53,900 bases of DNA from a virus, in IMG/VR virus record IMGVR_UViG_3300031841_001674, positions 1 through 53,900 of that record. One strand, written 5' to 3'. Shown here one piece after another: positions 1 to 53,900 of the stretch. The notes under the pieces are model-generated. The model worked only from the letters and a program-made list of their open reading frames with translations, was not told the DNA's origin and searched no databases. The stretch's first letter is position 1. The number at the start of each line of letters is the position of its first letter. Position numbers and translations under genes: made by a program.

Positions 1-570
1 TTCCTGTTGCTGCTCAAGTTCTTCCTTACAGAAACCAAACAGGTCGTCGGTGATAGAAACAACGTCTTCCCAAGTTTCGGCATTTTCAATGCGAGGCAAC
101 CACTGCTTCTCGTCGTCAGTAAACTTGATGCCAGCAGACATACCACACTTGAAGTAAGTATTGATGCGGTCAATCAAACCCATCTGGTTAATCGCGTCGA
201 TGTCAGCACCGAAGAAACCATCGGCGAGCAGTTTACGATAAGACTTGATGAAAGGAGCACGCAGACCAGGATACTTGCGCTGGATCAACTTCTCGATCCG
301 AGCATCCTCGACCACGTTGAGGAATGACTTGTAACCAGCACCCTTGGCGCATACAGCGTCATGCCAACCTTCAAGGGGAGTGTAAAGAGCGTGACCCACC
401 TCGTGACCAATCAGGTGGTCCTCGGTATAAGCAGAAACATCTGCCCACATAGGCAGAGTCAGTACACGGTTCTTGACATCAAACATAGCAGTCCGCACGT
501 TGTCCTGTACGACCGTGATGTTCTCGGTCGCTAGAAGTTTGGCGGTAACTGACTTTGCTGCTTGATCCAT
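1..570 (-). CDS. HExxH metallopeptidase-like protein, 3' end beyond window
   Basis: The first 190 residues are present and the frame stays open to base 1, so the C-terminus lies outside the window. Residues 65-69 read HEVGH in the context of a Leu-Ile-Gly-His-Glu-Val-Gly-His-Ala-Leu-Tyr helix, the zinc-binding HExxH signature; a downstream 'NVVEDARIE' stretch could supply the third ligand (Glu/Asp). Marine T4-like phages carry proteins of this type, usually annotated as peptidase or peptidase plus von Willebrand A domain; the VWA part, if present, would be downstream. The ATG at 570 follows GGAGA by 4-5 bases, a good ribosome site. An early-type promoter precedes it (595-623), so it is probably made early. 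Substrate unknown. It could act on host or phage proteins. Confidence 0.75.
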   Translation of the reverse strand, partial: MDQAAKSVTAKLLATENITVVQDNVRTAMFDVKNRVLTLPMWADVSAYTEDHLIGHEVGHALYTPLEGWHDAVCAKGAGYKSFLNVVEDARIEKLIQRKYPGLRAPFIKSYRKLLADGFFGADIDAINQMGLIDRINTYFKCGMSAGIKFTDDEKQWLPRIENAETWEDVVSITDDLFGFCKEELEQQQE

Positions 571-594
571 ATCTTTCTCCTCAACTCAGACTAT

Positions 595-623
595 ATTATG
601 ACTGAATCTGGGTACAAAGTAAA
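595..623 (-). promoter_or_regulatory. Early sigma70-type promoter, copy 1 of a repeated module
   Basis: On the minus strand the -35 box TTTACT (623-618) and -10 box CATAAT (600-595) are separated by exactly 17 bases. The TTTACTTT form of the -35 resembles T4 early promoters. An upstream AGTTTTTTAGA tract (635-625) is shared, at identical distance, with the module at 1498-1526, as are ATTCAG just before the -10 and TAAGT at the preceding stop codon. It drives the metallopeptidase gene. No mapped start site; inferred from sequence only. Confidence 0.6.
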
Positions 624-652
624 GTCTAAAAAACTCTAATGAAATCAATAAC

Positions 653-898
653 TTAGAAATCGAAATGCTCAACGCGAGCATATTCAGGGTATTCAGCGGC
701 GAGTTCTTCGGCATGAACCGCATACTCAAAGAAGAAAGTATGCTGATAGTTGTCAGTCCATGTCTCGAAATGCCATGCTTTTTTAGGCAGGTGTTCTTTG
801 CACCATTCGCGACCTTCAAAGAATAGGTCAGAGTGCAGGTGGCAAGCAGTTCCTGGTCGCCACCTGAGTTTGTACTCAAAGATTTCTTGAGGTGTCAA
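653..898 (-). CDS. Small conserved-type hypothetical protein, 81 aa
   Basis: I do not recognise this protein. It is 81 residues, rich in aromatic residues and acidic at the C-terminus, with no membrane segment, signal peptide or Cys cluster. No ATG exists in the first part of the frame; the best start is the TTG at 898, which overlaps the stop codon of the upstream gene (TTGA junction) and has TTGGAG seven bases upstream. It is therefore translationally coupled to the 189-residue protein and transcribed from the same early promoter. Its stop codon begins the repeated promoter module that serves the next gene. A TTG start is less usual, so the exact N-terminus is uncertain. Confidence 0.65.
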   Translation of the reverse strand: MTPQEIFEYKLRWRPGTACHLHSDLFFEGREWCKEHLPKKAWHFETWTDNYQHTFFFEYAVHAEELAAEYPEYARVEHFDF

Positions 899-1464
899 AG
901 CATAGACTCCAATGAGTTGTGCTGCCAGTCAGAGATACGATCCCATTGAACTTCCCAGAGCATCTCCTGACCTTCTTCGTCAAACTCGCGTTCTTCAGGG
1001 TCAAAGTGCGCTCGAAGTTCTTCATCGTTCTCGAGGCACATGTCGATAAACTCATCGCTCTCAAGTTCTTCTTGATCTTCCAGACCGCCAGCATCAAAGA
1101 CTGCGCAACCAATAAAGTTACAGAACTCGTCTTCATATGTCAAGGCGAGGCGAACGCCAGCATCTACCACACCAATCTGTTCAGCAAGGTAAGCGCAGAA
1201 CTCGATACAGGGTGACCAAGCAGAATACATAGACAGACCATACTCATCATGATCTGTAAGGTATGCCCACTTCGCGCCAACGAGGTCGCACATATTCTCT
1301 CGATTCATATCGTCGTAGGAATCAAAGAAAACAAACCCAAGATGCTTCTCACCACCTTGAGTATCGTCTCGATCCAATCGACCAAGGATTTCGTTCCAAA
1401 CCTCACGACCCTTCTCATTCAACTCAGAACGGAGACTGAGGTATTGACTCACATGATTTGCCAT
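895..1464 (-). CDS. Acidic hypothetical protein with YubB/Api92-like segment
   Basis: A 189-residue, strongly acidic protein (the last third is a Glu/Asp-rich helix-like tail). The middle, around residues 60-120, has the order G-A-K-W, then S-A-W-S-P, then a basic-poor L-T-Y-E-D-E-F and a glycine turn. That order is reminiscent of the YubB ferredoxin-like family (Api92/DUF1281 proteins of phages and plasmids), whose function is unknown. The assignment is by eye and tentative. The ATG at 1464 follows GGAGG at good spacing. It is first in a two-gene early unit with the 81-residue gene behind the promoter at 1498-1526. Early, acidic, non-structural phage proteins are often host-interaction factors, but nothing in the sequence proves this. 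Confidence 0.7.
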   Translation of the reverse strand: MANHVSQYLSLRSELNEKGREVWNEILGRLDRDDTQGGEKHLGFVFFDSYDDMNRENMCDLVGAKWAYLTDHDEYGLSMYSAWSPCIEFCAYLAEQIGVVDAGVRLALTYEDEFCNFIGCAVFDAGGLEDQEELESDEFIDMCLENDEELRAHFDPEEREFDEEGQEMLWEVQWDRISDWQHNSLESML

Positions 1465-1497
1465 AGTATCCTCCTAGTTTGATAAGGCAACTTTATT

Positions 1498-1526
1498 ATT
1501 CTGCCTGAATAAAACCGCAAAGGCAA
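1498..1526 (-). promoter_or_regulatory. Early sigma70-type promoter, copy 2 of a repeated module
   Basis: Minus-strand -35 TTGCCT (1526-1521) and -10 CAGAAT (1503-1498) with a 17-base spacer. The same AGTTTTTTAGA tract as in copy 1 lies at 1538-1528, 25 bases from the -10 in both copies, and the similarity continues up to the TAAGT at the stop codon of the preceding gene. It would drive the 189- and 81-residue genes. It lies directly behind the glycosyltransferase stop codon, so it also separates this unit from the modification cassette. Confidence 0.6.
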
Positions 1527-1555
1527 ATCTAAAAAACTTTAAGATAATCAAGGAC

Positions 1556-2365
1556 TTACGCAAAGAAATCTTCTAGTGAAACGGAACTAGACTTTTCGTA
1601 CTTGCCTCCACTCTTATCTCGTAGACGAAGTTCAGCGTGCCCAGTAGAACTACGAATGTACATAGAGCAAAGATCTGGAAACATCTCAGCAATCTTGGTG
1701 ATCGAATCATGCACATATTGCTCAGTCCTTATAGTTTGTAGTCCACCTTCCTCTTTGTAATAGTTGGACTTCACTGTGTATTTATCAAGGCGGCACAGTA
1801 CACCGTGTTTCACATACTGTCGCAGACTATACTCATAGTCCTCGCCATGATTAGTTACACGATCAAGGTATTCATCATGATCACAAATGACGCCAAACAT
1901 AGAAGCAATGATATAACAAAGTTTAGAGTAGACTCGATCCTTCATAAAGTATGCGTTCGCAGCTGCGTAGATACCAAAAGTTTTAGCACCGAGTTCCTCA
2001 CAGTTTTTAAACCCCTGTTCAATAATCTCAGTGTAGAGATCATCAATGGGTTCTAGAGTTTTCTCATCCTTCCTACGTTGTACCTGTTCAATGTCGTCAT
2101 CAAACATCATCAGGTAAGTGCCCTCTGGGTAATACTTCTCAATCCAGTTACGTTGAGCACCGATAGTCGGGACACCAACTACAATGTTGCCTCCATACTT
2201 GTGTCCAGCAAGTGCCTCTTTGTATACTGCTTCCTCTTCTTCATTCGCAACGAAAACAGTAACACGTTCAGGTGGGATGTTATGTTCCTCAAATACCTTG
2301 AACGTCTTATCTTGAATAGTCTTAGATCGTTGGTAGGAAGGGCAGGCGATTTGATAATCAATCAT
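1556..2365 (-). CDS. TET-associated-type GT-A glycosyltransferase (TAGT)
   Basis: A 269-residue GT-A-fold glycosyltransferase. The N-terminus (residues 4-15) has the I-A-C-P-S-Y-x-R nucleotide-sugar entry motif, residues 36-43 a V-F-V-A-N-E-E-E turn, residues 69-73 G-A-Q-R-N, and residues 88-91 the F-D-D-D metal-binding motif. This pattern fits the phage glycosyltransferase family found beside TET/JBP dioxygenases (TAGT), whose characterised members add sugars to 5-hydroxymethylcytosine in DNA. The gene overlaps the cytidylyltransferase by 8 bases and shares an operon with a TET/JBP enzyme, so base glycosylation is the likely role. The protein ends in SLEDFFA, nearly the same as the last residues of the TET enzyme. 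Sugar donor and acceptor are not readable. A generic surface-glycan transferase is the main alternative. Confidence 0.82.
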   Translation of the reverse strand: MIDYQIACPSYQRSKTIQDKTFKVFEEHNIPPERVTVFVANEEEEAVYKEALAGHKYGGNIVVGVPTIGAQRNWIEKYYPEGTYLMMFDDDIEQVQRRKDEKTLEPIDDLYTEIIEQGFKNCEELGAKTFGIYAAANAYFMKDRVYSKLCYIIASMFGVICDHDEYLDRVTNHGEDYEYSLRQYVKHGVLCRLDKYTVKSNYYKEEGGLQTIRTEQYVHDSITKIAEMFPDLCSMYIRSSTGHAELRLRDKSGGKYEKSSSVSLEDFFA

Positions 2366-2765
2366 TACAAACTCTCTTTCTTAAATCACTAGAACTAAAT
2401 CGGTGGTCTCTTTTGTTAAAGTATAGATCGATGTCACGTTTGCGACAAATATCTTTACCAGTAAAATCTTTATCCCGATACTCTTCGCCGAGGATACGCA
2501 CGTTGATATGATACATCGCTAGGATATCTTCTAGGTCTGCCTCAGTAGAGTATGGGATAATCTCATCAACGTAGCGAACTGCTTTGAGTTGAGTGTATCT
2601 CTCGACGACAGTTTGAATAGGTTGATTTTTGTTAGGACGGTCAAGAGTCGGGTCTACCTGTAGTCCACAAATCAAATAATCACATTGGTCTTTGGCATCA
2701 CGAAGCATTTGTACATGTCCAGCATGCAGCAAATCAAAAGCACTACAAGTAAACCCAACTCTCAT
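2358..2765 (-). CDS. TagD-like cytidylyltransferase (glycerol-3-phosphate type)
   Basis: A compact 135-residue nucleotidyltransferase of the TagD/GCT family, about the usual length of those enzymes (near 130). Residues 14-17 are HAGH, the HxGH CTP-binding signature, and residues 122-132 contain R-F-S-S-S-D-L-R-K-R, the ISSTxxR-type phosphate-binding motif. Family members condense CTP with glycerol-3-phosphate (or a similar phosphorylated small molecule) to a CDP-activated donor. The start ATG overlaps the TET stop codon (ATGA), and the gene runs 8 bases into the glycosyltransferase. Between a base oxidase and a base transferase, it may supply an activated group for DNA modification. That is inference; a role in envelope glycan or host lipid metabolism is possible. 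Confidence 0.85.
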   Translation of the reverse strand: MRVGFTCSAFDLLHAGHVQMLRDAKDQCDYLICGLQVDPTLDRPNKNQPIQTVVERYTQLKAVRYVDEIIPYSTEADLEDILAMYHINVRILGEEYRDKDFTGKDICRKRDIDLYFNKRDHRFSSSDLRKRVCND

Positions 2766-4186
2766 CCGAAAAACTCCTCAAGCGAACCTGCTTGTTGGAA
2801 AGCATTAGGATGATATTCCATCAACATGGACTTACCACCCTTCTTTTCAAGGTATTCATACCACTCAGTCTCATCCCACATGCCAGGGGAGACACCATTC
2901 CAATACTCGCGCCATAACTTATGCTCTTTGTTAAGTCGGCGGTCATCAACGTATTGTTTACGATACGACTCATACTCCCAAGAACCCAACTTATCCATAT
3001 CCTCGCGGAAGTAATATACCAGAGACATACGCATCAAGTCATCTTCACCTGAGTCGGGTGCTTCGATAGGAGTGTTGCCATGGATCACTCGCATGTTATC
3101 AACGAGTAGCAGGTCTCCTGGTCGAACGTTGATAGCAACGCGAACCTCTGGACAAACAAGATAACCACCCTTCCAGTTTCGCTTACCGTCACTGATCACA
3201 GTCAGGTTTGAGAATCCTGGGACGAGCGAACCTTGGTCACGGTGGCATGCCATACGTGCATTACGATCCTTGGTGGTTGTGTTCACTGTAATCGTAGTGA
3301 AGGTTGTATCCTCGCCGATCAAGAAACGGTTGTCCAATCTATCAGCAAATGCTTTCTGCTTGCTGTATCGTTCAGGAAGCAACTCGGCGAAAGTCTTGTC
3401 GAGTTTACGAGCGAACGGATATGACTTCTCAAACTTCTCACGGTTGTGGTCAACGTATGAAGTCGCCCGACCATATGGGATACGTGGGTATCGACCATAG
3501 AAACCTGCGATACCTGACCAGATAGCAGTCGCATAAGAAGTATCGGAGATCATGGTATCACGAACACGCTGAGCATATATTGATGCTGCATGAATATCTG
3601 GAGAATAACCAAGACCCTTGGTCAACTCAGAAAGTCGCACCATTAGTTTCGGAAAGAACCCATCATACTCGCCGAACTCTTTCTCAATAGCAGTCGTCAA
3701 CCAAACTTCGCCTCTCGCCTGCTCATCGTTGCTGCTTTTAGCAATCTCTTCCAACGGATCAGATCCGTCGATGCTTGGCGGTTGCCCTTTGATGTACCAA
3801 TCGAGGACTCTACTTTGAAACGCAGTGACCCACTCGCGACCATATGACTTGCCTTCCCTCGGACCTGCTGCTAGACCACGATTGTTCGACTCAACTGCTG
3901 CGCCATACAACCCTTCAAGAGCACCGTCCTGTTCTTCCTGAGTAAACACACCCTTGCGGAACTTAAACGCAATACGATCCTCGTTTAGAGTATCACCTGT
4001 CAACGAGTTACTCGGAAGATAAAAATCTGTATCTCTATCAATCAAGATGTCATAGTGTTCCTCGTCAACAAACTGACCAAGGACTTTGTCTTCAGACTCT
4101 ATGAAGTTAGCAATGTATACATCTTGACCTTCGTCACCAGTGAACCAGTCCCAAGTGTAGTTTCCGTGTTTGATTTTTTCGTTCAT
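2762..4186 (-). CDS. Phage TET/JBP-family 5-methylpyrimidine dioxygenase
   Basis: A 474-residue Fe(II)/2-oxoglutarate dioxygenase. The catalytic core (about residues 235-395) shows the TET/JBP layout. It has a G-R-A-T-S-Y lead-in, T-T-I-T-V-N before the iron site, H315-R-D317 as the HxD pair, then K-G-G-Y-L-V and V-R-P-G-D-L-L. The distal iron ligand H369 follows in I-H-G-N-T, and R386 is the expected 2-oxoglutarate-binding Arg. All catalytic positions are present. The family oxidises the methyl of 5-methylcytosine or thymine in DNA. About 230 N-terminal residues precede the core and are not recognised. It is first in an overlapping operon with a cytidylyltransferase and a TET-associated glycosyltransferase. 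The tail is SLEEFFG, like the glycosyltransferase tail. No cytosine methyltransferase lies in this window. The ATG at 4186 has AGGA four bases upstream. Confidence 0.88.
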   Translation of the reverse strand: MNEKIKHGNYTWDWFTGDEGQDVYIANFIESEDKVLGQFVDEEHYDILIDRDTDFYLPSNSLTGDTLNEDRIAFKFRKGVFTQEEQDGALEGLYGAAVESNNRGLAAGPREGKSYGREWVTAFQSRVLDWYIKGQPPSIDGSDPLEEIAKSSNDEQARGEVWLTTAIEKEFGEYDGFFPKLMVRLSELTKGLGYSPDIHAASIYAQRVRDTMISDTSYATAIWSGIAGFYGRYPRIPYGRATSYVDHNREKFEKSYPFARKLDKTFAELLPERYSKQKAFADRLDNRFLIGEDTTFTTITVNTTTKDRNARMACHRDQGSLVPGFSNLTVISDGKRNWKGGYLVCPEVRVAINVRPGDLLLVDNMRVIHGNTPIEAPDSGEDDLMRMSLVYYFREDMDKLGSWEYESYRKQYVDDRRLNKEHKLWREYWNGVSPGMWDETEWYEYLEKKGGKSMLMEYHPNAFQQAGSLEEFFG

Positions 4187-4193
4187 AGTTCCT

Positions 4194-4222
4194 ATTCTAC
4201 TAAATCACAAATCAAAAGTCAA
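4194..4222 (-). promoter_or_regulatory. Strong sigma70-type early promoter of the TET operon
   Basis: Minus-strand -35 TTGACT (4222-4217), 17-base spacer, -10 TAGAAT (4199-4194): five of six consensus matches in each box. The -10 ends only seven bases before the TET start codon, so a normal start site would fall at or next to the A of ATG, giving a leaderless or nearly leaderless message. The -35 overlaps the 3' end of the preceding 56-residue gene. A 10-base inverted repeat (CAAAAGTCAA near 4213-4222 with its complement near 4249-4258) brackets the region and could be an operator or a weak terminator. Confidence 0.65.
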
Positions 4223-4375
4223 TACCTGAGAATCAACCATTGTAAACTTTTGACTTTTGGTTCGTATCTCTAATCCGTTGTATTTATGTTTGATCCCGTT
4301 TTCAGTCATTTCCTTAGATAAAGAGGCGAGGTCATTGTACTTCATTGATTTCTTCTTGGGAATATATTTCTTCAT
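4205..4375 (-). CDS. Small basic hypothetical protein, 56 aa
   Basis: A 56-codon frame from ATG 4375 to TGA 4205 fills the gap between the oxygenase gene and the TET operon. The start codon overlaps the oxygenase stop codon in an ATGA junction, typical of coupled genes in this genome. The N-terminus is very basic (K-K-Y-I-P-K-K-K-S-M-K) and the rest is polar with no recognisable domain. I cannot assign a function. Its 3' end contains the -35 box of the TET promoter. Evidence for it is the tight junction, the full use of the space and the absence of another explanation; it could still be a chance frame. Confidence 0.55.
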   Translation of the reverse strand: MKKYIPKKKSMKYNDLASLSKEMTENGIKHKYNGLEIRTKSQKFTMVDSQVLTFDL

Positions 4376-4887
4376 TTATTATGTTTCTTTGCACCTTTAA
4401 GGTACTCATTACCACAATCAGAATGCGGTCCATTGGCATCAACGTAATGTAAGAAGGATTGGTAAACCATACCATCTGGATTAGAATCTCTCCAGTGCAT
4501 CAATGGGCGGTGGTATACTACTGCGTCACCTTGTTCCATAGCATATGAACCACCATCCCAATGAAACTCCCAAGGAGATTTTTCATTGCGAAGGCAAACA
4601 GTGACACTGACTTGACAAGCAGGACGATCGCTGTGCTTCTCTAAGGTTTCTCCTACGGAATATATTCTACAATAGTCGTAAGTTGGAATGAGTTCTAATC
4701 CAGTAATAGATTCCATCTTCTCGAGAGAATCTTCTAGTAAGTCCCAGTTTGCACCATAGATTGCCCAAGAGTTTCTACATTGACCGTCATCAAACTGCAT
4801 ATTTTCTTTCATGCTTTCCATTCTATCTGCGTATTGATTCGCAGTGTCAATGTCCAAGAACCCTTTTACGACTTGCGCGAGTTTCAT
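4372..4887 (-). CDS. 2-oxoglutarate/Fe(II) oxygenase, prolyl-hydroxylase type
   Basis: A 171-residue enzyme with the HxD...H signature: H85 and D87 in L-E-K-H-S-D-R, followed by strands, a G-D-A-V-V-Y turn and distal H131 in L-M-H-W. This is the double-stranded beta-helix core seen in small phage 2OG oxygenases related to prolyl 4-hydroxylases, which hydroxylate protein side chains; a few act on nucleic acids. It is unrelated in detail to the TET enzyme two genes away. It overlaps gp46 upstream by 4 bases and the 56-residue gene downstream by 4 bases, so it belongs to the gp55-gp47-gp46 transcript. Substrate unknown. Confidence 0.82.
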   Translation of the reverse strand: MKLAQVVKGFLDIDTANQYADRMESMKENMQFDDGQCRNSWAIYGANWDLLEDSLEKMESITGLELIPTYDYCRIYSVGETLEKHSDRPACQVSVTVCLRNEKSPWEFHWDGGSYAMEQGDAVVYHRPLMHWRDSNPDGMVYQSFLHYVDANGPHSDCGNEYLKGAKKHNK

Positions 4888-6602
4888 GCTGCTATCTTCG
4901 AGAAGTTTTTATCTTTAACGAACTCAATCTTAGAGTCGAACTTACCCTCAAGCATTTCACCTTTGTGTGAAATGATAAACACATTGGTATCTTCGCCGAG
5001 AGTATGAATAATCTTCATTAGGTTTTCGATACCTGCTTCATCTAGCGATGAGTCGAACGTCTCATCAAGGATGAGAAGATTAGTACTGATACTGTTCTTC
5101 ATCTTAGCAACCTGTCGCCAAGTAAACAAGAGCGCCAAGTCGATACGTTGCTTCTCGCCCTCAGAGAAAGAGTCATAGGTAAACGAATCACGGTGGCGCG
5201 ATCGTATAGTTTCTTGGAAACTTTCGTTAAGGTCAAAGTGAACATAGAAGTCTAGGATAGACAGATACTGATTGACGAGCTTGTTGATAACAGGCAAGTA
5301 TTGTTTTACGATTTTAGTTTTGATGCCAGTATCCTTCAGCATCTCTGCTATCACACTGTTGTATGCTGCTGTATCATTTAGTTTATTTCTAGTGTCCATC
5401 AACTCATGGTATTCTTTTACTAGAACATCATAATCGTCGTTCGCCTTAGCAAGATCTGATTTATCATCGGACAAGTTTTCAATGTCGTACTCAGCAATCT
5501 GTATTTCCGAGTTACACTTGTTAATCAAATCTTGATGCGTTTGTATCTCGTTTCTCCATTCTTGATTCTGACTTGACCTAGACTCGCCTTCAGCAAGACG
5601 CTCGGTTACTTCTGCTGTTTCCTCTGTGATTTTAGCAAGAGATGATTGAAACTCTGTTGCTGTGACTTTTGCTTGCTCGATTTTCCCTCTTTTGAGTTGC
5701 TCGTCGATGTCTTGCTCACAGGTGGGGCAGGTCTGGTTGTTCTCATAGAATCGTGTTTCCTTGACTAATGCTTTGATTTTAGTTTTTATTTCAGTATTGG
5801 CAGATTGAAGATCGACCAAAGCAGATCTCGCTTGAGTGAGTTCTTCTTCTAATCCTATACTGTTCCCAGAGATTTTATCAGTCAGTTCTGTGATGCTATT
5901 AATATGTGATTCTTTCTCATCCTTGTATCGTTGGATGAGTTCTTCTTTTTCCTGTTTAGCATCATGATTGAGTTTAGAGATATCGCGAATGTATTTCTTT
6001 TGTGCTTCAGTTTTGGTTTCGTTAATCTCAATGTCATGGTATGCTTGATTAATCTTTTCTTTCAATGCTGAGTTTCGTTCTTTCAGCAACGCATTCATCT
6101 TAGAGAACACGCCGATATCAAGTAGATCTTCGATCACTTCCCTACGGTTGAACGCAGACAGTTGCATAAATGGAGTGAAGGAAGAAGAACCAAGTACCAC
6201 TACCTGATGAAATGTTTTATGGGTCAACTTCAGAATATTCTGCTCTAGGACTTTTTGATATTCTTTGTTGTGAGAGTTTTGATTGAGCAGAGTACCGTCA
6301 ACATATATCTCAAACTTCGCAGGTTTTAATCCACGAAACACCCTGTACTTTTTAGCACCGATAGTAAACTCCACCTCTACTTCACACTTCTTATCGTTGA
6401 CCGAGTTGACCAGTTGTGGTTTATTTATGTTTCTGTGCGCTTTGCCGAACAATGCGAACGAGATAGCATCGAGCATAGTTGATTTACCCGAACCGTTTTG
6501 TCCAACAACTAATGTGTGTTTGCTCGCATCTAAACTTATATCCGTCCAGTTGTTACCAGTGGACAAAAAGTTTTTGTATCTAACCGATGTGAAATATATC
6601 AT
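4884..6602 (-). CDS. 46: gp46 recombination endonuclease subunit (Rad50-like ATPase)
   Basis: A 572-residue SMC-type ATPase. Walker A GQNGSGKST is at residues 34-42, the ABC signature F-S-E-G-E-K-Q-R at 479-486, Walker B L-L-I-L-D-E-T at 509-515, and the switch histidine I-I-S-H-K at 543-547. Between them lie two coiled-coil arms around a CPTC zinc hook at 292-295. In T4, gp46 and gp47 resect double-strand ends for recombination-dependent replication and help degrade host DNA. Length is close to T4 gp46 (560). It is encoded directly after the glutaredoxin-like gene with an ATGA overlap, and gp47 is the gene before that. Confidence 0.97.
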   Translation of the reverse strand: MIYFTSVRYKNFLSTGNNWTDISLDASKHTLVVGQNGSGKSTMLDAISFALFGKAHRNINKPQLVNSVNDKKCEVEVEFTIGAKKYRVFRGLKPAKFEIYVDGTLLNQNSHNKEYQKVLEQNILKLTHKTFHQVVVLGSSSFTPFMQLSAFNRREVIEDLLDIGVFSKMNALLKERNSALKEKINQAYHDIEINETKTEAQKKYIRDISKLNHDAKQEKEELIQRYKDEKESHINSITELTDKISGNSIGLEEELTQARSALVDLQSANTEIKTKIKALVKETRFYENNQTCPTCEQDIDEQLKRGKIEQAKVTATEFQSSLAKITEETAEVTERLAEGESRSSQNQEWRNEIQTHQDLINKCNSEIQIAEYDIENLSDDKSDLAKANDDYDVLVKEYHELMDTRNKLNDTAAYNSVIAEMLKDTGIKTKIVKQYLPVINKLVNQYLSILDFYVHFDLNESFQETIRSRHRDSFTYDSFSEGEKQRIDLALLFTWRQVAKMKNSISTNLLILDETFDSSLDEAGIENLMKIIHTLGEDTNVFIISHKGEMLEGKFDSKIEFVKDKNFSKIAA

Positions 6603-6853
6603 AAGACAGGGAACCTTTCTATCAGATCATAGAACCCACCAATGAGTTCATCGTCAACCCAAACAATTGGTAAGGGTTTATCACTAACCCAATATTTTGC
6701 GACTTCTTCCGGAGGATTTTTTGCCATTCCAATATCAAACTTTAGAAACTTGTATTCTATTTCTAAAAGTCTACAGTGCATTTCGCAACGTTTTGACCAA
6801 GCACAAATATCCTCACCAAATGGGCCAGTCATGCCAACTATTACAACCATCAA
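6599..6853 (-). CDS. Glutaredoxin-like protein with CxxxC site
   Basis: An 84-residue thioredoxin-fold protein. The first strand is M-V-V-I-V-G, the active-site region is W-S-K-R-C-E-M-H-C (residues 20-28), the cis-proline strand is K-P-L-P-I-V-W-V, and the C-terminal half has I-G-G-F-Y-D-L, a clear glutaredoxin glutathione-site ending. The usual CPYC is replaced by C-E-M-H-C, with three residues between the cysteines. Phage glutaredoxins such as T4 NrdC reduce ribonucleotide reductase. Here the gene overlaps gp47 and gp46 by 4 bases on each side, an odd place for it, and the altered site makes its redox activity uncertain. Confidence 0.75.
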   Translation of the reverse strand: MMVVIVGMTGPFGEDICAWSKRCEMHCRLLEIEYKFLKFDIGMAKNPPEEVAKYWVSDKPLPIVWVDDELIGGFYDLIERFPVL

Positions 6854-7911
6854 GAGATTTCCATAGTTTGCGCTTCTACCATCAAGTCTGTCATTTCTTT
6901 CTTGATACGTTCTTTATCTAAGATAGTTTCAACGTTGTCAACATACTGTGATAGCAAAGTAGATGTATCTTCAACTTCAAGTCCTTCGTCGCTTACCGAC
7001 TCACCAGTAAACTCATTGAAGTCCTCTTGTATTTTAAGATCATAGATATCGCGTTGCTGAATCCTGTCGATGAATCTCTCGAAAGTAAACCCATCGGTCT
7101 TATTAATCACAACAACCTTCACGAACCTCTTGTCCAGTATGGACAAGTCCATCTCGTTGTAATCTTCCTTCTCATCATCATAGCGAATGCGATGGAAAAG
7201 TGTCAGCGGATTACGAACAGGAGTTAGTTCGCGAGTCTCAGTATCAAACACATGAAAGAACTTGTCATCATGTGCATCATTCCAAAAGAACTCCATCTGA
7301 GAACCAAGGTAATGAATGTTGCCTTGATTAGACTTACAGTGATAATGTCCAGAGAGTACCAACTCAAACCTGCGTAGATTATCAGTAGACATACCGTGAG
7401 TACAAGGCACGCCCCGAAGCATATCAAACCCATTCAACTCAAAGTGACCGCCTACAACATCTGCCTTACAGTTTACTAGAAACTCATTTATTTCTTCCTC
7501 ATTGTCTTGGCATATCCAAGGAACCAAAGCAAACTTCAACCCATCATAATCAAGGACAGTTGCTTGTTGTACAATGTTCACCTCGTTCATGTAATGACCG
7601 AGCAGTTCCTTCAATGAGTTGAGTTCGTTGGTATTCTTATAATAGGTGTCATGATTACCAGGAATGATGTCCATCGTAATCTTATCTTTACGCAACCTTT
7701 CAAGAAACACCTTACGATTACTGTTCAGTGCTTTGAAGTTAATGAACCTTCGGTGTTCGTAATAGTCACCAAGGTGCACGATATGTTTGATGTCGTTCTC
7801 TTCCAGATATGGAAAGAACACTTCGTTATAGAAGCGTTCTTGGTAATCTATAAAAATATCTGAAGAGTTCCTGATACCACAATGGGTATCGTTTAGTATG
7901 GCAAACTTCAA
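6850..7911 (-). CDS. 47: gp47 recombination endonuclease subunit (Mre11-like)
   Basis: A 353-residue calcineurin-type phosphoesterase, close in length to T4 gp47 (339). Metal-binding motifs appear in order: D8-x-H10, G-D49, G-N86-H87-D88, H156 in G-G-H-F, and H189-x-H191 in S-G-H-Y-H. This is the Mre11/SbcD nuclease layout. It pairs with gp46, encoded one gene downstream, to process DNA ends in recombination-dependent replication. It lies two bases after gp55, and its stop codon overlaps the glutaredoxin-like start. Confidence 0.97.
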   Translation of the reverse strand: MKFAILNDTHCGIRNSSDIFIDYQERFYNEVFFPYLEENDIKHIVHLGDYYEHRRFINFKALNSNRKVFLERLRKDKITMDIIPGNHDTYYKNTNELNSLKELLGHYMNEVNIVQQATVLDYDGLKFALVPWICQDNEEEINEFLVNCKADVVGGHFELNGFDMLRGVPCTHGMSTDNLRRFELVLSGHYHCKSNQGNIHYLGSQMEFFWNDAHDDKFFHVFDTETRELTPVRNPLTLFHRIRYDDEKEDYNEMDLSILDKRFVKVVVINKTDGFTFERFIDRIQQRDIYDLKIQEDFNEFTGESVSDEGLEVEDTSTLLSQYVDNVETILDKERIKKEMTDLMVEAQTMEIS

Positions 7912-7913
7912 AA

Positions 7914-8510
7914 CTATTCCTCTAGGAATTCTGTGAGGTCTGAGTCAACTTGATATGATTTTTTACGATTAGCGACCTTGGTCACTTTCTTATACTCATC
8001 AACTGCTTTGTCTTTTTCTTTCACGTCATCAATGCGGCGACGAAGATTATCAACAAAGGACTGCACTGCTTTTGCTACTTGCGGATCTTCGTCAGGGTCA
8101 ACCATAAACTCTTCGATGCCTGACTCAGCAAGGAACTTTAGTTTTACGTCTTGTTGTTTCTTTTCTTTCTTGATACGACGAATGAACGCAAACCAAGAGA
8201 TCTGAGTAAAGTATCCGAATGCGTTTGGTTTACCCTTTCTAGTTGCTGCTTCAATGTTGTAGTTCCCCACAGCATTCAAACAGTTTTCAACTGCGTCCAT
8301 CACCATTTCTTCACGATAGGTGTATCGGACAAAGTTTGATTTATGCGAAAGACCTTCAGCAATTTTTAGAAAGCAGCGAGCAATGTAATCGGTAACCATC
8401 GGATCGGGTTGATTCTTTTCCCTCGCCTCTCTAACGGTCTTTACATAATCTACGACTGCTTGTGAAAACTCTTTGTTATTCACATAATGTGGACGTTCGC
8501 TCGGTTTCAT
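7914..8510 (-). CDS. 55: gp55 sigma factor for late transcription
   Basis: A 198-residue protein matching T4 gp55 (185 residues) in order: Y-V-N-N-K-E-F near the N-terminus, an I-A-E-G-L-S-x-x-x-N-F central helix, an A-F-G-Y-F-T-Q-I-S-W-F-A-F region and the basic R-I-K-K-E-K-K helix that corresponds to sigma region 2. T4 gp55 directs host RNA polymerase to TATAAATA late promoters and touches the sliding clamp through its C-terminus; here the tail is D-L-T-E-F-L-E-E, a plausible clamp-binding peptide. The co-activator gp33 is not seen in this window. The gene has its own sigma70-type promoter and starts the gp47-gp46 unit. Confidence 0.95.
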   Translation of the reverse strand: MKPSERPHYVNNKEFSQAVVDYVKTVREAREKNQPDPMVTDYIARCFLKIAEGLSHKSNFVRYTYREEMVMDAVENCLNAVGNYNIEAATRKGKPNAFGYFTQISWFAFIRRIKKEKKQQDVKLKFLAESGIEEFMVDPDEDPQVAKAVQSFVDNLRRRIDDVKEKDKAVDEYKKVTKVANRKKSYQVDSDLTEFLEE

Positions 8511-8538
8511 AATAACTCCAAAAAATACAACAAATAAT

Positions 8539-8567
8539 ATTGTACTCTAAAATGATTGAAATGTCAA
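8539..8567 (-). promoter_or_regulatory. Sigma70-type early promoter of the gp55 operon
   Basis: Minus-strand -35 TTGACA (8567-8562, perfect consensus), 17-base spacer, -10 TACAAT (8544-8539, five of six). The leader to the gp55 ATG at 8510 contains TTTTTTGGAGTT, so the ribosome site is on the transcript. The -35 overlaps the stop codon of the 129-residue gene. It places the late sigma factor under host-type, early control. Confidence 0.72.
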
Positions 8568-8953
8568 TCTTTTGGTTTAAACGTGACTACATTGTTTTCG
8601 AGAGGAGTTTTGGGTACTGGTTCGCCGTTACCCAATGCCTCTTGAATAGTCTTACAAGAAGTTAGATACTGATCTATGAGAGAATCTGCTGGTGTGCAAA
8701 GGCAGACTACTGATATTGGGTTTACTGCGCAATGAGTTTCTAAGTTTTCAGTGTATGCAATAAACGGTTTCATCACATAATAGTTTCTTCCCTCAATAAC
8801 TTCAAGGTCGTCATAATCAAGATCATCCAGTTCGTTAACAGTTACCGCATAGTTCAACGTAAAAGAATTTTCATCTTGCTCAATCATTTGAGCAATGACG
8901 ACGTCCCCTGTATTGAGAAGGAATTGCCCGATAGAAGGTCTACTGATATTCAT
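8564..8953 (-). CDS. Conserved-type hypothetical protein, 129 aa
   Basis: The protein is mostly beta-strand-like with an acidic stretch (residues 40-55). It opens with a short strand-turn pattern (F-L-L-N-T-G-D-V-V-I-A) that is reminiscent of an Sm-like barrel, and ends in a helix with Y-L-T-S and a polar tail. I cannot assign a function. Proteins of this size and pattern occur beside uvsW and gp55 in other marine T4-like phages as far as I recall, but I cannot check. The start overlaps the UvsW stop codon by 4 bases, so it is made with the helicase. The gp55 promoter begins at its stop codon. Confidence 0.7.
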   Translation of the reverse strand: MNISRPSIGQFLLNTGDVVIAQMIEQDENSFTLNYAVTVNELDDLDYDDLEVIEGRNYYVMKPFIAYTENLETHCAVNPISVVCLCTPADSLIDQYLTSCKTIQEALGNGEPVPKTPLENNVVTFKPKD

Positions 8954-10413
8954 ATATGCACCTTGTGTAGTTCAAAGTCAAACTTCTCTCTATTGTAGAT
9001 CTTGATCCGCTCGCCTGAGTGATTCAAAGTGAAGTTCTTTTTCGACTGCCATTGTAAGTCGTCGCAGAGATCATAGAGTTTTGTGTCTTGACCATTGTCT
9101 GCTTTTCTAAGTCCTCTACCGATTGACTGTAGAACTTTGACTTGTGATTTAGATGGACTTGCAAAAATAATGTTATGGAGGTTCCTAATGTTAATACCAG
9201 TAGAAAAAGTGCCAAGACTTGCAACGATGATAGCATTTTTTGATCCCTCTACGATTCCCCGTATTGATTCTCTATCCGAAACGTCAGTACCGCCATGTAC
9301 ATAGAAAACACTGTCAAACTTTTCTTTTATTAACTTATGGAGCACTTCACCATGCTTCTCAACAAACTGAAAGAGAACTAGAGTGTTGCCTGTTTGAGTC
9401 AATGCGAGATTGCGTATCAAATTGTTTCTAGGTTCATATCCAACAAGGAAGTCCACTTCTTCCTGATAAGTTCTCCCTACATTCATTCTACGCAGTTCTT
9501 TCGGATAGTCAAGAACTAATACATCTATTTTTAGTTTAGCGAGAGTGCCCTGATCTTGTAGGTCGCGAGTGAAGGTCACTCTCTTGGTTGGTCCGAATAA
9601 TCCCTCAAGCACAAGTTTATTCACCTGAGTTCCGTCGAGCGTTCCTGTTGTACCAAACCTATAATCTGCCTCGAGGCATTTATTCATCAGGGTTGTTAAT
9701 GACTTCGCCTTAAATAAGTGACACTCGTCGCCAAACACACAACCGAACTGCTCGAACCATTCTTTGCCCAAGCGATAGACTGACTGCCAAGTTGTGATGA
9801 CTACCCTCTTGTCAGTCTTTTTATCTTTGCCTGAGTATATGATATGACATTCCTCAGGAGAGTCGAATCCATAGTCCTCAAAGTCCTTGTACATCTGCTC
9901 AACCAACGATGTTGTTGGCACGACTATTAGTACCGACTTCTCATGTTGATCAAGATACCAACGCATTAGGTTATAGATTATGAACGACTTACCAGAACCT
10001 GTCGGTGACAGCAAGAGGCAGCGTTTGCGTTCTATACCGTGTACGATAGCATCATACTGATAGTCGCGAGGAGCGAAAGGCATTCCCCACATTGCTTGAG
10101 AAGCAACTAACTTCTGATGATCCACCTTGTTAGTTGCATTGGGTAGACCGTAGGGACTGTCCTTCAACTGTATATGGTAGTGACGATCTGCTGCGAACCT
10201 ACAAAGTTTCGTATACAATCCAACGTTGAGTTCACAAGTCAGCGAGTTGAACAAACGAATCTTACCGTCCCACTGTCTGCGCCGCACAGCAGGCATAAAC
10301 TTAGCACCAGGAACGTTGAATGAAAAATACTCACTCAGCTCGTGCCGAACTCCTGGTTCGCAGAGAACTGCCATCATAGAATGGTTCTGCATTTGAAGAG
10401 TGAGTGTTGCCAC
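8950..10413 (-). CDS. uvsW: UvsW recombination helicase
   Basis: A 487-residue superfamily 2 helicase, the length of T4 UvsW (about 500). The N-terminal domain (1-110) is followed by an R-D-Y-Q Q-motif, Walker A S-P-T-G-S-G-K-S at 136-143, DECH box at 229-232, G-T-T-G-T-L motif III, and a C-terminal RecA-like domain with a Q-S-I-G-R-G-L-R-K motif VI. In T4 it unwinds R-loops, regresses forks and shuts off early origin replication late in infection. The start is a GTG at 10413 sharing a base with the previous stop codon (TAGTG); the next in-frame ATG, seven codons on, has no better ribosome site. Confidence 0.96.
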   Translation of the reverse strand: MATLTLQMQNHSMMAVLCEPGVRHELSEYFSFNVPGAKFMPAVRRRQWDGKIRLFNSLTCELNVGLYTKLCRFAADRHYHIQLKDSPYGLPNATNKVDHQKLVASQAMWGMPFAPRDYQYDAIVHGIERKRCLLLSPTGSGKSFIIYNLMRWYLDQHEKSVLIVVPTTSLVEQMYKDFEDYGFDSPEECHIIYSGKDKKTDKRVVITTWQSVYRLGKEWFEQFGCVFGDECHLFKAKSLTTLMNKCLEADYRFGTTGTLDGTQVNKLVLEGLFGPTKRVTFTRDLQDQGTLAKLKIDVLVLDYPKELRRMNVGRTYQEEVDFLVGYEPRNNLIRNLALTQTGNTLVLFQFVEKHGEVLHKLIKEKFDSVFYVHGGTDVSDRESIRGIVEGSKNAIIVASLGTFSTGINIRNLHNIIFASPSKSQVKVLQSIGRGLRKADNGQDTKLYDLCDDLQWQSKKNFTLNHSGERIKIYNREKFDFELHKVHI

Positions 10414-10592
10414 TAGATACCGTAGATGTCTTTTCTAAAATCTTCACTTTTACCAAACTGCGCTGCTGCTTCTTCTTTCGCTTTCGCTAGAACGATAGGC
10501 GAGTTTGGCTTACGTTTCGCTCGATAAGAACCATGCGAACTTAACTTTGCTCTCTTTCTAACTTTCAGACTGACTTTCATCGTCTTCGACAT
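10413..10592 (-). CDS. Small basic hypothetical protein, 59 aa
   Basis: A short, strongly basic protein (many Lys and Arg in the first 35 residues, then an Ala/Lys/Glu helix). No domain recognised. The frame opens at 10610, but the ATG at 10592 has GGAAG upstream and is preferred; an ATG at 10580 is a further option. It overlaps the end of the DUF2452 gene and its stop codon shares a base with the UvsW start, so it is translationally coupled between them. The basic character suits a nucleic-acid-binding or accessory protein of the UvsW/UvsY recombination set, which is inference only. Confidence 0.6.
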   Translation of the reverse strand: MSKTMKVSLKVRKRAKLSSHGSYRAKRKPNSPIVLAKAKEEAAAQFGKSEDFRKDIYGI

Positions 10593-10938
10593 ATCGCTTC
10601 CACACTCCATCTGTTGTCAATTTAAAACATGCTATAAAAAAATCAGGGCGAGTGTTACTCGTCCATTCTTCAGGGGCAATCATACTCATAACATCTTGCC
10701 CTTTATTATTGTACAGATAATACTTCTTCCCAATGATGGGAGTAACGCCGATAGCAGCATTCTCCACACGTGTAGTATCTTGTACCAGTTTCACAAGAGC
10801 ATCATACTCCTCTTGTAACTTTTCTATCCTGCCTTCTATATATTGGTTTCCCTTCAGTGGGTTGCCATGGTCAACGATAGCAGGAAAAGAAGGTGTCGTA
10901 CCATAAGCGAGCAGAGATTTTTTATCCCCCTGACTCAA
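10558..10938 (-). CDS. DUF2452 (C1orf50-like) protein
   Basis: A 126-residue protein that fits the DUF2452 family, otherwise known from human C1orf50 and other eukaryotic and phage proteins. The diagnostic part is residues 65-115: I-G-K-K-Y-Y-L-Y, then M-S-M-I-A-P-E-E-W, then F-F-I-A-C-F-K-L-T-x-D-G-x-W. The family has no established biochemical role. An N-terminal helix (I-E-K-L-Q-E-E-Y-D-A-L) is also typical. The gene overlaps uvsY by 17 bases. No ATG exists near the start; the frame opens with TTG at 10938 just after AAGG, so the exact N-terminus is uncertain. Confidence 0.8.
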   Translation of the reverse strand: MSQGDKKSLLAYGTTPSFPAIVDHGNPLKGNQYIEGRIEKLQEEYDALVKLVQDTTRVENAAIGVTPIIGKKYYLYNNKGQDVMSMIAPEEWTSNTRPDFFIACFKLTTDGVWKRYVEDDESQSES

Positions 10939-11362
10939 ACCTTCGTACCTCTATGATATTTCGAATGTGTTGATGACGCCACTTTATACCCTCTACCATT
11001 TCCTTCAACGCATCAACCATTGCTTTATAGTAAGCAATCTTTTGCTCGCTCTGCTGTATCTCTTTATCACTGTCATAATAATAACTGAGATCGCCTTTCA
11101 TAATCTTCAAACCATCGAAAGGATCATGTTCCCACCCAAGCGAGTTTATTTCTTCTTGAGACAGTTTTCCGTTATACCAAAGGAACTTATTCTTCAACAA
11201 CACTTGTTGATTCGATTCCGCTCTCTTCAATAGAAGTTTCGCTTGGGTCAAATAACCCAGATACTTTGCGTGTAGTTTTGGTGTGTCACGAGAACAATCA
11301 TCTAACTTATGGGATATCTCACAATCTTGCGACCATTGCGCAAGAATATCATCAAGATTCAT
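10922..11362 (-). CDS. uvsY: UvsY recombination mediator
   Basis: A 146-residue protein, near T4 UvsY (137). Recognisable features are an acidic helical N-terminus (M-N-L-D-D-I-L-A-Q-W), D-T-P-K-L-H-A-K-Y, a Leu/Lys helix, then D-P-F-D-G-L-K, a Y-Y-Y-D-S-D turn and a long C-terminal helix ending in K-W-R-H-Q-H-I. UvsY loads the UvsX recombinase on gp32-coated single-stranded DNA. UvsX itself is not in this window, but UvsW is two genes downstream, so this is the recombination cluster. The ATG at 11362 follows the tube-like gene by only three bases. Confidence 0.92.
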   Translation of the reverse strand: MNLDDILAQWSQDCEISHKLDDCSRDTPKLHAKYLGYLTQAKLLLKRAESNQQVLLKNKFLWYNGKLSQEEINSLGWEHDPFDGLKIMKGDLSYYYDSDKEIQQSEQKIAYYKAMVDALKEMVEGIKWRHQHIRNIIEVRRFESGG

Positions 11363-11365
11363 ACT

Positions 11366-11878
11366 TTACTCTATTTCAAAATAACTAAACCTGAAACTCG
11401 CTGGGAAACTGACATACTCAACTCCTTGGTTCTGCGCCTCAAACTGAATGTCGCCGATAGCAACTGGGATACAGTCTCTATACTTAAACAGTTTGTTTTT
11501 ATTGTTCGCGCTGTTGAGTGCAGTGATTACTATGTCAGCATATGTTGGTGTAGTGCTACTTGATCCACCAAAGTCATTTCTCTTGGCGATCTGTTCATTG
11601 TTAACCAACCTTAACATCCAATCATACAACTCAGTGTAGGAGTTTAAATCCTCATCTAACAACACGTTCATCGTCAGTTCGCCGTACTGCATTTGGTTTC
11701 CTGGCATAGGAACACCTGCTATACGTTGGTATGGTGTTTCAGCTGCTGGGTTTGATGCTCCAGGATGATTGATAGATTGTACGAAAAACTCAAGATTCGC
11801 ATAATTCTGACGATCAATGATGACCCGAAACCCAGTCGGTTGAAAAAGGTTGATGTTGGTTGTTAAATTGTTGGACAT
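11366..11878 (-). CDS. Tail-tube/baseplate-tube-like structural protein (gp19/gp54 type)
   Basis: A 170-residue, beta-rich protein. It starts with an N-L-F-Q-P-T-G-F strand, has F-F-V-Q-S-I-N-H-P-G and a P-Y-Q-R-I-A-G-V-P-M-P-G-N segment resembling the small tube-fold proteins (gp19 and the tube initiator gp54), and ends in strands S-F-R-F-S-Y-F. The frame could open at a GTG six bases earlier, but the ATG at 11878 has AGGGAAAG upstream and is chosen. A late-type box (CTAAATAG) stands 34 bases upstream, which fits a virion protein sitting at the head of the recombination genes. Identification as a tube initiator is by fold impression, not by a clear motif. Confidence 0.6.
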   Translation of the reverse strand: MSNNLTTNINLFQPTGFRVIIDRQNYANLEFFVQSINHPGASNPAAETPYQRIAGVPMPGNQMQYGELTMNVLLDEDLNSYTELYDWMLRLVNNEQIAKRNDFGGSSSTTPTYADIVITALNSANNKNKLFKYRDCIPVAIGDIQFEAQNQGVEYVSFPASFRFSYFEIE

Positions 11879-11911
11879 GTACACTTTCCCTATTGAAAGG
11901 TCTATTCTATA

Positions 11912-11919
11912 CTATTTAG
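11912..11919 (-). promoter_or_regulatory. Variant late promoter box CTAAATAG
   Basis: CTAAATAG on the minus strand, 34 bases upstream of the tube-like gene and after the terminator at 11941. The same variant stands before the 1,229-residue fibre gene (30461). It differs from TATAAATA at the first two positions and the last, so its use by gp55 polymerase is plausible but unproven. Confidence 0.4.
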
Positions 11920-11940
11920 GCATAAAAGTCAATAGGGTAT

Positions 11941-11964
11941 AAAAAATGCCCCAAAAGGGGCATT
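11941..11964 (-). terminator. Rho-independent terminator after the secreted-protein gene
   Basis: On the minus strand an 8-bp stem AATGCCCC / GGGGCATT with a TTTT loop is followed directly by T6. It lies 19 bases after the secreted-protein stop codon and before the CTAAATAG box, closing that one-gene unit. Confidence 0.85.
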
Positions 11965-11982
11965 CTCTCTCAAGATAAAAGT

Positions 11983-12378
11983 TTATCCTGCTGGACATAC
12001 TGATGCGTCGTCAGATGCATCAAACTTCTCGTCACCGCAACCATAAGTACGGTCGTTGTTCGTGTCACAAGCACGTTCCCATGCCTGATCAGCAAACGAG
12101 TAACCAAACTCATAGAGCACATGTGCTTTACACCACTCGTGCGAACCAACAGGGTTGGGGTTAGGAGTTGGTTCTGGGCGATCTACCTTCTCAGTTGGCC
12201 ACTGCTTTTTAAACTGCACTGACTTTGAGTATGGGTGATAAGACCAAAGGTTTGGTTGCTTAGAAACGAAAATGTATTCGTCGTCAGCAACAGTGTAGAC
12301 ATCACCGTTATCATAAGTGATGGTATGAGCGTGTGCCAAGATGGGCAGGCACAATAAGAAAAGAATAATATTTTTCAT
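11983..12378 (-). CDS. Small secreted protein with signal peptide
   Basis: The frame opens further upstream, but the ATG at 12378 is chosen because TTGGAG lies five bases before it and the product then starts with a classic signal peptide: M-K-N, an I-I-L-F-L-L-C-L-P-I-L hydrophobic core, and an A-H-A cleavage site after residue 17. The mature part is about 114 residues with a Pro-rich linker (P-E-P-T-P-N-P-N-P), a Trp/Cys region and an acidic D-T-N-N-D-R stretch that looks like a calcium-loop. Four Cys remain in the mature part, suggesting disulfides in the periplasm or outside. It is a one-gene unit behind gp23 with its own late-type box, structured leader and terminator, so it looks like a late moron. 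Function unknown. Confidence 0.75.
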   Translation of the reverse strand: MKNIILFLLCLPILAHAHTITYDNGDVYTVADDEYIFVSKQPNLWSYHPYSKSVQFKKQWPTEKVDRPEPTPNPNPVGSHEWCKAHVLYEFGYSFADQAWERACDTNNDRTYGCGDEKFDASDDASVCPAG

Positions 12379-12390
12379 ATCATCTCCAAG

Positions 12391-12424
12391 TTTGTTTCGA
12401 AACAAAATGCAACCTCATGTTGCA
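12391..12424 (-). promoter_or_regulatory. Structured leader: 16-bp palindrome and small hairpin
   Basis: TTTGTTTCGAAACAAA (12391-12406) is a perfect 16-base palindrome just before the ribosome site of the secreted-protein gene. Next to it TGCAAC and GTTGCA (12408-12424) form a 6-bp stem with a 5-base loop. Both would fold in the transcript from the box at 12429. They may protect the message, control translation, or the palindrome may be a DNA operator. Confidence 0.5.
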
Positions 12425-12428
12425 GTAT

Positions 12429-12436
12429 TACTTATA
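12429..12436 (-). promoter_or_regulatory. Late promoter variant TATAAGTA
   Basis: TATAAGTA on the minus strand differs from the T4 late box by one base. It follows the gp23 terminator and stands about 50 bases before the secreted-protein start. The same variant occurs after gp19 (17937), again behind or beside a hairpin. Confidence 0.5.
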
Positions 12437-12441
12437 CAAAT

Positions 12442-12465
12442 AAAAAAGGGGGACCGAAGTCCCCC
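12442..12465 (-). terminator. Strong UUCG-loop terminator after gp23
   Basis: Minus strand: GGGGGAC, TTCG loop, GTCCCCC, then T6. A GC stem with a UUCG tetraloop and a U-run is a near-ideal intrinsic terminator. It lies 46 bases past the gp23 stop codon and ends the head-gene transcript. Confidence 0.92.
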
Positions 12466-12510
12466 CACACAAATACCGATTTTTATTATTATTGTTCGGT
12501 ATACCGTATC

Positions 12511-13851
12511 TTAGGCAGAAACCATCAGGTTGTCTACACGGAAGATGCGGTAGTATTGGTTGGTCTTAGCAGAAGCGAGACCATCAGCAGGTGAGTTACC
12601 TACGAATGGGTTAGACGCCATGCCATAACGAGTCTTAAACCCGATACGTGGCTGGAAGTCGTTCTCGCCGACAGCGCGAACCATCTGGAGTGGTACATAT
12701 GGGCAGTAGAATACACCTGCGTCATATGGGTTAGTGCCCTTGTAACCAACAGTTACATAGTCAGCAACCGCATATGGGTCGATGTAGATGCGCATACGAC
12801 CGTTCAGAACACCAGCAAAAGTGTTACCAGTGTCGTCAACTTCCAGAGAAGTGCTCAGAGCAGGAGCGTAGTCAAGCATACCAGAAGCAGCGAGAGCAGT
12901 AGCAACATCAGAAGATACGATTGCTACGTTACCCTTACCACGACGAGTTTCTTTAGCGATAGTGTTCGCTTCACGATCCAGTTGAACCAGCAGACCCTTG
13001 AACTTCTCAACAGACCAACGACCATCAGCGTCCGTAGACAGGTCGAAGATACCGTTGGTAGCAGTGTTAGCAGTCAGTGCACCAGTCTTCGCTTGGCTGT
13101 TGATAGTACGGATAACTTCGCGGTTGATTTCAGCAAGGATTTCTACTGAAAGGATGTTAGCGAGTTCCGCTTCAGCGTCAAGACCGTGGATTGCTTTCAG
13201 GTCTTGAGCGAGTTCGATGGTGTACTCTGCCTTCAGCGCACGTGACTTAGCAGTTACAGTCGCCTTCTCGATGGTGAAACCCATCTCGTTGAAGTCAGAA
13301 ACACCGCCAGTGCCGAGTGCTTCAGCGTCAGCAGTTGGCATACCGCCACCAATGCTTGGACCAGAGCGGTCGTCATTGATAGTGCTGTCGCCGTTTGAGT
13401 CAGTTACACCGTCAAGACCAGAAGGACCAGCAGTGTGAGTCGTAGAAGAGTCACCAGAGTATGGTACAACTGCTTCGTTGAACAATGCTTCTTGATCTAC
13501 AGTAGTGCCAGAAGCTGCTGACTTGTAGCGAGACTTCATAGCGAAGATCAGACCAGTAGGACCAGACATTGGTTGAACACCACATACGTCGTATGCCATC
13601 AGGTTAGGCATAGCGCGACGAACGAGCGAGATCAATACTGGGTTCCAGTTGTCAGCACTTGAAGTATTGTTAGCAGCAGCAGCTTCGTTCAAGAAAGATG
13701 ACTGAGCACCTTCAGCGCGCATTGCTGCTTCTTGGTTTTCAAGAATAGCAGCAGTTACTTTGCGACGATAAGCATCTTTGATGTCGCCTGCTGATTCTTC
13801 GTTAAGTACTGGTGCCCACTTCTGCACCAGTGATTCGTAGTTCAAATCCAT
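12511..13851 (-). CDS. 23: gp23 major capsid protein
   Basis: A 446-residue T4-type major head protein (T4: 521). The N-terminal 56 residues form a helical scaffold-binding segment (Y-E-S-L-V-Q-K-W-A-P-V-L) ending in L-N-E56/A57, which matches the gp21 cleavage rule (hydrophobic-x-Glu). The mature part starts A-A-A-A-N-N-T and has the S-L-V-R-R-A-M-P and G-V-Q-P-M-S-G-P-T-G conserved regions. It forms the head shell. The ATG at 13851 has AAGGAG upstream. No TATAAATA box is found just before it, so it is probably read with gp22-gp21; a strong terminator follows. Confidence 0.97.
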   Translation of the reverse strand: MDLNYESLVQKWAPVLNEESAGDIKDAYRRKVTAAILENQEAAMRAEGAQSSFLNEAAAANNTSSADNWNPVLISLVRRAMPNLMAYDVCGVQPMSGPTGLIFAMKSRYKSAASGTTVDQEALFNEAVVPYSGDSSTTHTAGPSGLDGVTDSNGDSTINDDRSGPSIGGGMPTADAEALGTGGVSDFNEMGFTIEKATVTAKSRALKAEYTIELAQDLKAIHGLDAEAELANILSVEILAEINREVIRTINSQAKTGALTANTATNGIFDLSTDADGRWSVEKFKGLLVQLDREANTIAKETRRGKGNVAIVSSDVATALAASGMLDYAPALSTSLEVDDTGNTFAGVLNGRMRIYIDPYAVADYVTVGYKGTNPYDAGVFYCPYVPLQMVRAVGENDFQPRIGFKTRYGMASNPFVGNSPADGLASAKTNQYYRIFRVDNLMVSA

Positions 13852-13879
13852 TTTTATTTCTCCTTATGGGTAATATGGA

Positions 13880-14911
13880 TTAAGATCGATTGATTTTTCG
13901 CATGGCGTTGAGGTAAGATTCCATTGAAGGAGCAACTTCTTCAGAAACAACGTCGCCGTCAGTTTCTTCGACAATCTCTTCTTCGGTTTCTACCGTCGCC
14001 TTAGCAAAGAATGACTCTTTGATAGTAGCAACTTTGGACGCAAACTGTTCAGCGTCATCAAAGTCAACACCTTCTACCAGAGAGTAGAACTTCTCTTTCT
14101 GAGTATCAGCGAGTTCAGATGCTGCTTCGGCAACGATTGCTGCACGCTTCAGACCTTCAACTTCTTCACTCAGAGAAATCGCATCAGCAGTGGTCTTGTT
14201 GAGAGCTTCTTCGAGTTCTTCAACTTGATCTGCCAAATCGTCAACGAGGTCAACCTTGGATTCTGGCACGTCGATGTAAGACTCAGTGAAGAGGTTCTTC
14301 AACCCTTCCATGAAGTTCTCAGCAATCTCAGCACGCAGACCAGTTTGGATAGCGACTTTGTTGTCTTCCATCCACTGCTCAACCACGTAGTTCAGGTAGG
14401 AATCAACCTTTTCAACCAACTCAGTCTTCTGCGCAGCAGTTTCCTCAGCGAGTTTTTCTTCGTAGGATGATTCGATTCGCTCTACTTCTTCAGAGAGCTT
14501 TGATTTCAATGCTGCTTCAAAGATTACAGCAGTTTTTGCCTTAAACTCATCGCTGAGAGTGGCTTCAGACTCGACTAATGCTGCGAGTTCTTCAGAGTGA
14601 GTATCTGCTTCCGCAACTACTTCTTCCTCTTCCAACTCGACTTCTTCGCCCATCATCTTACCGTATGCTGCTTGAAGGTCAACCTTCTTCATAGCATTCA
14701 ACTTACCGTACATAGCATTAATCATACCTGCTTTGGTCTTTGGCATTGGTTCGCTGTTGCTCTTGTCACCCGTACGAGCAGGTGCTTTATCAGTTGCGTC
14801 TGCTGCCTTATCGACAGATGCTACTGATTGTGCTTCAGCGTTTTTCATATCATGCCCTTTTGCTTCCGCAACTTCCTGCTCATCGCGGAGTTCAATGTTT
14901 TGATCTTCCAT
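13880..14911 (-). CDS. 22: gp22 prohead core scaffold protein
   Basis: A 343-residue, highly acidic, helical protein with long Glu/Ala-rich coiled-coil stretches, as expected for the main scaffold of the T4 prohead (T4: 269). It has a conserved K-A-G-M-I-N-A-M-Y near residue 60 and an M-E-S-Y-L-N-A-M C-terminus typical of gp22-like proteins. Many hydrophobic-x-Glu sites would let gp21 degrade it at maturation. It sits between the protease gp21 and the capsid gp23, in T4 order, with AAGGAG before the ATG. Confidence 0.92.
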   Translation of the reverse strand: MEDQNIELRDEQEVAEAKGHDMKNAEAQSVASVDKAADATDKAPARTGDKSNSEPMPKTKAGMINAMYGKLNAMKKVDLQAAYGKMMGEEVELEEEEVVAEADTHSEELAALVESEATLSDEFKAKTAVIFEAALKSKLSEEVERIESSYEEKLAEETAAQKTELVEKVDSYLNYVVEQWMEDNKVAIQTGLRAEIAENFMEGLKNLFTESYIDVPESKVDLVDDLADQVEELEEALNKTTADAISLSEEVEGLKRAAIVAEAASELADTQKEKFYSLVEGVDFDDAEQFASKVATIKESFFAKATVETEEEIVEETDGDVVSEEVAPSMESYLNAMRKINRS

Positions 14912-14924
14912 TGTGTTCTCCTTA

Positions 14925-15596
14925 TTAAAAAGATCTTTTTAAGGATGAGAGGAAATTTTTGTACTCAACGATTTGATCCACGCCATTAATAGACGGAAGC
15001 GCATCGACATGAGTTTCGATTTCAGTCTCTTGTTCCTCACATATCTCTTGAGCAGTAAGTACGCCATTGTTCCAGACCCATTCAACACCTTCCATGATTC
15101 CATTAACAAATGCTCCTGGTGCAGATGGATCTTGCACGATGTCAACCGTGCTTAAAACAAAGTCGTCCTTAACATACATTGCGCCATTGCGCTGCTCAAG
15201 ACTACCCATTCCACGAGTTGAGACACCAAGATTTACACCGCCCTCAAGCAATCCCTGTACGATCTTGCCCATAGGAGTATCTAATATTGATGCCTTTCCG
15301 ATAACATCATTGCCTTCAAAGTGAAGGTCAGTGATCTTATGCGAAACTTTGTCGAGGTTGACGGTTGGACCATCAGGATGGTTCAGTTCGCCAACTGCTC
15401 TATCTTTTGCGACCTGCTCGGAAACATACTTCTCGACGGCAGACTCCATAATTGGTTTAGGGTACACCCTACCATTACGGTTCTTCTGCTCTGCCTGAGC
15501 AAATACACCTTCGATAACATATGACTTCTTGCCGTCTTTTCTTTCTTCGACAAGACACTGTAGTGTGTTGTCATTATATTCAGCAATTAGTTTCAT
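14925..15596 (-). CDS. 21: gp21 prohead core protease
   Basis: A 223-residue herpesvirus-assemblin-type serine protease (T4: 212). The catalytic His is H73 in G-E-L-N-H-P, and the nucleophile is S126 in G-V-S-T-R-G; the N-terminal I-E-G-V-F and N-R-N-G-R-V-Y-P segments are the usual lead-in. It cleaves gp22, gp23 and core proteins after hydrophobic-x-Glu during head maturation. Its start overlaps the preceding stop codon (ATGA), so it is coupled to the small gp68-slot gene. Confidence 0.96.
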   Translation of the reverse strand: MKLIAEYNDNTLQCLVEERKDGKKSYVIEGVFAQAEQKNRNGRVYPKPIMESAVEKYVSEQVAKDRAVGELNHPDGPTVNLDKVSHKITDLHFEGNDVIGKASILDTPMGKIVQGLLEGGVNLGVSTRGMGSLEQRNGAMYVKDDFVLSTVDIVQDPSAPGAFVNGIMEGVEWVWNNGVLTAQEICEEQETEIETHVDALPSINGVDQIVEYKNFLSSLKRSF

Positions 15597-15793
15597 GTTA
15601 GTTCCTTGATCGCAGTTTCTATTGATTTTTGTGCGTCCCTTTGACTACGGAACGTATCTAACATATCTCCGTCAATATAGGCAACGAAACCTTTGGCAGT
15701 CTTTTGTATCTCAGTTTTAATTCTGCGATACTTCTTCGTCCAGACTACTTCGCCCTTCGGTTTGCGTTGCCTTAATTCGGAGAACGTAATCAT
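15593..15793 (-). CDS. Small basic protein in the gp68 prohead-core slot
   Basis: A 66-residue basic protein (K-K-Y-R-R-I-K near the middle, an Ala/Lys helix at the end). It stands exactly where T4 has gene 68, a prohead core protein, between gp67 and gp21, but at 66 residues it is about half the T4 length. I see no clear sequence match, so the identity is positional. A TATAAATA box ends six bases before the ATG, which leaves little room for a leader; it may serve gp21 onward. Coupled to gp21 through an ATGA junction. Confidence 0.65.
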   Translation of the reverse strand: MITFSELRQRKPKGEVVWTKKYRRIKTEIQKTAKGFVAYIDGDMLDTFRSQRDAQKSIETAIKELT

Positions 15794-15799
15794 AAGATT

Positions 15800-15807
15800 T
15801 ATTTATA
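15800..15807 (-). promoter_or_regulatory. Late promoter box TATAAATA before gp21 unit
   Basis: Exact T4 late consensus on the minus strand, overlapping the stop codon of the gp67-like gene. A start site would fall at or just past the next ATG (15793), so it would make a nearly leaderless message for the 66-residue protein or mainly serve gp21-gp22-gp23. Confidence 0.6.
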
Positions 15808-16318
15808 CGTTTTCTTCTTCTGATTCGTCTTCAGACTCTTCAGAGTTTAAAATTTCTTCAACTTCATCAGCATAGAGTCCAAGGGTATCCTCTGGTTCCT
15901 CATGCTCTTCCTCATCAGGAAGTTCTGCTACTGGTTCTTCTGGAGTAGGTTCTTCTTCTACTTCAGGTTCTTCAACCTCAGCAACTTCTGGTTCCGCTTC
16001 TGCCTCTGCTTCGACTTCAACTTCAGTCTCTGCTTCCGCTTCCGCTTCTATTTCTGCATCAACCTCGTCTATTGCTGCCTCTACTTCCTCATCAGAAAGT
16101 TCTTCTTCGGCACCGTTATAAACTTGATTGGCGATTCGAATCTTTTCTTGGTCCATAGCATCATTGATTCTATCTTGAATCAAATCTTGGAACATTTTAC
16201 TAGAGGTGAAAGCATCACCCTTTTCAATTGAGTTCACCAAATCAGCAACTGTAACAGTTACAGGTTCTTGTGTCTCGTTTGAGACATCACTCATTTCAAC
16301 TTCAGGTTTAGTTTCCAT
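15803..16318 (-). CDS. gp67-like acidic prohead core protein
   Basis: About 171 residues from ATG 16318, chosen because AGGAG lies six bases upstream; earlier ATGs in the frame have poor spacing. Residues 15-65 hold the recognisable part: V-A-D-L-V-N-S-I-E-K-G-D, then F-Q-D-L-I-Q-D-R-I-N-D-A and an I-R-I-A-N-Q-V-Y helix, like T4-type gp67 proteins (T4: 80 residues). The rest is an extreme Glu/Ala/Val-Glu tail. In T4, gp67 is a core component needed for correct prohead shape and is cut to small acidic peptides. Position between gp20 and the gp68 slot matches T4. It overlaps the gp20 stop codon by 11 bases. Confidence 0.8.
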   Translation of the reverse strand: METKPEVEMSDVSNETQEPVTVTVADLVNSIEKGDAFTSSKMFQDLIQDRINDAMDQEKIRIANQVYNGAEEELSDEEVEAAIDEVDAEIEAEAEAETEVEVEAEAEAEPEVAEVEEPEVEEEPTPEEPVAELPDEEEHEEPEDTLGLYADEVEEILNSEESEDESEEENV

Positions 16319-17882
16319 CATCATCTCCTGCTGGTTCATCACCTAGTTCATCTTCTTTGGGACCTTCATTCGCTATAGCGAGGTCCATTTCTTCTATTTC
16401 TTGATCGGTAAAATGAAATACATTTTTCATTACCCATTCTTTAGAAAGATATTCACCAACATACTGGGATGCTTGATCCATTAGACCTAAACGCTCTCGG
16501 AACACTTCAGCATCTTTCAGTTCAGTATAATGATTATCTTTATAAAAGTCTACTCGAATGCGATTGTGGAACAGTTCCATCCAATCACTATCAGTAATAA
16601 TTCCTTTCAGTACAAGTTGCTGTCGAAGAATATGAATGAACAACTTGCTGAATCTAGCACGTAATCGTGAGATAAACTTCTGGAATTTAATTTCTTCACG
16701 ATTGATCTCAGTAGCACGACCGAGCGAATACGCTTGCTCCTGCTCCAGTCGAGATACTGGCACGTTCAGTGCTTGATAAACCTTGCGCTGGAAATACTTG
16801 ATGTCATCAATCTCACCAAGATTTGAACCGCCAGGAAGTGTAGTCACCTCAGTTCCGCGACCACCTTCTCGGCGTGGTAACCAGAAGTCATCAAGCATAG
16901 ACATATGCTTACGGGAATCTTTCAGTTCGCCAGTTGCCTGATCATATACCAGTTTGTTTCTGTAGCGAGTCATCAAAGAGTTTACATACTCTTCTGCCTT
17001 ACCCTTCGGCAAGTTACCAGTGTCAACGTAAAAGATTCTTCGCTCGGGTGCACGCGCCAGTCGATAGATAATCAAGGAGTCTTCCATCATACGCAACTGA
17101 TTAATTGGTCGCAGTGCTTTATGAAGGTGAGAAATGACTTTCGCTTTCGTGTCGTCCAGTACACCTGAAGTGACATAACTTACTGAGTCAACGCTGAGTT
17201 TAACTGCTTGGTTCGCTGTTGGATCTACACCAGCAGGAACACCTTTCTTGGTTTCAAAGTTCTTATCAGAGAAAAGATAGAACTCTTCAACCTTGTTTAC
17301 AACTTTTACACCTGATGCTTTATCTTCTTTCTTCTTGACGTTACGCACCTTGCGCATCTTCATAGAGTCGATGTATCGAACCTCTTGAATACCTGCTTTC
17401 ATGTTTGCGTTATCAACAATCAGGTGATGGTACAGTCTACCGTCAATGTACCAACTACGGAAAATGTCATGAGCACGCTCATTAAAGGTGAGCATATTCA
17501 AAACATTTTGGAATTCTTCAACAATCTTTTTCTTAATACCAACAGAAACATCAACCCTATCAAGATTGACTTCTACTACATTTTCGTCGTCAGGTATTAC
17601 GATTGCTTCGTTTACAATTTCTTCAATCGCCATATCAACTTCAGGGTGAGTTGCTGCTTGACGATATTTTCGAATGAGGTCTGCCTGATCTTTTACTTGA
17701 AGATCGGCATAGATATTCATGTGAGTGCCATATGCATACGAAGGAGCAGTTACATAACCTGCGCCATCGTCGTCAGTTGGCGGAACAACTGATGCAGCAG
17801 GAGCCGGTGTTACAGCATCCTGATCTTTTTTAGACCGCCTGATCTCAAAACCAAATAATTTAATTCCGTCGCCTTCTGCCAT
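16308..17882 (-). CDS. 20: gp20 portal protein
   Basis: A 524-residue portal protein, the length of T4 gp20 (524). Recognisable stretches are I-F-G/L-F-G-F-E at the N-terminus, a D-L-I-R-K-Y-R region, H-P-E-V-D-M-A-I-E-E-I-V-N-E-A, an L-E-Q-E-Q-A-Y-S-L-G-R-A-T-E-I-N clip/stem part and a long helical C-terminus. Twelve copies form the dodecameric channel at one head vertex, start prohead assembly, and dock the terminase. A GGGGGAG hairpin stands about 30 bases upstream of the start codon. Confidence 0.97.
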   Translation of the reverse strand: MAEGDGIKLFGFEIRRSKKDQDAVTPAPAASVVPPTDDDGAGYVTAPSYAYGTHMNIYADLQVKDQADLIRKYRQAATHPEVDMAIEEIVNEAIVIPDDENVVEVNLDRVDVSVGIKKKIVEEFQNVLNMLTFNERAHDIFRSWYIDGRLYHHLIVDNANMKAGIQEVRYIDSMKMRKVRNVKKKEDKASGVKVVNKVEEFYLFSDKNFETKKGVPAGVDPTANQAVKLSVDSVSYVTSGVLDDTKAKVISHLHKALRPINQLRMMEDSLIIYRLARAPERRIFYVDTGNLPKGKAEEYVNSLMTRYRNKLVYDQATGELKDSRKHMSMLDDFWLPRREGGRGTEVTTLPGGSNLGEIDDIKYFQRKVYQALNVPVSRLEQEQAYSLGRATEINREEIKFQKFISRLRARFSKLFIHILRQQLVLKGIITDSDWMELFHNRIRVDFYKDNHYTELKDAEVFRERLGLMDQASQYVGEYLSKEWVMKNVFHFTDQEIEEMDLAIANEGPKEDELGDEPAGDDDGN

Positions 17883-17908
17883 ATTTGAAATCTCAGTTGT
17901 GGAAGAAA

Positions 17909-17926
17909 GGGGGAGCGAACTCCCCC
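17909..17926 (-). terminator. UUCG-loop hairpin after gp19
   Basis: Minus strand: GGGGGAG, TTCG loop, CTCCCCC, then TTTCTTCC. A 7-bp GC stem with the same UUCG loop as the gp23 terminator, but the U-run is broken by C, so termination may be partial. A start at the TATAAGTA box (17937) would begin the message within a few bases of this stem, making it a 5' cap-like hairpin on the gp20 transcript. Confidence 0.7.
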
Positions 17927-17936
17927 TGCTTTACTT

Positions 17937-17944
17937 TACTTATA
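17937..17944 (-). promoter_or_regulatory. Late promoter variant TATAAGTA before gp20
   Basis: One mismatch to TATAAATA, 13 bases past the gp19 stop codon and 55 bases before gp20. The same variant occurs at 12429 in an equivalent place. It would start a gp20-gp67-gp68-gp21-gp22-gp23 transcript. Confidence 0.45.
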
Positions 17945-17957
17945 GTCTTCTTGCAAG

Positions 17958-18506
17958 TTATCCAAGAATAGCACTATTCGTCCAGTAGTCGTACTCAATT
18001 GTCACAGTAAAGGTCTCGATTTCACCCGCCTGAGCAAAATCAAGGTCAATAGCAGACACGTTAGTTGGGAACGCATTCTTAAGGATGTACTTGCCCTTAG
18101 AACTTGGTGTACCCTGTTGATCTGCCTGATGAACTTCCATATCAACAGCATATGTGCCGATACCAGAGTTATTTGACTGTTGACCTTCGTTGCTTTCATG
18201 GGTGTTGATACCGCTCATCCATGCCTCAAACGCACCACGGAGTTCGTGGTCTACATCATTGTAAACCGTGATAGTCCATGGTTCGAATGTTCGGTCGCCT
18301 GCCAACTTAATGATCCTGCCTCGGAATGGTACTTCTACCAGTCCAACCGTGCTAGCAGGCAACTGGGCACTGCGGCACATAAATGAGGCAAGTTCATTGT
18401 CACCACCAGCATATCCTGGGAAGTTGACTTTGACCTCGAACATATTGGCACGAGCGCCACCCTTGACCAACTTACCGCGAAACTGATCTACATTAAGAAT
18501 TGCCAT
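17958..18506 (-). CDS. 19: gp19 tail tube protein
   Basis: A 182-residue tail tube protein (T4: 163). It begins M-A-I-L-N-V-D-Q-F-R, has an R-A-N-M-F-E-V strand, F-M-C-R-S-A-Q-L-P, the P-F-R-G-R-x-I-K-L-A-G-D-R-T-F loop conserved in T4-type tube proteins, and a C-terminal F-T-V-T-I-E-Y-D-Y-W strand. It polymerises from the baseplate into the inner tail tube. AAGGAGAT lies before the ATG. It follows gp18 by 28 bases and is followed by a GC hairpin. Confidence 0.96.
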   Translation of the reverse strand: MAILNVDQFRGKLVKGGARANMFEVKVNFPGYAGGDNELASFMCRSAQLPASTVGLVEVPFRGRIIKLAGDRTFEPWTITVYNDVDHELRGAFEAWMSGINTHESNEGQQSNNSGIGTYAVDMEVHQADQQGTPSSKGKYILKNAFPTNVSAIDLDFAQAGEIETFTVTIEYDYWTNSAILG

Positions 18507-18534
18507 TTTAGTATCTCCTTGTAGTCGTTACGGG

Positions 18535-20319
18535 TTAGAATTGAATGCCAGAGTTAACGATCTCTTCAAAGTTCGCACCAGTTCTAGTAGCAACAAAGTT
18601 CAACGTGATGAAGTTGATGCTTCTAGATGGCTTGATGAAGAGTGTCGCAACGAACTCGTTACGATCGATAACTTCTGGGGTGTTGTTACGCTCGTCACAC
18701 TGTACGAAGAAGTCCTGAATACCACGACGTGCTTGAATCTCTCGCAGGAGAGGTTCTACAATCGCTACGAACTCGGCGCGAGTAAACTCGTCGTTGAATT
18801 CGAACAGGAAGTTACGTGCAGCAACAGAGATCGCTTTCTCGAGAGCAAGGAACAAGCGTCGAACATTGATGCGATCAAACGCAGATGGTCGAGCAAGTTT
18901 AGTCTTGTCGCCGAACAGGATAATACCACGTCCTGGGAACTGAACAATTGGGTTTACACCCTTTTTGTACAGTTCGTCACGCTCTGCTTTACTTGGTGAA
19001 TAAGCGAGGTTGGTCACACCAACATACTCACCGCGTCGCTCACCAGCAGGTGACCACCATGGACCATAGTTTGTGTCCGCAGCAGCCATAATACCAGCAG
19101 TGGTAGAAGCAGCAGGAATGTAGATGTAGTTGTCGTTGTACTTGTCGTATACACGCAAGAAGTTGTTATCAACGATCAAGTAAGAAGACGCTGTAAACTG
19201 ATTAGTAGTTTCCAGAGTGTCATTTACTGGATCAATGTTGTTAACAACGTCATCGCGAGCAGGCGACGCAATAGCAACACAATCTTTTCGGGTTACGCCA
19301 GCAATTGCGGCGAGGTCATTAACGAGAGTGACTTGATCAGTCGTCGACGACATACTTGGAGCAATCAACAATGAAACGTCAATTTGCTCTACGTCTTCGA
19401 ACTCATCGAATCCGTTTTGGATATCACCGACATCCAAAGCAGCGCCATCACGTCCACCAGAAAGAGCAGTGTTAGCAGAGTCTTCAGACCAAGATACGTT
19501 AGTGGCGTAGTTGGTAGTTCCTGAAGTAGCAGGAGCAGTGCCCCAAGTGGCAGTAGCAATGGTGTTTACTGAGTCGACATCACCGGACCAAATATAATTT
19601 GAACCGTTGTTCAGCACAGTTTTGAAGAAGTTGTCAGAACCGTCTACAGTCTTGGCGCCAGAAGCGACAGACAGGAATGGGAATGTCTCGAGGACAGTTC
19701 CTTTAGTTCCTGAGATAAGACCGTCTGAGTCAACTACTACAAGGTGAATTTCGTCATGTAACACAGTTCCTGGTCGGTCAAGTGCCCATTGAGAAGTTCC
19801 TGGGATAGCATCAAACTTATCTGAATAATCCCATGCTGCCCAGTTAGTGGCAGTCTGAGCAGATGAGTCAGTTTCGCCTGATTCAATAGCGAAAATAGAA
19901 ACTGCGAGAGAGTTACCGAGCTCTCCTGGATACTTTGCGACAAACATGTCGAGTCCAGATTGTTGCTCGAAGTGATCTTCATTCTTGACTTGGTGCTTAG
20001 TAGCAGTCAAAGAAGAGTTAAGTGCGCTGTCACCGATAGCGACGCTACCAGATGGAATCGCACGACAGACTTGCAGGTTCCCAGAATAACGCAGGTACTG
20101 AGCACAGGAGAAATAATCTACTGCGTGATCAGCATCTGGCGTACCAAACTCTCTTGCGAGTTCATCTTCATTAGAGACGATAGTTGGTACTTCAACGGGA
20201 CCCCACTTAAATGCTCCGACATATCCAGCAAGCGAAGTATCAACATTTGGGACCACAGGGGTCAAGTCGAATTCGCGAACTACGATAGCAGGAGACAGAG
20301 ATGGAGCTGTAAGTGCCAT
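18535..20319 (-). CDS. 18: gp18 tail sheath protein
   Basis: A 594-residue contractile sheath protein (T4: 659). N-terminal S-P-A-I-V-V-R-E-F-D-L-T and V-G-A-F-K-W-G-P segments and the C-terminal half with G-R-G-I-I-L-F-G-D-K-T and the N-V-R-R-L-F-L-A-L-E helix are diagnostic of Myoviridae sheaths. It wraps the gp19 tube and contracts during infection. The gene has a canonical late box 76 bases upstream and GAGGAA before the ATG, fitting very high expression. Confidence 0.97.
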   Translation of the reverse strand: MALTAPSLSPAIVVREFDLTPVVPNVDTSLAGYVGAFKWGPVEVPTIVSNEDELAREFGTPDADHAVDYFSCAQYLRYSGNLQVCRAIPSGSVAIGDSALNSSLTATKHQVKNEDHFEQQSGLDMFVAKYPGELGNSLAVSIFAIESGETDSSAQTATNWAAWDYSDKFDAIPGTSQWALDRPGTVLHDEIHLVVVDSDGLISGTKGTVLETFPFLSVASGAKTVDGSDNFFKTVLNNGSNYIWSGDVDSVNTIATATWGTAPATSGTTNYATNVSWSEDSANTALSGGRDGAALDVGDIQNGFDEFEDVEQIDVSLLIAPSMSSTTDQVTLVNDLAAIAGVTRKDCVAIASPARDDVVNNIDPVNDTLETTNQFTASSYLIVDNNFLRVYDKYNDNYIYIPAASTTAGIMAAADTNYGPWWSPAGERRGEYVGVTNLAYSPSKAERDELYKKGVNPIVQFPGRGIILFGDKTKLARPSAFDRINVRRLFLALEKAISVAARNFLFEFNDEFTRAEFVAIVEPLLREIQARRGIQDFFVQCDERNNTPEVIDRNEFVATLFIKPSRSINFITLNFVATRTGANFEEIVNSGIQF

Positions 20320-20394
20320 TTTAGTTTCCTCTTTGCAAAAAGAAATTATAAGTTTTATACATTATAAGGTCGGCACCTAAGTGCTCAATGCATT

Positions 20395-20402
20395 TATTTA
20401 TA
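20395..20402 (-). promoter_or_regulatory. Late promoter box TATAAATA before gp18
   Basis: Exact T4 late consensus on the minus strand, 12 bases past the gp17 stop codon. The start site would lie near 20386, giving a leader of about 67 bases for gp18. Confidence 0.8.
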
Positions 20403-20413
20403 AGTTGGTATAT

Positions 20414-22039
20414 TTAGGCGTAATCCTCAGGGTTATAGACCAACCATGGGTCTGCCTTCTCCTCATATGATACTTCAGGAACTTCTTCTTGCTTAAATCC
20501 GAAGGGTGGGACGTCTTCTTCTATTTCTTGCATACGTTGCTCAAACATCATTTTCTTAATATTGATATCAGTCATCTCTGCAAAGAATGTAGTTTGTACC
20601 AAGAAACCGAACATAACAAGGTTCATGACCAAGTCATCGTGATTCCCGTCTTTCGCTTCGTATGATGCACCCTTTGCTTCAAAGGTGCTTATTTCTAGTA
20701 TAGTGTTTTCATCCACAATGTCAAGTTTGCGCTCTTCCAGTAAGTCTTTAAATCCTGAGCATCCAAGACGTTTAGTTCGTCTTGTCATCTCTACGCCGAT
20801 ACCACTAGATTTTACTGTAGAGGACATGTGCACGTTTTCATATTCTCGTTCGTGATATAATCCAGAACAAACCAGTTGACCTGCATCGTTAGATTCTATC
20901 ACCACATATGCTTGATTGTAAGAAGTCGCCCATTTATAAATAATATCTGGGAAGAGTAGTGGAGAAATAAGATTGTTGCGATACACTGCTACCTGTTTGA
21001 AAGGTCTACTGCTAATGTCGATGACGTTAAACGTACTATAATCCTGTCCTCTCCCTTTACTTACGTCAACACACATGACGTATTGTGACCCCTTGCGAGG
21101 TTCATCGTAAACAAGTAGATCACCGCCCTCGAGAATTTTCTTGGGTCGACCTGCCTTCAGGTTTAACAGGGTCTCGGCATTGATTAACGTATCGCCTGTA
21201 CCGAAGAAGGTGTTGCCAAACTCCTGATCAAACTGTATCTGAGAAGTGTTATTAATCGTTTCTTCTTTCCACTTCTCGTCTCTCCCAGGAACGTCCCACC
21301 AATCTACACGGAACGGTTTATATTCATTCACACCCTGTACGGCACCTTCCCATATCTTATGGAAAGGATTACCGATACCGTTGGCGGTAGATGTAATGAT
21401 CACCTTCGTATCTTTACCTGACGAAACCACAGGGTAAGTTGAGGTGTAAAACTCCGCTGCCCTTTCGACGAACGCAAACTCGTCAAGGAACAGTAGGTTT
21501 ACAGACTGACCACGAATAGATGATCCGGAAGTCGCTGCGGCAAATATCTTTGAGTTATTACTAAACTCTATACTACCTTTGTTTAGAACCTTACATCCTG
21601 GTTGTAGATAAAAAGGCAGGTTCTCTAGCATCAAGGTGATACGCGAAAGCATCTCCCTCGCAGTCGCACCCTTGTTAGCAAGGACTGCTACAGTTTTCTC
21701 AGGGTGAAATATAGCATACCAAAGGAGATATGCTACCGAGGATATAGACTTACCAGACTGACGACAAGCAAGGACAACAGTAAAACGGTTGTCATTAAAT
21801 TGCCGGAACATTTCCTCTTGATATGGGTACAACTCAAACGGGACTAGACCATCGTTGAGATTAATGATTTTTAAATGGTTAGTAGCAAAGTGAGCAGGGT
21901 CCGACATACACTTGGCGTACTCGGCAACTTTTTCTTGAGTCCAATCCTCCTGTATGCCATCTTTCTTGACATGAGGATTACCGAGATAGTGCGTGTCGGG
22001 TTTAGACTTGGTCGTGTCCTGAATCTGCGAGGGCATCAT
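20414..22039 (-). CDS. 17: gp17 terminase large subunit
   Basis: A 541-residue packaging motor. ATPase motifs: Walker A A-C-R-Q-S-G-K-S at 91-98, Walker B L-F-L-D-E-F at 183-188, and T-S-T-A-N coupling motif near 216-220. The nuclease domain has catalytic D325 in M-C-V-D-V-S, an acidic I-E-S-N-D motif near 384 and N-H-D-D near 482. It pumps and cuts concatemeric DNA into the prohead with gp16. The start overlaps the gp16 coding region by 38 bases; two adjacent ATGs (22039, 22036) are possible and neither has a strong ribosome site, which suggests coupling to gp16. Confidence 0.97.
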   Translation of the reverse strand: MMPSQIQDTTKSKPDTHYLGNPHVKKDGIQEDWTQEKVAEYAKCMSDPAHFATNHLKIINLNDGLVPFELYPYQEEMFRQFNDNRFTVVLACRQSGKSISSVAYLLWYAIFHPEKTVAVLANKGATAREMLSRITLMLENLPFYLQPGCKVLNKGSIEFSNNSKIFAAATSGSSIRGQSVNLLFLDEFAFVERAAEFYTSTYPVVSSGKDTKVIITSTANGIGNPFHKIWEGAVQGVNEYKPFRVDWWDVPGRDEKWKEETINNTSQIQFDQEFGNTFFGTGDTLINAETLLNLKAGRPKKILEGGDLLVYDEPRKGSQYVMCVDVSKGRGQDYSTFNVIDISSRPFKQVAVYRNNLISPLLFPDIIYKWATSYNQAYVVIESNDAGQLVCSGLYHEREYENVHMSSTVKSSGIGVEMTRRTKRLGCSGFKDLLEERKLDIVDENTILEISTFEAKGASYEAKDGNHDDLVMNLVMFGFLVQTTFFAEMTDINIKKMMFEQRMQEIEEDVPPFGFKQEEVPEVSYEEKADPWLVYNPEDYA

Positions 22040-22367
22040 GTTGAGGAGTAATATCCTTTTCGTTCACTTGTTTCAGCGCACGCTGAAGATCGGTAGTTGA
22101 ACCGATAAAAACATTCGTCGTTTCTTGTTTAGGTAGTGCCTTGACATCTTCCTTTTCTATATCCTTCTTTTGCTTGTGAAGGTTCATCAACTGTTGAGAA
22201 ACATCAGAGGTGTCTTTTATAAGTTTGGCAAGAACTTCATATGCTCTGGGGTGTTCGCTGCTCTTAGCGACTTCAATCATTTCTTCTACACCGTCGCGAC
22301 CCTTGCCGATTAAATCGTACAGAGTTTCTCTGGCGAACTGGTAGTCATTATCTTTATCTGATTCCAT
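22002..22367 (-). CDS. 16: gp16 terminase small subunit
   Basis: A 121-residue helical protein, shorter than T4 gp16 (164). It has the usual small-terminase layout: an acidic N-terminus, A-R-E-T-L-Y-D-L-I-G-K-G, a P-R-A-Y-E-V-L-A-K-L-I region and a long coiled-coil-like D-V-S-Q-Q-L-M-N-L-H-K helix. It regulates gp17 and selects DNA for packaging. The start shares bases with the gp15 stop codon (TAATG). The C-terminus overlaps gp17. Confidence 0.9.
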   Translation of the reverse strand: MESDKDNDYQFARETLYDLIGKGRDGVEEMIEVAKSSEHPRAYEVLAKLIKDTSDVSQQLMNLHKQKKDIEKEDVKALPKQETTNVFIGSTTDLQRALKQVNEKDITPQHDALADSGHDQV

Positions 22368-23179
22368 TATGGATTATTAAAATAGTCATGAGGCACATAG
22401 GTATCACTATCTAGTATTGACGGCGATACGGTATAATCAGAGTCCAATGAAACTGGACGAGGATTCGTTTCAACTCTTACAGTCTCCAAATACCTATCAG
22501 AGTCAGCAGAGTTAATATCCATATTGTACATATCCATGTCGATACGAGTAATAATCTTGCCTTCGTCTGGTTTTGGACCATAGAAGTTTACTTTCATATC
22601 AAAGGTCAAGGTATAGATTATCGTACGACGATCTTCCATCGCTCCTTCAAAGTTATCAGTAAATGCTACCGACTGTAATATTACAGGAACGTCTTCTTTG
22701 ATATCCGGATAATCTTCAATCGGTTTAAAACTTACTGTGTATTGTGGAGCAAAGTAAGGCAATATTTGTTCTACTACTTGTAGGGCATCGTTGTGCTGTT
22801 TAGCATAAACATTAAGTTCAAACGTAATAATGTATGGAGTTGCAGTGTAGAACTTACTCGCTTTCTGACTGTCTTCAATACCAGTTCTAGTAAAATAATT
22901 GGTCTTAGGAAGTTGTCGTTGAGCATCATACGCAATTGATAGAACTTCAAAGGACATACGAGGCAGTTTGATTGCTAACTGTCTTTCATTATCCTCGCCC
23001 TGATTCATTTCATTGATACGTTCTAAGAACTTACGAGCAGGCGCATACGCCAGAGGAACTTTTTGCTGGGCATAAACATTATTACCATCACGGCGAATCA
23101 TGTATAGGTTGTTGAACATCGCACCAAATACTGCGACGCACTTCCTAACTCGCTCGTGATAAAAATGACCGCCAAACAT
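22367..23179 (-). CDS. 15: gp15 tail sheath stabiliser and completion protein
   Basis: A 270-residue protein, matching T4 gp15 (272). It opens M-F-G-G-H-F-Y-H-E-R-V-R-K, with F-N-N-L-Y-M-I-R-R and V-P-L-A-Y-A-P-A-R-K-F, a P-R-M-S-F-E strand and the Q-L-P-K-T-N stretch typical of the family. It caps the tail tube and sheath and joins the tail to the head neck. The ATG shares bases with the gp14 stop codon. Confidence 0.94.
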   Translation of the reverse strand: MFGGHFYHERVRKCVAVFGAMFNNLYMIRRDGNNVYAQQKVPLAYAPARKFLERINEMNQGEDNERQLAIKLPRMSFEVLSIAYDAQRQLPKTNYFTRTGIEDSQKASKFYTATPYIITFELNVYAKQHNDALQVVEQILPYFAPQYTVSFKPIEDYPDIKEDVPVILQSVAFTDNFEGAMEDRRTIIYTLTFDMKVNFYGPKPDEGKIITRIDMDMYNMDINSADSDRYLETVRVETNPRPVSLDSDYTVSPSILDSDTYVPHDYFNNP

Positions 23180-24123
23180 TAACTAAAATCCCCAAATGGA
23201 TTATCTTCGCTGAAGTCTACGAACTCTAATACAGAAACATCAAAGTCAGTGACGTTAGAAGTCCAAGTACTGCTCGCTCCTATTGGATTTATATCTCCAC
23301 CAGCAGCGCCAGATTGAATCTGTTGTAGTTCAGCAACAGCAATAGGAGTAGCGATAGAAGTCGCAACTCCGACGCTATCAACAGAGAAAACTTGCCTTGT
23401 GGTAGTAAAGGACTTGTACTCACCAGAGGTGTTACCAACGTTGGCAAGTCTCATAATATTATCGGAATCAGACCAGTGTACAACTTCACCAGTAACAACA
23501 TAATCGTCGAATGCTTGAGTAACTCTATCCCCTCTAGTGAATCCATTAGAGGCAGAGTCCATAGTAAGTTGCCACTGATATGCGGCGAACTCTTCAATGT
23601 CGTCGATGCCCTGATATGTACCAGTACTGAACCGTTCTCCACTGTACTCGAACAACTCAAGTCTCATTCTGAATACAGGAAGTTGCCCTAACTGATAGAA
23701 AGGATTCTCATCTTCTACCTTCATAATCTCAAAGGTAGAACCAGATAATGGAATGTGTATCAGGTCGCCTTCGCGAGGACGATAGTAGACATCATCTTTT
23801 TTCTCAACATACTGACGAATCTCGCTGTTAAATCTACGGCGAGCCATAATAACTGTGGCAGCATCACGGATCTCTACACCAAACTTTTGAAAGAGGTCGC
23901 CCTCTCCATCGTATCCTTCTACGTTTTCAACATAGACTTCTACTTTGAATGCATATCGAAACTCTGAAAGAATCTCATCATTAAAGACCATATCTCTGGA
24001 CACAACTTCTCGGGGCAGATAATAAACATCTTGCCCATAGAACTTGAGAGATTCAACGATTAGATTTTCGTAGAGAGCTTGTTCAGATTTTACGTTGTGG
24101 CGAAAGTGTACTGAAGTTGCCAT
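23179..24123 (-). CDS. 14: gp14 neck protein
   Basis: A 314-residue neck protein (T4: 256). The N-terminal half, with L-Y-E-N-L-I-V-E-S-L-K-F-Y-G-Q-D-V-Y-Y and a P-R-x-x-D-L-I-H-I-P strand, is the conserved gp14 core. The C-terminal third, after residue 200, is Ser/Thr/Ala-rich and extends past the T4 length. Together with gp13 it closes the filled head and forms the docking site for the tail. Neighbours on both sides are gp13 and gp15. Confidence 0.93.
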   Translation of the reverse strand: MATSVHFRHNVKSEQALYENLIVESLKFYGQDVYYLPREVVSRDMVFNDEILSEFRYAFKVEVYVENVEGYDGEGDLFQKFGVEIRDAATVIMARRRFNSEIRQYVEKKDDVYYRPREGDLIHIPLSGSTFEIMKVEDENPFYQLGQLPVFRMRLELFEYSGERFSTGTYQGIDDIEEFAAYQWQLTMDSASNGFTRGDRVTQAFDDYVVTGEVVHWSDSDNIMRLANVGNTSGEYKSFTTTRQVFSVDSVGVATSIATPIAVAELQQIQSGAAGGDINPIGASSTWTSNVTDFDVSVLEFVDFSEDNPFGDFS

Positions 24124-24127
24124 GACG

Positions 24128-24886
24128 TTATCCTACAAAGAAGTCTGGCGGCACTTCCTGTTCGAGACGCATTCTTTCTCGAATCTTTTCCTGTTCTTCT
24201 CTGCCCTCTTCGATATAGCGAGCGCCACTAATGGTGACGCCGCCAGGAAGTTGCATACCTTCAAACTTTGACATATTTTGACCCCACTGCTCTTTGATAA
24301 GGGCAGTGGTATAGTCCTTAATGAACATATCATTGTAGATATTGGTATGCGTTGTTGGATCAACGGTTTGATAAACTTCAAGAGCAATATATTTTCCAGC
24401 ACTCAAGGTGCCGTCTTCAATATCGCTGTGCATATATAAACGATTTTGCCGACGTGCAAAAGTAATTAAAGGTAGACCATTGACTTTCATATCAATCAAC
24501 TCCATGTACTGACGAACTTGGTCATAGTACGACAGACCGCCATAACCAACATCAGACATTTGATGAAAGTCGCTCATGGCAAATTGGTAGTTGAATGAAA
24601 AGAAATTAGAACTGTTAATGACCGAAGCACTAACAGGGAACATTTTAGTTACATACAATATATTTGTAGGTAGAGTAATATATTTGTTTGTAATGTCGTC
24701 AGATGTTAACTGATGTTCGTAATAGACGCGCATAGTTGCGTCGTGATGAAACTCTTGATACAACTGAATGGCATCATCAATCTTATCTTCGATTTGATCT
24801 TCATCGACGTTGACTTCAACAACTGGTTCACCCAGTCTACGAAGGCAAAATTCGATCAGGTCAGCGCGAGATGAAACTACCGCCAT
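24128..24886 (-). CDS. 13: gp13 neck protein
   Basis: A 252-residue protein (T4: 309). It has the conserved N-terminus L-I-E-F-C-L-R-R-L-G-E-P-V-V-E-V-N-V, then D-A-I-Q-L-Y-Q-E-F-H, and later K-E-Q-W-G-x-N-x-S-K-F and the Gly-rich I-S-G-A-R-Y. It binds the portal after packaging to make the head ready for tail joining. The ATG at 24886 has CGGAG upstream and the gene ends four bases before gp14. Confidence 0.94.
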   Translation of the reverse strand: MAVVSSRADLIEFCLRRLGEPVVEVNVDEDQIEDKIDDAIQLYQEFHHDATMRVYYEHQLTSDDITNKYITLPTNILYVTKMFPVSASVINSSNFFSFNYQFAMSDFHQMSDVGYGGLSYYDQVRQYMELIDMKVNGLPLITFARRQNRLYMHSDIEDGTLSAGKYIALEVYQTVDPTTHTNIYNDMFIKDYTTALIKEQWGQNMSKFEGMQLPGGVTISGARYIEEGREEQEKIRERMRLEQEVPPDFFVG

Positions 24887-24887
24887 G

Positions 24888-25661
24888 TTATGCTCCGTTC
24901 AGCAATGTACCAGCAGAGTCGTAAATTCCGATACCATTAAAACCATCAACTTGATCTGCGTTGAGGTTTGTTACTTTAGTTGTTGATGCAACAGTAAAAG
25001 GTGCTGTTCCTGTTGTGTTACTGAAGTTAACAGTTGCACCAGCAGCAGCAGTAAGTGTAGTTCCGTTATCGAACGTCAGCGTACCAGTAGTGTAGTTATC
25101 GGTAGCACCGCTGCTAAGGAACAATGGGGCATTTGAATCAATTTGACCTTGAACCTTTGCCGAATCGTACGACTCAACAGTAGCAAAGGAAAGTACACCA
25201 GATCCATTCGTAGTTATAAACTGATTAATTGCGCCATCAGAAACAGGATAAGTCAATCCGTTTAATACCGCACCACCAGATGCTGTTAAAGTATTAGTAA
25301 AAGTTTTAGCACCAGAAACAGATTGCGTACCAGTTAGTGTAACAGCAGCAGAATCAATCTGACCTAGAACTTTCGCGGAATCATATGATTCTACAGTTGC
25401 AAAAGAAAGTGTGCCTGAACCGTTTGTGGTTATAAACTGATTGATAGCACCATCAACAGTAGGATAGGTCAGACCATTTAAGACAGCACCGTTGGATGCA
25501 GTCAAAGTATTAGAGAACGTCTTAGCACCGCTAATCGTTTGACTAGTGCCGAGAGTTACATAATTGTTTGTAACATCTGAATTTAATGCCTGAAAGTTGG
25601 AGTCTAACTCTGTGAAGGTTAGTGCAGATCCTTTTACGTTTCTTAGAGTGAGTTCGGCCAT
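24888..25661 (-). CDS. Tail-fibre-like structural protein with internal repeat
   Basis: A 257-residue Ser/Thr/Asn/Gly-rich fibre-type protein. It begins like other phage fibre anchors (L-R-N-V-K-G-S-A-L-T-F-T-E-L-D-S-N-F). A unit of about 70 residues occurs twice: G-A-K-T-F, T-L-T-A-S, G-A-V-L-N-G-L-T-Y-P, D-G-A-I-N-Q-F-I-T-T-N-G-S-G, L-S-F-A-T-V-E-S-Y-D-S-A-K-V, G-Q-I-D-S. The C-terminus reads I-Y-D-S-A-G-T-L-L-N-G-A and matches the end of the 384-residue fibre protein (36564). In T4 the whisker gene wac is immediately before gene 13, so this protein holds the whisker slot; whether it is a neck whisker or a fibre is not decided. Confidence 0.75.
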   Translation of the reverse strand: MAELTLRNVKGSALTFTELDSNFQALNSDVTNNYVTLGTSQTISGAKTFSNTLTASNGAVLNGLTYPTVDGAINQFITTNGSGTLSFATVESYDSAKVLGQIDSAAVTLTGTQSVSGAKTFTNTLTASGGAVLNGLTYPVSDGAINQFITTNGSGVLSFATVESYDSAKVQGQIDSNAPLFLSSGATDNYTTGTLTFDNGTTLTAAAGATVNFSNTTGTAPFTVASTTKVTNLNADQVDGFNGIGIYDSAGTLLNGA

Positions 25662-25686
25662 ACCATTATTTCCTCAGGCAAGTTGA

Positions 25687-25704
25687 GGGGGAGGATACTC
25701 CCCC
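25687..25704 (-). promoter_or_regulatory. GC hairpin in the leader of the 257-aa fibre gene
   Basis: GGGGGAG, four-base loop, CTCCCCC: a 7-bp stem, without a U-run on the minus strand, 26 bases before the next start codon. A second stem lies next to it (25721-25741: ACGAATCA, five-base loop, TGATTCGT). Either a weak or processing-type terminator of the 126-residue gene or a stabilising 5' stem for the downstream message. Confidence 0.55.
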
Positions 25705-25747
25705 TTGATCTTTATTCATCACGAATCAACAACTGATTCGTTTTAAA

Positions 25748-26128
25748 TCAGTTTGGCGCTTCGTAAGTCAGTGAAGAAATACTGATAGTATCGCCAGCAC
25801 CGATAGAGGTAGATGACAAGATAATGTCGCCACCGCCACCAGTAGCAGTAACTGAACCAGTGAAGCAAGAATCACCAGCGCCAGAGAATACAGTAAACTT
25901 AGTTACAGTACCTGCTTTACAGTTAGTGTCGTCTGTGATTGCAGCAGCAGTAGCAATACCGTTAGCAGCAGCACCGAAAGCAGTTGCGCTAAAAGCAAGT
26001 GAAGCAACTACTGAGTCGTTCTGACCACCATTCTGGAACTTAATAGAACCAGCACCGCCAGCGTCAATCAGGTCAACAACATAATCCGCAATACCGTTGC
26101 GAACATCAGTTGGGTGAGTAACAGCCAT
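25748..26128 (-). CDS. Predicted virion protein, 126 aa
   Basis: A small Gly/Ala/Thr-rich beta protein starting M-A-V-T-H-P-T-D-V-R-N-G-I-A-D-Y-V-V-D. It has I-K-F-Q-N-G-G, then A-F-G-A-A-A-N-G-I-A-T-A-A-A-I-T-D-D-T and a G-S-V-T-A-T-G-G-G-G-D run. Proteins with this opening and Ala-rich 'A-N-G-x-A-T' segment occur in other marine phages as small structural proteins. The ribosome site AAAGGAGAT is very strong, in line with abundant synthesis. No catalytic motif. A head- or tail-decorating role is a guess. Confidence 0.65.
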   Translation of the reverse strand: MAVTHPTDVRNGIADYVVDLIDAGGAGSIKFQNGGQNDSVVASLAFSATAFGAAANGIATAAAITDDTNCKAGTVTKFTVFSGAGDSCFTGSVTATGGGGDIILSSTSIGAGDTISISSLTYEAPN

Positions 26129-26149
26129 TTTAATCTCCTTTAGGATTTA

Positions 26150-26314
26150 TTACTTTTGTTTTTCATCCCGCTCTTTGCCGTCGGCGACAAGTTTAGCGAG
26201 TTGCTCTTTCGAGACTTTTGCGGTCACTTTCACCTCTTCACGAGTGCCATCCTTTCGGATAACTGTGGCGGTGCCCGTCAACTTTCCAAGACTTGATTTA
26301 GTCTTAATACCCAT
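26150..26314 (-). CDS. Small basic hypothetical protein, 54 aa
   Basis: A 54-codon frame from ATG 26314 to TAA 26150 fills the gap between two structural genes. The product is Lys/Thr/Glu-rich (K-T-K-S-S-L-G-K-L-T-G-T-A-T-V-I-R-K near the start, K-E-R-D-E-K-Q-K at the end) and contains three beta-like stretches. GAGGA lies nine bases before the ATG. A TATAAATA box directly abuts the start codon, so this gene can only be translated from transcripts begun upstream. No function recognised. Confidence 0.65.
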   Translation of the reverse strand: MGIKTKSSLGKLTGTATVIRKDGTREEVKVTAKVSKEQLAKLVADGKERDEKQK

Positions 26315-26322
26315 TATTTATA
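26315..26322 (-). promoter_or_regulatory. Late promoter box TATAAATA touching a start codon
   Basis: Exact late consensus on the minus strand immediately before the ATG at 26314. A start site would fall inside the 54-residue gene, so the transcript would first serve the 126-residue protein at 26128. It may also be part of the ribosome-site spacer by chance. Confidence 0.55.
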
Positions 26323-26341
26323 ATCCTCAATGATTTAAAAA

Positions 26342-26698
26342 TTATTTAGTTACGCTCTTAGAGACAATTATTTTACCTTCTAAGATTCGTTCAACATACG
26401 GATTACCTGATGCTGAATCCGTATATTCAATCTCCACGTCATAAACATACCTCCTCCTGGTCAAGGAGTCGGTTTGTGTGTTAGTGAGGATTATATCAAT
26501 AATCCCGTCACTAGCAGGGGAAATAACTCTAGCGTCAAATGAAACTGCTTCTGAGGAGTCTGCCCCATAACTACGATTAATCTTTCCTCTAACAGTGGTA
26601 TTCGCTAAATCCCTGTAAGATGCATCTGCGTCAAGAAGTCTCAAACGCCATCTAGCGTCTGCTCCTTGATCTACATATAAATCTTCATACAATGCCAT
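26342..26698 (-). CDS. Predicted structural protein, 118 aa
   Basis: An all-beta, 118-residue protein that begins M-A-L-Y-E-D-L-Y-V-D-Q-G-A-D-A-R-W-R-L-R, with V-R-G-K-I-N-R-S-Y and a C-terminal Y-V-Y-D-V-E-I-E-Y-T-D strand and R-I-L-E-G-K-I. This is the plan of small upper-baseplate or fibre-base proteins (BppU-like N-terminal domain) common in marine tailed phages. No enzyme motif. It follows the 1,229-residue repeat protein, after a canonical late box, and could be its partner at the fibre base. Confidence 0.65.
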   Translation of the reverse strand: MALYEDLYVDQGADARWRLRLLDADASYRDLANTTVRGKINRSYGADSSEAVSFDARVISPASDGIIDIILTNTQTDSLTRRRYVYDVEIEYTDSASGNPYVERILEGKIIVSKSVTK

Positions 26699-26730
26699 CT
26701 GTTATATCCAAGTATCTTTTTTAACTATTC

Positions 26731-26738
26731 TATTTATA
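26731..26738 (-). promoter_or_regulatory. Late promoter box TATAAATA before the 118-aa gene
   Basis: Exact late consensus on the minus strand overlapping the stop codon of the 1,229-residue gene and 33 bases before the next ATG. Confidence 0.75.
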
Positions 26739-29700
26739 CTTCAATCTGACCAAGTGGTCGTCTGATAGTAATTGTCGACAATGCAGGTTTATATATTCTA
26801 AATGCTTTAACCAGCGGAATCGCCTCAGTCAACTCTGTACGTTGGGCAACACCCTCTACTGAAGATACACCAACCTCATCAGCGGTTAGATCTGCTTCTA
26901 TCGAGAATACAGTTCGTTTAGTTACAGCATTAACTACTGAAGGTTGAGCATCTAAACCTGCAACGCCATTACTATCTGGCACACCTGTTGCTACAACCAC
27001 TATTCTCTCAGCAACACCAGATGCTGAAGATGATCCTGCTTCTACAGATAGTCCACCTTGGTCATCAACTTCTCGATCACCAACACCAGCAACTCCGGAG
27101 GCACCAACTTCAGCAGCAGTTAGAGCACCGTCTACTATGACAACTACTCTTTCAGCAACTCCAACTACTGTTACATCTTGAACAACAGCAGCGCCAGAAC
27201 CAACTACGGTTCTTTCAGATACACCAGCAACAGTCGAAGATTGAGCAGCAGGAGTTGCGTCAGTGTCAACAACGGCACGTTCTGCCACACCAGTAACATC
27301 AGATGCATCCGCTACCACCAAAGCAGCGTATTCTGTTACAACTTCACGTTCGCCGTTACCAGTTACAGAAGAAACACCAACTTCAGCAGCAGTTAGATCG
27401 CCGTCTACTATTACGACAGTTCTTTCTGCTACGCCAGATACAGTTGCTTCTTGCGCCTTTGGCGTTCCTGACGAATTGGCAACAATTTCTGGTACAACTT
27501 CTACCTGTGAATCGCTAGGTTGTAGTGAACCAGTTGCTGTTATAACACGTTCCGCTACACCAGCGACAACGTTGTTAACAGTAGGTCTTAGGGCATGCGT
27601 AGCAAGGTTATCATCAATCTCACGTTCAGCAACGCCTGCGACTCCCGAAGCACCAACTTCCGAAGCACTTAGATCGCCATCTACAATAACAATAGTTCTC
27701 TCTGATACGCCAGAAACGGTAGAGGATTGAGCAGAAGAAGTTGCATCAATATCGTTTATAGTTCTAATACCAGATCCATTAACTGCTGCATCTTGTGTAG
27801 TTAAGGAAACTGCTGATCTAATCTCACGCTCTGCTACACCAGCAACAACGTTGTTGAGCGTAGGTCTTAGAGCATGGGTAACGCCATCGTCTTCAATCTC
27901 GCGTTCTGCTACACCAGCGACACCGGAAGCACCAACTTCAGCAGCAGTTAGATCTGTTTCAACAGATACGACAGTTCTTTCTGCTACGCCAGATACAACA
28001 GCATCCTGCGCCTGTATAGCACCTGTTGAGTTAGAAGTTATTTCTGTAACAGCAGTTACAACTGGCGCATCGGTGGTAAGAGTAACTGCTGACCTAATCT
28101 CACGCTCGGCAACACCAGAAACATCGGAAGGATCGTCAACTATTAGCGCAGATTGCTCGGTGATTATTTCGCGCTCACCATTACCAGCAACTACTGAAAC
28201 ACCGATTTCATCAGCGGTTAGATCTGCTTCAACAGATATAACAGTACGTTCGGATGTACCTACAACAACAGAAGATTGAGCAGCAGGAGTAGCATCAACA
28301 TCATTGATTGTACGTTCTGCTGTTCCTGCTACAGAAGAAGAATCAACAGCGAGTGCTTGTACAACGTTGTTAGTTTCAATCTCGCGTTCTGCTACACCAG
28401 CAACACCAGAAGATCCTATCTCTGAAGCAGTTAATGCTCCGTCAACGACAGTGATTTCTCTTTCTGCTGTGCCAACAACAGTTACATTTTGAGCAGATAA
28501 GGTCGCGCCTGATCGTATTTCTCTTTCCGCGACTCCCGATACTATTGCGTCCTGAGATGCTACTTGCGGTGGTATCGGATCTCTTACAGTTCTTTCAGAT
28601 ACACCACCAACCGTCGAAGACTGGGCAGTAAGAGCGGTGTCAACATCAACTATAGTCCTTTCCGCAACACCAGTTTCAATACTAGAAGATTGAGCAGCAA
28701 GCGCAGTGCTGACGTCTACAATGATGCGCTCAGCGGCACCAACAACAGCAGAAGGATCATCTATCGCAAGCGCACTTACCTGAGTAACAACGTTTCGTTC
28801 AGCGTTACCTGTGGTTGCCGCTACTCCAACTTCAGCAGCAGTTAAATCAGTGTCAACTCCAACTATGGTGCGCTCAGCGACTCCAGTTTCTATAGTTGAA
28901 GAATCAGCAGCAAGAACAGTATCTACATCAACAATGCTGCGCTCAGCAAAACCACCTGTACCACTACCACTCGTTTGTAGAGAAGAACTTAAGACTGATG
29001 GTCCTTTAGTTGCGGTGATATTTGTAATGTTATTTTCTGTTGGTTTTAGTGCTATTGCTCCAGCAACTATAGTACGCTCAGCAACGCCAGCAACTACATT
29101 GTTTTCTGATGGTTGTAAGGCAGCGGAAGTTACTCGTCCAATATTTGCTGTTACTGTAACTTGAGAAGGAGTATCTACTTCTGCTGCTGAGACAACAGTT
29201 ACAATAGAACGTTCGCCATCACCAGCAACATCAGTAATAACTGATTCGTCATCGTGTAAAGAACCAGATCCAGTGATTTCACGTTCAGATACACCAGCAA
29301 CAACAGAAGATTGAGCAGTAGGAGTTCCCGATCCAACTATGGTTCTTTCCGATACACCAGAAACAGTAACATCTTGAGAAGCAGGTGTGGCATCTACATC
29401 TGCGATGATACGCTCTGCGACACCAGAGGCACTAGATGGATCTGCGTTTACATCACCATCAACTTGCCCATGTACTTCAAGTTCAATAACACGCTCGGCA
29501 ACACCAAAGACTAAGTTATTTGAAGTTGGTTGCGGAGCACCAGAACCTGTAATAACCCTCTCGGCGGCACTAGCAACGGTGCTACTTTGTGCTTGTATCG
29601 CAGCACTCTCAGATACAATAGTTCTTTCTGCTACGCCAGATACAGTAACGTCTTGAGCAGATATCGTAGGTGATGTTACAAACCCTTGATTACCTGATCC

Positions 29701-30423
29701 AGAAACAGAAGATGATTCCGCTGTTACTGTAATGCCACCTTGATCATCGATGATTCTTTCAGCAACGCCAGCAACTACATTGTTAGCAGTAGGTTGTAAC
29801 GTGCCTTGAGCAGTACGAGAAGCACGTGCTTCTCCAGATACATTATTATTAGTGATAGGTTGAAGTGCCGCTGATCCAACTTGTGTTATTTCGCGTTCGG
29901 CGGCACCATCTACTGCTACATTTTGAGCAGATACAGCACCTGATGCATTTCTAGTTGCTGTAGCGGAACCAGAAACAGTAGAATTTTGTGCTTGCGGGGA
30001 ACCACTACCATTACTTGTGATTACAGTGGTTCCAGAAACAGAAGATTCTTGAGCAGCAGGAGTAGCATCAGTATCTACTACACTACGTTCGGCAATACCT
30101 GCGACGTCTGATGCGTCAGATACAACGAGGGCAGCGACCTCAGAGACAACTTCACGTTCACCATTACCAGTTACGGAAGAAACACCAATCTCATCAGCAG
30201 TTAAATCTGCTTCGATTGTTGTTACAGTTCTCTTGGTAGTACCTGAGACGGAAGAATCTTGTGATTGGGCAGCGCCAGATCCAGTAATCTTGCGCTCGGC
30301 AACTCCAGAGACTGTTGCGTCTTGCGCTGTTAGTTCAACGACGAGTCTATGCTCGCCGCCAACATATCCAGAATCATGATACGTATCGTCTACGTATGGG
30401 ATAAACTGTGCTGATGATGCCAA
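26734..30423 (-). CDS. Giant short-repeat fibre protein, 1,229 aa
   Basis: Almost the whole protein is an array of 20-22-residue units built on [S/V]-x-V-x-G-V-A-E-R-x-I/V followed by a T/A/Q-rich stretch; more than thirty [A/S]-E-R units can be counted. A larger block of about 80 residues, starting D-L-T-A-[A/D]-E-[V/I]-G-V and running through G-N-G-E-R-E-V, A-A-L-V-V and S-D-V, occurs about four times. A unique cap (residues 1-35) and tail (last 35) flank the array. The composition (Val, Ser, Thr, Ala, Gly; no Cys, almost no Trp) suits an extended beta-fibre. There is no ATG near the start: the frame opens at TTG 30423 with AAAGG six bases upstream. It is probably a tail fibre, function inferred. 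Confidence 0.8.
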   Translation of the reverse strand: MASSAQFIPYVDDTYHDSGYVGGEHRLVVELTAQDATVSGVAERKITGSGAAQSQDSSVSGTTKRTVTTIEADLTADEIGVSSVTGNGEREVVSEVAALVVSDASDVAGIAERSVVDTDATPAAQESSVSGTTVITSNGSGSPQAQNSTVSGSATATRNASGAVSAQNVAVDGAAEREITQVGSAALQPITNNNVSGEARASRTAQGTLQPTANNVVAGVAERIIDDQGGITVTAESSSVSGSGNQGFVTSPTISAQDVTVSGVAERTIVSESAAIQAQSSTVASAAERVITGSGAPQPTSNNLVFGVAERVIELEVHGQVDGDVNADPSSASGVAERIIADVDATPASQDVTVSGVSERTIVGSGTPTAQSSVVAGVSEREITGSGSLHDDESVITDVAGDGERSIVTVVSAAEVDTPSQVTVTANIGRVTSAALQPSENNVVAGVAERTIVAGAIALKPTENNITNITATKGPSVLSSSLQTSGSGTGGFAERSIVDVDTVLAADSSTIETGVAERTIVGVDTDLTAAEVGVAATTGNAERNVVTQVSALAIDDPSAVVGAAERIIVDVSTALAAQSSSIETGVAERTIVDVDTALTAQSSTVGGVSERTVRDPIPPQVASQDAIVSGVAEREIRSGATLSAQNVTVVGTAEREITVVDGALTASEIGSSGVAGVAEREIETNNVVQALAVDSSSVAGTAERTINDVDATPAAQSSVVVGTSERTVISVEADLTADEIGVSVVAGNGEREIITEQSALIVDDPSDVSGVAEREIRSAVTLTTDAPVVTAVTEITSNSTGAIQAQDAVVSGVAERTVVSVETDLTAAEVGASGVAGVAEREIEDDGVTHALRPTLNNVVAGVAEREIRSAVSLTTQDAAVNGSGIRTINDIDATSSAQSSTVSGVSERTIVIVDGDLSASEVGASGVAGVAEREIDDNLATHALRPTVNNVVAGVAERVITATGSLQPSDSQVEVVPEIVANSSGTPKAQEATVSGVAERTVVIVDGDLTAAEVGVSSVTGNGEREVVTEYAALVVADASDVTGVAERAVVDTDATPAAQSSTVAGVSERTVVGSGAAVVQDVTVVGVAERVVVIVDGALTAAEVGASGVAGVGDREVDDQGGLSVEAGSSSASGVAERIVVVATGVPDSNGVAGLDAQPSVVNAVTKRTVFSIEADLTADEVGVSSVEGVAQRTELTEAIPLVKAFRIYKPALSTITIRRPLGQIEV

Positions 30424-30460
30424 GGTGTTACCTTTTTATAGTTATAAATCAGTACAACTA

Positions 30461-30468
30461 CTATTTAG
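30461..30468 (-). promoter_or_regulatory. Variant late promoter box CTAAATAG
   Basis: CTAAATAG on the minus strand at the stop codon of the oxygenase-like gene, 38 bases before the TTG start of the giant repeat protein. Same variant and spacing class as at 11912. Confidence 0.4.
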
Positions 30469-31136
30469 GCAGTTTCTATTTCCTCAATCACGTTTTCGGC
30501 CATTGCTTTTCCTCGTTCATCACCATTAAAGACGAATGCTATAGTAGTTCTGAGGCAATTGGTCTTAGCAGCATGATATAAAAGTCTATCAGGTTCTTCA
30601 TATGTTCCATAATATCCATACTTACACTGCCAACCCTTCACGTCAGGGATTACTACATGTTCTTTGGTTTTGGGATCAATATGTTCCCATTGCCCGTCAC
30701 CGCTTTCAGACCAAGTAAAGATAATATTAAATCCTGGTGCGTTGGCGTTGTTATGCCAACCAATATAACCTTTTGGGGGGTAAACCATAGAAAGTGCTTT
30801 ACGGTGAGCACCAAGATAAATGCAAACATCATCAACAAGTTGTTCACCCTTTCCCGCGAGTTCTACTTGTTTGTCGATATCGGCGTATCGAAAGTGTTCC
30901 GCTCTCAGTTCAAATCCCATCGATGATTCTGGGTATCCAAAATGTTCTCTACCTTTGTAGATTATTTGTTTGCGGTAATCGTCTCCAGTGTACCAGTCAG
31001 CATCATCATCTTTGTTGTAGTTGCTGACTTTTGCAATGTCAATCGTTTGTACTAAATCAGAATATTCGTTTAACAGATCTAAGAATTCTTCATTGCGAAT
31101 AATCGCAGTGTTCATCGGTTCAGCATAAAAATCCAT
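30465..31136 (-). CDS. 2OG/Fe(II) oxygenase-like protein with HxN iron motif
   Basis: 223 residues from ATG 31136; a TTG twelve bases earlier is the alternative. The C-terminal half has the oxygenase layout: Y-P-P-K-G-Y-I-G-W-H128-N-N130, the N-A-P-G-F-N-I-I-F-T-W strand, G-W-Q-C-K-Y-G, H188 in L-L-Y-H-A-A and R196 in L-R-T-T-I-A-F. The first iron pair is H-x-N rather than H-x-D; related phage proteins also show W-H-[TN]-N in my recollection. It lies between the 711-residue repeat fibre and the giant repeat fibre and could modify those proteins. Whether it binds iron normally is open. Confidence 0.65.
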   Translation of the reverse strand: MDFYAEPMNTAIIRNEEFLDLLNEYSDLVQTIDIAKVSNYNKDDDADWYTGDDYRKQIIYKGREHFGYPESSMGFELRAEHFRYADIDKQVELAGKGEQLVDDVCIYLGAHRKALSMVYPPKGYIGWHNNANAPGFNIIFTWSESGDGQWEHIDPKTKEHVVIPDVKGWQCKYGYYGTYEEPDRLLYHAAKTNCLRTTIAFVFNGDERGKAMAENVIEEIETA

Positions 31137-31140
31137 AATA

Positions 31141-33276
31141 TTAATCAACTCTCACATATAGCGTATAAGTTTCAATCGTCTCCGGAGTATTAGTTAGTGT
31201 CGCACCAGTGTATTGCCCAGTGTATTGAGCAGTATAGTTTCCAGTGAAGTTCGCAGTATAAGTTCTTGATCCAGCAAATCCTCGTATGCCCAAAAATGTT
31301 CCTGGTGTGAGGTAGTTAGAGCTTGCATAGTTTCTAGATCCACCAAAGGATCTGGTACCACCAAATGTTCGAATACCTGTGAAGTTAGCATTCGCAAAAC
31401 CAGCAAAGGTGCCAGGGACTGGACTGGTGAAAGTACCAGATCTCGCACCAGAATAGTTTGCGGGAGTTACACCTAGGAAAGCAGCATTTGATGCAAAGTT
31501 TCCTGCCCTCACTCCAGAATAGTTTGCTGGTGTTACTCCGAGGAAGTTATTATTGCTCGCAAAACTTCCTGGTCTCACACCAGTATAGTTCGCTGGAGTG
31601 GTTCCCAAGAAGTTAAAGTTCGCGGCGAAGTATGCGTTTCTTGTGCCGAGATAAGATGATGTTCTACTGCCAAGATAGTTTCTTACCCCAAGATACCCAC
31701 GAGGACCGACATAGTTTCTGGTGCCAGCAAACTGCCAAGTTCTCGATCCAGCGAATAATCGCCAACCGTTAAAGTTCTTCGGTCCTTGGAACCAGCGCAA
31801 TCCAGTAAAGGGGAGTGGTTCAAAAGGTTGGAAACGAGTGAATACCCTTGCCCCTTGATAACCGCCAACACCCAAGAACGACTGATAAACGCCAAAGTTT
31901 GCTGGCATTGGACCATTGAAGTTTGCAGATCCACCAAATGTTTGTTGCGCTCCTTCGAAGTAAACGGATCTCGCAAAGTTTGCAGGGGTGGTGACAGAGA
32001 AATAAGCACTTCTTGGACCCAAGAAACTTCTTGGTCCAACATAATATGTTGGCGTAACACCTCCAAATGCAGCAGATCTCGTACCAGCAAAACTTCTGGG
32101 TCCAACGTAATATGTTGGAGTTGTTCCTAGGAAGTTTGCTGCTCTTGTACCAGCAAAACTTCTTGGTCCAGTATAGTTTGCTGGGGTGGTGCCAAGGAAG
32201 TTAAATGCACGGTTTCCTACATAAGAACCTGTTCTTACACCAGCATAGTTTGCTGGTCTCGTTCCCGCAAAAACTGCTGGAGAAGTAAAATTGGCAGGAC
32301 TTGTATAGTTACCAGCATAGTTTCTCGAACCACCAAATGCTCGCACTCCAGTAAAATTGGCAGGAGAAGTATAAGTGGCAGCGTAGTTCCTAGTACCAGA
32401 ATATTGAACATTAGAATATCCAGTGTACTGACCTGCGTATTGTTGGTCCGCAGTAGTATAACGAGTGTCTACAGCTGTACCACGTGCTTCCCAAGTTCCT
32501 GTTCTCGTAGGTGCGCCCTGTGCCGATGAGCGTAGTTCGTATGTACCGACTTCTCCATGCCTAAAATATTTTCCTGCTATCTGTCCAAAGGTAAGCGACA
32601 TCTCTGAATCAGTCATCGCTTCTAAACCACCATCATATGACGCTAGAGGATAGGAACCATACTGTGTTCGTTTGACGTGCATCGCATTACATTTAGCAGG
32701 AGCAGTAATAGTCTGTCTCTGCCAAATACTATACTGAGTTACATTGCCATCTGTAGTTGTATCAGTAAAAACATTAGAAAGAGTGGCAGACCAGTCTCCG
32801 CTCGGAGCAGAGGCAGCAAGTCTTTGCGATCCAGGATATTCATTTGACTGTATAATTGACATGAGCGATTGCCCGATGCCATCCATAGCATCAGAATCCA
32901 TATCAAATATGTTACCGTCCGACTCATAAACAGGACGACGAAACAATCCCGTACTCTGGTCGTCCAGTTTTACTGCTCCGGAAGCACTATCACCCTTTAA
33001 TTGATAGAGAGTAGTTGTGGTCGATCCAATAGAAAGTGAAGATCCTGGGTGTGTTCCTACTGCTTCGTTATAGAAAGTGTCAGTGTATGAACCAATGGCA
33101 GAATCTCTATGCGCGATTGTAATAGATGATTTAATAGCAGTGGGACCAAGAGTCCCTCTTTCAGCAAAGCGCAATCCCGCCTGATACGCGAGATAGTTCT
33201 CATTGGTAGAAGTCGCCCTTTGCAAATTGCCAGACGCATCTTTTTGAATAATTGGTAATTTGTAAGGTTTCGCCAT
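31141..33276 (-). CDS. Aromatic/Gly-repeat fibre protein, 711 aa (paralog of 34594-36546)
   Basis: The N-terminal 280 residues are a globular part with D-T-F-Y, G-T-H-P-G-S-S-L-S and T-T-T-T-L-Y-Q, then Y-E-L-R-S-S-A-Q-G-A-P-T and T-W-E-A-R-G-T-A-V-D-T. From about residue 290 it is an array of 7-9-residue units of the type [Y/F]-x-G-x-R or F-L-G-T-T-P-A-N-Y, ending with Q-Y-T-G-Q-Y-T-G and E-T-Y-T-L-Y-V-R. The 650-residue protein two genes upstream shares both the N-terminal block and the closing motif, so they are paralogs. Tyr/Thr/Gly repeats of this type are seen in tail-fibre proteins of marine T4-like phages. A canonical late box precedes it. Confidence 0.8.
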   Translation of the reverse strand: MAKPYKLPIIQKDASGNLQRATSTNENYLAYQAGLRFAERGTLGPTAIKSSITIAHRDSAIGSYTDTFYNEAVGTHPGSSLSIGSTTTTLYQLKGDSASGAVKLDDQSTGLFRRPVYESDGNIFDMDSDAMDGIGQSLMSIIQSNEYPGSQRLAASAPSGDWSATLSNVFTDTTTDGNVTQYSIWQRQTITAPAKCNAMHVKRTQYGSYPLASYDGGLEAMTDSEMSLTFGQIAGKYFRHGEVGTYELRSSAQGAPTRTGTWEARGTAVDTRYTTADQQYAGQYTGYSNVQYSGTRNYAATYTSPANFTGVRAFGGSRNYAGNYTSPANFTSPAVFAGTRPANYAGVRTGSYVGNRAFNFLGTTPANYTGPRSFAGTRAANFLGTTPTYYVGPRSFAGTRSAAFGGVTPTYYVGPRSFLGPRSAYFSVTTPANFARSVYFEGAQQTFGGSANFNGPMPANFGVYQSFLGVGGYQGARVFTRFQPFEPLPFTGLRWFQGPKNFNGWRLFAGSRTWQFAGTRNYVGPRGYLGVRNYLGSRTSSYLGTRNAYFAANFNFLGTTPANYTGVRPGSFASNNNFLGVTPANYSGVRAGNFASNAAFLGVTPANYSGARSGTFTSPVPGTFAGFANANFTGIRTFGGTRSFGGSRNYASSNYLTPGTFLGIRGFAGSRTYTANFTGNYTAQYTGQYTGATLTNTPETIETYTLYVRVD

Positions 33277-33308
33277 GACTATCTGCTATGCCGATGAATT
33301 TATTAATC

Positions 33309-33316
33309 TATTTATA
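33309..33316 (-). promoter_or_regulatory. Late promoter box TATAAATA before the 711-aa fibre
   Basis: Exact late consensus on the minus strand, 15 bases past the glycosyltransferase stop codon and 33 bases before the fibre ATG. Confidence 0.75.
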
Positions 33317-33330
33317 CGTTTAGCAACTGC

Positions 33331-34113
33331 TTATGGTTTGCCTTCAAAATGATCCCCAACCTGAATCGCTGTTATTTCAGATAGATTTCTAGTAGCAGTA
33401 TATGATTTATGATATAAAACTGTATTTTCTGGCATAGGCACTTCCCTATGCAACAAAGACCAATAGTTCCAACGATAGTTGTCTTCAAAAACACCAATCT
33501 TCAAGTCTTTATACTTCTCAACTTTTTCTGTTAACCACCAAAGAGTAAACTGATCCCAATGCCTTAAATGGTATGGGTAAGTTTCTTTATCATAGTTCCC
33601 CTCTTCATCGGTCGGCCACCAATGACCTGCTCTTTGCTGCACATAAATGTCATACCATTCTTGCATAAATTCCATGACTAGAGGGTTGCTGCTATCATAC
33701 AAACAAACGCCACCGCAAAGAGTAAACTTACCGCCAGGAAAATCTATGTCTCTAAAGATATGATAACACTCTTCTCTTAAGTCAGTGAATACCATATCAT
33801 TATCGCCGAGTTCATCAAACACCAAGGCGATGTCTTCATGCAAACATTCCATATCTGCGTCAATATAGAAAGTTTTATCGAATGGACTTTGAGCCATGCC
33901 CCAAAGTTTCGCTCTGTAGTTGTCGTCGCAGAAAATTATATGATCAGCAATCTTTTCCCGACCATCACAAAACCGTTCTTCGGTTACAAAGCAGACTTTT
34001 GCCTCGGGGTGATAGTCCTTTATCTGCTCTATAAGATTTAATGCCCAAGCATAGTAGACATCTTCTTTAGAGGCAACAATCAAGTATCCGTTATTTTGAC
34101 TCTGCTGCTTCAT
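33331..34113 (-). CDS. GT-A (GT8-like) glycosyltransferase
   Basis: A 260-residue enzyme with a Rossmann-type N-terminal half (Y-L-I-V-A-S, V-C-F-V-T), the metal-binding D85-A-D87 in F-Y-I-D-A-D-M-E-C, and G-G-V-C-L-Y and R-H-W-D-Q-F sites further on. This is a GT8-like retaining fold that moves a sugar from a nucleotide-sugar donor. It differs from the TET-associated enzyme at 1556. It sits between the two Tyr/Thr/Gly-repeat fibre genes, overlapping the 159-residue gene by 23 bases, so glycosylation of fibre repeats or host receptor glycan is the likely role (inference). Confidence 0.8.
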   Translation of the reverse strand: MKQQSQNNGYLIVASKEDVYYAWALNLIEQIKDYHPEAKVCFVTEERFCDGREKIADHIIFCDDNYRAKLWGMAQSPFDKTFYIDADMECLHEDIALVFDELGDNDMVFTDLREECYHIFRDIDFPGGKFTLCGGVCLYDSSNPLVMEFMQEWYDIYVQQRAGHWWPTDEEGNYDKETYPYHLRHWDQFTLWWLTEKVEKYKDLKIGVFEDNYRWNYWSLLHREVPMPENTVLYHKSYTATRNLSEITAIQVGDHFEGKP

Positions 34114-34567
34114 TAGTTACAAATCCAATACCAAGTTCTTCCATCATGATTAGTTGAGCGTACAAGTTGAGTTCTACAAGATTCTTAGAACGTCGCAGTT
34201 TGCTCTTTAAAGTTTTATTGGAAGTGTTTTTGATTTGATCGATTTCTAGGATTTTGATCTTGGCGTCAAACAGTTTTTCTAACTCTCTCGCCTGCTCTTC
34301 TGCCTTCTTCCTTTGCTCGTCGATTTCCTTTTCTTTGGATTTGCGTTCTTGACGTTCTTTGGTGTTCTCGTCAATTTTTTCCTCACCAATCTGTTCTAAC
34401 AATTCGGTGAAGTCGGGATTTAAATCCCCATTAATGTCAAACTTCCGGACAGTAACGACTTGAGAGATTTCTCTGTTATTTTCGTCAGTAATTAAAAGAA
34501 TGGCTTCTGCCATTTCTTTTTCTTCATTGTGCCAAAAGGCATTGTCCATCCACTTTCTGGTCGCCAT
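34091..34567 (-). CDS. Conserved-type coiled-coil protein, about 158 aa
   Basis: Starts M-A-T-R-K-W-M-D-N-A-F-W, then A-E-A-I-L-L-I-T-D-E-N-N and an N-P-D-F-T-E-L-L segment, followed by a long Glu/Lys/Arg coiled coil (residues 65-110) and a helical end. A small protein with this M-A-T-R-K opening accompanies tail-fibre genes in other marine T4-like phages as far as I recall. The second of two adjacent ATGs (34567) has AGGAG at six bases and is preferred. It could be a fibre-assembly chaperone, because of coiled coil and position; unproven. Confidence 0.65.
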   Translation of the reverse strand: MATRKWMDNAFWHNEEKEMAEAILLITDENNREISQVVTVRKFDINGDLNPDFTELLEQIGEEKIDENTKERQERKSKEKEIDEQRKKAEEQARELEKLFDAKIKILEIDQIKNTSNKTLKSKLRRSKNLVELNLYAQLIMMEELGIGFVTNEAAESK

Positions 34568-34593
34568 CATAAACTCCTATGATATAAAATAAT

Positions 34594-36546
34594 TTAAGTT
34601 GCTGACACCCTTGTATATAGTGTATATGTTTCCACATCTACTGGCACTGCCACCAGAGTTTCGCCAGCATATTGATTACCAAACTGTCTCGTATAGTATC
34701 TAGTGTATTGTCCAGTGTACTGCCCTGCATAATAACCAGTGTATGTTGCTGATCTTGTTCCGGTGAAGTTGATACTAGAAGGACCCAAGTACTGATCAGC
34801 ATAGTTTCGGTTGCCAGTATAGTTTGCTGCGAAGTTTCTGACTCCTAAGAAGTTAACAGGTGCACTTGTATATTGTCCTGCATAGTTTCTTGAACCAGCA
34901 AACTGCCTAGTGCCAGCAAACTGTCTAGTTCCTGGGAAGTTTGCTGCTCTAGTTCCTAAGAAAGCACGAACCCCAGAATATGCAATATAGTTAGTGGATG
35001 CGAAATAATTATTTCCTAGGAAGTTAGCAGGTGTTGCTCTGACTCCAGAATAAGTTGGGAATCCAGTAAAAGTTGCAGGAGCAGGTCCCAAGAAATTCGT
35101 AACAGGTCCAGAGAAGTTTTCAGATACCGCAACAAAGTTATTCGTTGGTCCTGGTCTCACCCCTGAAAAGAAATTCGGAAAACCTGCTTCAAAAGGTGCG
35201 GTGTTGCCTAATCTTTGACCAGTGTAAAATGCTGGTCCAACAAAGGTGCCAGGAGTAGGCGCACCAAAGGTTGTATAACTGCGTATTCCAGAATAAGAGC
35301 GAGTTCCTGCGAAGTTTGCTTGCCTAACACCCACATAGGATGATGCAATATTAGCAGTGAAGGTTCCTGGAGCAGGTCTAGTTCCTAGGAAGTTTCTAGA
35401 ACCAAGGTAAGAGGATGTTCCGAAAGCAGTAAAGGTCATTGGAACATAATCTGTTGCTGGTCTCACGCCCAAGAAGTTAGTCAAGGCAGAAGTAAACTGT
35501 GTTGTGGCGCTTGTGTATTGCCCAGCATAGTTCCTTGACCCCGCAAACTGACGAGTTCCCGCAAAGTTTACAGGATTTGCTCTAACGCCAGCAAAGGATT
35601 CAGATTTAGTTCGTGATCCACTAAAAAGAACTTGCCTTACACCGAGGAAAGTTGCGGGAGGATTTTCATACCTTAATCTTGTGTATTGCCCAGTGTACTG
35701 TCCACTGTACTGAGTAGCGAACTGTCCAGTATACTGAGTTCCAGCATATTGCAGAATCTGTGTGGTGTTCTTTGTATCAACAGCAGTTCCTCTTGCTTCC
35801 CAAGTTCCGGAAGCAGTTGGAGCACCTTGCGCTGAAGAGCGCAGTTCGTATTCACCAACTCCGTTCGTATAGTACCCATAACGAATCATACCGTTACCGA
35901 TTTCACCAACTTCTGATGCCGACAACTCCTGAAAATCAAAATCGTTTATTCGTTTAATTGGATAATATACTTCTGAGTCAACATTGATTGTGAATTTGCG
36001 CCAAATATGATAATCAGTTGTCCCGTCAGTTTTAGTATCACTGAAGCAAGTATCAATCCATTTTTCGTATTCTGCTGATGGTTGAGTAGAGGACAACCTG
36101 AAAGTTCCAACTCTTTCTTCAGAATGGACAATTTCGTTTACTCTGAGAGCAAGAAGTTCATAACTCGCAGAATCCATAGGGTGTAATCCACCGTCTGAAT
36201 CTACAACAATCATGTTCTCAACTACGCCATCAAATGGCACCTCATAAACTGAGTCCAACATCTGATACAATGTTGTAGTGGTAGTTGATGGTGCGGAAAT
36301 GGACGTTCCTGGGTGCGTTCCGATTGGATCAGTGTAGAACGTATCGGTAAAAGTACCAATAGCAGAATCTTCAGCAGTATTCGTTAAGGTAATAGCACCG
36401 GAATATCGTTTACCTACTGAATCGAATGCACCGACAAGTGCAAGACCACCTTCGTTGGCGAAGAGTTCTTCTTCCAACAAGGTCATTTGTTTAAGATCGC
36501 CGCTTGAGTTTAGGATCTTTATCGGTATGCTATTCCAAGCAGACAT
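34594..36546 (-). CDS. Aromatic/Gly-repeat fibre protein, 650 aa
   Basis: The N-terminus has a short anchor (residues 1-40) and the same globular block as the 711-residue paralog: D-T-F-Y-T-D, I-G-T-H-P-G-T-S-I-S, Y-E-L-R-S-S-A-Q-G-A-P-T and T-W-E-A-R-G-T-A-V-D-T. From about residue 255 follow repeats such as Q-Y-T-G-Q-Y, N-F-L-G-V-R, F-A-G-T-R-Q, S-R-N-Y-A-G-Q-Y. The end is Y-Y-A-G-Q-Y-T-G-Q-Y and E-T-Y-T-L-Y-T-R, near that of the paralog. AAAGGAT lies before the ATG. Probably a long or side tail fibre. The anchors differ from the paralog, so the two may sit at different places or be alternative adhesins. Confidence 0.8.
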   Translation of the reverse strand: MSAWNSIPIKILNSSGDLKQMTLLEEELFANEGGLALVGAFDSVGKRYSGAITLTNTAEDSAIGTFTDTFYTDPIGTHPGTSISAPSTTTTTLYQMLDSVYEVPFDGVVENMIVVDSDGGLHPMDSASYELLALRVNEIVHSEERVGTFRLSSTQPSAEYEKWIDTCFSDTKTDGTTDYHIWRKFTINVDSEVYYPIKRINDFDFQELSASEVGEIGNGMIRYGYYTNGVGEYELRSSAQGAPTASGTWEARGTAVDTKNTTQILQYAGTQYTGQFATQYSGQYTGQYTRLRYENPPATFLGVRQVLFSGSRTKSESFAGVRANPVNFAGTRQFAGSRNYAGQYTSATTQFTSALTNFLGVRPATDYVPMTFTAFGTSSYLGSRNFLGTRPAPGTFTANIASSYVGVRQANFAGTRSYSGIRSYTTFGAPTPGTFVGPAFYTGQRLGNTAPFEAGFPNFFSGVRPGPTNNFVAVSENFSGPVTNFLGPAPATFTGFPTYSGVRATPANFLGNNYFASTNYIAYSGVRAFLGTRAANFPGTRQFAGTRQFAGSRNYAGQYTSAPVNFLGVRNFAANYTGNRNYADQYLGPSSINFTGTRSATYTGYYAGQYTGQYTRYYTRQFGNQYAGETLVAVPVDVETYTLYTRVSAT

Positions 36547-36563
36547 ACTGTATTATCCTTTCT

Positions 36564-37718
36564 TTAAGCGTTCAACAATGTGCCATTGCGATCATAAACG
36601 TTCGGGACTCTGGCGTTGACTTCGGCAAGTGCTCCGTGGACAGTTTTAGCAGTTGTATGCGGAGTGGCATCACCAGAGGCAGGCATTTCTATTGCTCGAG
36701 AGAAAACGATATCTGCGCTGTCAGTTCTCCACACTTCCTGTGAAGCAGAATAAAGTCCAGTGTAGAAAATTATGTCGCCGGAATTATTAACAATACTGGC
36801 AAACTCAGAACCTTCTACAGAATCAGTTTGAAAGTGAATATGCCCATTACCAGAAGCAAGGCGCACATCCGAGTCAGCATCAAGAGTAACACCACCAACA
36901 GCGGTAGTAATCATGAGAGTGCGAGCAACTTCCATTCGAGTTTCTGCTGGCGCGAGGTTCCAACTGATAACCTGATCGCTGTCTCTATAGAAGTAAATAT
37001 TACCGTCATAGGTGTCTAGTGTCATATCGCCTGTAACATCAATATGGTATCCACCAGTTACTTCTAGTTTATTATCTGGACCAAAGGTGTACTCGTATCT
37101 TGTATTGCTACCTCGCATGAAGGTAATACCAGAAGCAGAATCTGCTACTTGCAGAGTCAACTGACCATCAGTTGAAATGGTGTAGTCGCCAGTTACAGAA
37201 TCTATGTTACTGGTTCCCATCGTACGATTGAATCGAGTGACGCCGCCATCTTTATGGACGATGACCCCACCATCAGCATCTAAGGTAATGTTATTTTGAA
37301 CATCGAATGAAAGATCGCCTGTTACTGTGTGCGTTTCATCGCCAACAGTGATTACGGCGAGAGCGGAGTCAGTGGTAATCTTACCTGCGTTAGCATCAAA
37401 TACTGCTTCGATTTCATTAATGGCGTCAACAATCACCTTCGCTTCGGTGTCCAAGTCAGCACCACTACCGCCACCAGCACCGTGCAAGTCGCTGTCAAGT
37501 TCGTTGAGAGCGTCTACAAGGGTGTTCGCGGTAAAGTCGGTCAAACCCCTTACCTTACCCAAATTGCCTGATGTTTCTGGTCCAATAGCGGAATCCAGAT
37601 ACTTCATATCTGAGTCAACAATATCACCGAAATGATTAAGGTCAGTGATTAGTTGTTGAAAGGTATCCGTCGTCTGAAATAGAGGATGGTCGCTGTCATG
37701 AAACATGTTATTCGACAT
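36564..37718 (-). CDS. Tail-fibre-like structural protein, 384 aa
   Basis: An N-terminal helical part (residues 1-95, with L-V-D-A-L-N-E-L-D-S-D and A-K-V-I-V-D-A-I-N-E-I-E), then beta-rich T-G-D-Y-T-I-S, G-Q-L-T-L-Q-V and I-T-L-D-A-D-G-G repeats typical of trimeric fibre shafts. A Gly/Ala linker (G-A-G-G-G-S-G) joins them. The end is V-Y-D-R-N-G-T-L-L-N-A, the same tag as in the 257-residue protein near gp13. GAGAAG precedes the ATG. It follows the 76-residue coiled-coil gene by one base. No receptor-binding head is recognised. Confidence 0.75.
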   Translation of the reverse strand: MSNNMFHDSDHPLFQTTDTFQQLITDLNHFGDIVDSDMKYLDSAIGPETSGNLGKVRGLTDFTANTLVDALNELDSDLHGAGGGSGADLDTEAKVIVDAINEIEAVFDANAGKITTDSALAVITVGDETHTVTGDLSFDVQNNITLDADGGVIVHKDGGVTRFNRTMGTSNIDSVTGDYTISTDGQLTLQVADSASGITFMRGSNTRYEYTFGPDNKLEVTGGYHIDVTGDMTLDTYDGNIYFYRDSDQVISWNLAPAETRMEVARTLMITTAVGGVTLDADSDVRLASGNGHIHFQTDSVEGSEFASIVNNSGDIIFYTGLYSASQEVWRTDSADIVFSRAIEMPASGDATPHTTAKTVHGALAEVNARVPNVYDRNGTLLNA

Positions 37719-37719
37719 T

Positions 37720-37950
37720 TTAGTGCTTCTCTATCATTGTTTTTATTAGGTCTTTAAGTTCCGAGAACTCTTTTTTTAAATCAGCGATATCTTCTTGCAT
37801 CGCTTTTTCTTTTTCCCTTTTGGCGATTACACGTTTTTTCATTTCGCGTGCACGCTGTATTTCTTCCTTGTTTGTATTTAGTATTGCGCCAGTAGAGAGG
37901 TCTTTAACTAGACTAGAATGACCCTCAACATGCCTAAGTTCTTTTTTCAT
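37720..37950 (-). CDS. Small coiled-coil protein, 76 aa
   Basis: A highly charged helical protein: K-K-E-L-R-H-V-E-G-H-S-S-L-V-K-D in the first part, N-T-N-K-E-E-I, then a continuous Glu/Lys/Arg coiled coil to the C-terminus. Its start codon shares bases with the stop codon of the DUF4815 protein (TGATG), so it is coupled to it. A small partner next to the large tail protein in other marine T4-like phages is plausible. No catalytic motif; possibly an assembly factor. Confidence 0.65.
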   Translation of the reverse strand: MKKELRHVEGHSSLVKDLSTGAILNTNKEEIQRAREMKKRVIAKREKEKAMQEDIADLKKEFSELKDLIKTMIEKH

Positions 37951-40900
37951 CAGATCAAAGCAATCGCTTTAATGTCTCGAATGATCGGAACTTGACAACT
38001 ATTCCTGGTTCTCAACACTATTTTTATTTGGAACTGACGGAAGTCAGGAAGGTTGCCATCAATCCCGCCTAGAAGATACCTATACTCGCTATATGTAATC
38101 TCTCCAGGACCCTGAACATACAGGTTCTTAGGAGGATCATTATCTGGGACGACTCGCTCCCAGTCTACAGTATAGATATCCTGATCATCGCCAGTAGTTG
38201 TTCGATAATATAAATCGAAATCTGCTTCTGGCGGTACGTGCAACTTAGCAATAATTCGCAAACCATTTCCTGCCTCAGGGAGGATAATTGGTTTTGTAAT
38301 ATGCTTGGATGGAGTAGTACCAGACAACGGATGAGTTTCAGGCAGGAAGTCTTGTGGAGCATTCCTTACGGTATCAGCACCATCAGAATCCCATGCTTGG
38401 TTGTCAACGATGTAGTTAAGCATGTTTGCTCCGACACCTTGAATATCAATCATCGGAGTCAAATCAGAAACGTAACCAGACGCTTTCACAGATTGCGCTC
38501 TAGGACCGCCAAAGTTGGAAACCTGAGATGTTTGTAACTTAGTGGTAACAACGATTGAAGGTTCTCCATTCAACGCTGTTGGACTCAAAGTTTGATCACT
38601 ATTAGCGAGGTAACGAGGTGTGTCAAAGTATATTGTCTCAAATGGAGTCAATGTAAACATTCCATTACCATTTGTTCCTGGGGTTGACGTATCGTCGATA
38701 TCAAATCTGGTGTCTTGGGTTGGTGTAGAAAGTCCAACCTTACCATGCGAGAATCCGCTAACGAAACTTGCTTGATACTGAATACTGGTTCCTGTGAATT
38801 CTACATCAGAAACATTCCAAGTAAACCTGTCGATATTACAAGCGGAAAGACTGCTTACTGAATCTGCGCCAAACTTACCAGTCGAAGTAAAGGTTGATCC
38901 GTCATTAATGGCAACATAATAACCATTAACATCAGGATCCACAACCACGTTGGCACTGTCCATAATTGAACCGCCAGTAACACCGTTGTAATCAGTTCCT
39001 GATCCTAATCCTCGGATAATAACCTTATCGCCGTCTAGCAAGTTGTGGTACTTGTGCTCAACACGGAAACGAGTTAGGTCGTCCGAATCAACAGATAAAC
39101 TTGTTGCATAATTGTGGTTAACTCTAAAATCTGGTTGATTGTAGAAATTAACAAATCCTTGCTTCTTGAACTTCGCAGTATAGATACGGAATGCCAAATC
39201 TTGATTCTGTTTTGGAGTCCAAGTAGAACCGTTCTGAGACAAGAAGAGAGAACCAGTTGCAGGTTGCTTAGAAACACGCTTATCAGTTCTACCGATTACC
39301 AGATCATATGTTGTTGCTACAAATGCCTCGTATCCATCACAGTCTGACAATAGAACCAGAGCGTATTCTTTACCCGCCTGAATATAAATTGGTTCTTCAA
39401 ACTCAAAAGTTACTGGGTTCGCTAGAATATTATCCAGAGTAGTTTCGTCAGGATCGGTCACATTAGGAATCGCAGCAACCACATCACGCACTTCTTTAGC
39501 GGTCTTATAAACACAGTGCTGCTCGCTTATAGGCGCACGGTTCGGAGTTCCGTTTGTCACATCTCTTATCTGTAACTGTAGTTGAACTTGAGGTTCACTA
39601 GCAGCAGGTGCTCTCCGCATAAACACATCAATCTTGGTGATGAATGCTCCGCTAGTCATGGATGAAGCGACTAGCGAGAAAGTCTGCGCCAATGGATCAT
39701 ATGGAACCCAAACAACTTCGCTTTCTGTCGAGATCGTTTCGCTTTCTAACGTCTCTGCCACTCGATCAATATAATCCTCAGTTCTAACAACGCGAGTGCT
39801 TACAATATCTCTCCTTCTGGTGATTGCACGACCAGCAGCGCGATATCTTGTTTTCGCTCTAGAAAGTGCGTCGCTACTTACGCCAGAAGAAACGTCCAAA
39901 AGTTTTACTTCGCGCGAACCAACTCTAAACTTCCATCCGGCATAGTCATAAACAGCAGGATCTCCTGCGCCGAAACGAGCAACACCTTCTTTAACTTTCT
40001 TCAACCAAGTTTCAAGTTCTTCTTCGTAAGGGAACACTTCAGATTCAGGAACAGGGATGACTGCTGTATTCGGGATGAACAAATCAAAATACAGATTACC
40101 GAATTGGTCTGAAATAAGAACGTTTTCGTTTGAAACATTGAGAGAATTAGGATGCTTCTTCATCCAAGTAGCAACAGGCGCATATTGTTTATTTTGTGCA
40201 CCTGCGTCCAGCAATGTGGTGTAAGAACCTTCGTCCCGACTCAATACCCACTGATCCATCCTAACTCCGTCGAAGTACAACCAGAAACGTGTATCTGGGC
40301 GCAGACCTTCTGCTTTACCGAGCACTCGTCGAGCTCGGATAAATGGAACAGTACTTACATCTATGATCTTATCTTCGTCGAAAGTTTCAATTTGATCGCT
40401 TACTACGCGAGTGCGAACACGCTCAGTAATTCTTTGAGTAACTCGGCGAGTGGTTGTCGTTCTTTCGATTTCTCGCTCGACACGACCTGCCTCATTAATT
40501 CTACGTCCACCCAAATCTCTAGTTGTGGTTCTTGTAGAAACAAAGGTAGCAGTCCAAGTTCTAGGAACATATGCAGATAGATCATTCAACTTAATGTAAA
40601 TGGTTTCGTTGGTAATATTTCTATCAGGCAAGCGATGATTGTCTACCCAGAAATCAGCGGAAGGTCTTAGTTTCAGATTACCTTCACCAGCAAATACGTT
40701 AAATGGGTTGACATTATAGTACCCACGTTCTTCGTATGAGTATGGGGTCATCCATGAAATTACTTCTTGACTTAGAGCGGAATCAAGAACTTCTTGATAG
40801 TCCAGCATCAACATATCGCCCTTTCGGACAATGTTGCTCAAAGAAGGAATAGTAGTTGTGCCTCTTGCTCCGGATACCGAGTCGCCTGAATCGTAGATAA

Positions 40901-43778
40901 AGTCGTTCCAGAACTTAGTATGCTTCGGTTGAATCTCGCCCTTTAACGTATCAAGAGTCTGCGTGATCCAACTTTCGTCATCAATAAAGTTCGGTCCAAC
41001 TTCTGCTGAAGCGAGGGCAAGTCCATAACTGAAATCGTCAACGAAGAAACCAGTCTTAGAGCGAATATTCCCTTCGCCATCCTGCTCGATAAGATTTTGC
41101 GCTTCTTGTTCGATAAACGAAAGGGCAACAGTTTCTTCCAATCGCCCGACTCGGTTTCTTAGACGATCGATGTCTCGCATAGTGTAGCGAGGATATCGGT
41201 TAGTGGAAACCATCAAATCCCTGACAGATTTAGTATTGCCGTTCAACAAAATATTGAAGAGGCGCATTGTACTTTCATCTGGTTGAGGAATTCCTGGTAC
41301 GAGTTCCTCATCTCCTCTCTTAGTATAGAGAACAGGTCTAAATGTGGTTTTGTCGTATGTTAAGTTGATCCCATCTATTCTCTTATTATAGTATTCTACA
41401 CCAAAACTAATTGTATCACCATCTCTAGGAATTTCATTGTAGTCTGCAGAGTTTATGGTATCTTCTAATGGGTTAAGTTTTGGACGCAGGTCGAAATACT
41501 GATGTAGAGGATATGGTTCGCCATCCAACTTGGAGACAAACGTAGGAATATCACCGTAGTCAAACTCAGGGAACTGACTTGTTGCAGATGCTGAGTCAGT
41601 AAACAAGTATGAGTTTGGTGAGAAGTATCCGTCATTTCTAGTCCAAGTAAAGTATCCAATCTTCGCAAGGACTGAGTCGGTAAGATCACTGACTCCTCTG
41701 TTTGGGGTCAATGAAACAGGACCGTAGAAGTTATCTCGTTGTCCACCGTCAAATACGACGTTGTTAGTGATCACTGATCCATCAGAGTCAGAATCATATG
41801 CGTGGAGCAATCTCACACCGTCATACAATCCAGACATCGCAGTTCCATCTGCTTTACTGGTAATCAGGAAACGATCACCAACAGAATCATTGTATCTTCG
41901 CAGTTTAAACCAACCTTCTGTGTACTTCTTCGTGTCTGGAGTAAGACCACCAGACTTCAATCCTTTTTGTACATAATAGTATACTTTGTAGTTGTGACCG
42001 TTTACAGGATTTGGGGGAGTAATAGTTGCTGTTCCTGACGATATAGTAATGTCACCCGCGCCGATGATAGGCGCACTATCTGTGTCAGTGTTGATGAAAA
42101 CCCATTGTCCATCATCAACGAAATCTTCATCTGATCCACAAGTGAGTGATAGAGTTCCTGATGAAACCGAAACATCATCAAACCTTTGAACTGTCATTTT
42201 TACATCACTGACACTCTTAACGCGGTGGTTTGAAATTTCAAATAGAGAATTATTAACTTCCGGTCCAATTATAAATGCTTGTTGATCTTCTAATTGAAAC
42301 TGTAATGTGTCAGTAGCAGATGCAGCACCAACTTCGCGCATAGTCTCAACATCGCGGAAGTTTTTTCCTGCCTGCATTTGAATATCCATCAAATGAACTC
42401 GATATTGAGTATCAATACCTTTTACATTATTGCCTGTTTTACCGTTGTCTACAGTTGTCCAGTCCATATTAACAACGGACTTAACTCGCGCATGACCGAT
42501 ACAGACACCACTTTCGTTTAGCAGTTGTTGTTTCTTCAGTAAGTTAAGGTTAGAAGGATTCCAGTCTCCTAAGAAACTATTAGTGCCTGAATCATTGCCC
42601 TTGACGCCGAGATAGTTCTTGAAGAAAACGCCTGTGCTTGTGCCTGAATCTGAAGTAGTTGAGACTGGTTTTTCAACATAAAGAACATTGTCGAGTTCTT
42701 GTTCTAAACGAAATCCGTCTACATAGGCAAGGGGATTCAATCCTTGATCATTGACTCCGGACAAGTGATATCGCATTCTCGTAGCATCACCGTTGGAGTC
42801 ATCCCATTCGTCAACTTCCAAAGCAAATTTGTTGACGATAAAGTCTCCGAGTGCTTCGTTTTGGCGAGTCGCCATTCTTCTTTCAATTTGATTAAAACTA
42901 TCCGTGCCCTGTTTAATCTGTACAATCTTAGATTCTCGAACCTTAGCAAATTCAATGAAGTCCAATCTATCAGATACTTGATTTTCAGTTATTAGTTGAA
43001 GTCGGATTCTATAGCGATCGGCACCTGGAGATGATAGGTTTGGTCGAGCACCTTGGTTGTCGTACAATCTTTCGTCATCAAGAACAGTAACAATGTCTTG
43101 TACAATTTCAAAACCAACGTTGGCGTTTGCTACTGCGCTGTGCTTAGAGATGGCAAGTTGCTGTTTCGGGGCGATAACGAAATGCCCACGAGTAAAGAAG
43201 TCAGCAGTCTGCATTGTGAAGATAACACCTCGTCCAGTTGAAGAGGGTTCACCAGCAGCAGTATCCTGCTTGTGTACTCGCAAGTCGCTCAACCCAGGAA
43301 TTTCCAAAGTTTCTTCTTCGACAAAAGCAAGTGGGGCGGTAAAAGTATCAGTGTTAGATGCACCTGCTGCGCCTTGAGAAACATATCTTCCATATAATAC
43401 AGGAAGATCGTCTCCGCTTGCAACTTCTACGTGGTTACATTGGAAAATAAGTCCAGATGTTTTGCCGCCCTGTGTACTTGTACCAGTAATTGTGGCGCCA
43501 ATATAATCTTCCGGATCGTCATACAGTTCGTCAACGATCACATATGATCGAATGTCAGTACCTGCACCAGAACTCTTCGGAGCTACCGCACCGCCATCTT
43601 GAAAAATGTTTGCAGCGAACTTCGTGATTTGATTCTGCAAGATTGTTTGTAACTGAGTAAGTTCCCTCGCCTGCAAAGGACGACCGCTGTTGAACAGGAT
43701 GCGATAATATCCATCGCTATCAAGGAAATCGTCTTTGTAAACGTTCTTAAACGTGTTATCAGTATACGGATTAGGCAT
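37950..43778 (-). CDS. DUF4815-type giant tail/baseplate protein, 1,942 aa
   Basis: The largest gene of the window. The N-terminus (P-N-P-Y-T-D-N-T-F-K-N, then D-G-Y-Y-R-I-L-F-N-S-G-R-P-L-Q-A-R-E-L-T) is the DUF4815 signature of phage tail proteins, followed by a Q-T-I-L-Q-N-Q helix. The middle is beta-rich with an Arg/Glu/Thr coiled region near residue 1,100 (R-V-E-R-E-I-E-R-T-T-T). No peptidase or lyase motif is evident. It lies next to gp8, where T4 has gp9, gp10 and gp11, and none of those three is recognised elsewhere. It may do their job as a fibre-holding baseplate part (inference from position). AAGGAAAA lies before the ATG. Confidence 0.82.
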   Translation of the reverse strand: MPNPYTDNTFKNVYKDDFLDSDGYYRILFNSGRPLQARELTQLQTILQNQITKFAANIFQDGGAVAPKSSGAGTDIRSYVIVDELYDDPEDYIGATITGTSTQGGKTSGLIFQCNHVEVASGDDLPVLYGRYVSQGAAGASNTDTFTAPLAFVEEETLEIPGLSDLRVHKQDTAAGEPSSTGRGVIFTMQTADFFTRGHFVIAPKQQLAISKHSAVANANVGFEIVQDIVTVLDDERLYDNQGARPNLSSPGADRYRIRLQLITENQVSDRLDFIEFAKVRESKIVQIKQGTDSFNQIERRMATRQNEALGDFIVNKFALEVDEWDDSNGDATRMRYHLSGVNDQGLNPLAYVDGFRLEQELDNVLYVEKPVSTTSDSGTSTGVFFKNYLGVKGNDSGTNSFLGDWNPSNLNLLKKQQLLNESGVCIGHARVKSVVNMDWTTVDNGKTGNNVKGIDTQYRVHLMDIQMQAGKNFRDVETMREVGAASATDTLQFQLEDQQAFIIGPEVNNSLFEISNHRVKSVSDVKMTVQRFDDVSVSSGTLSLTCGSDEDFVDDGQWVFINTDTDSAPIIGAGDITISSGTATITPPNPVNGHNYKVYYYVQKGLKSGGLTPDTKKYTEGWFKLRRYNDSVGDRFLITSKADGTAMSGLYDGVRLLHAYDSDSDGSVITNNVVFDGGQRDNFYGPVSLTPNRGVSDLTDSVLAKIGYFTWTRNDGYFSPNSYLFTDSASATSQFPEFDYGDIPTFVSKLDGEPYPLHQYFDLRPKLNPLEDTINSADYNEIPRDGDTISFGVEYYNKRIDGINLTYDKTTFRPVLYTKRGDEELVPGIPQPDESTMRLFNILLNGNTKSVRDLMVSTNRYPRYTMRDIDRLRNRVGRLEETVALSFIEQEAQNLIEQDGEGNIRSKTGFFVDDFSYGLALASAEVGPNFIDDESWITQTLDTLKGEIQPKHTKFWNDFIYDSGDSVSGARGTTTIPSLSNIVRKGDMLMLDYQEVLDSALSQEVISWMTPYSYEERGYYNVNPFNVFAGEGNLKLRPSADFWVDNHRLPDRNITNETIYIKLNDLSAYVPRTWTATFVSTRTTTRDLGGRRINEAGRVEREIERTTTTRRVTQRITERVRTRVVSDQIETFDEDKIIDVSTVPFIRARRVLGKAEGLRPDTRFWLYFDGVRMDQWVLSRDEGSYTTLLDAGAQNKQYAPVATWMKKHPNSLNVSNENVLISDQFGNLYFDLFIPNTAVIPVPESEVFPYEEELETWLKKVKEGVARFGAGDPAVYDYAGWKFRVGSREVKLLDVSSGVSSDALSRAKTRYRAAGRAITRRRDIVSTRVVRTEDYIDRVAETLESETISTESEVVWVPYDPLAQTFSLVASSMTSGAFITKIDVFMRRAPAASEPQVQLQLQIRDVTNGTPNRAPISEQHCVYKTAKEVRDVVAAIPNVTDPDETTLDNILANPVTFEFEEPIYIQAGKEYALVLLSDCDGYEAFVATTYDLVIGRTDKRVSKQPATGSLFLSQNGSTWTPKQNQDLAFRIYTAKFKKQGFVNFYNQPDFRVNHNYATSLSVDSDDLTRFRVEHKYHNLLDGDKVIIRGLGSGTDYNGVTGGSIMDSANVVVDPDVNGYYVAINDGSTFTSTGKFGADSVSSLSACNIDRFTWNVSDVEFTGTSIQYQASFVSGFSHGKVGLSTPTQDTRFDIDDTSTPGTNGNGMFTLTPFETIYFDTPRYLANSDQTLSPTALNGEPSIVVTTKLQTSQVSNFGGPRAQSVKASGYVSDLTPMIDIQGVGANMLNYIVDNQAWDSDGADTVRNAPQDFLPETHPLSGTTPSKHITKPIILPEAGNGLRIIAKLHVPPEADFDLYYRTTTGDDQDIYTVDWERVVPDNDPPKNLYVQGPGEITYSEYRYLLGGIDGNLPDFRQFQIKIVLRTRNSCQVPIIRDIKAIALI

Positions 43779-43790
43779 TTTTTATTTTCC

Positions 43791-45365
43791 TTACAGGTCA
43801 ATCACGATCTTGACGTCTTCAGTTTGTTCGTCATCTCGAGTAATTTTAACTCTGTTATCTATGTAGATAACTTCTCCCGAGAACCTGTCTGCTTCTGCTG
43901 GTCGTAAGTGTGGTTCACGAATATTATTAGCACTATCATTTGGAACAATTGTTCCAGTGCCCAAAGGAGATGTTCCTTCGTAAAATTCTATGTTATTTGT
44001 TCCATCAAATCTCTTAAATCCAGTTGCTCTTGTTTGATGGACATACGCAACTGCTGTTGTTGAATCATATGTAGCATCGAAGTAGTCTAGAATTGCTTCA
44101 GCATTCGAATTAGTCTGCCTTACTATTTGGTCACCAGTTAAGTTAGCAGCAAAACCACTTGTTCCTTGTACGAACAATCTCTTGTAAACTTGGGCGGTCA
44201 GACTACTCACAACTGAATCGCCTGTGAAATCAATCAAATCTGCTGAATCTTTTAGCGGATTCTTGATCAATCCAACCTGACGGAAGTCGTTTCGCACATT
44301 AAAGTCGTTGTTTTCTACACCAGTCAGAGTTGCGTTAAACATAATTGCTGACGAGTTCAAGTTTACAACTGGGTTGCCTCCCATGCCAGAGTCACCGTCG
44401 ATAATCGCGCGAAGCACACATCCAGAACCAGTACCAACACTGTCTGGATCCAACTCTACAGATGCGTTTTTATAATTTTTACCGAACGAAAACGTCGACG
44501 CAGTAGCAGAGTCTTTCATAATTACCTGATAGACGACACCAGAGGCATTAGTCCTGGCAAACCCTCGCGCGGAGTCTCCTGGATTAGTTCTAAATCCAAG
44601 ACCTCGGTTGCGAATATTTTCTCCAAATATTTGCAGACTAATAGTGGTGTTTGCAGAATATCCACTACCACCATTTTCGACAGCAACACCGATGATTTGT
44701 CCATCAACCGCTGCTTTTTGAATCGCTAACTGATTCGCTCTTGTGGTTGTTAGTTCGTCAGTGGCAGGACCGCCGTCAGCGGAGTCAATGATTTTTTCTA
44801 CTGGGATATATGATGAAGTTAAAAACTTTCTCGCTTCAGCAGCACCAACCGTAAACAAAAACTGCCAAACATATCCGTCATTAGGGTCAGAAAAAGGTAC
44901 TCCTGTAGTTGTAGCAGGTTTTACGGTAGAAGTATTTGGGTTTCCATCCGCGTCCATACCTTGTTGTAGGCAAACAAACACACTATTATCATCAGTGATC
45001 ACGTAGTATGACTGTTGAATATCACCATCTGCTCTAATGGTAGTGTTAGAACTGTAATAATTGTCCCACTGATTGTATACTGTACCAGCAATCCAGTTAT
45101 GTCTTGGTACAACGTATGAAACGTCAGGAACAAGTTTCAAAGACTGTAGGGATTCTTGAAACTTTAAGGCATCATCGCGTGAAGGATTTGGAACAGGAGG
45201 ATTGAGTTCGCCAGTTGTGGCAGTCGAATCCCACTCTTCTGCTCGACCAATCCCAAGATAAAAACGATCCGAGTCAGTTCCTGCTGTTTTACCAATGTTT
45301 AAGTAAGAGTCATAAATCTTTTCAAGAATTTCTCTTTTAAAACTATCTGATACTGTTGCTACCAT
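43791..45365 (-). CDS. 8: gp8 baseplate wedge protein
   Basis: A 524-residue gp8 (T4: 334; marine relatives are often longer). Shared features in order: N-terminal F-K-R-E-I-L-E-K-I-Y, F-Y-L-G-I-G-R-A-E-E-W, P-P-V-P-N-P, V-V-P-R-H-N-W, D-G-Y-V-W-Q-F-L-F, I-K-N-P-L, and the ending S-G-E-V-I-Y-I-D-N-R with D-E-Q-T-E-D-V-K-I. An inserted part of about 180 residues lies in the middle. In T4 it is a dimeric wedge component. It lies between a fibre gene and the DUF4815 gene; AGGGAAA precedes the ATG. Confidence 0.9.
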   Translation of the reverse strand: MVATVSDSFKREILEKIYDSYLNIGKTAGTDSDRFYLGIGRAEEWDSTATTGELNPPVPNPSRDDALKFQESLQSLKLVPDVSYVVPRHNWIAGTVYNQWDNYYSSNTTIRADGDIQQSYYVITDDNSVFVCLQQGMDADGNPNTSTVKPATTTGVPFSDPNDGYVWQFLFTVGAAEARKFLTSSYIPVEKIIDSADGGPATDELTTTRANQLAIQKAAVDGQIIGVAVENGGSGYSANTTISLQIFGENIRNRGLGFRTNPGDSARGFARTNASGVVYQVIMKDSATASTFSFGKNYKNASVELDPDSVGTGSGCVLRAIIDGDSGMGGNPVVNLNSSAIMFNATLTGVENNDFNVRNDFRQVGLIKNPLKDSADLIDFTGDSVVSSLTAQVYKRLFVQGTSGFAANLTGDQIVRQTNSNAEAILDYFDATYDSTTAVAYVHQTRATGFKRFDGTNNIEFYEGTSPLGTGTIVPNDSANNIREPHLRPAEADRFSGEVIYIDNRVKITRDDEQTEDVKIVIDL

Positions 45366-45379
45366 TTTTCCCTACTCTC

Positions 45380-46225
45380 TTATGGTACAATTGTTAAACT
45401 ATCGGAAGAATCAAGACCCATAGGCATCCATTCGGATGGCGTAGCGTGCCAAATCAATTCTATTCCGCGCTTTCCTTTCAAGACCATTGAAGTTCCTGGT
45501 CCGAAATTTGATGGCGTGATAGTTGCGTTCCCGCTGTTAATGTTTACAAACTTTTTAATTTGCCCTGTTACTGTTCCATCTGGGCAAGTAATCGTCGTTG
45601 TTCCAGTGCTGTTGATGAACGTGATAGGAACCCATGGATCAGCAGCGCCAGAAGCAGTTAATTCTTCTGTGTTTTGAATGATCGGAGCATCTACGTACAA
45701 ACCTCCTTCATTTAAAGGAGTGATTCGAATATCAACGTCAGTTGTTCCACTTGCAGCATCGCTATCAACGCACAACTTTATGGAATTGACAGAATCGCCG
45801 TTATCCAATCTTAGAAAATGTGTTGAAGAAGTGACGCCATTTAACTCTAGAATCTGATTACCATTGGAGTCATGAATCATGCCAACCTTTGGTGTAGTCA
45901 AAGTCTTATTAGTCAGAGTGTCTATAGTATTTTTAAGAACTACAGTACCAGTCGTATTTGGCAAAGTAATTGTTTTATTACTACCAGTCGCGACATCACC
46001 AACTAACGTAGTTGTATATGATCCTACATCTGAATCGCCAAAAATAATATTACCATCGGAATCTAGGTGAAAGTTTCCCGTCGCTGCATCTGAATCGCCA
46101 AGGAGTTCGAAGATTGTTTCAAAATTCCCGTTGATTTTATCAGCAGCAGCGCGCAGAGTATCACCAGTGCCATCATTAGCAGTGGTTCCGTTCAGCAATA
46201 TTAGTCGGTTTGTACTGTGTGCCAT
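45380..46225 (-). CDS. Tail-fibre-like protein with phage fibre-anchor N-terminus
   Basis: A 281-residue, Thr/Asn/Asp/Gly-rich protein. It opens N-R-L-I-L-L-N-G-T-T-A-N-D-G-T-G-D-T-L-R-A-A, then K-I-N-G-N-F-E-T-I-F: the attachment domain that many marine myovirus fibres share. Next come Asp/Ser-Gly repeats (S-D-G-N-I-I-F-G-D-S-D), N-T-T-G-T-V-V-L and a beta-rich C-terminus with W-H-A-T-P-S-E-W. No catalytic motif. It is separate from gp8 by 14 bases and has a canonical late box upstream. Confidence 0.75.
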   Translation of the reverse strand: MAHSTNRLILLNGTTANDGTGDTLRAAADKINGNFETIFELLGDSDAATGNFHLDSDGNIIFGDSDVGSYTTTLVGDVATGSNKTITLPNTTGTVVLKNTIDTLTNKTLTTPKVGMIHDSNGNQILELNGVTSSTHFLRLDNGDSVNSIKLCVDSDAASGTTDVDIRITPLNEGGLYVDAPIIQNTEELTASGAADPWVPITFINSTGTTTITCPDGTVTGQIKKFVNINSGNATITPSNFGPGTSMVLKGKRGIELIWHATPSEWMPMGLDSSDSLTIVP

Positions 46226-46251
46226 TTTTGCGTTCCGTAAATTCTACTGTT

Positions 46252-46259
46252 TATTTATA
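46252..46259 (-). promoter_or_regulatory. Late promoter box TATAAATA before a fibre gene
   Basis: Exact late consensus on the minus strand, 27 bases before the 281-residue fibre ATG and 7 bases past the stop of the gp7-slot gene. Confidence 0.75.
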
Positions 46260-46265
46260 CCAGTT

Positions 46266-47810
46266 TTATGAAGTTCCACTAGGATTATGAATAGTTCCAT
46301 CACTATCTATAGGCAATAATGGATTTTCTGTATATTGGATAAGATTATCGTCATTCGCCCCAAATACACTTGTGTTTCCTAGACCATCACTGTCGCCATT
46401 CAAGAAAGCATTTTTCAACCGTCCAGAAGAAGAACCTGCCATTGCTGCCAGTCTATCTCTAATTAACTCGGTATCTGGTGCTGTCGAACTATCGCGAAGA
46501 TCGTTAGGGAACTTTATAGTCGTGAAGTTGCCTGATCCATCACTATCGTATCCATACCACTTATCTTCATCAAGCAGGTTAATTGTGTTTGAAAGGTCAG
46601 CATATGTGCCATCAATCGTTCTTCCTTCAATGAGATCTGCCTCATAGATTGATTTATACTGAGTGTGCCAACCACCAACGTTGCGAGGATGCGTCATATC
46701 ATTAACGCGAGTCCTAATCTTTTCACCATATGGTCCTGGTCCAATCTCTGTGATTGAAGTAGAGAACAATCCTGTTCCGTTGCGCTTCAATACTTGCGCA
46801 GTAGAGAACACCTCTACAGGAGGTGGTGGTTCGATAAACGATGGTTGTGGACCCAAATTAAAGTCAAAAATCGAGTTTATCTGCACCTCACCAGCAAGGT
46901 ACATACCTGCTGGATGCACGAACGTTTTGTATGCCTGCCTCCAAACTGGTACACCAATAGGAGTAGATATTAAAATTCCATACAATTGATAGAACTTATT
47001 ATCAGTGATTCTTTTCAGCGTTACTTCTGAACCGATAGTTGAGTATGATCTGGTTTCTGAAACCATCTTCAGATTACTTCCGACAGGAACATACCCTGTA
47101 TCATTTAAGAACTTTAATTGTGAGTCACTATCATATAGTGATTCGCCGTTACTATCAGTTCCGATAGGAGTCAGTGGCGTTAAATATTGCCCTTCACTGT
47201 CAACTGGGGTCAATCTGATATTAAAAGCAGAAAACTCTCTCGTGTAATCTATGCCCTGCCTCAGTGGAACATATTCGCCTTGACTGTCTTGAACATATAG
47301 GTTTATTTCTGAACCCATAAAGGTATAGGGGAAGTTATGTCCACCGTTTTCGCCTTGACCTTCAAAAATCATTTCTTCTTCGTTAGGGTCTCCAACGTAG
47401 AAAACTTCATCTTTTCCGTAACGAACTTCAATATCGAGACCGTAAAATACACGGAAGAACTGTTTGATAGAAAACTCAGTTCCCTTTGATCGGTATAATA
47501 AGTTTGAATATTGTAACGAAGTTCTTTTATCTTGGAACGATTCGTAGTATGGTTTACCCATCAAGAGTTCGTTGGCAATAAAGTCGAGCAACTCAACCTT
47601 CGCGCCAGTTACGTCTCTGTTCAACAACAAATCATTTAGTGCTTCAGTCGCTGCACCTTCTTCCTCTAATGTTTTATAATATTCTTGTAGGAAGTTTACA
47701 AGTTTTGGGTACTTGGTGTCAAAATGTCCGGGCAAGGTCTCATAAACCTGATACTTATCAAGGTCAAGTTTATGGCGATAAACGTCTGTTAGAGTTTTAT
47801 CTAATGGCAT
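46266..47810 (-). CDS. Predicted baseplate protein in the gp7 slot, 514 aa
   Basis: The first third is helical with a pattern shared by marine myovirus structural proteins: K-Y-P-K-L-V-N-F-L-Q-E-Y-Y, L-L-L-N-R-D-V, F-I-A-N-E-L-L-M-G-K-P, Y-R-S-K-G-T-E-F-S-I-K-Q-F-F-R-V-F-Y-G. The rest is beta-rich with Asp/Ser/Gly turns. T4 has gp7 here, between gp6 and gp8, but that protein is 1,032 residues and I see no clear match, so only the position argues for a wedge role. It follows gp6 by five bases, and no other gp7 candidate occurs in the window. Confidence 0.72.
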   Translation of the reverse strand: MPLDKTLTDVYRHKLDLDKYQVYETLPGHFDTKYPKLVNFLQEYYKTLEEEGAATEALNDLLLNRDVTGAKVELLDFIANELLMGKPYYESFQDKRTSLQYSNLLYRSKGTEFSIKQFFRVFYGLDIEVRYGKDEVFYVGDPNEEEMIFEGQGENGGHNFPYTFMGSEINLYVQDSQGEYVPLRQGIDYTREFSAFNIRLTPVDSEGQYLTPLTPIGTDSNGESLYDSDSQLKFLNDTGYVPVGSNLKMVSETRSYSTIGSEVTLKRITDNKFYQLYGILISTPIGVPVWRQAYKTFVHPAGMYLAGEVQINSIFDFNLGPQPSFIEPPPPVEVFSTAQVLKRNGTGLFSTSITEIGPGPYGEKIRTRVNDMTHPRNVGGWHTQYKSIYEADLIEGRTIDGTYADLSNTINLLDEDKWYGYDSDGSGNFTTIKFPNDLRDSSTAPDTELIRDRLAAMAGSSSGRLKNAFLNGDSDGLGNTSVFGANDDNLIQYTENPLLPIDSDGTIHNPSGTS

Positions 47811-47815
47811 TTTAT

Positions 47816-49738
47816 TTACTCAGTGTCGACCAATATTGCCTTCGCGAAAGATTCTTCAGCGTCATACTTAACTACGTTATTCAACTTTGCCACCACAACT
47901 GATTCATTTGCCGGAACCGCAAAAATTTTGATAAAGTTTCTGGCGTTCGGAATACTTTGAACAGTAAGTCCGTCGATTTTCACGATTCCCTCGGCGGCAT
48001 TGTAAGAACCAATATTACTTACCAATATCCTCCCTGAGATACTTACCAACTCAAGATCGCTAGAAGGTTTGCTATCAAACACAACTGGATTTATTCCTGG
48101 TGGAGAAATTCTAACTCTCTTATCCAACTTGTTGCGAATAAAGCATGTCTGGTTTCGGTATATGAACAAAGAACTGGTGATTGTCGGTTCAATAACGAGT
48201 GTTGGATCCCTCAATGCTACAGGGAAATACAATTCATGATTTTGCTGTAAGTTGTAAACTGGGGTAATTCTTCTGTTTATCCTAATATTGGATCTAGAAG
48301 AAAGAACTGACGGGTTAGTAGCATCAATTTTAGTCAACATATTAGATCTACGGAAAACTTGATCAAACTTACCTGTGTTGTCATTAAAGTAGTTATCAAT
48401 GGCAGTTTGAACATCAGCGCGAATCGTAGACTCAGTATTACCTGTTAAAGAAGGGTTCCACTGGAAAAAAGTTTGCGCAGAAATAAAAGTTTCCACTGGA
48501 TCGGTGAAGTTTAATCGGAAAGAAGCGATCGAAAACTCATCTGCTAGGTCAAGTATGCCTCTCCTAACAAGGTCAATGGTGGCATTGGTCAAGTTCTCTT
48601 TGAATACAATGGAAGTGAACACCGCACCATAGTCTGGTTTGTCGTCGTCTTCGCCGCCCCAAGATTTGATGTCGTCAATATAGTTTGCGTATCTCTTCAA
48701 AATAATTGCAGAATAGTCTGTTGCTGTTACCATTCGGTTTTGAGCAGCATACTGGTATGGCGCTCTTATTCTGATAGATTCGATATCTTCTTTATCGTCA
48801 CCGCCAGCAGATCTGGTCTGTACTGAAATACTAACATCTTCATCAGGAACAGCAATTGCGTCTCCTGTTTGCCTCTCAACGAATTCTAGAGAACTACTCA
48901 ATCGCAGAGTTGGAATATTGTTAGCAATTGCCCCATTAGTTCGCAGATAGTTAATGTTAATAACATTACCTGCTTGCGGTGCTTGTCCTAAAGAATTTCC
49001 GTTACCGAAAGTCAATTCATAAAATCCGTTCGGGGATTCTCTCAATACGTACAAGCGAGAAAGTTCAGTAATGGTTGTTGCGTTTAACAGATTAGTATGC
49101 TCCACCGAACTACCATCAGTCGCTGCTGCTTCTTGATTGGTGTAAACTTTTACGATTGCAGTGTTGATATCAATGTTTTCATCAGGGATAACATAAACTG
49201 TGTCCACAACATCACCAACAACAAACTGTAAGTTTACTTCTTCGCCTTCAAACACTCTAATCGGTTGTGATGCGTCAGCAGTTGGGGCAAACCTGTAGAC
49301 TTCACCGCCTCTAGAAACAGCACTAATAGATTCTCTGTTAGAAAATGTATAGTCGATTCCGTCTTTTACACCTCGAAGTACCAGTTGTCCTGGTTGCAAA
49401 GTTTGATTGTTTGCTACGTTTAATAGATCGACTGTATTAACTTCTACCTCAACCGTAGACTCTGGAGATTTTTTAGAATTCGGAACATAACCCAAAGACT
49501 CAGCAAGGGATACAACAGATGGACGCAGTTGAGCAGTAACGAGATAAGATTCGTTTAGAGAAAAGTTTGCGATAAGACCATTTAGATGCGTATTATATGC
49601 CAAAACATCTAGGATGTTTGATAATCCAGATGCCTCGAAATCGTAATCTTCAAACTCCTGAGTGTCTTTCAAAGACTGCTTAAGAGTATCTTTGATCTGT
49701 TGAAAATCTAACTTTGAAGAATTAATTGTTGTTGCCAT
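47816..49738 (-). CDS. 6: gp6 baseplate wedge protein
   Basis: A 640-residue wedge protein, near T4 gp6 (660). The N-terminal part is diagnostic: F-E-D-Y-D-F-E-A-S-G-L-S-N-I-L-D-V-L-A-Y-N, N-F-S-L-N-E-S-Y-L, Q-L-R-P-S-V-V-S-L-A and G-Y-V-P. Later come I-R-I-R-A-P-Y-Q-Y-A-A-Q-N-R-M-V and D-Y-S-A-I-I, the J-protein-type baseplate core. In T4, gp6 dimers link the wedges into the baseplate ring. Its start overlaps the gp25 stop codon (TAATG). Confidence 0.96.
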   Translation of the reverse strand: MATTINSSKLDFQQIKDTLKQSLKDTQEFEDYDFEASGLSNILDVLAYNTHLNGLIANFSLNESYLVTAQLRPSVVSLAESLGYVPNSKKSPESTVEVEVNTVDLLNVANNQTLQPGQLVLRGVKDGIDYTFSNRESISAVSRGGEVYRFAPTADASQPIRVFEGEEVNLQFVVGDVVDTVYVIPDENIDINTAIVKVYTNQEAAATDGSSVEHTNLLNATTITELSRLYVLRESPNGFYELTFGNGNSLGQAPQAGNVININYLRTNGAIANNIPTLRLSSSLEFVERQTGDAIAVPDEDVSISVQTRSAGGDDKEDIESIRIRAPYQYAAQNRMVTATDYSAIILKRYANYIDDIKSWGGEDDDKPDYGAVFTSIVFKENLTNATIDLVRRGILDLADEFSIASFRLNFTDPVETFISAQTFFQWNPSLTGNTESTIRADVQTAIDNYFNDNTGKFDQVFRRSNMLTKIDATNPSVLSSRSNIRINRRITPVYNLQQNHELYFPVALRDPTLVIEPTITSSLFIYRNQTCFIRNKLDKRVRISPPGINPVVFDSKPSSDLELVSISGRILVSNIGSYNAAEGIVKIDGLTVQSIPNARNFIKIFAVPANESVVVAKLNNVVKYDAEESFAKAILVDTE

Positions 49739-50244
49739 TATCGTAACCTGTTCAAGTTTACTCTTGCTGAAAATTGCCCTTGGGAATTGTCTATTTCAAA
49801 TTCTACAATAATAGCAACTGTGTTTCTAAGACTATCCCTATCGAATATGCTTGCTGCGCCTGAATTAACGAGTCTGTTTCCGTCATAAAATTTAACGTCA
49901 GTGACAGTTACTCTCGGTTCATCTCTATTAAGTGCTCTGATAATTTGCCTTCTAACCAACTCTTCAGAGTATGTTTCAACCATGTCGAACAACATTGATC
50001 TGAGGTTCGCACCGTAATTTGGGTTGAAAGGTTTTTCTAGTCTGTCAGTCAGTAAGACGTTTTCCACTGCTTGAATTACAGCAGCAGTGTCAACTTTTTT
50101 ATAGACGTCGCCTTGCTTCTTGCCATCTTCATTAATAGATCCTGGCTTAGCAGAAAAAGACAAATCTATGTCTTTGTAGTCTATTTTTTTCCCAGTGACT
50201 AACGTAGTATCAGTCTTTCCTGGGGTGACTCGTTTCAGTGCCAT
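49738..50244 (-). CDS. 25: gp25 baseplate wedge protein
   Basis: A 168-residue gp25 (T4: 132). The N-terminal Y-K-D-I-D-L-S-F segment is followed by A-V-I-Q-A-V-E-N-V-L-L-T, the P-F-N-P-N-Y-G-A-N-L loop and D-E-P-R-V-T-V-T, the E-P-R motif of gp25-like proteins in phage tails and type VI secretion. It nucleates sheath assembly and binds gp6. In T4 it is near uvsY; here it is between the spike gene and gp6, as in other marine T4-like phages. A late box stands 27 bases before the ATG. Confidence 0.95.
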   Translation of the reverse strand: MALKRVTPGKTDTTLVTGKKIDYKDIDLSFSAKPGSINEDGKKQGDVYKKVDTAAVIQAVENVLLTDRLEKPFNPNYGANLRSMLFDMVETYSEELVRRQIIRALNRDEPRVTVTDVKFYDGNRLVNSGAASIFDRDSLRNTVAIIVEFEIDNSQGQFSARVNLNRLR

Positions 50245-50271
50245 TCTTATTATCCGATGGTTTGATACATC

Positions 50272-50279
50272 TATTTATA
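50272..50279 (-). promoter_or_regulatory. Late promoter box TATAAATA before gp25
   Basis: Exact late consensus on the minus strand between the spike stop codon (50286) and the gp25 ATG (50244). It would transcribe gp25-gp6-gp7 slot. Confidence 0.78.
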
Positions 50280-50285
50280 CTGCTA

Positions 50286-52670
50286 TCAGTCGGTTATTTC
50301 TATAAGGTCTGCGCCTGACAACAATTGTCTGTTGAAGTATGTACAAACTTTCATCTCAAAAGTTGCCTTAAAGTCTTTTTCGATTTTAGGCATCACCACT
50401 ATTAGTTGTTGAGTAAGAACATTATCTGGTCGAGTATAATCATAATCCAAACTTAACTGGTCGTAGAAGAACAAGTCTCGAATATGCAAAGAAAGTTCAA
50501 AGGTCGCGCTATAGTCGATCTTTCCGCGAGAGTTATAAAGAGTGTACGCGCATGCGCGACCCTCATACTTCAACTCATTAATATATGGTGCGCCTTGTAC
50601 AATAGATTTTTGACAACTACCGCCATCTTCTTTCCGATATGGTTCTCTCCAGTATCGCTTGATAGCAGGTTCACTAGAGGAACCGTCGTACTTTCTACGG
50701 ATACCGTTCGCTGGGTTGTAATATCCTTCCGTAACCTGTAATCTGAAGTTGCTAAACTCTTTCAGAGAAGAAACACCTTCCATCAACCATGCATGCAGAT
50801 AAAACTGTCGCGCGAGGTCTTGTCGATCTTTAACGATAGGAACAAAGTCCAAAGAAGTTTTAGATCCTGGGGCACCAAAGAACTTAGACATGGTGCTAGA
50901 CTTAGACAATCTGGTTTTACTTGTGATCGGCGCATCCATTTTATCAGGGTTGTAGAGAGGATCTGCCAAAATAGTTCTAGTTGCCGCCTGTTTATTTTTA
51001 GGCAAGAATGTTTTGGACGCACGCTCTACTGGGTTACCAAGAAGCGAATATCCAAACCTTGCTGTTGGGATACTTGTACCAGTTCTCTTAATCTCGTATG
51101 GAGCAGATGGACCAGGATCTTTGTATTTTGCGCTTAACCTGTTTTCGTCTAGCAATGATTGTATACACTTTGGTCCATCAGTTTGACCTTCTGGAGAAGT
51201 TGCCGTATCGTTAGCACCGTCCATCGTTCGCAACTTGGAGCGAATCTCTGGCGTTTCTGGTGTCCAGTTGAAGTAATAAGTGTATGTGTCGTTCTTCGCA
51301 ATCTTATCTTCAATGGTATCGTCGTGGTCGATAACAACCTTACGAACAGCATATGGGGAAGTCTTGTTCCATACTTCCCACCACTTAGTCGGGTTTCCGT
51401 AATACTGGTACAAAGGTTCGTGCCCTAATATATTCTCTGAGTGCTCCGAACTCATGGCAAGTCCTTGGTTTAATCCTCCTGGCAATCCTGGGATAATCCA
51501 CCAATCTGGGTCGTCATTGAGCACACTACCATCAAATCGCATGGATTGCAGAACTACATGGTTATCCTTCGCGTTCCAACCCCACTCAAATTGATAATCT
51601 GGTTTTACGCTCATCGGCGATGGAGTAAACGTACCAGGAACTCCTCCGACACTACTTGCTACCAATGCGCCACTCGCAGCAAAGGCAGAGTGGGCATGCT
51701 CGGAAAACTTGGAGTATTTCGCAGTCCATGCTTCAAGGGCACGACCTACAAGGTTGCCATGAAATACTGTATTCTTGCCTTGTGTATCATCACCGCCACC
51801 AGTGAACAAAGATCCAAAGAAGTGAAACTCCTCACCTCCAATCTTACCCTTTCTTCCGATAATATGCATACGATCAGATGAGAATGTAGTAAACCCGCCA
51901 CAAGCAGTTGTGAGATGTTTTTCTGCTGTCATACGAATACCGCGACGAGCGTTCGGAATAATATCTTTATTCGACAGGATTCGATAATCGCCTTTTGTGA
52001 TTACCTTATGCTCACTCGCAGTAAAATCTACGACGTCACCCCAGACCTTTGTATCTTTATTACCACGAACAATGGTTTGATGCGTGTCACCAGTTTCAGT
52101 AATATAAGAACCATGAATCGAGTGATTGTGATTCGCCCCAATATCTACGTTCATTGTACCACCAACAGTCAGATTATAGTTTCCGTTGACTGTTAGATTC
52201 ATGTCCCCGTCGTATGTTATGTTGCCTTCACCCTGCACAATCAGTTCGTGATCTGCACCAACCACTTGAACCTGATGCGTACGCGAAGCGATAAGAACTG
52301 AACCGTCTTGCTTTAGTTCTACGCCTGCGCCAGTGTGATGTTTGATCAGGATCCGCTGATTCCCAGGAGTATCATCTATCTCAAACGAATGACCTGATGG
52401 TGTTACGTTTGCTTGGTTAAATGGGAATATAGAAGTTGTGCCGATCGGGACATCAAAACTGACGCCCATAGTGCTTCCGCGCATCCAAAGATCATTGACC
52501 TTGACGCCGCGACCAGCAGCACTTACGTTAGAAGAAAACCAGTTGTACCGTAAAGGATACTCACCTGTTGGATCCACTGATCCATCTAGCGGTATGCCTG
52601 TTGTTAACTCCTCGCTTTCTGCATTAGGGTCATTAATTCTGTCTGTAACTTTATTAGAACCAGTGGTCAT
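50286..52670 (-). CDS. gp5-type beta-helix spike protein with long C-terminal extension
   Basis: 794 residues. After a 90-residue lead, residues 92-125 hold S-G-H-S-F-E-I-D-D-T-P-G-N-Q-R-I-L and I-K-H-H-T-G-A-G, the gp5/VgrG C-terminal core, followed by octapeptide-like beta-helix repeats (N-L-T-V-N-G-N-Y-N-L-T-V, G-G-T-M-N-V-D) to about residue 200. The second half is a large unrecognised domain (rich in W, Y, D) that faintly resembles an M15 peptidase fold near the end, without its zinc ligands. The T4 lysozyme part of gp5 is missing and a separate amidase gene lies upstream, overlapping by one base (TAATG). It probably forms the puncturing spike of the baseplate hub. Confidence 0.82.
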   Translation of the reverse strand: MTTGSNKVTDRINDPNAESEELTTGIPLDGSVDPTGEYPLRYNWFSSNVSAAGRGVKVNDLWMRGSTMGVSFDVPIGTTSIFPFNQANVTPSGHSFEIDDTPGNQRILIKHHTGAGVELKQDGSVLIASRTHQVQVVGADHELIVQGEGNITYDGDMNLTVNGNYNLTVGGTMNVDIGANHNHSIHGSYITETGDTHQTIVRGNKDTKVWGDVVDFTASEHKVITKGDYRILSNKDIIPNARRGIRMTAEKHLTTACGGFTTFSSDRMHIIGRKGKIGGEEFHFFGSLFTGGGDDTQGKNTVFHGNLVGRALEAWTAKYSKFSEHAHSAFAASGALVASSVGGVPGTFTPSPMSVKPDYQFEWGWNAKDNHVVLQSMRFDGSVLNDDPDWWIIPGLPGGLNQGLAMSSEHSENILGHEPLYQYYGNPTKWWEVWNKTSPYAVRKVVIDHDDTIEDKIAKNDTYTYYFNWTPETPEIRSKLRTMDGANDTATSPEGQTDGPKCIQSLLDENRLSAKYKDPGPSAPYEIKRTGTSIPTARFGYSLLGNPVERASKTFLPKNKQAATRTILADPLYNPDKMDAPITSKTRLSKSSTMSKFFGAPGSKTSLDFVPIVKDRQDLARQFYLHAWLMEGVSSLKEFSNFRLQVTEGYYNPANGIRRKYDGSSSEPAIKRYWREPYRKEDGGSCQKSIVQGAPYINELKYEGRACAYTLYNSRGKIDYSATFELSLHIRDLFFYDQLSLDYDYTRPDNVLTQQLIVVMPKIEKDFKATFEMKVCTYFNRQLLSGADLIEITD

Positions 52671-53900
52671 TAGAATTTCTTCTCCATAGCGTCAGGGTCT
52701 TTGGTTAATATATCTGGACCTTGACCTTCAAGTGCCTTCAAGATGTCCTGAGGAGACAGTGCAGGATCGTTTGGAGGATCCATATACAAACTCTGCTTAT
52801 TAAAATTGTTGTACACATAGTCGCGCACATCAAACCCAGGATCGTTTTGGGACACGTCTACATCCATATGACCCAATGCCTGCCCACCAGGATATTGGTC
52901 AAAGAACGTTCTAAAAATTTGATACAAACTATTATATTGAGACTGTGTAATGCTTCTCGGCGAAACTTCTATTTCCATATCCCTCGAATCTGAAGGTACA
53001 TTAACACCGCCAACTAAGCACACACCAATCGAGTATGCATTATGGTTATTAACTGGGCAATGATTTCCTACGCTGTTTAGAGGAACACCTCTTTCAACTG
53101 CTCCATCTCTACGGATAATTAAGTGATATGCATTATCGCCTGCTCCAGTTAATTTAGTCAACTGCGCAGCGGTAAGATTAGCGTTCGTAAAAGTTTCAGA
53201 CCAATGCACGATTATCTCGGAAATATCGCGAGTCATACTCGCCATCTCCGCTTCAAGTTCTTCTATAGAAGAAATGTAGGTGCTACCTGCCTGAATATTA
53301 CTCCCACCTATTTCATAACTAGGAGGTCCGACAATATCAAGTTCTTGCTCTTCTGTTAATCCTATGATAGTTGGAGCAACATCACCAACGGTATCGGTAT
53401 ACTCTTTACTTGAGTTTGGTCCACCATTTATCCCTTGTATCGCGTTACCAGCAAGTTCTTTTGCATTTTCTACTGATAGTTCGGAAGTGTCAATTATTCC
53501 CGCAGCATCACCCGCTGCTTTTATAGATTCTTTTACTTGTTTTGAAGTTTTTGGTCCAATAACGTCATCAACTGAAATCAAATCTTGTTGAGATAAAATT
53601 TTGTTTACAACTATTGTTTTAGCATCGTTTATTGTAGCAGGTGCACCTGTATCCGATGTTATCCCTGCTTGTAGCAAGGCATCATTAATTAGTGCCATGC
53701 TGTCGTTTACTATATTGTTCGCAGCATTCTGCGCAAATCCTGGCAATCCAAGTTTCAAAACTTCTTGGTCAACCGCGCCAGCAATTTGCTGTAACTTCTT
53801 CTCGTATCTAGTTGTTATGGTTGCTAGTTGATTTTCAATATTAACCGAAGGTGCCTTTTTTGTCAGCACTCCAGCGATATCTGTCGACCGAAGAACATTT
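52670..53900 (-). CDS. Baseplate hub amidase (Amidase_2 / T7-lysozyme type), 5' end beyond window
   Basis: The frame is open to base 53900, so the N-terminus is outside; a GTG at 53869 sits inside a readable N-V-L-R-S-T-D-I-A-G-V-L frame and is probably not the start. The N-terminal half is helical. The C-terminal half is an N-acetylmuramoyl-L-alanine amidase: E-I-I-V-H-W-S-E (first zinc His), A-Y-H-L-I-I-R-R-D-G, G-N-H-C-P, N-A-Y-S-I-G-V-C-L-V-G-G, G-H-M-D-V-D (second zinc His) and D-P-G-F-D. It would cut peptidoglycan during infection. The following spike gene overlaps by one base, so the pair takes the place of T4 gp5. Confidence 0.86.
   Translation of the reverse strand, partial: NVLRSTDIAGVLTKKAPSVNIENQLATITTRYEKKLQQIAGAVDQEVLKLGLPGFAQNAANNIVNDSMALINDALLQAGITSDTGAPATINDAKTIVVNKILSQQDLISVDDVIGPKTSKQVKESIKAAGDAAGIIDTSELSVENAKELAGNAIQGINGGPNSSKEYTDTVGDVAPTIIGLTEEQELDIVGPPSYEIGGSNIQAGSTYISSIEELEAEMASMTRDISEIIVHWSETFTNANLTAAQLTKLTGAGDNAYHLIIRRDGAVERGVPLNSVGNHCPVNNHNAYSIGVCLVGGVNVPSDSRDMEIEVSPRSITQSQYNSLYQIFRTFFDQYPGGQALGHMDVDVSQNDPGFDVRDYVYNNFNKQSLYMDPPNDPALSPQDILKALEGQGPDILTKDPDAMEKKF

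Follow-up and report, generated by a model that had tools for sequence, protein, structure and literature searches.

Several enzymatic routes to hypermodified DNA bases have been described. The closest phage precedent, as summarised in the excerpts of a paper citing Burke 2021 (PMC12730594), couples a phage TET/JBP oxygenase with a C5-methyltransferase and a glycosyltransferase that act on cytosine. In kinetoplastids, base J arises when JBP1/2 hydroxylate thymine within DNA and the transferase JGT then adds a glycosyl group. For the thymidine hypermodifications of phages M6, ViI and phiW-14, the route proposed in the excerpts of PMC6449724 starts from 5hmdU, on which a 5hmdU DNA kinase and then a transferase act, and the chemistry described, in similar excerpts, for the amino acid:DNA transferase (ADDT) and its kinase takes place on 5-hydroxymethyluracil (5hmU). 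In the T-even phages, the TET-associated glycosyltransferase (TAGT) of T6 has a reported GT-A fold and modifies DNA by acting on glucosylated hydroxymethylcytosine, according to excerpts of PMC13216743. The alpha-gt gene of T4 is located between genes 47 and 55 in the T4 annotation, and T4 alpha-GT has been reported to co-purify with the gp45 clamp.

Here, we analysed a window of 53,900 nucleotides from a marine T4-like phage, which carries the following features:

895..1464, minus strand: 189-aa ORF, 3' of the cassette, with a weak SLESML tail
1556..2365, minus strand: TAGT, 269 aa (Pfam PF20691)
1559..1585, minus strand: TAGT tail SVSLEDFFA, nine residues with which the phage DNA polymerase also terminates
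2358..2765, minus strand: nucleotidyltransferase of the TagD/RfaE-II superfamily, 135 aa (Pfam, NCBIfam), putative donor maker
2762..4186, minus strand: TET/JBP 2-oxoglutarate/Fe(II) DNA-base oxygenase, 474 aa (Pfam, PHROG, AF2 model)
2765..2788, minus strand: TET tail GSLEEFFG, putative sliding-clamp-binding peptide (a strict tail in the near-identical genome G001)
3029..3082, minus strand: codons from H369 (iron ligand) to R386 (2-oxoglutarate ligand), both invariant
3236..3244, minus strand: codons of H315-R316-D317, with the HxD iron ligands H315 and D317 invariant in 18 and in 40 TETs
4372..4887, minus strand: second 2OG-Fe(II)-oxygenase-like ORF, 171 aa (PHROG 2954), of uncertain membership in the system
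4884..8510, minus strand: homologues of gp46 (SbcC), gp47 (SbcD) and sigma gp55, with an 84-aa ORF (PHROGs)

The TET and nucleotidyltransferase ORFs overlap by 4 nt and the nucleotidyltransferase and TAGT ORFs by 8 nt. The adjoining gp46, gp47 and sigma55 homologues bear out the clustering with recombination genes proposed in the initial annotation and place the cassette in the same gene 47/55 neighbourhood as alpha-gt. Loci L001, L002 and L009 hold all three genes in the same order at 100% protein identity and are near-copies of one virus; a 12-kb near-identity search of a phage collection returned no match.

The oxygenase matches Pfam Tet_JBP PF12851 (4.3e-15, 55.8 bits for a gathering cut-off of 34.9) and PHROG 24024 (1.9e-140). 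H315, D317, H369 and R386 are invariant in both TET alignments (18 and 40 sequences), and the H369-R386 region aligns with TET2 in a profile comparison (E 0.006). The AF2 model (pLDDT 82.9) has TET2 (Z 19.8), NgTET1 (19.3), CMD1 (19.1) and CcTet (17.1) as its best fold matches, followed by ALKBH3 (14.2); the predicted fold is the TET-type double-stranded beta-helix, with AlkB types ranking lower. We know of no JBP catalytic domain in the PDB, so this ranking cannot favour 5-methylcytosine (5mC) over thymine. S320 and R394 align with what we take to be base-contact residues of TET2 and were considered as a signature of thymine versus 5mC, but S/D320 varies within both cassette types described below, and R394, found in every filled row of its column but one, does not separate them.

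TAGT matches PF20691 above its cut-off (1.2e-16, 61.8 bits for 27.5), and its D89-D90-D91 is invariant in seven aligned TAGTs; its model is poor (pLDDT 57.8) and gave no fold match at E <= 0.001. The nucleotidyltransferase exceeds the cut-offs of Pfam CTP_transf_like PF01467 (6.7e-14, 52.7 bits for 21) and NCBIfam cyt_tran_rel TIGR00125 (50.1 bits for 27.7). The equivalog models for glycerol-3-phosphate cytidylyltransferase (TagD/GCT, TIGR01518) and for RfaE domain II (heptose-1-P adenylyltransferase, TIGR02199) score equally on it (63.8 and 64.0 bits) and stay well short of their respective cut-offs of 165.4 and 181.5; the former family uses CTP and the latter ATP. The initial annotation of this locus as three overlapping minus-strand genes, including a complete set of TET catalytic residues and a glycosyltransferase of the type that neighbours phage TETs, is therefore upheld by the ORF calls and Pfam matches; its TagD-type cytidylyltransferase is retained at the level of the superfamily, whereas the use of CTP was not confirmed.

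Comparison of TET loci revealed that the TET is constant while its partners are exchanged. Among 99 loci, 45 carry an amino cassette marked by ADDT, 29 a sugar cassette, one both and 24 neither (Fisher 2e-9), and the 64 representative loci divide in the same manner (30, 19, 1 and 14, respectively; Fisher 1.6e-6). The TET tree requires at least ten switches between amino and sugar types, and TETs of opposite type reach 94.0% identity (L108/L109), with active-site columns that do not separate the types. The amino cassettes comprise ADDT, P-loop kinase, GNAT and glutamine-amidotransferase-like genes; ADDT was found in 14 of 37 TET records and kinase PF18751 in 13 (12 above the cut-off). The nucleotidyltransferase is present in 14/29 sugar loci, 0/45 amino loci and 5/24 loci with neither, and its assignment to the glycosyl branch is supported by this distribution, while independent contrasts against the amino type were not significant (median p 0.25). 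The exchange with ADDT and kinase genes had escaped the initial annotation.

The 5mC start of the initial annotation is not supported: C5-cytosine methyltransferase PF00145 was found in none of the 87 TET records searched (0/37, contigs not proven complete, and 0/50 further records, from 60 further loci), many of which are fragments. These records include four complete named phages, and S-B43 was matched by the same search. The absence is not specific to the clade, since 0/4 more distant TET phages have this gene; in one of these four, P12024L, a gene annotated as DNA methyltransferase lies two genes after the TET. Thymine is the likeliest base by analogy, because ADDT chemistry is known on 5hmU and the TET swaps between its partners and ADDT/kinase cassettes. 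The argument passes through relatives, as neither ADDT nor kinase PF18751 matched in the window's own genome (G000, G001). A ThyA-family gene occurs in 6/6 chosen ADDT phages outside the clade, and ThyA PF00303 in only one of the 37 TET records, Cr30; the 13 others of the 14 ADDT-bearing TET records, mostly fragments, have none. ThyX, which would supply ordinary dTMP, occurs in 5 of 14 records.

Further evidence for action on DNA comes from the C-termini. TET and TAGT end in SLEEFFG and SLEDFFA, matching the tail peptide of the phage DNA polymerase; for comparison, T4 polymerase ends similarly in SLDFLFG, and T4 gp55 has SLDFLYE. The strict motif [ST]L[DE].FF occurs in 3 of the 204 ORFs (48,798 aa) of G001, a 151.7-kb genome near-identical to that of the window, each time at the C-terminus, and the three ORFs are the family-B DNA polymerase (PF00136, 1.6e-29), TAGT and TET. 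Two ORFs carry it in G003 (polymerase and TET) and three in C48C1 (polymerase, TET and a D12 adenine methyltransferase), which brings the total to 8 among the 1065 ORFs from five genomes, compared with an average of 0.002 in shuffles. No ORF has it in the Cr30 and S-CBWM1 sets or in the DLP6 set, from which the polymerase is missing; the DLP6 polymerase itself carries the strict tail. The S-CBWM1 TET is tailless and that of Cr30 ends only in ATLF. The tail is likewise absent from the nucleotidyltransferase (0/10 distinct ORFs of representative loci), from T4 alpha-GT and from the kinase (0/26), which is expected to act on DNA. Since TET and TAGT share the polymerase tail and the small-molecule enzyme lacks it, the tail suggests that the sliding clamp recruits both enzymes and that they act on newly made DNA. 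A clamp was not matched directly in G001 (PF02916); at 80530-81249 this genome has a homologue of the G003 clamp candidate, which is itself below the cut-off.

The polymerase-like tails, the TET2/NgTET1/CMD1 fold and the TAGT family all agree with the DNA hypermodification cassette originally proposed, and we consider it probable that modification is coupled to replication, with TET oxidising a pyrimidine, most likely thymine, and TAGT adding a sugar-type group. What the sequences show is the family memberships, the invariance of the catalytic residues, a TET-like predicted fold, tails in common, the exchange of cassettes and no C5-methyltransferase detected in the records searched. The phage DNA would be copied with ordinary bases, and TET, held at the replication fork via its putative clamp-binding tail, would hydroxylate the pyrimidine 5-methyl group in new DNA, presumably converting thymine to 5-hydroxymethyluracil. 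The nucleotidyltransferase would make a nucleotide-activated small molecule, perhaps resembling CDP- or ADP-linked glycerol, pentitol or heptose. TAGT, tethered to the clamp as well, would move the sugar-type group onto the hydroxymethyl. The same TET would, in sister phages, supply the kinase/ADDT/GNAT/glutamine-amidotransferase-like cassette, leading to the attachment of an amino acid or amine, and such swapping may help phages to evade host defences or restriction.

This arrangement resembles the phage 5mC-TET system in the succession of oxygenase and glycosyltransferase, and differs from it by the lack of a detected C5-methyltransferase, the ADDT/kinase partner exchange and the polymerase-like tails. 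It shares with base J the TET/JBP-family hydroxylation in DNA followed by glycosyl transfer, here too probably on thymine, but is found in a phage, with a TAGT-type transferase and a donor possibly made by a nucleotidyltransferase. The amino cassettes of the relatives recall ViI, M6 and phiW-14, except that TET would create the hydroxymethyl in DNA, as opposed to a ThyA-family route. The T-even phages have the TAGT family in common with G001, which has a TET and no detected ThyA-type hydroxymethylase. There is roughly an even chance that a mostly marine T4-like clade possesses a clamp-riding, thymine-oxidising TET with a swappable sugar or amino module, yielding base-J-like and other hypermodified thymines. 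We found no report of a base-J-like route in phages; parts of the overall pattern may already be predicted in Burke 2021 and Iyer 2013. If true, phages would own JBP-type thymine oxidation, a point that would be relevant to how base J originated, and some phages would form their 5hmU within DNA and not from pool nucleotides. A clamp-like tail of this kind would provide a simple sequence marker to distinguish DNA-acting from small-molecule cassette enzymes, though not strictly given the tailless kinase, and a conserved TET with exchangeable tagging modules would constitute a natural combinatorial system predicting testable new DNA bases.

Other readings of the cassette were weighed against these data. 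It is rather unlikely that the same enzymes start from 5mC, provided by the host or by an undetected C5-methyltransferase, with TAGT glycosylating the resulting 5hmC: the cytosine-based precedent, the T6 TAGT substrate, the methyltransferase annotated near the P12024L TET and the fact that the solved structures closest to the TET model are 5mC oxygenases argue for it, but the fold ranking is neutral between the two bases, no C5-methyltransferase turned up in the records searched, the four complete phages included, and near-identical TETs feed cassettes whose chemistry is described on 5hmU. Oxidation of N6-methyladenine (6mA) or another methyl mark, as an epigenetic reset or an attack on host DNA with unrelated transferases nearby, is highly improbable, because the cassettes beside TET, whether glycosyl or ADDT, depend on a stable hydroxymethyl group and their exchange and adjacency are systematic; it would accommodate the two D12 adenine methyltransferases of G001 (neither tailed), the tailed one of C48C1 and the existing CcTet structures with 6mA-DNA. 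Slightly more improbable still is a role of the glycosyltransferase and nucleotidyltransferase in remodelling host surface glycans (LPS, capsule or teichoic-acid-like), with TET a mere neighbour. TagD-like genes do occur in 134 phage records (among the 50 listed, only two, both of Cr30, are in the 9 with a TET), that of S-B43 sits in a sugar cluster, and UDP-Galp mutase is found in 88 phage records; this reading is countered by the polymerase-identical nonapeptide of TAGT, the DNA substrate reported for its T6 homologue and the substitution of sugar and ADDT cassettes for each other beside TET.

A narrower alternative, somewhat less likely than not, is that the nucleotidyltransferase serves an independent metabolic function of the ADP-heptose or CDP-glycerol type, lies between the two DNA enzymes by chance and does not supply TAGT, which would use a host UDP-sugar. 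Its homologues occur in many phages. Of six whole genomes compared, G001 and Cr30 carry it and the others do not, among them the sugar-type C48C1 and S-CBWM1; in Cr30 it is far from the TET (153.2 kb versus 59-61 kb of the record), and none was seen in the examined stretch of TAGT loci L074, L095 and L112. Against this stand its contrasting counts in sugar and amino loci and its overlap with both DNA-enzyme genes in the window. As it deals with a single component, this alternative can hold together with the replication-coupled modification favoured above.

Several additional candidates were considered. The early promoter assigned to the cassette by the initial annotation was not borne out, as 12 promoter-like sites in 500-5200 correspond to chance level (shuffled sequences give 8.0 +/- 3.1); the top-scoring site, 4222-4194, stops 7 nt short of the ATG. 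The 189-aa ORF belongs to a family with 10 members across the TET loci, three of which are identical to one another; its identification as an APOBEC was rejected, with weak matches under the cut-off and Cys and HxE residues not conserved in homologues, and another APOBEC-like ORF, in G001, is foremost a dCMP-type deaminase. The NodU-type carbamoyltransferase of G001 was left aside, though not dismissed, as a hydroxymethyl carbamoylator, for which excerpts of the MetaGPA study (PMC8670742) offer a precedent: it is tailless and belongs to a run of glycan-like genes some 75 kb away from TET. The 171-aa ORF matches PHROG 2954 (1.3e-33), a family labelled ferrochelatase, with an HxD and an H recognised by eye only, and such ORFs occur in 18 of the 99 TET loci (8 sugar, 4 amino and 6 neither).

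The 53.9-kb window aligns to positions 85,035-138,934 of the near-identical genome G001 (151,660 bases) with 99.99% identity. The three overlapping ORFs described in the initial annotation were confirmed, with overlaps of 4 nt (TET/nucleotidyltransferase) and 8 nt (nucleotidyltransferase/TAGT):

2762-4186, minus strand, TET/JBP oxygenase (TET; Tet_JBP above the Pfam gathering score)
2358-2765, minus strand, nucleotidyltransferase, the middle enzyme (CTP_transf_like above the Pfam gathering score)
1556-2365, minus strand, TET-associated glycosyltransferase (TAGT; TAGT model above the Pfam gathering score)

The families, the predicted TET fold, the tails shared between proteins and the exchange of cassette partners make the proposed DNA hypermodification system likely.

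The TET protein (474 aa) matches PHROG 24024 over residues 27-467, and the full iron/2-oxoglutarate residue set recognised initially (H315, D317, H369 and R386) is invariant in alignments of 18 and of 40 TET sequences. The structure predicted from a 40-row alignment of the window and related sequences (pLDDT 82.9) is nearest to TET2, NgTET1 and CMD1 (Z 19-20), followed by CcTet (17), with AlkB-type enzymes lower. Near full-length relatives occur in the named phages C48C1 (67% identity), Stenotrophomonas phage DLP6 (51%), Caulobacter phage Cr30 (39%) and Synechococcus phage S-CBWM1 (25%); on environmental contigs identity ranged from 62% to 100% in a first scan and reached down to 47% in a second (best 80 of at least 584 confirmed matches). 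Some homologues are annotated as SNF2 DNA repair protein or, in a mycobacteriophage, as DpdA-like tRNA-guanine transglycosylase, labels that look wrong.

Around this constant oxidase the partner genes are exchangeable. ORFs were called in 100 loci and a TET was obtained in 99, the exception by profile being Altadena (L055), where a Tet-like protein is nonetheless annotated; neighbouring gene clusters were named through a Pfam search of one or a few representatives per cluster. Partners of the amino type comprise an amino acid:DNA transferase (ADDT; PF18724, 3.7e-24), a P-loop kinase (PF18751, 7e-19), GATase_6, GNAT and a weak amidoligase match under the cut-off, and those of the sugar type comprise TAGT, a UDP-galactopyranose mutase (4e-52), an SDR epimerase, a GT1-type transferase and a ~340-aa family without Pfam match. 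The 99 loci divide into 45 amino, 29 sugar, one both (Cr30) and 24 neither, a separation (Fisher p = 2e-9) also found among 64 representatives at 95% TET identity (30/19/1/14, in the same order; Fisher 1.6e-6), both p-values ignoring relatedness; in 19 of the 24 neither loci, one or both flanks of TET are shorter than 3 kb. A TET tree built by a quick method from 61 rows shows at least 10 amino/sugar changes, opposite-type TETs reach 94.0% (L108 sugar/L109 amino) and 89.1% (C48C1 sugar/L067 amino) identity, and the active-site columns of the aligned TETs do not separate the two types, which together suggest that one oxidase product may serve both kinds of tag. Iyer 2013 may already predict part of the pattern.

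Several loci deserve separate mention. In L027, L072, L079, L080 and L088, all counted as neither, an ORF of 447-450 aa, GT1-type by Pfam in L027 and outside the sugar label as defined, adjoins TET and is followed by an ORF of 455-477 aa that in L027 looks similar by eye to DUF262/HNH or ParB-like proteins. The ~340-aa family (cluster c24; 9/99 loci: L003-L007, L041, L094, L110 and L111) always co-occurs with mutase or epimerase, its representative has no Pfam match, and it is perhaps an unrecognised glycosyltransferase. The only both-type locus of the 99 (Cr30, L043, record 51788-57655) has adjacent ADDT, TAGT and myo-inositol-1-phosphate synthase genes, a PNK3-cluster ORF resembling a kinase close by, and a TagD-like gene elsewhere in the genome. 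A MobA-like NTP transferase is fused to a weakly matching APH-type kinase just upstream of TET in DLP6 (L042, 8235-9926); the same pair, again weak for the kinase, is split in S-CBWM1 (L044, 6058-7921), after TAGT and with an annotated capsule phosphatase gene. The pair suggests another activated donor.

The initial annotation had the pathway start from 5mC, and phage systems with TET, C5-MTase and glycosyltransferase acting on cytosine are described (PMC12730594). The search for a C5-methyltransferase (PF00145) lends this start no support: there was no match in 37 TET records, four of them complete named phages, or in 50 out of 60 additional ones, the records being mostly fragments and some near-copies, and the same search detected a gene in S-B43 (1/6). 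Four more distant TET phages likewise gave no match, though one of them, P12024L, has a gene annotated DNA methyltransferase near its TET. ThyA was present in 1/37 TET records (Cr30); a ThyA-family gene was found in 6/6 chosen ADDT phages outside the clade, none of these six being among the TET-matching phages. The route proposed for M6, ViI and phiW-14 has replication incorporate 5hmdU into the DNA, where a 5hmdU DNA kinase then phosphorylates it (PMC6449724); a phage synthase makes 5hmdU in phiW-14 (PMC5977210). The related genome G003 (153.9 kb) encodes ADDT, kinase and ThyX, ThyA and C5-MTase were not found in it, and TET is the only candidate found there for making the hydroxymethyl group. 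ADDT and kinase were not found in the window's own genome, so that thymine is assigned by transfer: from the chemistry of the ADDT/kinase phages and the gene content of G003, TET in the window phage would probably oxidise thymine and give a base-J-like product, thymine being moderately favoured as the base. No thymine-oxidising phage TET was found among the literature titles listed. T6 TAGT adds glucose onto already glucosylated cytosine, and solitary TAGTs (288/753 genomes) are termed potentially novel (PMC13216743).

The nucleotidyltransferase tends to accompany the glycosyl branch, because it is present in 14/29 sugar and 0/45 amino loci (Fisher 1.7e-7; representatives 8/19 vs 0/30, 1.7e-4), with 5/24 among neither loci; the tie first proposed thus holds as a tendency, and a tree-based test gave 3-4 informative pairs, none contrary, and was not significant. 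Two of six whole genomes, G001 and Cr30, carry it, and it is absent from the sugar-type C48C1 and S-CBWM1. Models of glycerol-3-phosphate cytidylyltransferase (GCT; 63.8 bits) and heptose-1-phosphate adenylyltransferase (64.0) score almost alike, both far under cut-off, and the C-terminal motif RFSSSDLR differs from the RTxGISTT of GCT. The top solved relatives, ethanolamine-phosphate and glycerol-3-phosphate cytidylyltransferases, are both CTP-using, and CTP is a possible substrate; a CDP-activated donor, as initially suggested, would be a possible product. Homologues occur in 134 phage records; among the 50 listed, only the two Cr30 records belong to the nine with a TET match.

The G001 ORF set (204 ORFs, 48,798 aa) holds three copies of a putative sliding-clamp-binding peptide (strict form [ST]L[DE].FF), always C-terminally: in an 839-aa family-B DNA polymerase (PF00136, 1.6e-29; SVSLEDFFA), TAGT (SVSLEDFFA) and TET (GSLEEFFG). 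G003 has two occurrences (polymerase, TET) and C48C1 three (polymerase, TET, D12-class adenine methyltransferase). None was found in the called ORF sets of DLP6, Cr30 and S-CBWM1, the DLP6 set being without the polymerase, which was located by tblastn and ends ATLDSFFA; the DLP6 TET ends ATLGDFFV. Cr30 polymerase (DLSSLFD) and TAGT (DLSKLF) changed in parallel; the last residues of the Cr30 TET are ATLF, and that of S-CBWM1 is tailless. Over G001, G003, C48C1, DLP6 and Cr30, 8/1065 ORFs carry the strict tail vs 0.002 in shuffles. In representative loci it ends TET (50/62), TAGT (6/9), a second TAGT group (5/5) and GNATa (4/18 ORFs); ADDT has 0/30 strict and 18/30 relaxed (GLExFF) tails, and none was found on nucleotidyltransferase (0/10), SDR (0/8), mutase (0/4), P-loop kinase (0/26) or amidotransferase (0/27). 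All five ORFs of ~447 aa beside TET carry such a tail (ATLEDFFG, ATLDSFFG, ASLDSFFG or SSLESFF). The presence of tails on TET and TAGT but not on the nucleotidyltransferase suggests that the former would be held at the replication fork and act on DNA, and the latter on a small molecule. There are exceptions to this rule: the P-loop kinase, expected to act on DNA, is tailless.

The T4 clamp gp45 is bound by the peptides SLDFLFG, the T4 polymerase terminus, and SLDFLYE, carried by gp55. Unlike the window TAGT, T4 alpha-GT has no polymerase-like tail; its gene lies in the gene 47/55 neighbourhood, as does the window cassette. According to PMC13216743, alpha-GT co-purifies with gp45, an association that is not the main determinant of its glucosylation share. 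The clamp model PF02916 has no direct match in G001, whose candidate clamp is a homologue (48%) of a G003 candidate itself below the PF02916 cut-off.

The early promoter initially assigned to the cassette found no support. Eight TATAAATA sites resembling T4-type late promoters lie at window 15800-50279, seven on the minus strand (2.07 expected; 0/100 shuffles reach 8), none of them near the cassette. In C48C1 (L041), the D12-class adenine methyltransferase gene (record 33480-34364; tail STLDAFFG) directly follows the DNA polymerase gene, and a gp26-like ORF, identified by eye, ends GL[TS]DFF in both G001 (147138-147869) and G003 (90022-90771). Among the ORFs scanned at G001 2300-12235 (L033), a run of GT25-type, weak GT8-type, epimerase and NodU-type carbamoyltransferase genes is likely a capsule or surface-glycan cluster, and G001 77965-79407 (L036) holds a tryptophan-halogenase family gene (2.4e-83).
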